A model generated the notes under the pieces. The model did no database searches. It was not told where the DNA came from and saw nothing but the letters and a program-made list of their open reading frames with translations. Below are positions 1 to 35,767 of a stretch of 35,767 nucleotides of DNA, one piece after another. Position numbers and translations under genes: made by a program. This DNA comes from Allomuricauda sp. (GTDB taxonomy: Bacteria > Bacteroidota > Bacteroidia > Flavobacteriales > Flavobacteriaceae), in contig JASBTS010000104.1 of assembly GCA_030148305.1 (NCBI GenBank), forward strand, positions 1-35,767, given 5' to 3'. How positions within the stretch are numbered: position 1 is the first letter of the stretch; every line of letters starts with the position of its first letter.

Positions 1-350
1 AAATAATCGATCACTACAGAAGGGAAAATACGTACTACCGAAAAATGGAAAGGAGCCATGTCCGCATTGTGGACAGGGAGGGTATCTATCGGCTCGATCA
101 AATGACCAAATCAGATGCATCCCATCTTGCCGATTATCGTTTAAACGTGAGGGAACTATTTGAAGTATTGAATGAGGCCGTCAGGGGAATGAGCCATATG
201 GAATCCTCCATATATCAGTTGAAGATCGTACAGGATTGCACCACACAGGAAATTTGTAAAAAAATGAACATCTCACGGGAATCCTGTTGGGTCACCACCC
301 ACAGGGTTCGTAAAAAACTGAGTCAGATCGACTATTTCAAAGCGTCTTGA
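1..350 (+). CDS. ECF RNA polymerase sigma factor, C-terminal part
   Basis: The reading frame is open from base 3 to the stop at 348-350, so the gene begins left of the window; an internal ATG at 45 is not a credible start. The first visible residues (IIDHYRRE) resemble the region 2 to region 4 linker of ECF sigma factors. The last 60 or so residues form a sigma-70 region 4 helix-turn-helix, with TTQEICKKMNISRESCWVTT followed by HRVRKKL, which in the family contacts the -35 element. Family knowledge says such factors are usually paired with a membrane or zinc-binding anti-sigma factor, but no such gene follows here: the next gene is an AraC-type regulator 265 bases on. The regulon cannot be inferred. 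Confidence 0.82.
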   Translation, partial: IIDHYRRENTYYRKMERSHVRIVDREGIYRLDQMTKSDASHLADYRLNVRELFEVLNEAVRGMSHMESSIYQLKIVQDCTTQEICKKMNISRESCWVTTHRVRKKLSQIDYFKAS

Positions 351-392
351 AGTTCAATGGTTTATGCCAATCAAAGAACATAAGTATTTGAT

Positions 393-412
393 ATAATAAA
401 ATTTTTTATTAT
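393..412 (+). terminator. AT-only hairpin downstream of sigma factor
   Basis: ATAATAAA (393-400) and TTTATTAT (405-412) are perfect inverted repeats around a 4-base loop, about 40 bases after the sigma-factor stop. The stem has no G or C and there is no long T-run after it, so a termination role is only a guess. Confidence 0.2.
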
Positions 413-615
413 GCTGGATTATTATTTCCAATTTCCCAAGACCCACCACTTCCAAATTTTGATATCCTTGCGATTAAACTTTCTAAATTCATCATAAATT
501 TTTATCAGGGCTTATCTGTTGAATGATCTAATTCCAAAAAGTGAAGATTTTTGCCAAATAGTTAAACATCTTTCCTTTTTTGGCTACTTTTAAGGACGAA
601 TCCATAGCTCTTATT

Positions 616-1461
616 ATGAAATTGGAATACAGCAGCCTTAAGGACGATGGATCTTTGATTTTGACAAACTTCAATTGTTCCCCGTCGCTCCATTTATTAA
701 GGGAAACGAATCTTTATAAGATAATCTGGTCCCTCGAGAAAATTGTAACTTTTCAAGTGGACGGCTATCAAATCAACCTAAAAAAGGATGAGGTCCTGTT
801 CTGCACCCCGCTCAACATCGTTCGCATGGATAAGGATACTCGTGACCTAATGGCCATTGTCTTCAATAGGGAATTCTATTGCATCCGGGATCATGACCAC
901 GAAGTTTCCTGTAACGGATTTTTATTCTTCGGATCTTCCCATCCTCCAATAATAGAGCTGAGCGAAAGGGAAAAGGAAAATTTTAAGGTACTCTTCCGTT
1001 TTTTTAAAGAGGAATTTGAAACCAAGGATCAGATACAGGGTGAGATGCTGAGAAACTTGCTCAAAAGACTTTTGATTAAATCAAGCAGGTTATTGAAGAA
1101 AGGTCTGCCCGAGGCCGAAATACCCAATACACAACTGGATATCATACGAAAATTCAATGTTTTGGTCGAAATGCACTTTAGGGAAAAACACCAAGTGGCC
1201 GAATATGCGAACCTCCTCCACAAATCACCCAAGACCATAGCCAACCTTTTTCATAAATATAGTGATAAAACCCCGTTGACCGCCATCAATGAGAGAGTGG
1301 CCATGGAGGCAAAACGCTTGCTTTTGTATTCCGAAAAGACCTCTGAGGAAATAGCCTATGAGCTCGGCTATAGCGAACCTGGCCATTTTTCAAAATTCTT
1401 CAAAAAAAATGTGGGCTGCAGTCCCATTGAGTTCAAGAAAAAAAAGTTGGTTCCCTCCTAA
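616..1461 (+). CDS. AraC-family transcriptional regulator
   Basis: This is a 281-residue DNA-binding regulator. The N-terminal 160 or so residues resemble the cupin-like ligand or dimerisation domain of Bacteroidota AraC proteins (SLHLLRETNLYKIIW). The C-terminal 100 residues hold the two helix-turn-helix units: VAEYANLLHKSPKTIANLFH, then SEEIAYELGYSEPGHFSKFF followed by KKNVGCSPIEFKKK, the classic AraC signature. The frame is open back to a TTG at 580, but the ATG at 616 gives a normal AraC start (MKLEYSSL), so I chose it. The gene sits 226 bases upstream of a co-directional GAPDH gene, which makes that gene and the redox fusion after it candidate targets; this is inference from position only. 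Confidence 0.88.
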   Translation: MKLEYSSLKDDGSLILTNFNCSPSLHLLRETNLYKIIWSLEKIVTFQVDGYQINLKKDEVLFCTPLNIVRMDKDTRDLMAIVFNREFYCIRDHDHEVSCNGFLFFGSSHPPIIELSEREKENFKVLFRFFKEEFETKDQIQGEMLRNLLKRLLIKSSRLLKKGLPEAEIPNTQLDIIRKFNVLVEMHFREKHQVAEYANLLHKSPKTIANLFHKYSDKTPLTAINERVAMEAKRLLLYSEKTSEEIAYELGYSEPGHFSKFFKKNVGCSPIEFKKKKLVPS

Positions 1462-1687
1462 AAGCCCGTGCAACATCACTGGGGAACATCATTTTTGAGC
1501 ACTTTGTACATTTTGGCTATGCAGCCATAGATCACCGTACCATCGGATATTCATGTTCAAGGCATAAAGACCCTTTGAAAATCAGGCATTACGTTGAAGT
1601 TAGGCCAAATGTGCAAGCTATCGGGAATTATCGACAACCTGCTCCTTATAAAACTTCTTACCTTTACAATATCCTAAAGACATCGTT

Positions 1688-2689
1688 ATGAAAATTGGCA
1701 TCAATGGTATGGGCAGGATCGGAAGAGCCTCCCTAAAAGTAATCCTCGAAACCGAAGGCCTAGATCTTGTGGCCGTAAATGACATCGTATCCATCGAAAA
1801 CATCGCTTATCTGCTCAGGTATGACACGGTGTATGGTAAATATGCCCATGAAGTGAAACTTGAAGGACAACACCTCATCATCAATGGTCATAAAATCGCT
1901 TACCACAGTAAACGAAACCCTGAAGATTTACCCTGGCAGGATTACAATGTAGATGTTGTTATTGAAAGTACAGGATTCTTTACACTTCAGGAGGATGCAG
2001 AAAAGCATATCAAGGCAGGTGCCAAAACAGTCATCATATCCGCACCGACAAAGAGCAAGGAAACACCTACCGTGGTCCACGGAGTAAATTCAAAGGCAGG
2101 TAACACTTCTGTCTTCTCCTGTGCTAGCTGCACCACCAACAACATTAGTCCCATTGTTGAAATACTGGGCAGACGATTGGGTATAAAAAAGGCGATAATG
2201 ACCACGGTCCATGCATATACCGCATCCCAGACCACTGTGGACGGACCATCCAAAAAGAATTTTCGAATGGGCAGAGCGGGTGCGGCCAATATCGTTCCGA
2301 CAACCACGGGTGCCGCGATTGCCACTACAAAGGCATTGCCCGAATACGAAGGTAGGTTCGATGGTGTGGCCATCCGGGTCCCTATACCTGTGGGATCACT
2401 TTCGGATATGACCTTTGTTATGGATAAAAAAACAAGTGTGGAAGAGGTCAATGCCATTCTTGAGGAAGAGGCAGGAAGTGAACGCTACAGGGATGTCCTA
2501 GATACCACCAAGGACCCGATTGTTTCCTCGGACATTGTTGGCAGCCCTTTTGCTTCAACCGTTGATTTATCCATGACACGCATCGTAGATGGAGATCTTT
2601 TAAAGATCATGACCTGGTACGACAACGAGTGGGGCTTTACCAACCAGATGATCCGACAGATCATTGATATCAAAAAGCACCTGGCATAA
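1688..2689 (+). CDS. gap: Type I glyceraldehyde-3-phosphate dehydrogenase
   Basis: The 333-residue length is normal for phosphorylating GAPDH, which converts glyceraldehyde-3-phosphate, NAD(P) and phosphate to 1,3-bisphosphoglycerate in the cytosol. Visible motifs are the Rossmann GINGMGRIGR (residues 4-13), Asn31-Asp32 that usually favours NAD, the catalytic Cys148 in SCTTNN, His175 in TTVHAYTA, the GPSKK loop (186-190), and WYDNEWGF near the C-terminus. The active-site segment reads SCTTNN, not the usual SCTTNC, so the second conserved cysteine is missing. That marks a GAPDH subgroup distinct from the common glycolytic form and removes one residue available for thiol oxidation. The gene lies between an AraC regulator and a glutaredoxin-thioredoxin reductase fusion. 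Whether it is the cell's only gap or a second copy cannot be told here. Confidence 0.95.
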   Translation: MKIGINGMGRIGRASLKVILETEGLDLVAVNDIVSIENIAYLLRYDTVYGKYAHEVKLEGQHLIINGHKIAYHSKRNPEDLPWQDYNVDVVIESTGFFTLQEDAEKHIKAGAKTVIISAPTKSKETPTVVHGVNSKAGNTSVFSCASCTTNNISPIVEILGRRLGIKKAIMTTVHAYTASQTTVDGPSKKNFRMGRAGAANIVPTTTGAAIATTKALPEYEGRFDGVAIRVPIPVGSLSDMTFVMDKKTSVEEVNAILEEEAGSERYRDVLDTTKDPIVSSDIVGSPFASTVDLSMTRIVDGDLLKIMTWYDNEWGFTNQMIRQIIDIKKHLA

Positions 2690-3051
2690 TGTAGGGAACA
2701 TTGTTGATTGGGCTATCTGAGAATTTTATATCCTGGAAAGAGGAGCTTGAAAAATACATCGAAATGGATGTGGCCAGAAAATGGATAAATGGGTATTCCG
2801 AAATACTTCTGGCTGCAAAGGTAATGAGCTTAGCGTTGAAATGGTCTTTGTATAGTTTGAAAATTAGGATGGAATATTGGAGGTTGGGCCATTATTCGTT
2901 GACAAATCCCATATCAGATTCCCTGCCCTGTATCGTCAATATCTGGTTTTATGGAACATATAATATTACGGACCATCCCATCAAAACATAATATATCCCT
3001 TATGAGGGCAACAACCCGATTCGGAGCGTAATAGAGTGTAAAAACAAGCAT
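2690..3051. other. Intergenic stretch, no supported gene
   Basis: A 96-codon open frame runs from a TTG at 2701 to 2991, but it has no ATG near its start, no recognisable domain and no initiation signal. I treat the stretch as non-coding or as worn remnant sequence. The 60 bases before 3052 presumably carry the promoter of the redox fusion, but I see no clear consensus. Confidence 0.5.
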
Positions 3052-4461
3052 ATGGAAGAATTAAAATTATACGGGGCGGATTGGTGCCCCGACTGCCGCC
3101 GTGCAAAATCCTATTTAAAGGATAACGATATCGATTTTGAGTACATAGATGTTGATCTGGATAAGGATGCCACTGCTTTAGTAGAAAAAATCAATGCAGG
3201 AAAGCGCATCATCCCCACCCTGATCATCAATGGAAAAACGCATACGAACCCAGACAATGCAACCCTTGCCGATATCCTAGGCATTAACGATATGGCAACT
3301 GTAAAGCTTTTCGGGGCCGATTGGTGCCCTGACTGCCATAGGGCAAAAGGATATTTAAGGGATAATGGTATCCATTTCCAATATGTTGATGTTGATTTCC
3401 ATGACTGGGCCACTCAGAAGGTCGAATCAATAAACAAAGGAAAGCGGATCATACCCACTATCCTGATCAATGGAAAACCCTATAGCAATCCAGACAATGC
3501 CACGTTACGTGATGCTTTGCAGATAGAAACACGCAAGGAAACCAAAGTTTACGATACCATCATCATTGGCGGGGGGGCTGCAGGTCTGACCACGGCCATA
3601 TATGCCCAAAGGGATCGTTTCGAAACCATCATTTTAGAAAAAAAGACCATTGGCGGAAATGCGTTCCTGACCAAAAAAATCGAGAATTATCCCGGCTTTA
3701 CCAATATTTCAGGTCCTGCCCTTATGGAAAAGATGGAGTTTCAGGCTAGAACCTATGGGGCAGAAATTGCCACTGGGGTGGACGTAGAACATATAAAGAT
3801 GCTGGACAACAAGTTTGTGGTCACCTCGAAGACCGGAACTTATATCGGTAGAAGTATCGTGGCTGCCACCGGCTCGACCTACAGAAGGCTCCATATCCCG
3901 GGCGAGGAGGAACTGATAGGCTCAGGAATACATTTTTGCGCCACCTGTGACGGGGCTTTTTACCGTGACAGGAAAGTCATTATAATCGGTGGTGGGAACA
4001 GTGCTTTGGAAGAGGGTATTTTCCTCTCTGGATTTGTAAGAAATATAAAGCTCGTACACCGCTCCACAAAATTTTCCGCCTCTCCGGTTTATACAGAGAA
4101 AATCCCAAGGCTCAAGAATATTGAAACTCTTATGAACAGAACCCCAATGGAGTTTATTGCTGATGAAAAGGGGCTATTCCAAGGATTGAAGCTAAGGGAC
4201 AACGAATCGGGAAAGGAAGAGGTAATCGAGGCGGATGGGGCCTTTATCTTTGTCGGGCTCGTGCCCAATACAGAACTGTTCAAGGATGTGGTGCACTTGA
4301 ACAAGGGCGGTTTTATCACAACCAAAGGATTGGCAAAGACCTCAGTGGAGGGAATCTTTGCTGCAGGCGATTGTAGGGAGGGTGCCATAGCCCAAGTGGC
4401 GGCGGCCACCGGTGAGGGCGTCTTGGCCAGTTACGGGCTGAGGGAATACCTGAAAAACTGA
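3052..4461 (+). CDS. Glutaredoxin-glutaredoxin-thioredoxin reductase fusion
   Basis: This single 469-residue cytosolic protein has three redox modules. Residues 4-78 are a glutaredoxin-like domain with a CPDC active site (Cys12, Cys15). Residues 84-158 are a second, very similar one (Cys92, Cys95), offset by exactly 80 residues. Residues 166-469 are a complete low-molecular-weight thioredoxin reductase: FAD motif GGGAAGLTTAIYAQR (173-187), redox-active CATC (Cys296, Cys299), pyridine-nucleotide motif GGGNSALEE (313-321), and the C-terminal FAGDCR-type FAD motif. By family knowledge the reductase passes electrons from NADPH through FAD to its CATC pair; here the likely acceptors are the attached CPDC domains. 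After the nucleotide motif it has HRS, where the E. coli enzyme has HRR, so NADPH preference needs testing. It starts at an ATG with the first domain in register. Confidence 0.93.
   Translation: MEELKLYGADWCPDCRRAKSYLKDNDIDFEYIDVDLDKDATALVEKINAGKRIIPTLIINGKTHTNPDNATLADILGINDMATVKLFGADWCPDCHRAKGYLRDNGIHFQYVDVDFHDWATQKVESINKGKRIIPTILINGKPYSNPDNATLRDALQIETRKETKVYDTIIIGGGAAGLTTAIYAQRDRFETIILEKKTIGGNAFLTKKIENYPGFTNISGPALMEKMEFQARTYGAEIATGVDVEHIKMLDNKFVVTSKTGTYIGRSIVAATGSTYRRLHIPGEEELIGSGIHFCATCDGAFYRDRKVIIIGGGNSALEEGIFLSGFVRNIKLVHRSTKFSASPVYTEKIPRLKNIETLMNRTPMEFIADEKGLFQGLKLRDNESGKEEVIEADGAFIFVGLVPNTELFKDVVHLNKGGFITTKGLAKTSVEGIFAAGDCREGAIAQVAAATGEGVLASYGLREYLKN
3061..3525 (+). repeat. Internal tandem duplication encoding two CPDC domains
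   Basis: Segments 3061-3285 and 3301-3525 are related at DNA level with a 240-base period. Near-identical stretches include the GGGGC(G/C)GATTGGTGCCC run over the active site and the segment encoding KRIIPT-LIINGK. The resemblance points to a duplication within the gene, not to acquisition of two different domains. Confidence 0.85.
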
Positions 4462-4631
4462 AACTGAATTGCTGACAATGGAAAATGGCACCAATATAAA
4501 GCACCGGTATTTCCCAGTAAGAATCAATTCTTTCCGATATCGTAACGGATGCAATGGAACTTCTGAAATGACAGTAAAAAAGTCCTTAATGGTGAGTATC
4601 AATTCAAAAAAACAAACCCTATAGTAATCCA

Positions 4632-5015
4632 ATGGAACAGTGGTACGTGCCCATAACAATTTTGCCTGGAATCTGCCTGCTCATCTTATCCACTTCCAAT
4701 ATAATGATTGGACTGAGCAAGGAGATTCGACGTTTGCTTGCGGATCCGGATGAGGAAAATATATTAATTGAACGAAAGCTCTTACAGATGAAGTTGATCA
4801 ATCGGGCCATGGTTTTTCTATACCTTTCGGTCGCCGCCTTTGTGGTTTCCGGCCTATTGTCCGGGATAGCACAGACCATTTCCTACGATGCCACCACCTC
4901 CATTTATCTGCTCATCATAGGAATGGCGTTCGCCATGTTCGCCCTGCTATCCCTTATCATTTATTCGTTCAGAGCCGTCAAGATCAGGCAGGACCAATAT
5001 CATGATAAATGCTGA
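4632..5015 (+). CDS. DUF2721-like small membrane protein
   Basis: This 127-residue protein has three predicted membrane segments, near residues 8-25 (ITILPGICLLILSTSNIMIG), 62-84 and 91-113. A charged cytoplasmic stretch between the first two (RRLLADPDEENILIERKLLQ) ends in a positive tail. This layout, with a long charged loop after the first helix, fits the DUF2721 family, whose function is unknown. It follows the redox fusion by 170 bases and precedes a secreted protein by 65, all on the same strand. The ATG at 4632 is the only sensible start. I see no catalytic residues. Confidence 0.7.
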   Translation: MEQWYVPITILPGICLLILSTSNIMIGLSKEIRRLLADPDEENILIERKLLQMKLINRAMVFLYLSVAAFVVSGLLSGIAQTISYDATTSIYLLIIGMAFAMFALLSLIIYSFRAVKIRQDQYHDKC

Positions 5016-5080
5016 ATCGACCAAATACCGAAGATTACCTTTCCAAGGGAAAGGTATCCCGCATATCCTTGGAACCCTAA

Positions 5081-5962
5081 ATGTTTAAATATAAAATGAG
5101 AAAAATGAGAAAATTAAACACGTTTATCAATCTTTTCTGCTTCATTGCAGTACCCTTGGCACCGATGGTCTCGATGGCACAGGATCATCTTTCAGACCAT
5201 CTATTGTTTTATGCCTCCTTCGACAACGGCACCGATGCCGATTATGCAGTGGGTGATAAAGCCATCTATACGGCTAACAATAGAAAAGAAATATCCAAGG
5301 CCAGGCCTGGTCTGCTGAATCCCAATATCGCGTTGGCCAAGAACGTGGGGGTTACGGGCCATGCTCTACAATTTAAGAATAAAGGGGAGCACATAACGTT
5401 TTATCGCGCCCTGCGAAATATGGGATATTCTTCCAAAAATTGGAGCGGTGCCGTTTCTTTTTGGTTACAGTTGGATCCGGCACAAGATTTAAAACCAGGG
5501 TATAGCGACCCAATTCAGATAACCGATGTCAACTACAATGACGCTGCCCTTTGGGTCGATTTCACCAGGGATGACCCCAGGGACTTTAGATTGGGGATAA
5601 TGGGAGACCTTTTGGCATGGAACCCTGATAACAGTCAAGACGAAGAACTAACTGAGCAACGATTGGTCCGTGTTTCCTCGCCCCCCTTCAAACGTGGCAA
5701 ATGGACACATGTACTAATGAATTTCTCTGGGTTGAACACTGGAAAGGGATTTGCCGAACTTTATATAGATGGGAATTTCAGGGGGCGCATCGATCCTATT
5801 GTAGATCCCTTTACATGGGAAGAAGAGAACGCCTCCATACTGCTTGGACTCAATTATATTGGGCTGCTGGACGAACTTGCCATTTTCGAAAAAAGATTGG
5901 AGAAGGATGCCATTGACACCCTGAGCGATTTGGAGCAAGGGTTAAAGACCATTTTGGATTAG
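5081..5962 (+). CDS. Secreted LamG/concanavalin A-like domain protein
   Basis: The 293-residue protein begins with a signal peptide (basic start, hydrophobic TFINLFCFIAVPLAPMVSMA, likely cleaved before QDHLSDH). Three closely spaced ATGs (5081, 5096, 5105) could start it; all keep the signal. The mature part opens with LLFYASFDNGTDADYA and holds a typical jelly-roll order: SGAVSFWLQLDP near residue 125, KWTHVLMNFSG near 207, AELYIDGNFRG near 223, and GLLDELAIFEKRL near 265. That last motif is the hallmark of LamG-type ConA-like lectin domains, which bind glycans or proteins outside the cell. No catalytic acids of a known glycosidase stand out. It lies upstream of the large TonB-dependent receptor, so a surface role is plausible. 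Confidence 0.82.
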   Translation: MFKYKMRKMRKLNTFINLFCFIAVPLAPMVSMAQDHLSDHLLFYASFDNGTDADYAVGDKAIYTANNRKEISKARPGLLNPNIALAKNVGVTGHALQFKNKGEHITFYRALRNMGYSSKNWSGAVSFWLQLDPAQDLKPGYSDPIQITDVNYNDAALWVDFTRDDPRDFRLGIMGDLLAWNPDNSQDEELTEQRLVRVSSPPFKRGKWTHVLMNFSGLNTGKGFAELYIDGNFRGRIDPIVDPFTWEEENASILLGLNYIGLLDELAIFEKRLEKDAIDTLSDLEQGLKTILD

Positions 5963-6346
5963 GGCCATAATAGGGAGCATCGCTTTGCCTCATCTCCATT
6001 GATCATGACCCAATGGATAAACCTCTGTTTGAAATTTTGGGCGTGGGCGGTCCAGCGATATCCAGCCCATTGGAAAACTGCGTGGAATCCCACCACGATT
6101 CCATGGGACCTCCTACTACTTTTGCTGGCAAAGACAAGGGTGTGGAAACCATAATTTAGGCTGGACCGGCTAAGGAATTAAAGTAAAAATGAAATATTGT
6201 TGGCCACGCGCCAATATGAAACACAGTTCCCTTTTGCTTTAAAAAAAAATCAACTTAATGTTAAGGTGTGGGACGATGTTAAAAGTTAACACGGTCTGGA
6301 TAGTGTCCAAAAGTAGTTTTGGCCTTCAACTTCAAAAGACACTATT
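5963..6346. other. Leader region before the TonB-dependent receptor
   Basis: There is no convincing gene. A 48-codon frame (6013-6159) exists but lacks any recognisable feature. The last 110 bases become AT-rich and contain the palindrome CTTAATGTTAAG (6254-6265) and several TTAAC/GTTAA words, then a possible -7 element at 6314. This fits a regulated promoter region for the receptor. Confidence 0.45.
6314..6321 (+). promoter_or_regulatory. Possible Bacteroidota -7 element for the receptor
   Basis: TAGTTTTG matches the Bacteroidota -7 consensus TAnnTTTG and lies 25 bases before the ATG of the receptor. No good -33 TTG box is seen at the expected distance, only TCTGG near 6295, so this is tentative. 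Confidence 0.3.
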
Positions 6347-9300
6347 ATGAGCAATTACCATGTTTTAAAATTAAGGATGGTCAGGTCCTTGAAGGTCGTA
6401 TCGTTGCTGGTGGCCCTAATGGCCATGGCCAACACCTTCGGACAGGCGACAAATTCATCCATTGAGGGAATAGTAACAGATTTGAATGAACTCCCACTGG
6501 CAGGGGCATCCGTATTTGTTAAGAATGAATCCACAGGTTTCATCTCCGGTACCGTGACCAACCAAAACGGGACCTATAAAATCCAACAATTACCACTGGG
6601 TGGGCCCTATACAGTAACCGCCCAATACCTAGGTTTCAAGGATATGGTAAAGAAGGGGTATACAATCGATCTCAGCGATGCACTGACCATAGATTTCGTA
6701 TTGCAGGAATCGACAACGGAACTGGATGAGGTCGTGGTATCCTCGAACAATTTCACCAAAAGAATCGGACAGATCGGGGCATCCACAAAGATCAGTGCCG
6801 GCCAGATCAAAAACCTTCCCACCGAGGGCAGAAATTTTACGGGACTTACCAGCCTCTCCCCTTTACAGGGCGGTGGGGCCATCAACCTCGCCGGCCAACG
6901 GCGCACCTCCACCAACATTACCATTGACGGGGTCAACTTCAGGAACACGTTGACCGCGGGAGAGATCGGTAGGGGGCCCTATACCATTTCACAGGAGGCC
7001 ATCCGTGAATTTGAGGTCACCACAAACGATTATGACGTGGTCCTGGGACGCCAAGGTGGAGGGGCCATAACCTCCGTGACCAAATCGGGCACCAATGAGT
7101 TCAGTGGAAGTGCATTCTTTTACCATCGGGCCGACGGATTGCAGAGCAAGTACAATATCAGGGGTGAGGAACGGATTGCCGATTTCTACAATTCACAGTA
7201 CGGTATTAGCCTTGGGGGTCCCATCATCAAGGATAAATTACATTTTTTTGCCGTATATGAGCGACAGGATGCCGGAGAGCCCCAGACCATTGCGGATATC
7301 CAAAGTGACGACGATCAAAACCTTTTGGGCATTTCGCAGGCCAACCTTGACAGGTTTCTTCAAATCGGTAGGAGCCTTTATGGATTGAGCGACTCGCAGC
7401 AGACAGGACAGTTCGACCGGGAAAACGAGGCGAACAACCTTTTTGTTCGTCTGGACTGGCAAATTAACGACAAGCACCGTCTTACCCTAAGAAACCTCTA
7501 TAACAAATGGGAAGATCCCTTCAGTGTCAATGACAACTCGAACATCAATGTCGCGGAATCCTATTCGGATTTTGAATCCAGTGAGAACAGTACGCTTCTG
7601 TCGTTGCGATCCATTCTGTCCCCGAATGTTACCAACGAGTTCAAAGTACAGTACCAAAGGGCGGAAAGGGCATTTACACCGAACTCGGAACTGCCACAGT
7701 CCAACATCCCACGGGCCATTGTGGAGGTCTCCTCCGTTTTGCCCAATGGAAATACAAGAAATAGAAGTGTGCAATTGGGCGGCCAACGCTTTACCCCGGA
7801 GACCAACTTGGAGAAGCAATGGCAAATTGCCAATACCACCTACATCAGTTCGGGCAAATACAACTTCACCTTTGGAACGGACAACATCATCACCTATTTG
7901 GAGACATTGTTATCCAATGAGCAAAATGGACGCTTTTTTTTCGATTCCTTGGATGACTTTGAGAACTTGAGCCCTTCTAGGTATGCCAGGGAGGTCCCAT
8001 TGCAGGGACTTCCATTGGTGGAACAGACCGTAATCGATCTATCGCTTTTTGGCCAGGTGGAATTTGATATTGCCCCCAACCTTAACTTGATGGCAGGTCT
8101 GCGCTGGGACGCCACAACATTTTTGGATGCGGCCGAGTTCAATCCCGTGGTCTTCGAGGAACTCGGTATCCGCACGGATGAAAAGCCAGAGGATTTTGAT
8201 AACATACAGCCAAGATTCCAGTTGACATGGAACATCAAGGGACAAAACAAGGACATCCTGAAGCTGGGCGGTGGCATTTTTACCTCACAGCCCCATTACT
8301 ACGCCCAGGTCAACAATATCCAAAATAGTGGAACCCTATTGGGGGCTATTGATGTGACTGGGGATGCGGTTCCATCGCCTGATTTTATTTCCTACCGGAA
8401 CGATCCCAGTACCGTACCTGGAGTACCTGCCGGGGTAACCCCGTTTTCCACCATAAATGCCGTCAGTCCAGATTTTGAGGTCCCCAGTATTTACAAGGCG
8501 AATTTAAGCTATACCCACTTTTTTGGTGATCGATACAGTCTGGGGCTGAATGCCATCGTCAGCCATACCACCAATAATTATGTCTATCAGGAAGCCAATT
8601 TGGTCCCTGAACCCTTCTTTGTCACACCGAACGAAGGTCGGGAGGTGTTCGTGCCCTCCGCGACCATTACAGAAAACGGTTTGACCGACTGGACCAACAG
8701 CCGTATCTCTGATTTGGTCGGCAGAACCTTGGTACTTACCTCGGATGGTGTTTTGGACAATGTATCCCTCATCCTAGAGGGTTCCGCAAGAATCGGTGAG
8801 GATGGGTACTTGAATGCGAGCCTGACATTGAACCGAACAAAGGACAATTCCTCCTACAACTGTTGTGTGGCCAATACGTCCACCTTTTTGCCCGTTGAGG
8901 GAGATCCCAGAGATTTGAACTACGGCTTTTCCGACAACCATTTCGATACCAAACTGGTCATCAATGGAAATACCCCTACCTGGAAGGGCTTTACCTTGGG
9001 AGCGACCATCGTTGGAGAGGGTGGAACCCGGTATTCCTTGCACGTTGATGACAATACAAGTGCCAATGGTGATTTTAACCTGCGAAACGATATCGCCTAC
9101 ATTTTCGATCCCAACAGTCCCGGCACACCACAGGAGATTACGGATGCCTATAACCAAATATTGGCCGATCCCGAAACCCCCGATGGATTCAAGGACTATC
9201 TGAGGGAGAGCTTCGGTGGCTTTGCTGAGCGAAATGGAGGGAAAAACCCGTTTAGGGCCATAGTGGATATTAGGTTACAGAAACGGTTTGGTTTCAACAA

Positions 9301-9532
9301 GAACAAACAGAGCATCGAACTTTCCGCGGACGTATTCAACTTTGCCAACCTGTTGAACAAGGAATGGGGGCGTACCAACAATTTTGGCAGAAGAACAGAC
9401 TTTATGCGGATCAACGGTTTTGATCCCGTGGCCAATTCCTACAGTTACGGTGTACAGACGGGGGCCGGGACCGAGCCCATAAACGGAACCCCTTGGCGCA
9501 TGCAATTGGGGGTACGTTACTCATTCAACTAA
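6347..9532 (+). CDS. TonB-dependent outer-membrane receptor (Oar-like)
   Basis: The 1061-residue protein has a signal peptide (hydrophobic VVSLLVALMAMANTFG, residues 17-32). A carboxypeptidase-regulatory-like beta-sandwich follows at about 38-120 (IEGIVTDLNELPLAGASVFV), then a TonB-box-like TTELDEVVVSS (123-133). The plug runs over about 145-250, with INLAGQRRTSTNITIDGVNF and GGGAITSVTKSGTNEFSG. The rest is a long beta-barrel region. This order fits Oar-type TonB-dependent receptors, which import large ligands using ExbBD-TonB energy. No SusD-like partner gene is next to it, so it is not a classical SusC/SusD pair. A phosphodiesterase gene follows after a terminator, which may hint at phosphorylated ligands. 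An alternative start at 6377 would shorten the basic leader. The substrate is unknown. Confidence 0.92.
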   Translation: MSNYHVLKLRMVRSLKVVSLLVALMAMANTFGQATNSSIEGIVTDLNELPLAGASVFVKNESTGFISGTVTNQNGTYKIQQLPLGGPYTVTAQYLGFKDMVKKGYTIDLSDALTIDFVLQESTTELDEVVVSSNNFTKRIGQIGASTKISAGQIKNLPTEGRNFTGLTSLSPLQGGGAINLAGQRRTSTNITIDGVNFRNTLTAGEIGRGPYTISQEAIREFEVTTNDYDVVLGRQGGGAITSVTKSGTNEFSGSAFFYHRADGLQSKYNIRGEERIADFYNSQYGISLGGPIIKDKLHFFAVYERQDAGEPQTIADIQSDDDQNLLGISQANLDRFLQIGRSLYGLSDSQQTGQFDRENEANNLFVRLDWQINDKHRLTLRNLYNKWEDPFSVNDNSNINVAESYSDFESSENSTLLSLRSILSPNVTNEFKVQYQRAERAFTPNSELPQSNIPRAIVEVSSVLPNGNTRNRSVQLGGQRFTPETNLEKQWQIANTTYISSGKYNFTFGTDNIITYLETLLSNEQNGRFFFDSLDDFENLSPSRYAREVPLQGLPLVEQTVIDLSLFGQVEFDIAPNLNLMAGLRWDATTFLDAAEFNPVVFEELGIRTDEKPEDFDNIQPRFQLTWNIKGQNKDILKLGGGIFTSQPHYYAQVNNIQNSGTLLGAIDVTGDAVPSPDFISYRNDPSTVPGVPAGVTPFSTINAVSPDFEVPSIYKANLSYTHFFGDRYSLGLNAIVSHTTNNYVYQEANLVPEPFFVTPNEGREVFVPSATITENGLTDWTNSRISDLVGRTLVLTSDGVLDNVSLILEGSARIGEDGYLNASLTLNRTKDNSSYNCCVANTSTFLPVEGDPRDLNYGFSDNHFDTKLVINGNTPTWKGFTLGATIVGEGGTRYSLHVDDNTSANGDFNLRNDIAYIFDPNSPGTPQEITDAYNQILADPETPDGFKDYLRESFGGFAERNGGKNPFRAIVDIRLQKRFGFNKNKQSIELSADVFNFANLLNKEWGRTNNFGRRTDFMRINGFDPVANSYSYGVQTGAGTEPINGTPWRMQLGVRYSFN

Positions 9533-9577
9533 AACATCAACCCACTAAGTTGGTTTATGCTGTTTAATTTGCAATTA

Positions 9578-9617
9578 GGAAGGGCATGGCATCGCCCAGG
9601 TCCTTCCCTTATTTTTT
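9578..9617 (+). terminator. Rho-independent terminator after the receptor gene
   Basis: GGAAGG (9578-9583) pairs with CCTTCC (9602-9607) and the inner GGGC with GCCC (9592-9595). A T-rich run (TATTTTTTAAT) follows. It lies 45 bases after the receptor stop and covers the ATG at 9586, which argues that the next gene starts later. Confidence 0.65.
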
Positions 9618-9633
9618 AATCTTTATAGTACCT

Positions 9634-10995
9634 ATGAAAAATATAATAATTTTAGTTTTAATCGCAACTTTGGCCTTGGCACAGACCATAAATGGCCAAA
9701 AAAAATCATTATCAGAGCATGTTGTGCTCATTTCCATCGATGGGTTCCGTCCAAACTTTTATCTGGAGGATCAGTGGCCGGCGCCCCACCTGAAAACTAT
9801 GGCCAAGGAGGGTGTCCACGCCAAAGGTGTCCGGGGAGTGTTTCCTTCCGTCACCTATCCTTCGCATACCACCATTATCACAGGGGCCTATCCCGACAAG
9901 CATGGCATCTTTTACAACAGTCCCTTTGAACCCGAGGGCAGAACGGGCCGCTGGTACTGGGAGAGCAAGTTGATACAGACCGCCACCCTATGGGATGCCG
10001 TACGGGCCTCGGGGAAAAAAAGTGCGAGTCTGATATGGCCGGTATCCGTAGGTGCACCCATTGATTACAATATACCAGAGGTATGGACCCTTGATAGGGA
10101 ATATGGCCGGATACAGCCCATGCGGGACAATGAAAATCCAAAAGGGTTGTTACGGGAAATGGAAATTGCCGTTCTGGGACAGATGAACGAGGGCACCTTC
10201 AATGGCGATTATCTGAACCGTGAGGACCGAACAGGTGAAATGGCTGCCTATATCCTAGAAAAGTACAGGCCCAATCTCATATCGGTCCATTTGATCGCAA
10301 CTGACCATTTTCAGCATGAACAAGGTCGCAATGGTCAGAAAGTATTCACCTCCATAGCTGCCATCGACCGGGCCATTGGAAAAATAGTGGAGGCTGCCGA
10401 GAGATCACAACTTTTGGAAAACACAACATTCATCATTACCGGGGATCATGGCTTTGTGGACATCCATTCCGCTTTGAGCCCCAATATCTGGCTCTTGGAG
10501 GAAGGTCTTTTGGAGGATCGGGAATCAGGTTGGGGCAATTGGAAGGCCGTATTCCATACCTCCGGGGCAGCGGCCTTTTTGCACTTAAGGGACGTGAACG
10601 ATAAAAAGACAGCTGAAAAGGTAAGGGCCAAGCTCCAAAATCTTCCCGATGCTTACAAAAAGCTTTTCAGAATCGTTGAACGGGACGAATTGTACCAAAT
10701 AGGTGCCGACCCCAATGCCGCCTTGGCCATAACCCCGGTTCCCGGAGTGGCCATGTCCGCCTCACTTGATGGCGATGTACTTAAACCAAGAAGAGGTGGG
10801 ACCCATGGGTATTATCCCGATTTCCAACAGATTCAGACAGGTTTCGTTGCGTGGGGATCAGGTATTGCCAAAGCCAAAAATCTGGAGATTATGGGTCTCG
10901 AGGATATAGCACCCTTGATATCCAAACTCTTGGCACTTGATTTTAAGACCAAGGATGGAGTGTTGTATCCCGGAATTTTAGCTGCCGGAGAATAA
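9634..10995 (+). CDS. Secreted ectonucleotide pyrophosphatase/phosphodiesterase
   Basis: This is an alkaline-phosphatase superfamily enzyme of the type I phosphodiesterase/NPP family (453 residues). The ATG at 9634 gives a clean signal peptide (MKNIIILVLIATLALAQTIN); the in-frame ATG at 9586 lies in the preceding terminator hairpin. Expected two-metal active-site residues are visible: Asp36 in ISIDGF, the nucleophile Thr74 in FPSVTYPSH, Asp224 and His228 in TDHFQHEQG, Asp271-His272 in GDHGF, and His391 in GTHGYYP. By family knowledge it hydrolyses phosphodiester or pyrophosphate bonds in nucleotides or lipid head groups, here in the periplasm or outside the cell. Position after the TonB receptor suggests a shared scavenging role. 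Its last 18 bases overlap the 3' end of the convergent Crp/Fnr gene. Confidence 0.93.
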   Translation: MKNIIILVLIATLALAQTINGQKKSLSEHVVLISIDGFRPNFYLEDQWPAPHLKTMAKEGVHAKGVRGVFPSVTYPSHTTIITGAYPDKHGIFYNSPFEPEGRTGRWYWESKLIQTATLWDAVRASGKKSASLIWPVSVGAPIDYNIPEVWTLDREYGRIQPMRDNENPKGLLREMEIAVLGQMNEGTFNGDYLNREDRTGEMAAYILEKYRPNLISVHLIATDHFQHEQGRNGQKVFTSIAAIDRAIGKIVEAAERSQLLENTTFIITGDHGFVDIHSALSPNIWLLEEGLLEDRESGWGNWKAVFHTSGAAAFLHLRDVNDKKTAEKVRAKLQNLPDAYKKLFRIVERDELYQIGADPNAALAITPVPGVAMSASLDGDVLKPRRGGTHGYYPDFQQIQTGFVAWGSGIAKAKNLEIMGLEDIAPLISKLLALDFKTKDGVLYPGILAAGE

Positions 10996-11622
10996 AGGGC
11001 GGCCCTCCTTCTTAAAATAGTTTGCAACGGTTTGACGGGTGGCCCCTATAAGGTCACCCAAATCTTTTTGGGTCAATAGCTCAAATAGATTGTGTTGTAG
11101 ACCTTCCGCGTCCAGGATCTCAATATCAAACGACGTTTTTAGAAAAAGTAACTTTTCGGCATGGCTTTTTTCATTGATCTTGCGGAGTTTTTTCTCGGTA
11201 GTGCACCAGCGCTTGATCAAATAGGATATGAACCATTCGGTAATCACGGGCTCTTCTATTATGACCTGTTTGAAAAAGGAAAGATCATATTCACGTATCC
11301 TACATTCCACTAAGGCCTTTGAGAACTCAAAAAACTGATTGTTGAGGTATTTGAAGTTTCCAAAAAAGTCCTTGTCATGGAGGATATCATAAATGAACTC
11401 CTCACCGCTTTCCGTATAACTGCCCAATTTAACGGCCCCGTCCATAATTTCATAGACACGGTCATTGTTTGCGGGAGGACAATAAATATAGTCACTTTTA
11501 GCAACAAGAATTTCCCGCACCAAATCCCCAATATCCAACCCAAGTTCAATGGTCAAAGTTTCCAATAAATCGAATTGGTTGTATTTTTTGTTCCTCAATT
11601 CTACCCTGTTATCCATTTTCAA
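10978..11622 (-). CDS. Crp/Fnr-family transcriptional regulator
   Basis: This is a 214-residue regulator. An N-terminal cyclic-nucleotide-binding-like beta-roll occupies about residues 45-115 (YEIMDGAVKLGSYTESGEEF, then DILHDKDFFGNFKYL). A long dimerisation helix follows, and a winged helix-turn-helix ends the protein (LTQKDLGDLIGATRQTVANY, 183-202). The beta-roll lacks the Arg-Ser phosphate-binding signature of true cAMP receptors, so it probably senses something else or only uses the fold. It starts at an ATG at 11622 (alternative 11616). It is divergent from the truncated AhpD-like gene and overlaps the phosphodiesterase gene tail-to-tail by 18 bases. The divergent layout suggests it once controlled the AhpD-like gene. 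Confidence 0.9.
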   Translation of the reverse strand: MKMDNRVELRNKKYNQFDLLETLTIELGLDIGDLVREILVAKSDYIYCPPANNDRVYEIMDGAVKLGSYTESGEEFIYDILHDKDFFGNFKYLNNQFFEFSKALVECRIREYDLSFFKQVIIEEPVITEWFISYLIKRWCTTEKKLRKINEKSHAEKLLFLKTSFDIEILDAEGLQHNLFELLTQKDLGDLIGATRQTVANYFKKEGRPLFSGS

Positions 11623-11883
11623 AACAATTTTATTGCATCAATACATGCATTTTTTGGATTTGAAATTAGGAATCACAGATAAACTTAAGGTTACCGTTTT
11701 ATAATTTATATGCAAAGAACACACTTTTCCGTCATAGGTGAACAGACCCAAGGTTTCCCAATGGGAATAATCGACAATCAAAAGGGAAAAACATCCAAGG
11801 TCCTGTGCACCACCACAAAATACTTTTACATTACCAATGCTCTACCGACACAACAATATCTAAAGGAATTTATACGAATGCAT

Positions 11884-12294
11884 ATGCTCAAAGTCCCGTC
11901 TAAAAAAAATGTAAGCGATCAAAACCGCAAAATTTTTGAATATCTTGAAAAGGCCTTGGGTTTTGTACCCAACCTTTTTGCAACCTATGCCCATAGTGAA
12001 AACGCCCTAAAAACCTATTTGGAACTGTCCAATGCGAACACTTCGCTAAAAATGTTTGAAAAAGAAGCGGTCAACCTCGTTGTGAGCGAGGTCAACAATT
12101 GTAGATACTGTATATCGGCCCATACGGCCTTGAAGCCTGAATTTCCATCTGATGCCGTTCAGAGAAGACCGATAAAAGGATTTGAAAAGCATAAGTCCTG
12201 GACTTTCCTTGCGCGTAATCCTCTTTTATCGGTCGGTGGCCACTTACGGTCATCGAGGCTATTCCCGAGTGAAAGACAACGGTCATTTAAATGA
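11884..12294 (+). pseudogene. Truncated carboxymuconolactone decarboxylase (AhpD-like) copy
   Basis: The first 83 residues from the ATG at 11884 closely match the intact paralogue at 29919-30467. Shared parts include FVPNLFATYAHSENALKTYL and the redox motif VNNCRYCISAHT (Cys73, Cys76, His80). The frame is open further upstream to 11710, but that part has no match to the family. Similarity ends abruptly near base 12132. The remaining 53 codons are unrelated and run through an inverted repeat. The second half of the fold, with its helices that complete the active-site pocket, is missing (136 against 182 residues). I read it as a remnant cut by an insertion or deletion; a short functional product is possible but unlikely. 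Confidence 0.8.
12168..12233. repeat. Inverted repeat at the broken end of the AhpD copy
   Basis: ACCGATAAAAG (12168-12178) and CTTTTATCGGT (12223-12233) are perfect 11-base inverted repeats around a 44-base spacer. The spacer itself contains the palindrome AAGTCC-T-GGACTT (12193-12205). The element begins about 35 bases after homology to the paralogue ends, so it may be part of whatever disrupted the gene. Confidence 0.7.
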
Positions 12295-12452
12295 CTATAA
12301 TCTTAAAAGAAAGCTCTATGTAAATGGCCGGCTCTAAACTAAGGGAGTAGCAAGAGGATAGCTTGCTATCGCAACTCTATTGATTTATTTTCCTTCGGAA
12401 AAGTCCATATTTCAAGGAGTTTCACAAAATATCATTTCTTCACGTTTACTTC

Positions 12453-12512
12453 ATTTTTAGCTTAAAAATGCATTCAGCCCAATAAAACCAATGAATTTTT
12501 AGCTTAAAAATG
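12453..12512. repeat. Paired-hairpin unit 1
   Basis: ATTTTTAGCTTAAAAATG occurs twice, at 12453 and 12495, 42 bases apart. Each copy folds as a 7-base-pair stem with a GCT loop. Between them lies TTCAGCCCAATAAAA (12473-12487), shared with unit 2. Confidence 0.8.
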
Positions 12513-12584
12513 ACTTTTTGGAGTTTTTAATTGATTGCCTACAATACTTAAAAAATCATTGCCTTGCTTTTTGAAAGCAATCGC

Positions 12585-12644
12585 ACTTTTCACGGAAAAA
12601 GGGGTTCAGCCCAAGAAAATAAGAGTATTTTTCACGGAAAATTA
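12585..12644. repeat. Paired-hairpin unit 2
   Basis: TTTTCACGGAAAA occurs twice with its loops (ACG) at 12592 and 12634, again 42 bases apart, around TTCAGCCCAAGAAAA (12605-12619). It aligns to unit 1 without gaps at an offset of 132 bases. The stem-closing A-T pair of unit 1 is C-G here in both arms. Confidence 0.8.
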
Positions 12645-12953
12645 AGAAATATGATTATGCTTTGGTTAAAATTTGCCTCGCTCAGTAGTATTAGTTAAAG
12701 TAAGATTTGGGGCTTGCAGCACTCCACTTCGTTGCGTTCGCTATTATCTCGAATTCCATTTTGGGAAAGGGATTTCAATCCATAGTGAATAGCCCTTTCT
12801 AAAAACAATTTTTTCCAGCCCACAGCTCAAAAAAAAAGTCCAATTCTAGTCCCATAAAATATCAATTAACGATACTACTAAAAAAGACCACGAATGGAAC
12901 TTATAACTCTAGAGGATATTCAATTCAGAATTTTGTTCTCTAAATTGGCCTAT

Positions 12954-14258
12954 TTATGGGACTTGTCTACTATCAAACTCCAAGCCATCCGAGAATTTGA
13001 CCTCGCCCTTCCCATTGGTAAGCTCAATATCATCCACCATGCCAATACTGTTAAAGAAGAAGCTGAGTTCCATGATATCTCCGATAGCCTCTTCATATGC
13101 GGTCGTCAATACTTCGGTTCCGTTTAGACTCAGCTGCATTTCCTTATCGATGGTCTGGACTTCAAAACTGTTCCATCCGTATATCGGGATGGTAAGTTGG
13201 GTAAGATCTTGGGTTTTTCCATCATGTAAGGTGTCACCGACCCTAATCTGAAGTTCACTTCCGCAACCCCTATTTCCTATCATGATCCAATAATATCCAT
13301 TGGTTCCCTGTAGATGAACATTAAAGATAGGGCAATCTACATTTTCGAGAGGGTCCATTTTAAACGAACCTTTGTAAGTAAGATTATCGCCATCGACCAT
13401 AAAATCCTTGACATAATAATAGGCCAATTGAAATTCCTTGTGCACATCGATTCCTTTCTTAGCAAGTGTTTCTTTGTCTATTGACAAATAATTTTTTTTT
13501 GGCCAAAGGTTCTTGTCAAAAGTGAAGATTTTAGACATCGGCTGTCTTGCCGCCATGAACCAATCTTCATATACCACATGAACGGGCATCTCTTTGATAA
13601 TTTCATCATCAGCAAAGAGCTTGGCCGTAAAGTAGCCCGGAACGTAATAGATATCTGTACGCTCTTGAGTACCCTTGAAAATTTCCACTTTTCTAGAGGG
13701 ATCCCAACTTTGCTGTAGAAAAAAGCGATTGGCATCAATGGCCTCAATGTCGTAGGTGAAGACCACGGTGTTTGGCAATTCGTTGTCAAGTGTTTTTCTA
13801 TGGTCAAAAGCCACATTGACCATTTCTTTCGTGGTGTACCGTTTTTTTTGAAGCATTCCATCACCCCCGATAAGGATTAAAAATACAGGGATAGCCAGCA
13901 AGAGTAACACCCCTACTTTATTTAATTTTTTAAAATGCCTGACAAAAGTGGGTTTTGAAGAGCTTTTCTTTTGCACGGCTATATTCGACAAAGAAGCGGA
14001 TTTGAGCACCTGCCAGGTTTTTCCATACGCTGTCTTGGTCAAGGCATCTAGCGTAGAAATGTGGGGAAGGCGTTGATGGTCATTCGACCAGATCCGTTTT
14101 AAAGTCGACACGCTCAACCTGCAATCGCTCCGTTCTTCTATGAAATAGGAAAGAAAGTCAAAGTCTTTTTGGGACCAAGCCTCCGTGTCCTTAAGATTGG
14201 CTTCCACAGCAATCTTCTTTTTAACATCCCATAAAAGCATTTGATCTAATATTGTCAT
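12954..14258 (-). CDS. Membrane-tethered DNA-binding-type protein with ConA-like outer domain
   Basis: This 434-residue protein spans the inner membrane once (GVLLLLAIPVFLILI, about residues 116-130). The cytoplasmic 110 residues carry a pattern common in Bacteroidota (FDFLSYFIEERSDCRLSVST, then LKRIWS and HISTLDALTKTAYGKTWQVL). It resembles a small helical DNA-binding-type module, but I cannot name a family with certainty. The outer part contains a PKD-like strand region (about 160-225) and a C-terminal ConA-like segment, with WNSFEVQTIDKEMQLSLNGT and GMVDDIELTNG. Family comparison is from memory. It is divergent from an operon of secreted proteins and may sense an outer ligand and act on that promoter region; this is inference. 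It starts at an ATG at 14258. Confidence 0.75.
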   Translation of the reverse strand: MTILDQMLLWDVKKKIAVEANLKDTEAWSQKDFDFLSYFIEERSDCRLSVSTLKRIWSNDHQRLPHISTLDALTKTAYGKTWQVLKSASLSNIAVQKKSSSKPTFVRHFKKLNKVGVLLLLAIPVFLILIGGDGMLQKKRYTTKEMVNVAFDHRKTLDNELPNTVVFTYDIEAIDANRFFLQQSWDPSRKVEIFKGTQERTDIYYVPGYFTAKLFADDEIIKEMPVHVVYEDWFMAARQPMSKIFTFDKNLWPKKNYLSIDKETLAKKGIDVHKEFQLAYYYVKDFMVDGDNLTYKGSFKMDPLENVDCPIFNVHLQGTNGYYWIMIGNRGCGSELQIRVGDTLHDGKTQDLTQLTIPIYGWNSFEVQTIDKEMQLSLNGTEVLTTAYEEAIGDIMELSFFFNSIGMVDDIELTNGKGEVKFSDGLEFDSRQVP

Positions 14259-14381
14259 TTTTCTGATTATCAGTGGTTTGTGTAAGTGAATCTAAAATGA
14301 TTGAAAAATGGTTTGAAAATGACCATGCCCAATTCAAAAGTGCTTATAGTTTCGGCCTTATATATACCAAAGACAACGACT

Positions 14382-15491
14382 ATGCGAATCCGTTACACTA
14401 ATTTACTGATTATTGTCTTTTTGATAACGATGTTTGTGAATGGCCAAAAATCCATCTTCCGACCAGGGGAATATACGGTATACTCCGAAGACAATGAAGA
14501 AGTAATGGTGATGGACACCCTTTTCAAAGGGGAAAAGGCCTTGATGCTAGACGGTAATCGCCGCTCCATCGCATTGCTGGAAGGGATAGACACAAAAAAC
14601 TTTAGGGTAGAAATGGATATTGCCGGAAAAGTGATGTCTGGGCTGGGGTTCCACGCCAAGGATGGGTTGAACTATCAGTTCATCTACTTTCGGCCTGGAT
14701 ATGGAAATACCAGGGAAGCCATTCAGTACATACCCATCTACAACGGTGCCTTGAGTTGGGTCTTTTATAATTATCCGGTGTATGAGACTACGGCGGATGT
14801 AGAATCCCTAGAATGGTTTCATGCCGCTTTTGAGGTCAGGGGCAATTACTTGAAGGTCTTCGTCAATGGTGAGCCCGAGCCCAAAATGGAAATTCCTTTT
14901 TTGGAAAACCCTATAAGTGGTGGAAAGCTCTTACTGAGAAGCCTTTTTGGCCCATCCTATTTTGCGAACATTACCTATCGACCATTGGCTATTCCTGAAA
15001 AGGAAGAAAATTCACAAACTAAAAAAGACTTTTTGACCCAATGGGAAATATCCCGACAGTTTTCTCGAGACACAACTGCCCAGTATTTTGAAGGTATTCT
15101 GAAGCGGGCCCAAGCTCTCGATAATTGGAAGTCAATCCATGTCCCTGAGGATGCCTATGTGAACTTTACCCGATACTTTGAATATCCAAACGGAGTAGTT
15201 GTGGCGAAGACAAATATCGAATCTGATAAAGCAGCCGACCAACACCTCCATTTTGATTTTGTGGGACGTATCAAAATCATGTTTAATGGCAATACCCTTT
15301 TTGCAAACAAGAATATAAAGTTTGAAAGAGTATTTGATGGTACATATACGGTCGGACTTCCCTTCAAAAAGGGGGATAATGAACTTGTCGTAATCGCAGA
15401 GGGCGATGCCGCCTTTTTTGGAAAGGGGTTTCGGTATCTGGGCAGAAACCAGCACACCAATTGGGGCTTTATTGCCAAAATCAAACCATAA
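14382..15491 (+). CDS. Secreted ConA-like domain protein, function unknown
   Basis: The ATG at 14382 gives a good signal peptide (MRIRYTNLLIIVFLITMFVN); the frame is open back to 14301 but that would bury the signal. Of 369 residues, the first half resembles a laminin-G/ConA-like sandwich: KNFRVEMDIAGKVMSGLGFH, then AAFEVRGNYLKVFVNGEPEP and a GGKLLLRSLFG strand. The second half has a beta-rich tail, with FVGRIKIMFNGNTLF and KKGDNELVVIAEGDA, like the jelly-roll appendages of glycosidases. No catalytic motif is evident. It is the first gene of a tight operon: the next gene starts 14 bases after its stop. It lies divergent from the membrane-tethered regulator. Confidence 0.75.
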   Translation: MRIRYTNLLIIVFLITMFVNGQKSIFRPGEYTVYSEDNEEVMVMDTLFKGEKALMLDGNRRSIALLEGIDTKNFRVEMDIAGKVMSGLGFHAKDGLNYQFIYFRPGYGNTREAIQYIPIYNGALSWVFYNYPVYETTADVESLEWFHAAFEVRGNYLKVFVNGEPEPKMEIPFLENPISGGKLLLRSLFGPSYFANITYRPLAIPEKEENSQTKKDFLTQWEISRQFSRDTTAQYFEGILKRAQALDNWKSIHVPEDAYVNFTRYFEYPNGVVVAKTNIESDKAADQHLHFDFVGRIKIMFNGNTLFANKNIKFERVFDGTYTVGLPFKKGDNELVVIAEGDAAFFGKGFRYLGRNQHTNWGFIAKIKP

Positions 15492-15505
15492 CCAATCAAA
15501 ATCAT

Positions 15506-17488
15506 ATGAAACGCACACACATTTTAATACTTCTGTTTTTTACTGTGGCCCTTGTTGTAAGTGCAAATAATGGCTCGGTGGCCTTGGCAGATCCCGTAAA
15601 GAATATCGACATCGATGGAGATTTTGGGGATTGGCCCGATACTGCATTGCAATACCCCCTCTCCCATTTTAGTTCAAGCTTTAAAAGTGAGGGCAAGCTT
15701 GATCTCGCAGCTTATTTTCGCATTGGGTATAACCTTAACGAACGGGCACTGTATGTCGCTGTAGAGGTCACGGACGATCACTTTGTTCAAAATCCCGGCG
15801 ATTCACGGTGGTGGGTCCACGATATGCAGGTGCTGTATTTGGAACCTCGCCATAGCAAGGAACCTGTCGGTGTGCTGGCCCTTGAAGCCACTGCCTACTA
15901 TTCAAAGATTGTGGAGCAAAACCTCAATTGGGACCCCTATGTTAAGAATGCAAGCTGGAATATGGTCGAATGTGAAGTGATAAGGGTGGATAATCGTACC
16001 CGCTATGAGTGGAAGATCATCCTTGGGGATCACATCGCAGCAGGCAGAACCTTAGGGTTTGATTATACCGTTTTTGACAAAGATGCAACGGAAGGATATC
16101 CTGATACCCTGGGTTGGGGCAGGAACAATGGCATCAAGCACGAATGCTCCCAATGTCTGGGCGATGTGCTGTTGGTTCCAAGTGAAGCACAATTGGCGAC
16201 CCTTTCGGGGAAAGTGGATGTTGATCAGAAATTTGCGGAGGGTGCCACTTTACGTTTGGAACCTTTAACAGCAACCGAAAACCATCTGGACGTTGCACTG
16301 GACAGTGTTGGTACTTTTACACAGAGGGTGTTGCCTGGTACTTACAGGCTGTTACAGCCCGACCGATTGTTCTGGGAGGATCCAGTACATCTGTACCGCT
16401 TGAAAGCAGTAGGGCAAGAAACAGTGACCCTCCGAAAAAGGGGATCTTCACATTTGGAGCTTCCCCGAATGACAAAATTGGTGCCTAGACCTGAGTTGAT
16501 TTCCAAAAAGGGTCTGCTACATGAACCCAATGCAACTACCACACAAACGATAGACGATTTTGTGACGGCCTATATGGAACATGATATGGTTCCAGGGGTA
16601 TCACTGATGGTTATTCGTGAGGGTAAACCTTGGTATTATAAAACCTATGGGGTGCAAAATAGGGTAACCGGTGAGCCCATCACCAAAAATACATTGTTCG
16701 AGGGAGCATCGATGACCAAGCCCATATTTGCCTATGTGGCCAATTTGATGGCGGAAAGGAATCAGCTGGATTTGCAACGGCCCCTTCATGAATACCTGGC
16801 CTTTCCTGAACTGGAGGAGTATCCCGACTACAAAAAAATGACTGCTTACCATGTACTGAGCCACAAGTCGGGGATGCCCAATTGGGGCCGAACCATGCTG
16901 CGCGAACCAGGAACAGCCTACGGCTATTCCGGCGAGGCCTTCGAATACCTCAAACGGGTCATTAAAAAAATCACCTTTCGTGACATCGAGGACATCTTCC
17001 GTGAGGAACTGATTAAACCACAAAATATTGGCAGAATGGAGTTTAAACGGAGTCCGGCCCTACGCCAAGTGTTTTCTAGGGGCCATACTGATGGCACACC
17101 CAGCATACGCGTATTGCCAGAGGAGCCCATGGTGGCCTATAGTCTTCATACGGAGGCTCGAGCCTACACGGATTTCGCGCTGACCCTGTTGGAGCGACGT
17201 GGGCTCAAAGCTGAAACGTATAATAGAATGATGCGGATCCATTCCCCTTTTCCCGAAAACAGAAGGGAGACGGACCACCCCAAGGAGGGTATGGGTCTGG
17301 GCATAGCCATCTCGGAATCCAAATTTGGAAAGATGTTCTACCACAGTGGAAACAGTGGGGATTTCAAGTGCCTCTTCCGTATATATGAGGATTTGAACAT
17401 GGGTTTTGTCGTTTTTACCAATTCCAACACAGGTAATTTTTTAGCGGATGATTTGGCGTTGCTCTTGGTAGAGGGAAAAAGGAAATGA
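15506..17488 (+). CDS. CBM9-like domain fused to beta-lactamase-type serine hydrolase
   Basis: This is a 660-residue secreted protein. The ATG at 15506 gives a signal peptide (MKRTHILILLFFTVALVVSA). Residues 32-225 resemble a family 9 carbohydrate-binding-type domain: IDGDFGDWPD at the start, then ALYVAVEVTDDHF. Residues 230-320 look like a regulatory beta-sandwich (LSGKVDVDQKFAEGATLRLE). Residues 345-660 are a class C beta-lactamase/penicillin-binding-type hydrolase: Ser402-x-x-Lys405 in EGASMTK, Tyr474-Ser-Gly as the YxN counterpart, and HSGNSG in place of KTG. By family knowledge this fold covers esterases, D-aminopeptidases and carboxypeptidases; the substrate here is unknown. Fusion to a sugar-binding-type domain suggests a glycan-linked ester or peptide. 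Confidence 0.87.
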   Translation: MKRTHILILLFFTVALVVSANNGSVALADPVKNIDIDGDFGDWPDTALQYPLSHFSSSFKSEGKLDLAAYFRIGYNLNERALYVAVEVTDDHFVQNPGDSRWWVHDMQVLYLEPRHSKEPVGVLALEATAYYSKIVEQNLNWDPYVKNASWNMVECEVIRVDNRTRYEWKIILGDHIAAGRTLGFDYTVFDKDATEGYPDTLGWGRNNGIKHECSQCLGDVLLVPSEAQLATLSGKVDVDQKFAEGATLRLEPLTATENHLDVALDSVGTFTQRVLPGTYRLLQPDRLFWEDPVHLYRLKAVGQETVTLRKRGSSHLELPRMTKLVPRPELISKKGLLHEPNATTTQTIDDFVTAYMEHDMVPGVSLMVIREGKPWYYKTYGVQNRVTGEPITKNTLFEGASMTKPIFAYVANLMAERNQLDLQRPLHEYLAFPELEEYPDYKKMTAYHVLSHKSGMPNWGRTMLREPGTAYGYSGEAFEYLKRVIKKITFRDIEDIFREELIKPQNIGRMEFKRSPALRQVFSRGHTDGTPSIRVLPEEPMVAYSLHTEARAYTDFALTLLERRGLKAETYNRMMRIHSPFPENRRETDHPKEGMGLGIAISESKFGKMFYHSGNSGDFKCLFRIYEDLNMGFVVFTNSNTGNFLADDLALLLVEGKRK

Positions 17489-17513
17489 ATAACGAATTTT
17501 AATTGATAAAACC

Positions 17514-18515
17514 ATGAAAAATAAGATAATAAGTTATCTTCTACTGTCCCTATGTCTTGGTACCGTTTCCTGTTCAGAGCGGGGCACAGAAAAGGCACAT
17601 AACAACATTGCGAAAACCGCGGATAGCATTCCAATGATGGAGAGTTGGTTCCTGTCCGCCGGGGATTGGGAAACAGACCCTCAAATTTATGTGAGGGAAT
17701 TTGGTACTGGCACCGATACCGTGCTGTTGCTTCATGGGGGATGGGGTGCAGAACATAGCGGCATGGTCGATATGGTTCGTGAATTGGAAAAGGAATACAA
17801 ATTTTTCGCCCATGAACAGCGGGGTTCCCTACGTTCGCCCTTTCCTGATTCCCTTATCACCTATGAACACCATATCGAGGATCTAGAGCTTTTAAGGAGA
17901 GAGCTAGGGGTCGACAAGCTCAAACTCTTAGGGCACTCCATGGGGGCTGTACTTGCGAGTGCCTATGCCCAGCGATACCCAGAACATGTGAAAAAACTCG
18001 TTCTGGTCAGCCCGGCCTATCTCAAAAATCCCTTTCCCGAAGAGGATAATGAATTACTTAAAGCCTCCCAAAATACCTTCGAGAAATTTAGCAAACGCCC
18101 TGAGGTAAAACAGGAACTTCAGAAATATAACCTTACAAGGAAAGAATCCAGTCTTTCCTCAAAAGAGAAAACCATAGGGAATAGGATTGGTTTTGCCGCA
18201 AGGATGCTCTATGATGTTGCTAATTGGCATAAGCTAAATAATGGAAAGGCATTGTATAAGGGCAATGTATATGGATTGACCGAGAGTACCTATCCCGAAA
18301 ATGGTTGGGACTTTATTGAGGAATTTAAAAATCATTCCTATCCAGTTAACATAATTATCGGGGAAAATGATTTCTTGGATATGGGGAACCACATCACCCG
18401 AAAATGGGGCGAAGAAATACCAAACGCTGAATTTACGAGTATTGAAAAAGCAGGGCACTTACCATGGATTGATAAACCCCATGAGCTTGCGGTGGCCCTT
18501 AGAAACAGCCTTTGA
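17514..18515 (+). CDS. Alpha/beta-hydrolase lipoprotein, proline iminopeptidase-like
   Basis: The 333-residue protein starts with a lipoprotein-type signal ending in GTVSC (Cys20), so it is probably membrane-anchored outside the cytoplasm. The alpha/beta-hydrolase core shows the oxyanion-hole motif LLHGGWG (72-78), the nucleophile elbow GHSMG (Ser142), an acid in IGENDFLD and the His in KAGHLPW near the C-terminus. The HGG-type oxyanion motif and overall size resemble peptidase family S33 (proline iminopeptidase), but esterase activity cannot be excluded. It begins 25 bases after the serine hydrolase stop and is the last gene of this operon. Two consecutive extracytoplasmic serine hydrolases suggest a stepwise breakdown of one substrate. 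Confidence 0.86.
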   Translation: MKNKIISYLLLSLCLGTVSCSERGTEKAHNNIAKTADSIPMMESWFLSAGDWETDPQIYVREFGTGTDTVLLLHGGWGAEHSGMVDMVRELEKEYKFFAHEQRGSLRSPFPDSLITYEHHIEDLELLRRELGVDKLKLLGHSMGAVLASAYAQRYPEHVKKLVLVSPAYLKNPFPEEDNELLKASQNTFEKFSKRPEVKQELQKYNLTRKESSLSSKEKTIGNRIGFAARMLYDVANWHKLNNGKALYKGNVYGLTESTYPENGWDFIEEFKNHSYPVNIIIGENDFLDMGNHITRKWGEEIPNAEFTSIEKAGHLPWIDKPHELAVALRNSL

Positions 18516-18714
18516 ATAAAAATTTTACACAATGCATTAGTGCTTTAATCTTAACATGTAGAAGTCTTTTGATTCGAACCTTTTTTGGGCAGCCGATCCT
18601 TCTTCTATATCTGTCCTAATAAACTGCCGTTTTATAGTACTGAGCTATATTGGTCTCACTTTTTGAAAATCTGCACTTATGTAATTATATTGTATTGGAC
18701 ATTTTCAGACTTAT

Positions 18715-18983
18715 ATGGATGGCATACCGCTATATAAAGAAATCAATGAACTTCATGAACTAAAAGGGCCTTCTTTAAAAACAAAAAACCCGTTGTTTCA
18801 TTGCTTTGATATGGTCGAGGCTAATAACCTGGAAGTGAACCATACCGAACCCCATCGTGCGGATTTCTTTACCCTAGCCTTGAACTTAGGTACAAAGATC
18901 TATCCTATTCATTGAATGAAAACACCTTTAAAAATCCAAAGTATTTTATCCTTTGCGTTGCCCCTGGACAAATAGCCCAATGA
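18715..18983 (+). pseudogene. AraC-family regulator remnant, frameshifted
   Basis: The first 60 codons from the ATG at 18715 read like the N-terminus of a Bacteroidota AraC regulator (YKEINELHELKGPSLKTKNP, then PHRADFFTLALNLGTK). The frame then stops at 18913. A different frame continues the protein at once: LSYSLNENTFKNPKYFILCV followed by APGQIAQ, ending in TGA at 18981. That is the expected continuation of the cupin-like domain. No helix-turn-helix region follows. The gene is therefore broken by a frameshift near 18890-18900, a stop, and loss of its DNA-binding half. Confidence 0.82.
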
Positions 18984-19734
18984 TCCGAGAAAAGGGAGGG
19001 TTACATCCAGACCAAAAACTAGACTGAGTACTATTTCGATTTATTTACCTCTATCTTCCGGGATAGCATAAAATCAAAACAGAATTCGTGCAAAATAACT
19101 AAATTTACAGACTATGATGCGAAGAAAATTTCTTCCTGAATTGGACCAAAGTAGTCCTGAAAGCCTTTAAAGGGCATCATAACCCTGCCGAACCAGCCAA
19201 GAAGCGCAAGTCGTGCCCTAGCCATATCAACGAATGACAGTTTTTGAAGATCTATCCAACGTTCCCAAAAAAAATGTAGCCTTCCAATGTTGGAAAATCC
19301 ATCACAAAAGGATTTTAGGTGCGAGGTCCGAAACTATGTTCAATCAAGATCCTTCACGGAGGATTTTGGTTTTCTGGCGCGGGAAACATCATTGGATTTG
19401 GAATGGCCCTTTGTCAAGGACTATCTTAACTGGAAAGGGTTCAAACGGAATGTTTTTTCGATTAGGAGGCATTGGGGTTGGAAATACACTCTTTGATTAT
19501 CATTTCCTTAACAATACCTGGAACGCATTTGTTTTGATCACACCCATTAGAAATCTAACAGATTGAGGACGAGGATAATTTATAACTGAGTATCCTTCCC
19601 TGGTCTCCTAGCCTTTCCCTCAAAATATGGGAAAAACTGACATGGTTATTCCATGCTTGGAAATTGTTGGCCCAAGAACCATGGAGCAACAATGTCCCAG
19701 GACCTATCGCCAAACAGGACATGACCATACCACT
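18984..19734. other. Degenerate stretch, no supported gene
   Basis: Several short plus-strand frames occur (for example 19234-19566 and 19287-19496) but none reads as a known domain and they overlap each other. The mix of protein-like phrases in alternating frames is what a decayed coding sequence looks like. I could not recognise its origin on either strand. Confidence 0.45.
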
Positions 19735-20973
19735 TCAATCGATATGCATATTTTCAAACAGTTCAACCGTTGTTGCGTCATGTGTCCGATAACGGAAAAC
19801 ATCGATATCGCCGTCAAGGTCAAAATCCATTGCACGACCATTGTACACCCCTTGACCGGAAATCTTGATACATACCCACTTTTGATATCCTTTGGATCCC
19901 AAAAAGATTTGCATTGGCTGCCCTGGCACGCCTAGATCTTCTGCCCGCTTCGGGTTAGAACCCGCAAGGATATCGTAAAGACCATCTCCGTTGAAATCAA
20001 AAACCTGTAGCGTATGGCACGCCGGTATATCATTTATTATTATGTGCTCCGTCCATGACGAACCCTCTCTTTTATAATAGGACAAAGGATATCCCTTTCT
20101 CTCGGAATGTGCGATAAAGATTTCAGATTTTCCATCTCCTTCCAAATCCTTGATAAAAACCTTGGTCGCATTGCGCGACCAGTCCCCTGTCTGGTCATTC
20201 CATTTTTCATCAATATTCTCAATCTTCCAGGGCATTTCAAGCGATTTTCCAGGGCTATAAAAAACATATCCACAAGAAACGATGTCAGGGTATCCATCAC
20301 CATCGACATCCCCGGTATCCATCCCTTCGTGAAGATTGCCAAAGTCCTTATACTGTTGTGCCATCGACCATCCATCGGGGCCGATCTTTTTAAAAATGGT
20401 AAGCGTGTGTTCCTCAAAGGTCAACAAGACGATTTCCACCTGTCCATCGGCATTTATATCTTCGATTTCCACATCCTTGATAAAATTTGGTACGACACCT
20501 ATATAATGCTTTTCCCAAGTCGGGTTTTCATACCAATATACCTGGGACGGTGTCTTGGGCGATTCCCACTCTCCTTCGTGGTATGCGGCCACAATATCCA
20601 GATCACCGTCACCATCCATATCGGAGGCCTCAATGTCTCCCATGGCAAACCGACGTAGCGTGGAACCTTCTTCGTCGATCAATCGCTTGGTCCAATGCCC
20701 AAGTTGTTTGGTCCCCTTGAAAAAGCCCAATTGCCCTCCAGAATGATTGGAGTCCACAAAAAGGAGGTCGGCCAAGCCATCGGCATCCACGTCGACAGGA
20801 CGATAGGCCCACAAATAATTTACTGAATCTGATATGGTGCGCTGTTGAAATTCCAATACCTCCAGATTACCTTCCGGAACGGGTCCACCTGTATTTTGGG
20901 TTTCATTTTCAGTGAAACCCAACACCAGTACCGTAACTGCCAAGGTTATAAAAAAAAACATCTTGATCCTCAT
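19735..20973 (-). CDS. Secreted FG-GAP/VCBS repeat protein
   Basis: This 412-residue protein has an N-terminal hydrophobic signal (MFFFITLAVTVLVLGF). About seven calcium-loop repeats of FG-GAP/VCBS type follow, including DVDADGLADLLF, DMDGDGDLDIVAA, DINADGQVEIVLL, DVDGDGYPDIVS, DLEGDGKSEIFIA, DFNGDGLYDILAG and DFDLDGDIDVF. Spacing of roughly 50 residues is right for blades of a beta-propeller, so the whole protein is probably one seven-bladed propeller. Such proteins act outside the cell in binding or adhesion; no enzymatic motif is seen. It is the second gene of a minus-strand operon, 7 bases after the larger FG-GAP protein. Confidence 0.87.
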   Translation of the reverse strand: MRIKMFFFITLAVTVLVLGFTENETQNTGGPVPEGNLEVLEFQQRTISDSVNYLWAYRPVDVDADGLADLLFVDSNHSGGQLGFFKGTKQLGHWTKRLIDEEGSTLRRFAMGDIEASDMDGDGDLDIVAAYHEGEWESPKTPSQVYWYENPTWEKHYIGVVPNFIKDVEIEDINADGQVEIVLLTFEEHTLTIFKKIGPDGWSMAQQYKDFGNLHEGMDTGDVDGDGYPDIVSCGYVFYSPGKSLEMPWKIENIDEKWNDQTGDWSRNATKVFIKDLEGDGKSEIFIAHSERKGYPLSYYKREGSSWTEHIIINDIPACHTLQVFDFNGDGLYDILAGSNPKRAEDLGVPGQPMQIFLGSKGYQKWVCIKISGQGVYNGRAMDFDLDGDIDVFRYRTHDATTVELFENMHID

Positions 20974-20980
20974 GATATAT

Positions 20981-23629
20981 TTATTTGTGTAATGCCAAAA
21001 GAAACCTTTTAAAGGTCATGTGTTCGATGGCATTGCTGATTTTGTGCGGATAAAGCCCTATGAGAAAGCTGAGATTTCCCTGGAGCAATGGCCGGCTCGA
21101 CGTATCCCGGCCAAAACCGATTACGGTCATCCCAACTTTACTTTCGACGCCTTTTTCAGAATTGCCCAAGTACGATATGATGCCTGTTTGGGGCCTTCCC
21201 GTCAATTGCAACATATAAAATGTTTGATCGGAGGATACATCCCCCACATATACCCAATGGAAGATATCCGCAAAGGGTTTCCCCTTTGCAAAGTCCGGGG
21301 TGTCAAAACTTGAGCCTTGGCCATCGGTTCCATAAAAATAGTCTCCGGGTCGATAATTGCCCCCTGGGATGCCTTCGTACAGGAACCAATACTTTCGATC
21401 TTCATCGGTCTTTAAAAGATCAAACCTCGCGCAATCCCTAAAAAATGTCCATTTCCATTTCCATTTCCGATCGATGGATTCGGAATACAATATCCCATTT
21501 TCCACCCAAGACCTACATTTGGAAAAACCGGGATGTCCAACTCCATTATCCTCTCCTTGGTATACCAGATTGGGAAGTCCCCGGAAAGCCCCTGAAGCCC
21601 CTGCCGGATAGTCATCTTGACCCTCGGGTCCGTAACCGACCCAATCATTACCATTGGAATCGATAATTCTTGAAAAGCCCCCACCCTGGATATCGTAATA
21701 GTAGGTCATCTTTTGGGTCTCTATGATAAAGTGTTCCCTGTTTTGGTAAGTTCGCATGGATGTCCGAACGGTATCTGTTCGTTGATGTGGTTCAGTGGCA
21801 TCCTTGGTAACAATCTCCTCATTGTTGCGCCACAGGTGCATGTACTGATAGGAATCCCATGCACTTCCGATGATATCAAGGTCACCATCCCCGTCCATAT
21901 CGAAGCATTGGGCTCCAAGATGGTTTTCCTTCCCCGTATCCAACACCCGCTTCTTGAAATTCGCCCTACCATCGTTCTCCCAACACTGTAACTCCAGTTG
22001 AGATCCCTTGTGTTCCGCAGTAATGATGTCCAAATCCCCGTCACGATCTATATCGACAACATCAAGGTTGTTTGTGGAATATTGTCTTGCCAGTAAAGTC
22101 TTTTTCCAGCCCCCCTTTGGACCCTTATCCTTACTGAACCACCAAACATGGGCATCAGGTTCCTTGCCGGGATAGCGCTCTTCCGTCACTATTATTTCTG
22201 CTTCCCCGTCGTTGTCCAGATCGGCCACCCTTATTCGGTCGATGGCATGGTCAATCCCATCAATGAAATGATCTTCCCAAGGTGTGTCCAAACCCCCTGG
22301 GTTTTCAAACCATACAAGTGATCTTGGTTCCTCGCCTCCAGCCTTTGATCTCCCACAGACGATATCCAAATCGCCATCCAAATCAATATCCCCAATGCCT
22401 ATTCCCTCATCCGAAGTGTTCTTTGCTATCAAATGGGTAGGCCACGGTACTTCCCTCAATGGGTCTGAGGGAATCTCTATGACATAAATGTCATGGTTTC
22501 CCGAAATAATGATTTCATCTCGCCCCCCGGGAACGATCTGGGCCTTTTCAAAACCCTGGCTGTTCACGTGTGTCGTTGCGGGAACTTGCGAGATTTTATG
22601 TCCACGAAAGCTGGTTCCGCCGGTATTGGTCGCCTCGAACCAAAATACGTCCGGTAATGCCTGGCATATAAGTGGGTCGATTCTTTCCTCCTTCACTTTT
22701 CGCCATCGATCTGCCGTATCTTTTCTTACGAGCAAGGATACTCGATTTCCACTGCCAAAACCAAGAGGGGGGAACTGTACATTGAGATGTAATTTAGATC
22801 TATTCAAGTTATACATTGAATTTACTATGGGTCCAAACTTCCTATCTTCATGGCTGTCCCATTTCGGACCAAAGAGTTGAAGGTCCCGGAACCAATACCG
22901 ATTGGCTTTGGTAAAACCTAAACTATGGGAAACCAGCGCAATATTGCCAATCAGCAAGTCTTTGGAGACACCCTTCAAAACCACTTTTTGTAACTCTACA
23001 CCGGTTCGAAAATCTTCGGCGGATAAGATCATTTGATACCTTCCTTCCCCCATAGGCGTTGCCTCCATCTTAAGTTGTATATCTTCCCAATTGGCATTAT
23101 ATCGGTTTCTTTCAATGGTATTCCCATATCGTTCCGTCAACGGCAATATTGGATAATCGTTGGTTGCGGATTCATCCTCATTGCTCCTGAAAAAAAGCTG
23201 CCCATTGCTGTCAATCCCTGCGATGATCCCTCCCCCTTTTCCGGAGGAATGATGTATTAGAGCCGCCGATTGGTATGGAATTCCGTTGTTGCCAGCACCG
23301 ATGAGAAAACCGCTCCAACTCACCCCAGTTCCTTTGGCGGGATATCCCAATAGTCCTGTCCTTACCGTAACCCTAAAGCTTTCATCCCTATCCGAAAGGC
23401 CTTGTGTCAGCAAATGAACGGTCCGCATGGGCAGGTCGTCAGCTTTGGCCACACATTCCAATCCGCCAATGGCCACGCGCCAATCCTGTAGTCGGTTGGC
23501 CCAAAAATCCCCGCCAACCCATGTTTGGGTTACATCCGTGTCCCATGTGCTCCGGAAGATGGTTTGACCATAGTTCTGGAAGATTCCTAAAAAGATAAAA
23601 AAAACTGTAACCCTAATATTGAAGAACAT
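20981..23629 (-). CDS. Large secreted protein: ConA-like, FG-GAP and unknown C-terminal domains
   Basis: The 882-residue protein starts with a signal peptide (NIRVTVFFIFLGIFQNYGQT). Residues 25-260 look like a ConA-like jelly roll (IFRSTWDTDVTQTWVGGDFW; FRVTVRTGLLGYPAKGTG; YWFRDLQLFG). Residues about 410-600 hold at least four FG-GAP/VCBS calcium loops (DIDLDGDLDIVCG, DLDNDGEAEIIVT, DIDRDGDLDIITA, DMDGDGDLDIIGS). The C-terminal 250 residues (YYYDIQGGGFSRIIDSNGND onwards, with YWFLYEGIPGGNYRP) form a separate domain I cannot assign; its tone resembles polysaccharide-binding or lyase-like beta proteins, but no catalytic set is evident. It is the first gene of the operon. Expression with a second propeller protein suggests a surface complex. 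Confidence 0.85.
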   Translation of the reverse strand: MFFNIRVTVFFIFLGIFQNYGQTIFRSTWDTDVTQTWVGGDFWANRLQDWRVAIGGLECVAKADDLPMRTVHLLTQGLSDRDESFRVTVRTGLLGYPAKGTGVSWSGFLIGAGNNGIPYQSAALIHHSSGKGGGIIAGIDSNGQLFFRSNEDESATNDYPILPLTERYGNTIERNRYNANWEDIQLKMEATPMGEGRYQMILSAEDFRTGVELQKVVLKGVSKDLLIGNIALVSHSLGFTKANRYWFRDLQLFGPKWDSHEDRKFGPIVNSMYNLNRSKLHLNVQFPPLGFGSGNRVSLLVRKDTADRWRKVKEERIDPLICQALPDVFWFEATNTGGTSFRGHKISQVPATTHVNSQGFEKAQIVPGGRDEIIISGNHDIYVIEIPSDPLREVPWPTHLIAKNTSDEGIGIGDIDLDGDLDIVCGRSKAGGEEPRSLVWFENPGGLDTPWEDHFIDGIDHAIDRIRVADLDNDGEAEIIVTEERYPGKEPDAHVWWFSKDKGPKGGWKKTLLARQYSTNNLDVVDIDRDGDLDIITAEHKGSQLELQCWENDGRANFKKRVLDTGKENHLGAQCFDMDGDGDLDIIGSAWDSYQYMHLWRNNEEIVTKDATEPHQRTDTVRTSMRTYQNREHFIIETQKMTYYYDIQGGGFSRIIDSNGNDWVGYGPEGQDDYPAGASGAFRGLPNLVYQGEDNGVGHPGFSKCRSWVENGILYSESIDRKWKWKWTFFRDCARFDLLKTDEDRKYWFLYEGIPGGNYRPGDYFYGTDGQGSSFDTPDFAKGKPFADIFHWVYVGDVSSDQTFYMLQLTGRPQTGIISYLGNSEKGVESKVGMTVIGFGRDTSSRPLLQGNLSFLIGLYPHKISNAIEHMTFKRFLLALHK

Positions 23630-23709
23630 AAAATTCGTTCGATTTCTTAATCATTAATGTTAAAATGGGCCTTTTCCATACCTCCAAAAAGACCCATTGC
23701 TAACTCAAC

Positions 23710-23722
23710 TAACACTGTGTTA
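23710..23722. promoter_or_regulatory. Palindrome, possible operator for the FG-GAP operon
   Basis: TAACACTGTGTTA has perfect 6-base arms around one base. It lies 80-90 bases upstream of the FG-GAP gene start, between that start and a possible -7 element, where a repressor site would work. No binding protein is known. Confidence 0.35.
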
Positions 23723-23743
23723 AAAAAACTACTATTCACACAT

Positions 23744-23751
23744 CAAAGATA
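23744..23751 (-). promoter_or_regulatory. Possible -7 element for the FG-GAP operon
   Basis: On the minus strand this reads TATCTTTG, a match to the Bacteroidota TAnnTTTG consensus, 115 bases before the ATG at 23629. A TTTTG lies upstream but too far away (28 bases), so the -33 part is not convincing. Confidence 0.35.
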
Positions 23752-24516
23752 ATCTCTGGACAGGGGCATCCTGTTTATGCAAAATTTCAAATCCTTATCG
23801 CTGAATTCCAAATTGGAGTGCATCCCATATTTCCATTTATTTTTAGATTATCCTAAATTCATTTAACGGTTGCCAGTCAGGCTTCCTATAATTTTAATCC
23901 AGTTGGCGACTTGGGGCATCGATACACCGCTGATTGGGGTGGGATTACACTTTTTAAGCTTAAGGCACTTCAGGGGAATGTTCAGCACATCCCAAAATCA
24001 TATGTATCCGCACACACCTAAGGAATGCATCGGATTTTGACCCTTGTATAGTTTTTAAAGACCATTTTTGGGAATTTAGTAAACAGATTGGGTGATTGCC
24101 CTATCATGAAAATCGGGTCTTCACGAGAGAGGTCGGCCCCATGCCACAAAAAAGGTCTATTTGTGATTTTCAAAATCAGGTGCAGGAAAAATATAACAAC
24201 ATCCACAGGCATGGCCGGATATTGAAACTGTGGTCAAAAATACCCCGTTTGAAACAATGGTTTTAGTGTTATTTCTGCATTGCAAAGAGCATATCCGTGG
24301 GCAGGGACTTTACGTACGCCCTTGCATTATGGCGATTCCTTCGCTATTTATCCATGGAATAAAAGTGTTGGTTGTAAAAACACCTATTTAAAGGGTCATG
24401 TACCTTGGGAAAAAAATACAATTTAAAGGGAAAACTGTCCATTCCACATACAACAGTATTGGGATACCTTTATCCGATGTTCAAAACAACAACTTAAAGG
24501 GAAAAGCAATAAGAAA

Positions 24517-24972
24517 ATGACACTTACTTGGAAAAATATTATCGAATTTATTGTAAAGGGGAACCCGAATCCAGATTTTAGAATCCAAAAAACCGAGTCT
24601 GAATGGCGGAATATCCTGACACCCGAGCAATTTAGAATAACCCGCAAGAAAGGGACCGAAGCACCCCATAGCGGTGCTTTATGCAGCATTCATGAAGCCG
24701 GTAAATACAATTGCATCTGTTGTGATACCCCCTTGTTCGATTCCACTATCAAATTTGAATCGGGTACTGGATGGCCCAGTTTTACCAATCCTGTCAAGGA
24801 AAATGCCATCAAATACGAAAAAGATAGTTCATTCGGTATGATACGGGTGGAAACCTTATGCAATACTTGTGATGCCCACTTGGGGCATGTCTTCCCAGAT
24901 GGCCCAGAGCCCAGTGGACTTCGGTACTGTATCAATTCAGAGGCATTGAAATTGAAGAAAGAAAAGGTTTGA
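24517..24972 (+). CDS. msrB: Peptide-methionine (R)-S-oxide reductase
   Basis: MsrB reduces the R epimer of methionine sulfoxide in proteins, using thioredoxin. The 151-residue length and MTLTWKNIIEFIVKGNPNPD start fit the Bacteroidota family. Visible motifs are the zinc-binding pairs CICC (Cys66/69) and CNTC (Cys115/118), the substrate-pocket ESGTGWPSF (81-89), GHVFPDGP, and the catalytic Cys138 in GLRYCINS. No signal peptide is present, so it acts in the cytosol. It opens a run of ten plus-strand genes rich in redox enzymes; the S-specific enzyme msrA lies 430 bases downstream. Confidence 0.96.
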   Translation: MTLTWKNIIEFIVKGNPNPDFRIQKTESEWRNILTPEQFRITRKKGTEAPHSGALCSIHEAGKYNCICCDTPLFDSTIKFESGTGWPSFTNPVKENAIKYEKDSSFGMIRVETLCNTCDAHLGHVFPDGPEPSGLRYCINSEALKLKKEKV

Positions 24973-25124
24973 AAATGGACGGTGAAATAACAAATGGCAT
25001 GGTTTCCAATAAGGTCAAGGTGTTGTGGACGGTCCTTATACGTGAAAGGTAATTTCCGAGAGTCGCCTCACTTTAGGTTTTTATCCATCATGTGGACAGT
25101 TATCGGATCAAAAATGGTAAAGTT

Positions 25125-25379
25125 ATGATTTTAGAAAGAATAAGAACCCTTCCGATAGGATATTCCGAGGTACTCTACCAAGGTAGAAAGTACGGTGTGA
25201 CCCGAACGGATTTCAACAAGGGCAACAGTATAAAAATCTACGCAGAAGAGTTGGGCGGAAACGACCATATAAGCCTAAACTATTATATTACGAAAAAGGC
25301 AGAAAGTTTAATGCCGTGTGAAATGCCCGAACTTAAAGTACTTGATTTTCTTTATATGTACAGAATGATTAAATTATAG
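25125..25379 (+). CDS. Small conserved protein between msrB and msrA
   Basis: The ATG at 25125 gives an 84-residue protein; a GTG at 25092 would add 11 residues. It is soluble, with no signal or membrane segment. It reads as a compact alpha/beta protein with GYSEVLYQGRKYGVTRTDFN, then GNSIKIYAEELGGNDHISLN and a single cysteine in LMPCEMPELKVLDFL. From memory, similar small proteins occur beside methionine sulfoxide reductase genes in other Flavobacteriia and are sometimes named after them, but they contain none of the Msr catalytic motifs. It lies 27 bases before msrA, so co-expression is likely. A partner or adaptor of Msr enzymes is a fair guess; the function is unknown. Confidence 0.78.
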   Translation: MILERIRTLPIGYSEVLYQGRKYGVTRTDFNKGNSIKIYAEELGGNDHISLNYYITKKAESLMPCEMPELKVLDFLYMYRMIKL

Positions 25380-25406
25380 GAAGAAAAATTTAAAACAACG
25401 GATAAA

Positions 25407-25916
25407 ATGAGCGATTATAGAAAAGCATATGTAGCAGGCGGATGTTTTTGGGGAATGGAGCAACTTTTCAGGGTACGGCCCGGGGTAAGGGATACCGAGG
25501 TAGGTTATCTCGGAGGGAAGAATGAACATCCTACCTATCAAAACCATCCTGGCCATGCCGAGGCCATTGAAATCACCTATGATCCAACGCAGACCTCTTT
25601 TAAGGAGATACTGGACTACTTCTATCGCATACATGATCCGACCACGCTGGATCGACAGGGCAATGACAGGGGCTCAAGCTATCGTTCCGCGATATTTTAC
25701 CAAAGTGATGAGGAAAAAAGGATTGCGGAGGAGGTTATTCGAATCGTCAATAATTCCGGTAAGTGGCCCAACAAGGTCACCACCTCCCTGGAACGCAAAA
25801 CAAAATTCTGGCCCGCCGAGGATTACCATCAGGATTATTTGGTAAAAAACCCCAATGGGTACACTTGTCATTTTGAACGTTTCGATAGTTTTCTCAAAGC
25901 ACCTGAACAGGCTTGA
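25407..25916 (+). CDS. msrA: Peptide-methionine (S)-S-oxide reductase
   Basis: MsrA reduces the S epimer of methionine sulfoxide. The 169-residue protein carries the family's AGGCFWGME motif with catalytic Cys13, then [27 protein letters not shown], and [20 protein letters not shown] followed by YRS, all characteristic. The C-terminal [20 protein letters not shown] matches the usual end, with one cysteine (in GYTCHF) that could resolve the disulfide. It has no signal peptide. The neighbour 39 bases downstream is a second, divergent MsrA-like protein. Confidence 0.96.
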
Positions 25917-25955
25917 TTTACCCATGCTTGCAAAAAAAAATCTGAAATTTATGAT

Positions 25956-26594
25956 ATGGCAAACAAAAAAATAGTGGATATTGATATTCATTCAATCGGG
26001 CTGAATTTGGACAACCGTTACCTAAATGATGGCCAAATGCCAACACCAAATTTCACAAAAATCGCTTTTGGAGGGGGCTGCCACTGGTGCACTGAGGCTG
26101 TTTTCCAATCCTTACTGGGCGGGGAAACGGTCGAACAAGGCTTTGTGGCCTCCACAGGAAGCAACAGCTCCTTTTCAGATGCCGTAGTGGTACATTTCGA
26201 TCCATCCATCATATCCCTAAAGGTGTTGATCGAGATACATTTGCACACACATGGAAGCACGTCGCTACATAGTATGAGGGATAAATACCGGTCGGCCATT
26301 TATTCGTATTCATGGGTACAAGCCGTAGAATCAAAAAAAATATTACATGCACTGCAACCTACCTTTGGAAATAAGATAATTACAAAGGTCTATTCTTTCA
26401 AGGACTTCAAACCCTCTCCTGAACAGTTCGTGGCATATTTTTATAAAAATCCGAACAAGCCTTTCTGCGAGCGCTTTATCCATCCCAAGCTGAAGACTTT
26501 ACTCCGTAAATTTCCAGGTCAGCTGGAGCAAGGGAAGATTGCCAAAGCAATGAACTGCACAAGGCGGGAAGGCAAAGGAAATGCAGAACTTTGA
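25956..26594 (+). CDS. Divergent MsrA-like protein
   Basis: The 212-residue protein aligns with MsrA: AFGGGCHWCTEAVFQSLLGG replaces the usual AGGCFWGME, then VEQGFVASTG, SDAVVVHFDPSIISLKVLIE, HTHGSTSLHSMRDKYRSAIY and FKPSPEQFVAYFYKNPNKPF. The catalytic cysteine (Cys42) is kept, but the conserved Phe is His43 and an extra Cys45 creates a C-H-W-C pair. The conserved Glu of GCFWGME has a counterpart at Glu47. About 35 residues precede the domain and a basic tail of 40 follows. It may be an MsrA with altered substrate range or resolving mechanism. It starts 39 bases after msrA and ends just before the start of the next gene. Confidence 0.85.
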   Translation: MANKKIVDIDIHSIGLNLDNRYLNDGQMPTPNFTKIAFGGGCHWCTEAVFQSLLGGETVEQGFVASTGSNSSFSDAVVVHFDPSIISLKVLIEIHLHTHGSTSLHSMRDKYRSAIYSYSWVQAVESKKILHALQPTFGNKIITKVYSFKDFKPSPEQFVAYFYKNPNKPFCERFIHPKLKTLLRKFPGQLEQGKIAKAMNCTRREGKGNAEL

Positions 26595-26608
26595 TAAAAA
26601 TAAAATCG

Positions 26609-28012
26609 ATGAAAGAGTTAGAAAAACATGGGGATGCCCCTAAACTGAAAGAATACGACTTAATAGTCATTGGAGCTGGTTCCGCTGGATTGGTCGCTGC
26701 CACTACTGCACAAAGAAAAGGGCTAAAAACTGCAATGTTGGAGAAGGATAAAATCGGGGGTGAGTGCACCCATTATGGCTGTGTCCCCAGTAAGGCACTA
26801 ATCAATGTGGCCAAGGCCTACCATAGTTTTACAAAAATGCCCGAAATGGGACTGGATGTGGAAACTCCAGTGGTTGATTTCAAAAAGATCATGGAAAAAG
26901 TCGATGAGATCGTTCAGGGCATTTACGCCCATGAAACCCCAGAGGTTTTTCAAAAACAAGGTATCGATGTCTATGTAAATGGTAAAGGGGCGCAATTTTT
27001 GGATTCCCATACGGTCACCATTGGGGATTCGGTTCTGAAAGGGAAAAATTTCATCATCAGCACGGGAAGCTCCCCCCGAAAACCTGATATAGAAGGCATT
27101 GGACAAGTCAATGTGCTCCATAACGAGAATTTTTGGGAGCAACGCAAAAAACCAGAAAGTGTTGTTTTTATTGGCGGAGGAGTCATCTCCGTGGAACTTG
27201 GCCAAGCACTGAACCGGCTGGGTTGCACTATCAGCATAATGGATCGGAACCCCCGAATACTAAAAGTGACCGATGAGGAAATCGGTGGATACCTCTGCGA
27301 CCAACTCAAAATGGAAGGGATACAAATCCTCAACAATGCGAACCCTCTTCGTTTCGAGAATGATCGGACACTGATCTATCAACAGAATGGGAAGGAGAAG
27401 GCCATCTTGGCCGACCGCTTTTTTATCGCTTCGGGCCGCTCTCCTAAAATACAAGGGATGAAGCTGGAAAATGCTGGTATCGCTTATACTGACAAGGGTA
27501 TTATTACCAACGATCTCCTCCAGAGTTCAACCCCACATATATACGCCTGCGGTGATGTGGCCACTCCTTTGAAATTTACGCATACGGCTTCCCATCAGGC
27601 CAATATATGTGTGGAAAACATTCTAAACGGAAACCAGAAAAAAAATGACCTTTCGGTCTTTCCATGGGTCATTTTCACCGAACCTGAAATCGGTCATGTG
27701 GGCTTGACAGAGGAGGATGCAATACGGGAATATGGCAAAAAAAATATTTCCATTTTCGAGGTAGAGGCTTCCATTGACAGGTTCATAACCGACAGAAAGA
27801 CAGGTGGGCTCCTGAAAGTAATTTTCAACCATCGGAATCTGGTGGTCGGTGCAGAAGCTGTGGGAGCCCATGCAGGCGAATGGATACAGTTATTTACCCT
27901 TGCCATCAAAAACAACATACCTGCGGAGCAGATGACGGATACGATTTTTGCCTACCCGACCTATTCTGAAATTGTCAAGAAAGCATTTACCAGATATTTG
28001 AGATCCAAATAA
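26609..28012 (+). CDS. Class I pyridine nucleotide-disulfide oxidoreductase
   Basis: The 467-residue enzyme has the FAD motif IGAGSAGLVAATTAQRKG (21-38), the redox-active disulfide GGECTHYGCVPSK (Cys53, Cys58), the second nucleotide motif FIGGGVISVELGQ, the FAD motif YACGDV, and the dimer-interface end FAYPTYSEIVKKAFTRYL. The catalytic His-Glu pair of lipoamide dehydrogenase (HPT..E) is Tyr-Pro-Thr-x-x-Glu here, as in mercuric reductase-like and transhydrogenase-like members, so it probably does not act on lipoamide. I chose the ATG at 26609; a TTG at 26591 would overlap the previous gene. In this context it could reduce a disulfide or thiol electron carrier for the Msr enzymes. Confidence 0.9.
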   Translation: MKELEKHGDAPKLKEYDLIVIGAGSAGLVAATTAQRKGLKTAMLEKDKIGGECTHYGCVPSKALINVAKAYHSFTKMPEMGLDVETPVVDFKKIMEKVDEIVQGIYAHETPEVFQKQGIDVYVNGKGAQFLDSHTVTIGDSVLKGKNFIISTGSSPRKPDIEGIGQVNVLHNENFWEQRKKPESVVFIGGGVISVELGQALNRLGCTISIMDRNPRILKVTDEEIGGYLCDQLKMEGIQILNNANPLRFENDRTLIYQQNGKEKAILADRFFIASGRSPKIQGMKLENAGIAYTDKGIITNDLLQSSTPHIYACGDVATPLKFTHTASHQANICVENILNGNQKKNDLSVFPWVIFTEPEIGHVGLTEEDAIREYGKKNISIFEVEASIDRFITDRKTGGLLKVIFNHRNLVVGAEAVGAHAGEWIQLFTLAIKNNIPAEQMTDTIFAYPTYSEIVKKAFTRYLRSK

Positions 28013-28023
28013 GTTGTTTCATC

Positions 28024-28731
28024 ATGAAAATAACATCCATCATAGTGGCCTATAATGAAGAGAAGCTTGTACCATCCATAGTGGGGGAATTGAAAAAGCA
28101 AGAATATGAGGATGCACACGAGATTATTTTAACCGATGGTGGAAGCAGCGACAATACAGTTTCCCTGGCAAAAAATGCAGGGATACAAGTTGTTATGGGC
28201 AAAAAGGGCAAGGCACTGCAAATGAATGAGGCAGCAAAAACAGCCACAGGCGATATACTGTTTTTTATACATGCCGATATGGAACTGCAATCGAAAACCT
28301 TAACGCATATCCGCCAACACATCCTGGAGGGATATGAAGCAGGTGGATTCTCCAATGTATTTACCGAGCACAATCAAAAAATCAAGGCTTTGGGCACTTG
28401 GATGAACTTTAGATTTTTTGATAAAAGGGAACAATCCGATAGGGGGATTTTTTATGGTGACAATGGGATTTTTGTGAAAAGGGAGGTTTTTGAAAAGCTT
28501 GGAGGTTTTGCAAACATTCCGATTATGGAGGATTATGATCTTTCCCTGAGGCTCAAGAAAAATGGTTATCGAACAATCAAGATTGAAACTCCAAAAATCC
28601 ATGTATCCCCCCGAAGGCACACCAAGGCCGGGTTTTTCAAGACAAGGTTTCAATGGGTGATGATCAGAAAGCTCTATAAGATAGGAGTTTCACCGAACTG
28701 GCTTGCCAAATGGTACGGTGACGTAAGATAA
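28024..28731 (+). CDS. Family 2 glycosyltransferase, TIGR04283-like
   Basis: The 235-residue protein has the GT-A start ITSIIVAYNEEKLVPSIVGE, then EIILTDGGSSDNTVSLAKNA, GKALQMNEAAKTATGDILFF with the metal-binding HAD (IHADMEL), GDNGIFVKREVFEKLGGF and the acceptor-site MEDYDLSLRLKKNGYRTI. This matches the TIGR04283 glycosyltransferase group, first named for its association with a radical SAM/selenodomain locus and seen in arsenosugar biosynthesis gene sets. No ArsM, ArsS or selenium genes are visible here, so that link is not supported. It has no signal peptide. It follows the oxidoreductase by 11 bases and precedes the aldo/keto reductase by 14, so all three are surely co-transcribed. Confidence 0.85.
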   Translation: MKITSIIVAYNEEKLVPSIVGELKKQEYEDAHEIILTDGGSSDNTVSLAKNAGIQVVMGKKGKALQMNEAAKTATGDILFFIHADMELQSKTLTHIRQHILEGYEAGGFSNVFTEHNQKIKALGTWMNFRFFDKREQSDRGIFYGDNGIFVKREVFEKLGGFANIPIMEDYDLSLRLKKNGYRTIKIETPKIHVSPRRHTKAGFFKTRFQWVMIRKLYKIGVSPNWLAKWYGDVR

Positions 28732-28745
28732 CTCAATGCTCCAAA

Positions 28746-29753
28746 ATGGCTTCGAACAATAAAAATTTTAAATCAATGCCATCACCCGATGACCACCAGG
28801 AACTGTTTCCATTGGGATTGGGACTAGCTGCTTTGGGCCGACCTGAATATATAAATGTTGGAGATATCCCGACAATCGATAAAACAGTTGATGGCTTAAG
28901 GGAGAATATGATCAAAGTCATGGATTTTGCCTATAAGAGTGGGGTACGGTACTTTGATGCCGCTCCTTCCTATGGAAAGGCAGAGGATTTTTTATTTGAA
29001 TGGATCACAAGCCGCGGTCACACGGATATGGTGCTTGACACAAAATGGGGATATACCTATATAGCGGATTGGAAATTGGGGCATGTCGGCCCACACGAGA
29101 TCAAAGATCATTCCCTTAAAAATTTAATTCTCCAGTGGCAAAGCTCAAAAAATCTGCTGCCGAACCTTTGGATCTATCAGATTCACTCTGCCACCCTCGA
29201 TACGGGGATCCTGACAGATTTCTCGGTCCTAAAAAGACTACATCAAATAAAAAAGGAGACGGGTGTGAAGATCGGGGTTACCACAAGTGGCCCAAACCAA
29301 AAACAAGCCATAATCAAAGCACGCTCCCTTAAAATGAACGGGGAATACTTATTTGATGTCTATCAGGTCACCTATAATATATTGGATCAGGATGCCCATG
29401 AGGTTTTGAGACGGATGAAAAATGAAGGAAGGACAGTCATAATCAAAGAAGCCCTGGCCAATGGTAGAGTATTTCCAAATCCCAATTATCCCCATTACAG
29501 GTCCATGTACGATGCGCTCATCGAACTATCCCATAAACATGGCGTGGGCATTGATGCCGTCGCACTTCGCTTCTGCCTTGATATGATACAGCCGGATATA
29601 GTATTAAGCGGTGCCTTGGGCAAGATCCAATTGGCCGAAAACCTCAAGGTCATGGATATTATTCTCGATGCTGGTGACCTTGACCGTTTGGGTGAATTCA
29701 TGGTTACATCGGAAAGATATTGGTCGGAAAGAAGTAGGATGTCCTGGGATTGA
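28746..29753 (+). CDS. Aldo/keto reductase
   Basis: This 335-residue protein has an (alpha/beta)8-barrel reductase pattern with the catalytic tetrad in place: Asp71 and Tyr76 in YFDAAPSYGKAE, Lys100 in LDTKWGY, His147 in IYQIHSA. The substrate-binding SGALGKIQLAENLKVM near residue 285 suits NADP(H) binding. By family knowledge it reduces aldehydes, ketones or quinones. It starts 14 bases after the glycosyltransferase. The next gene begins 166 bases later with its own AT-rich leader, so this may end the transcript starting at msrB. Confidence 0.9.
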   Translation: MASNNKNFKSMPSPDDHQELFPLGLGLAALGRPEYINVGDIPTIDKTVDGLRENMIKVMDFAYKSGVRYFDAAPSYGKAEDFLFEWITSRGHTDMVLDTKWGYTYIADWKLGHVGPHEIKDHSLKNLILQWQSSKNLLPNLWIYQIHSATLDTGILTDFSVLKRLHQIKKETGVKIGVTTSGPNQKQAIIKARSLKMNGEYLFDVYQVTYNILDQDAHEVLRRMKNEGRTVIIKEALANGRVFPNPNYPHYRSMYDALIELSHKHGVGIDAVALRFCLDMIQPDIVLSGALGKIQLAENLKVMDIILDAGDLDRLGEFMVTSERYWSERSRMSWD

Positions 29754-29918
29754 TACAACTGGTAATGGTTATACCATGGATTTTTTAGTTGTTCGCAGTA
29801 TCAGAGCAGGGAACAATGTGCAATAATTCGGGAAGTTCGGCCATTACATGGGTTTAATTATACCATGATATTTGAAGTATCAAATTAAAATAATTTTTAA
29901 CCCTAAAAAATAATAATT

Positions 29919-30467
29919 ATGACAAAGTTTATCGTCCCCACAAGAGATGAAGTGAATGCCGAAAACCAAAAAATCTTTGATAATTTAAAGGATTCAATTG
30001 GTTTTGTGCCAAACCTTTTTGCTACCTACGCATATTCTGACAATGCCTTGAAAAACTATCTGAACTTCTCAAACGCCAAGACCTCTCTGAAAACCAAGGA
30101 GAAAGAAGTGGTGAATCTAGCCGTAAGTGAGGTGAACAATTGTGAGTATTGTCTTTCCGCCCATACCACCATTGCCAAAATGAACGGGTTTACCGAAGAC
30201 CAAATATTGGAATTGAGGAGCGGAAAGGCCTCCTTTGACAACAAATTGGATGCACTGGCAAAACTTTCCCGAAACATTACCCAAAACAGGGGATATGCCG
30301 ATGAAGAAATCTTGGAAAACTTTTTTGAGGCGGGTTGGACAAAAGAAAACCTTATCGACACCATTTCCTTGGTGGGTGATAAAACCATTTCCAACTATAT
30401 CAACAATACCACAAACGTACCCGTTGACTTTCCTTTGGCAAAGCCACTGCAAGGAGAGCCGGCATAA
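29919..30467 (+). CDS. Carboxymuconolactone decarboxylase/AhpD-like protein
   Basis: The 182-residue all-helical protein carries the AhpD-type motif EVNNCEYCLSAHT (Cys75, Cys78, His82), seen in peroxidase-related alkylhydroperoxidases. The preceding FVPNLFATYAYSDNALKNYL is also typical. By family knowledge the vicinal cysteines cycle between dithiol and disulfide to reduce peroxides or to serve a peroxiredoxin. It is preceded by an A/T-only leader (TAAAAAATAATAATT-like) common to strongly expressed flavobacterial genes. It is followed by a clear terminator, so it is probably its own transcript. A truncated close paralogue lies at 11884-12294. No signal peptide is seen, so it is cytosolic. Confidence 0.93.
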   Translation: MTKFIVPTRDEVNAENQKIFDNLKDSIGFVPNLFATYAYSDNALKNYLNFSNAKTSLKTKEKEVVNLAVSEVNNCEYCLSAHTTIAKMNGFTEDQILELRSGKASFDNKLDALAKLSRNITQNRGYADEEILENFFEAGWTKENLIDTISLVGDKTISNYINNTTNVPVDFPLAKPLQGEPA

Positions 30468-30793
30468 TAAAACAAAACCCTTCTTTACCGAATGAGGACA
30501 ACCTGCACAGGTTGATTGTTATTGTATGTTCGAAGGCCCATTTTTATGGGCCTTTTATTTGCATGTTCGAGATTTAGAACTCGTATGATTCCCCTTCATC
30601 AATACAGCATACCCATCAAAGTTAGAATCCAAACGCACAATCTTATATGGATAGGATGGCAATCATCTCGCGGAAAATTCCCATAAAGTATTGCATTAGA
30701 GAAAAATATACAATCTTTTGGGAATATCGAACAAGGTTGTATTCAAGGAAATCTTTTATTTTTAATTAATGAGAACTATAAAAACTTTTTATT
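30468..30793. other. Intergenic region with terminator and DoxX leader
   Basis: Apart from the terminator at 30533-30556 and the inverted repeat AACCTG-CA-CAGGTT (30500-30513), I see no gene. The last 60 bases before 30794 are AT-rich and likely hold the DoxX promoter, but no clear consensus is found. Confidence 0.5.
30533..30556 (+). terminator. Rho-independent terminator after the AhpD-like gene
   Basis: AAGGCCCAT (30533-30541) pairs perfectly with ATGGGCCTT (30546-30554) around a 4-base T loop, followed by TTATTT. It lies 66 bases after the stop codon. Confidence 0.85.
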
Positions 30794-31180
30794 ATGAACA
30801 CAGGTAATTTAATTATTAGAATAGGATTTGGAATTTTATTTGTCTGGGGAGGGCTGGAAAAATTCATTGAAGGTTTTCTTGGGGGCGTTGGCCTACACAA
30901 CATGGCCGGCTTCCTCAAAAGCAGTGGCCTTGCCTTTTTGGGAGATACCGGAACGTACATCCTTGCCACCCTTCTTGCATTCTTGGAATTGGCAGCAGGT
31001 ATTTTGCTCTTTTTGGACAAAAAGACATTTTTTGCATATGCATTTTTAGCATTCGTAATGCTTATGGCTCTTTTATTGGTCCATTTTCCATCTGGAAACT
31101 GGCTGAACATAATGATCCACATAGCCTTGACGACCACTTTGGCCGGCCTAGCGATCCAGGAACGTCAAAAAACATTGTAA
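30794..31180 (+). CDS. DoxX-family membrane protein
   Basis: The 128-residue protein begins with NLIIRIGFGILFVWGGLEKF, the usual DoxX opening, and has four predicted membrane helices (about 5-22, 50-72, 74-92 and 98-118). DoxX-type proteins are integral subunits or partners of redox enzymes, and some members work with thiosulfate or peroxide-stress systems. It follows the AhpD terminator and is 23 bases from the FMN-dependent enzyme downstream, so those two form an operon. The function here is not more precise than a membrane redox partner. Confidence 0.88.
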   Translation: MNTGNLIIRIGFGILFVWGGLEKFIEGFLGGVGLHNMAGFLKSSGLAFLGDTGTYILATLLAFLELAAGILLFLDKKTFFAYAFLAFVMLMALLLVHFPSGNWLNIMIHIALTTTLAGLAIQERQKTL

Positions 31181-31203
31181 CATACCAATTTTACATCACG
31201 GTT

Positions 31204-32793
31204 GTGCTGGCCCGAAAACTGTTTATAACCATTTCGATCGCTGTAATCCTGATTACGCTATCGATCGCCCTATATTGGAGACCGATTTTATGGTCCTTTG
31301 CTGCTACAGGCCCCCTAATTTTAATGGGGGCTTTTGACATTGTTCAAACACGTCACACGATTCGCCGAAACTTTCCACTGATCGGAAGGTTCAGGTATCT
31401 TCTGGAATCCGTGCGACCCGAAATCATGCAATACTTTGTTGAAACCGACACAGAGGGTAAGCCCATTAATAGAATTTTACGATCATTGGTATATAGAAGG
31501 GCCAAGGGTGCCAATGACACTGAACCCTTTGGAACCCAGATGGACCTTTATCAAATTGGCTATGAATGGATGGAACACTCCATGTACGCTAGGAGTAACC
31601 CAAAAGAGATCCATAAAATTCCTCGGATAAAGGTCGGGGGAAAAGACTGCCTACAACCATATTCTTCAAGTCTGTTGAATATTTCCGCAATGAGCTTTGG
31701 TTCCCTGAGCAAGAATGCTGTTCTGGCCTTGAACAAAGGGGCCAAAATGGGAGGTTTTGCCCACAACACTGGCGAAGGGGGGATCAGTGAACACCATTTA
31801 AAGCCTGGAGGGGACTTGATTTGGCAAATAGGTACCGGATATTTCGGCTGTCGCAGAGAAGACGGGACATTCAATGAAAAAACGTTCCGTGAGAACGCAC
31901 TCAGGCCCCAGGTAAAGATGATTGAAATAAAATTATCGCAAGGGGCTAAACCAGGTCATGGAGGCATTCTGCCCGCGATTAAGAACACACCAGAAATTGC
32001 AAAAATTCGTCATGTGAAACCCGGTATTTCGGTTCATTCACCGCCTTCCCACTCCGCCTTTGGCAATCCGATACAGTTTAAGCATTTCATAAGGACCCTT
32101 CGTGATTTGTCCGATGGGAAGCCAATCGGCTTCAAGCTCTGTATTGGGAGAAGACAAGAGTTTATGGATTTCTGTGAGGCAATGGTTTACTCTGGAATAA
32201 CCCCTGATTTTATTACTGTCGATGGCGGGGAGGGGGGTACCGGGGCAGCTCCTGTCGAATTTTCGAATACCATGGGCATGCCAATGAGGGAAAGTCTGAT
32301 TTTTGTGCATGATACCTTGGTCGGATTTGGCCTAAGAAATGACATCAAAATATTCGCCTCGGGCAAGATCATCACTGGTTTCGATATTGCTAGGGCCATT
32401 GCCCTGGGAGCGGACGGTTGCAACAGCGCACGGGCAATGATGTTATCCGTTGGTTGCATTCAGGCACTGCAATGCAACAACAACACCTGTCCAGCAGGAG
32501 TGGCGACCCAGAATAAAACACTAATGAATGGATTGGTGGTTGCCGACAAGGCCCCTAGGGTAAAAAACTACCATAATGCCACCGTTAAAAGCTTTCTGGA
32601 ACTCTTGGCCGCAGCGGGACTTGAGAGTCCCGGAGAATTGGGCCGTGAACATATCAGCAAGCGGATGGGTATGTTTGAGGTGAAAACATATGACGAAATA
32701 TTTCCCTATACGGAAGAAGGCAGTCTATTGGATATCTTGAGTGTCCCCAGCAGCTATGCAAAGTATTTTCAACAAACCAGGATTATGAAATAG
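31204..32793 (+). CDS. FMN-binding glutamate synthase-like protein
   Basis: The 529-residue protein starts at a GTG at 31204, with two hydrophobic segments at residues 8-24 and 28-45, so it is probably membrane-anchored. The rest is the FMN-binding barrel of glutamate synthase: SAMSFGSLSKNAVLALNKGA (161-180), HNTGEGGISEHH, QGAKPGHGGILP, DGGEGGTGAAPVEFS, and a cysteine trio for a [3Fe-4S] cluster in CIQALQCNNNTCPAG (Cys418, 424, 429). It lacks the amidotransferase and C-terminal beta-helix of GltB, so it is not a full glutamate synthase; such stand-alone proteins have no firmly assigned reaction. With DoxX upstream it may be a membrane-associated oxidoreductase. Confidence 0.92.
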   Translation: MLARKLFITISIAVILITLSIALYWRPILWSFAATGPLILMGAFDIVQTRHTIRRNFPLIGRFRYLLESVRPEIMQYFVETDTEGKPINRILRSLVYRRAKGANDTEPFGTQMDLYQIGYEWMEHSMYARSNPKEIHKIPRIKVGGKDCLQPYSSSLLNISAMSFGSLSKNAVLALNKGAKMGGFAHNTGEGGISEHHLKPGGDLIWQIGTGYFGCRREDGTFNEKTFRENALRPQVKMIEIKLSQGAKPGHGGILPAIKNTPEIAKIRHVKPGISVHSPPSHSAFGNPIQFKHFIRTLRDLSDGKPIGFKLCIGRRQEFMDFCEAMVYSGITPDFITVDGGEGGTGAAPVEFSNTMGMPMRESLIFVHDTLVGFGLRNDIKIFASGKIITGFDIARAIALGADGCNSARAMMLSVGCIQALQCNNNTCPAGVATQNKTLMNGLVVADKAPRVKNYHNATVKSFLELLAAAGLESPGELGREHISKRMGMFEVKTYDEIFPYTEEGSLLDILSVPSSYAKYFQQTRIMK

Positions 32794-32839
32794 TAGATAA
32801 TCAACACACCTTTTGAGAATCTTTGATGAAACCCGATTT

Positions 32840-32869
32840 ACGATGCAGTACCCCCCGTACGTGCATCGT
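32840..32869. repeat. Perfect-arm hairpin after the FMN enzyme
   Basis: ACGATGCA (32840-32847) pairs with TGCATCGT (32862-32869). Inside, GTAC pairs with GTAC around CCCCC, with one unpaired G. No T-run follows, so it is not a standard terminator. It lies 46 bases after the stop of the FMN enzyme and could be a processing or attenuating structure. Confidence 0.6.
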
Positions 32870-33018
32870 AGTCGACCATTACCTTTGTGCGCACGCACCA
32901 TTGGTTTTTGCCCTTGCAAGCCCTGTCCGCCGAGGCAATAGCGATAAATATGAAACCATTTCGATTCGGGGCATATTGTTCTGTCCCGATTTATCCCACA
33001 ACCCTTCATTGGCCTTTT

Positions 33019-33972
33019 TTATCCCACAGGATTCTCCTGTACCCCGTTCTCATCAAAAATTTCATCTTTATGGCGCTTCAAAAAATGATTGCAATAGAGA
33101 CATATGTTCTGAAGCTCTTCGTTTTTTGCCTTCGCAGACTCAAAGGATATGCCCAACGGATTCACCCATGTGCAACGGCTCACCTTGGTTCAACATTTTA
33201 AAGACCGTATTTTTTGAGGCCCTTTGCAATACCTCGGCCACTTTATGTTTTCTGGAATCCTCCATTGGAAAAGGGGTTCCCGGGCAACAGGGATTGATGC
33301 ACTATAACTGTATGCATATTTCTTGTGGAATGTCATCGTGACCACCCATAAAATTCCTGACCACAGAGAGTATCGAACAAAAGTTGTGATTGGGATCCTT
33401 TTTCCAAATTCCGTTCTTGAGGGCCTTTCGGCGCGCCCAGTTCGCCCCCAACCACATATCTTCGTTGGCACCCCAATAGCCCCAGCTCAATAGATTTTCA
33501 GATAGGTATTGCCCTCCTTCTATCAAAGGGTCTTTCCCTGTGCCGTTCCCGCAACTTTCAAAAAGGTCGGAGAATTCCATCAGACGGCCGCCGGCTCTTT
33601 TGTGATACGATCGATGTTGGCTATATCAAAACGGGTGACTCCCTTTCCCAATAAGGTCAACAGTTTTTTCTTTGTCAACAGGTCCCCGTTGGTCTACAGC
33701 ATGACCTGTATTTTATTGGAATAGCGTTTTTGTATCCTATCCAATATGGCGTGCAACAGTTTGATATCGGCCAAGGGCTCTCCTCCACTTAAAATGATTC
33801 TGTCCATCTTTTCTGGCATATTGTTTATGATTGCCATACAATCGGCTTGGCTGATTCGTTTACCGAATGGGCTGGAATCGTTATAGCAGTGGTCACAATC
33901 ATCGTTGCACAATTGGGTAAAGACCCAATAAATTGATTCAATGTGGTTAAAATCAGTTTTTATATCCATCAT
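33019..33972 (-). pseudogene. Radical SAM protein gene with several disruptions
   Basis: Read on the minus strand from the ATG at 33972 or 33969, the protein begins MDIKTDFNHIESIYWVFTQL and carries the radical SAM cluster motif CNDDCDHCYN (CxxxCxxC) and ILSGGEPLADIKLLHAILDR. A TAG at 33694-33696 sits where glutamine is expected. A frameshift near 33585 leads to LMEFSDLFESCGNGTGKDPL and YLSENLLSWGYWGANEDMW in another frame. A TAG at 33302-33304 replaces an apparent tryptophan, then CINPCCPGTPFPMEDSRKHK. A frameshift near 33145 restores ISFESAKAKNEELQNICLYC to the TAA at 33019. The cysteine-rich C-terminus suggests auxiliary cluster binding. At least four lesions mean no functional product. Confidence 0.88.
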
Positions 33973-34019
33973 CCGTATTTTAATTTTACACGTTCTTGTT
34001 CCACCCCTCAATTGGCCCC

Positions 34020-34311
34020 CTATCCCCCAGCATTCATAATATTGTCCATCTGAGCAATCCGTCTCCAAAAGTCAAGTTCCCGTTCCAAACCAATGTTGCC
34101 GTCGTCCAAAAAGGCCTTTTTCGAGTTGTACAACAATAGCCTTGATTCGGAAACTGTACCCAAATAGTCTCCTATGATCAATGCCTATTTTAAATCATGG
34201 GTGATAAAAATGGCGGTCATTGCAATCCTCTCCCGAAGCGATCAGAACAAATCCTGCATTTGTGCCCTTGTTTCCGTATCCAGTGCGGCAAAGGGTTTCT
34301 CCATTATACGT
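34020..34311 (-). pseudogene. ABC transporter ATP-binding protein, broken C-terminal fragment
   Basis: On the minus strand the frame reads RIMEKPFAALDTETRAQMQD, an ABC Walker B/D-loop (MDEPFAALD-like), then after a TGA stop (34242-34244) SLRERIAMTAIFITHDLK with the H-loop histidine. After a TAG (34185-34187, where Glu is expected) it reads ALIIGDYLGTVSESRLLLYN and ends at 34020. The Walker A and signature regions are missing. This pattern fits the nitrate/taurine-type ATPases. The fragment ends 48 bases upstream of the radical SAM remnant on the same strand, so the two were once neighbours in one operon. Confidence 0.85.
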
Positions 34312-34503
34312 GTATAAGTGCTGCAGCAAAAATCTTTAGACGAATACAAGAAGGAGAATGATGGATATAAGCGTTTTGTTTTTTCAAAACAAACTGTACT
34401 TTGGTAATAATAAAGGGCATATACTAAACCGCATACGGTATGTAGAATCTCTCCAAAGCAATTATTTGTAACTAACTGTCAGTTAAAAAGTTGTAAAATA
34501 GTT

Positions 34504-34541
34504 GCGTAGGGCAGTAGGTAGCTCGTCGCGCTCATAACCCG
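34504..34541 (+). pseudogene. Degenerate initiator tRNA-Met fragment
   Basis: The stretch GGTAGCTCGTCGCGCTCATA (34517-34536), preceded by GCAGTA and followed by ACCCGA, closely follows the D-arm and anticodon arm of bacterial initiator tRNA-Met, with anticodon CAT at 34533-34535. The anticodon stem is damaged (CGC where GGG is expected, against CCC). The T-arm and 3' acceptor half are absent or unrecognisable. It cannot be a working tRNA. The comparison is from memory of the fMet sequence. Confidence 0.72.
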
Positions 34542-34745
34542 AGTAATCTCTTTGAAATTTTGATTATCATTGGAGAGAATAAAGTAAATACTCATTAGCA
34601 TTATCTCTCAATAATCGAACTAACTTCGAACTAATCAAAATAAAATTAAATACAATTAATTTAATATCAATCATTTAATTTAAAAATAACGATACACAGA
34701 ACGTATATCACACCATGAAGGAATAGACACCAAATCAACATTATA

Positions 34746-34781
34746 AAAAAGGGGCATAGTTTTCAGACCATGCCCCTTTTT
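34746..34781 (-). terminator. Terminator of the peptidase gene
   Basis: AAAAAGGGGCAT (34746-34757) pairs with ATGCCCCTTTTT (34770-34781) around a 12-base middle that can pair partly. It lies 21 bases beyond the stop of the minus-strand peptidase gene and, being flanked by A and T runs, could act in both directions. Confidence 0.88.
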
Positions 34782-34801
34782 AGTTTAAATTATTTAACTA
34801 C

Positions 34802-35767
34802 TTATCGAATACTTTGAGCCAAAGTCAAAACCTTGTTGGCCAGGGACGAGATAGCGCTGGCGTAACGTTCGTCCCACTCTTCCAATCGATCTGTAGATTT
34901 CAAGGAAATCTCATATTCCAATCCAGGTAAAATCCATGAAGCATATCCGCTAAAAGGATCTGTTGAAGCGTACAGGGATTTGAACCAAGATCCATAATAC
35001 ATCCCTTTTTCGTCGATAAAGCTTTTTTCCAGGGCAATCAATTGCTTGTTGATGTCCTTGATCTCCTTTTTGGACAATGCGCCCGAAGACAAGGCGTTGG
35101 CCAAAGCTTCATCCAAAAGCTGGGTGTTCTTTTCCAAGGTAGCAATGGATTGGTCCACTTGATCAAAACCTTCAAATTCGGCATGGAATCCTTTGATTTT
35201 TTCCACGGCCTTGGCAAAGTGCCCTTCCAAATCCACAGCATATCGTTCTACATCATACGGAATCAATTCGGCATTGGCCATACGCAAGGTCATGAGTCCC
35301 GTCCATTGCTCAATGGTACCTCCCATTTTAAACTCGGGATCCACAAAAGTTTCGTAAAAGTGGAAACTGTCGTAATTGGTGTGATACAAGGTAGGGCCTC
35401 CTGCTCCACCGCTCAATGAAGGAACCCCTACGTGCATATAAAAACCGATATGGTCGGAACCTCCTCCCAAATTACCAATAGTGGGCTCCTCCTTATCACC
35501 TCTCCACTGATCATAGAGCGACTTTTCCGAATAGGGGTAATCCACTTTTTTAGCCATTTCAGAGACCAAGTTTTTCAAGGTTGGAGAGGAAGATGCACCA
35601 AAGTTTTTTCCGGATACACCTCCATCAAAATTGAGGTAGGCAACCGCTTTGGCCCCCAATTCATCCTTGAGCTGCTCTACCCATTCGGAGGATCCTATCA
35701 CACCGTGCTCCTCGGCATCCCAATGTGCAATCAGGATAGATCTTTTGGGACCGTTTCCACTTTTGAC
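34802..35767 (-). CDS. M28 peptidase, glutamate carboxypeptidase II-like, partial
   Basis: The frame is open to the right edge, so the N-terminal part lies outside the window. The visible 321 residues start in the zinc peptidase core: SILIAHWDAEEHGVIGSSEW, where the tandem Glu supplies the catalytic base and a metal ligand, then VAYLNFDGG with the ligand Asp, and GGPTLYHTNYDSFHFYE with the ligand His. The last 140 residues match the helical transferrin-receptor-like dimerisation domain (KSFIDEKGMYYGSWFKSLYA). This is the glutamate carboxypeptidase II/PSMA layout, a dimeric exopeptidase usually exported. The active-site ligands seen are intact, so it should be functional. Its terminator follows closely. 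Confidence 0.93.
   Translation of the reverse strand, partial: VKSGNGPKRSILIAHWDAEEHGVIGSSEWVEQLKDELGAKAVAYLNFDGGVSGKNFGASSSPTLKNLVSEMAKKVDYPYSEKSLYDQWRGDKEEPTIGNLGGGSDHIGFYMHVGVPSLSGGAGGPTLYHTNYDSFHFYETFVDPEFKMGGTIEQWTGLMTLRMANAELIPYDVERYAVDLEGHFAKAVEKIKGFHAEFEGFDQVDQSIATLEKNTQLLDEALANALSSGALSKKEIKDINKQLIALEKSFIDEKGMYYGSWFKSLYASTDPFSGYASWILPGLEYEISLKSTDRLEEWDERYASAISSLANKVLTLAQSIR

Follow-up and report, generated by a model that had tools for sequence, protein, structure and literature searches.

The window, by which we mean the whole stretch of 35,767 nucleotides analysed here, contains two similar units of 55 bp that are probably a tandem pair of multi-specificity oriT mimics on an island without a relaxase. 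The basis for this reading is comparative: units of the same anatomy abut the first gene of BfmA-MobB mobilisation operons in integrative elements of Flavobacteriaceae, and their variable arm sequence follows particular residues of BfmA. From such comparisons we infer binding, nicking and transfer, together with the continued activity of the copy in the window.

Each unit consists of a 13-bp arm, 29 bp of middle sequence and a second 13-bp arm, with an arm-to-arm spacing of 42 in both units. The arms have the form TTTT-word-AAAA, and a single word serves both arms of a unit; between units 1 and 2 the loop changes from GCT to ACG and the closing pair from A-T to C-G. The middle part of each unit contains CAGCCCAAnAAAA, within TTCAGCCCAAtAAAA at 12473-12487 in unit 1 and TTCAGCCCAAgAAAA at 12605-12619 in unit 2. 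The features are as follows.

12349 to 12763, + strand: module of about 415 bp holding both units, common to 7 of 7 compared two-unit loci at 74-79% identity
12455 to 12509, + strand: unit 1, candidate oriT mimic with word AGCTT (reverse complement AAGCT), from the window scan and word comparison
12455 to 12467, + strand: arm 1 of unit 1, TTTTAGCTTAAAA, predicted BfmA site from word-residue covariation
12475 to 12487, + strand: core of unit 1, CAGCCCAATAAAA, 13 of 13 to the consensus CAGCCCARTAAAA, predicted location of the nic region
12497 to 12509, + strand: arm 2 of unit 1, TTTTAGCTTAAAA, predicted BfmA site from word-residue covariation
12587 to 12641, + strand: unit 2, candidate oriT mimic with word CACGG, from the window scan and word comparison
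12587 to 12599, + strand: arm 1 of unit 2, TTTTCACGGAAAA, predicted BfmA site from word-residue covariation
12607 to 12619, + strand: core of unit 2, CAGCCCAAGAAAA, 12 of 13 to the consensus
12629 to 12641, + strand: arm 2 of unit 2, TTTTCACGGAAAA, predicted BfmA site from word-residue covariation
12675 to 12741, + strand: most strongly conserved part of the module, to the right of the array, GCCTCGCTCAGTA...GGGGCTTGCAGCACTCCACTTCGTTGCGTTCGC, from sequence comparison

A preliminary description of this DNA had reported two identical arms 42 bases apart in each unit and an ungapped alignment of the units at 132 bases; the arms prove to be exact, and the offset between the units is indeed 132 bp. 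It had also found no gene feature to account for the stretch, in agreement with the ORF list, which places both units in the intergenic interval 12295-12953. Scanning all of the window for similar palindromic 13-mers separated by 41-44 bp returned these two places only, and no site with the core motif appears in 10 mononucleotide shuffles of the window. Further units of other words next to the array were searched for across the window and none was found.

The site recurs in relatives. The unit pattern with free words, searched with up to 3 mismatches, finds a match in 49 of the 71 genus genomes, versus 5 of 71 for the reversed control, some of the 3-mismatch rows being chance. (The genus takes in [Muricauda] okinawensis, since the coordinates in genome G423 agree with the named loci L101 and L103.) Among 397 genomes drawn from the family, the free-word pattern matches 48 and the reversed control 3, a share of the 3-mismatch rows again being chance. 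Many of the family matches listed have the same anatomy with other words and with the two arms of a unit alike, so that the earlier observation of arms remaining equal while the word changes is true of many relatives as well as of the window. In a few family units the second arm is the reverse complement of the first. A draw from the phylum gave a pattern match in 17 of 148 genomes; the matches listed outside the family all have 3 mismatches, show no matched arms by eye and look like chance, and a spread beyond the family was rejected. Within the source genome, TTCAGCCCAAnAAAA has one further match, without arms, and contig C78 carries a unit of word GGTGA before a bfmA.

The position of the unit in relatives points to its function. 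In 75 of 80 named loci the unit, with a spacing of 42 or 43 bp, ends -1 to 3 bases from the start codon of bfmA; in the other 5 no unit was found at the start codon, which counts against the oriT reading. A unit is also present at 70 of 85 distinct bfmA genes of the genus, mostly as close to the start codon. BfmA matches NCBIfam NF041200 (104 bits, cut-off 24) and is encoded by the first gene of the BfmA-MobB mobilisation operon. The MobB relaxase comes after it (NF041495 equivalog, 408 bits versus a cut-off of 200; Pfam DUF5712), and HxH is present in 107 of 108 long MobB sequences. A MobB-like ORF is the next after bfmA in 49 of 51 readable loci of the genus and in 59 of 73 elsewhere. Those loci that were looked at in detail also encode, further on, a TraG/VirD4-like coupling protein; on their upstream side they have ssb and radC or a different small gene. 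According to the available text of PMC4652767, the usual place of an oriT is next to the Mob genes. Because it abuts the bfmA start codon in so many of the named loci, the unit is likely to be the oriT of the BfmA-MobB operon, and on sequence comparison as a whole we consider it very likely that it is the oriT region of such modules. The units in the window match the bfmA-linked site in spacing (42) and in their cores (13 and 12 of 13). They are not beside a mobilisation operon, no BfmA-, MobB- or coupling-protein-like ORF being near, and for this reason we call them mimics and not cognate oriTs.

If BfmA recognizes the arms, the word should depend on the protein. We collected 154 pairs of a bfmA and its unit (145 after removal of identical ones) and compared, for each BfmA column, a difference there with a difference in the arm word, the rest of the protein serving as covariate. 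Columns 12, 14 and 34 rank first of 110, with r values of 0.467, 0.443 and 0.319, the next column reaching 0.219. Among close pairs, column 14 differs in 93% of the 1240 pairs with different words and in 1% of the 577 pairs with the same word; for column 12 the values are 95% and 15%, respectively. The same three columns lead when relaxase distance is removed (0.57, 0.46 and 0.28; 124 loci), and for these 124 loci the best relaxase column does not exceed 0.16 against the arm word. In the resulting table of 17 word classes and 145 proteins, each word has mainly one residue pair at positions 12 and 14: S-S for CACGG (32/33), T-K for TACTA (18/19), K-G or M-G for TCAGA (26/26), T-S for AGAGT (9/9) and A-K for GGTGA (8/9). 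For AGCGT and GTNAC the residue pairs vary. The pairs G-R, T-R and T-S are each found with two or three words, and other residues must therefore contribute. Given this tracking, the arms are very likely BfmA sites.

On trees built without the word-tracking columns, the word changes at least 41-43 times, a figure inflated by the weak trees that short proteins give; well-supported branches hold only 1 to 6 independent changes per word, and no single test reaches 0.05. Among the changes listed, the residues go the same way as the words or do not differ, and never go in the opposite direction. One locus that could not be classed (L091) was left out of the tree test. The core also varies with BfmA, the distances giving an r of 0.48 with relaxase distance removed. 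Between core distance and relaxase distance, with BfmA distance removed, r is 0.04, and covariation thus does not support recognition of the core by MobB.

We propose that BfmA is a ribbon-helix-helix-like accessory protein. An AlphaFold2 model of the monomer, of low confidence overall (pTM 0.39), has helices at residues 17-30 and 34-48, following a well-predicted extended stretch to which no strand is assigned. Foldseek with this model ranks CopG first (E 1.0), with MatP and Arc below, all hits having an E of 1 or worse; a sequence search of the PDB with the BfmA profile gave nothing better than E 0.46. Ribbon-helix-helix proteins read the major groove with alternate residues of the strand, as described in the available part of PMC8136818, and by analogy BfmA residues 12, 14 and 16 would be the alternate groove-reading residues. 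Since the word tracks BfmA residues and such proteins read DNA in this way, the arms are most probably recognized in double-stranded form.

The words of the window units can be compared with this table. Unit 2 has the word CACGG, which it shares with bfmA-linked units where the BfmA strand is F(E/K/D)SxSIK (FESLSIK-like). AAGCT, the reverse complement of the unit 1 word, is the second-arm word before BfmA proteins with FRTV(S/C/G)IK at five loci (L146, L152, L183, L230 and L253). The source genome, which is 80% complete, has two BfmA matches, with strands FAALKVK (unit of word GGTGA) and FRAVRIK (arms TATTGTTACAATA and AATTGTAACAATT), and a cognate BfmA for either window unit was not seen among these two. 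The second class was also noted at locus L214 of this genome (G000:C136, 393-962 and 1345-2646), where the BfmA gene is directly downstream of a tyrosine integrase and is preceded by those divergent arms; it represents a BfmA class further removed, with arm words of its own.

Among the genus matches listed there are 126 units, of which 43 are bfmA-linked, all of them solitary (no second unit within 150 bp), and 83 are orphans. Of the orphans listed, 69 fall into 30 arrays, 21 pairs and 9 triples, each on one strand and with gaps of 131-134 bp between units in 39 of 39 cases. The arms within a unit of these listed arrays are identical in 37 of 69 and differ by at most one base in 61 of 69, against shuffled means of 6 and 14. 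A word is repeated in none of the 30 listed arrays, against a shuffled mean of 8.3 (P 0.0001), or P 0.0002 when counted by 25 distinct types, although the kinship of arrays weakens both values. GTTGA, the commonest bfmA-linked word (11/43), is found in no array among the matches listed, and this counts against the oriT reading. A search for exact arms only, in 460 kb of 30 orphan-unit loci, returned 55 sites, and in all 55 the core agrees at 11 or more of 13 positions, which means that not only the arms but also the core is still needed by something. Orphan arrays are best read as acting as multi-specificity oriT mimics. A chance origin of the units was considered and rejected, on the pattern search versus its controls, the shuffles of the window and the core kept in the arms-only sites.

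No BfmA-, MobB- or coupling-protein-like ORF was found in the 31 fetched orphan-unit loci, the window included. The genome of relative G384, which is 99% complete, has three arrays and gave no BfmA match and no MobB match in a MobB search that returned 11, 10 and 2 in three positive controls, so arrays can persist with no partner found in the genome. A MobB search run without a positive control gave none in G384, G448, G457, G444, G000 and G401.

The surroundings of the array in the window fit an island in part. To the left is an AhpD-domain gene (11710-12294, + strand; TIGR00778 over cut-off, other matches below it) and to the right a 434-codon gene (12954-14258, - strand) with no Pfam or NCBIfam match. 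The match to the 415-bp module begins at the same window base in all seven two-unit loci compared. Its best conserved stretch, at 12675-12741, is a possible element end, and the window copy has no Rfam match. The right part of the module (at most 5 mismatches; 6 in the window) is present in 15 of the 28 loci (array or orphan) that were checked for it, lying next to the array at two-unit loci and about 3-5 kb further on at the others, and pieces of the conserved stretch occur twice in relative G401, on the contig of a bfmA. Window positions 12935-18579 are 91% identical to G401, the match stopping to the left, and only scattered pieces of 1-12936 occur elsewhere in that genome. The array would thus border a segment absent from G401 at this place, as expected for an island. 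A glyceraldehyde-3-phosphate dehydrogenase gene at 1688-2689, in the left part that is not syntenic with G401, has a 70% DNA match elsewhere in G401 and is possibly cargo or a paralogue. No integrase or mobilisation gene was found among the window proteins scanned. Of the 31 mapped orphan-unit loci, 12 have an integrase no more than about 5 kb away and 16 have one anywhere in the fetched stretch; it is immediately upstream of the array in five two-unit loci (L035, L036, L195, L199 and L212). Attachment (att) repeats were sought in 14 loci and none was convincing.

The preliminary description had taken the fold to be kept while the sequence changes, as in a recognised structure, and the recognition of a structured RNA or of a single-stranded hairpin must be weighed against the oriT reading. 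Unit 1 folds better as single-stranded DNA than its shuffles (z -2.9), but unit 2 does not stand out (z -1.4), and no Rfam family matches the stretch. Of 138 array arms, 67 lack a complementary closing pair, as do 41 of the 220 bfmA-linked arms that have the exact form TTTT-N5-AAAA. These broken pairs, the reverse-complement second arms and the tracking of the word by two BfmA residues argue for recognition of double-stranded DNA by a protein; a kept fold as the cause is not supported, and a recognized RNA or hairpin is extremely improbable. Of the idea of a recognized structure, what survives is that something in trans seems to recognize the site, probably as DNA duplex and not as fold. A binding site for a single-strand nuclease and a transposon-end, or mobile-element, array had been offered as well; both come close to an oriT. 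Another explanation is that the units are only operators through which BfmA represses its own gene, the orphan arrays being decoys that titrate the BfmA proteins of several elements and so regulate or block these elements. The second arm abutting the bfmA start codon would fit autoregulation, and several words per array would fit such decoys. A decoy would need the arms only, yet the 13-base core is kept in every one of the 55 orphan arm pairs, and we consider this explanation unlikely.

The array could also be a recombination site of a neighbouring tyrosine integrase, in keeping with the 12 of 31 loci that have an integrase within about 5 kb, its place immediately upstream of five two-unit arrays and the conserved stretch between array and flank. 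The units are found at bfmA and not at integrases, however, in 75 of 80 named loci and for 43 of the 126 genus units listed, and the arm word follows BfmA residues; a role of this kind is very improbable. A different question is whether the copy in the window is dead, the integrase and the rest of the island having been lost. With no integrase seen in the window, where five two-unit loci have one directly upstream, and with an integrase at only some orphan loci, the window copy may be a remnant. On the other side, its four arms are perfect and its cores agree at 13 and 12 of 13 positions, whereas in L034 and L200 the second unit has changed arms; the window also retains the 415-bp module, and an integrase may lie outside the contig. 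We regard a dead copy as a minority possibility, to be taken more seriously than the other alternatives.

If the units are oriT mimics, a plausible scheme is that BfmA binds the two T4-word-A4 arms, four helical turns apart, as double-stranded DNA, and positions the MobB relaxase at the intervening core, CAGCCCA-TAAAA, after which one strand would be nicked at the core and led to the coupling protein. Unit 1 (AGCTT/AAGCT) would serve a BfmA with an FRTVxIK strand and unit 2 (CACGG) one with an FESLSIK strand, so that two or more kinds of helper could act in trans to move an element bearing the array and no mobilisation genes.

The closest precedent, by analogy, is the oriT mimics of the pWBG749 family in Staphylococcus aureus. 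In that family, according to the available portions of PMC8136818 and PMC4652767, the ribbon-helix-helix protein SmpO sets oriT specificity, which one N-terminal residue can switch, and as many as three mimics occur on one passive plasmid, their subtypes differing in most cases (58/67). As far as these sources describe it, the two systems would share a ribbon-helix-helix-type accessory gene between oriT and relaxase gene, two sites within the oriT and an orientation of the sites that is not critical. They differ in that the present system belongs to Flavobacteriaceae and has BfmA and MobB, each matching its own NCBIfam family, in place of SmpO and SmpP; the arms are 42 bp apart here and 65-67 there, and 17 word classes stand against five subtypes. 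The units here are in tandem on one strand at 131-134 bp, whereas S. aureus plasmids with two oriTs have them on opposite strands without exception in the available text of PMC4652767, whose authors suspected that the DNA separating same-strand pairs is lost through relaxase recombination. A plasmid origin was rejected, one BfmA and the 415-bp module having no match in 72,556 plasmid records.

Other mobilisable elements also offer parallels. The available text of PMC5704250 describes MGIs as integrative mobilisable islands without a relaxase, with an oriT like that of SXT-type ICEs. The arrays would resemble them in the lack of a relaxase, the helper-like oriT and, at some loci, the integrase; MGIs as described there are from Firmicutes and Proteobacteria and have one oriT per island, in contrast to the two or three tandem units of different words found here. 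The window itself has no MobB-like relaxase and no integrase or att site that we found; the identity with G401 stops at 12935. The mob operons of Bacteroides (mobABC of CTn341; BfmA, BtgA) share the family names NF041200 and NF041495. The oriT of CTn341 reportedly lies upstream of mobABC. The available text of PMC5729914 mentions the CTn341 oriT and nick site without giving the sequence, and multiple oriTs per plasmid are noted in the part of a review available to us (PMC11389934). In the literature covered, mainly open-access titles and abstracts on BfmA and oriT, on tandem, array or mimic oriTs and on oriTs of Flavobacteriaceae, we found no description of this site.

We lean towards a more general form of the proposal, in which chromosomal islands of Flavobacteriaceae assemble polyvalent oriT cassettes of two or three head-to-tail mimics, with a period of 131-134 bp and different words, allowing transfer by several incompatible helper families. 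The words and BfmA residues 12 and 14 would then be a natural recognition code, and units may be exchanged by recombination at the core, which mixed-arm units such as AACGG/AGCGT might reflect. If this is true, a rule of which mobile elements can move which others, within a large bacterial family, could be read from sequence, passive islands could be recognized without any conjugation gene, and helpers of more than one kind may be able to carry a passive DNA island along. The table of 17 word classes and 145 proteins would serve to test the way in which a ribbon-helix-helix protein reads DNA and in which its specificity switches. Tandem oriTs on the same strand pose a question of their own, since the staphylococcal two-oriT plasmids in the available text of PMC4652767 never had them on one strand.

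Finally, we note several observations on the loci compared. The conserved stretch GCCTCGCTCAGTA...GTAAGATTTGGGGCTTGCAGCACT was seen at about 10438 in L194, 11162 in L201, 10511 in L202, 11481 in L208 and 8323 in L210. In L040 a unit with reverse-complement arms lies directly before a short ORF (8629-8916), which we take to resemble an IS200-type transposase. The arrays of L193, L194, L196-L198, L201-L204 and L207-L211 are beside a module in which a protein of about 400 aa is accompanied by up to three small proteins, at least one, of about 115-168 aa each, and often by an HTH regulator; the protein of about 400 aa has a HEPN match (PF05168) in L193 and none in L196. Quite different types of arm and core (ATTTGCGGCAAAT, TTTTACAGTAAAA) occur near arrays in L047 (6903-7215) and L050 (6708-6882), from other genera, and in L197 (7522) of the genus, and arrays may thus span still more distant BfmA classes.
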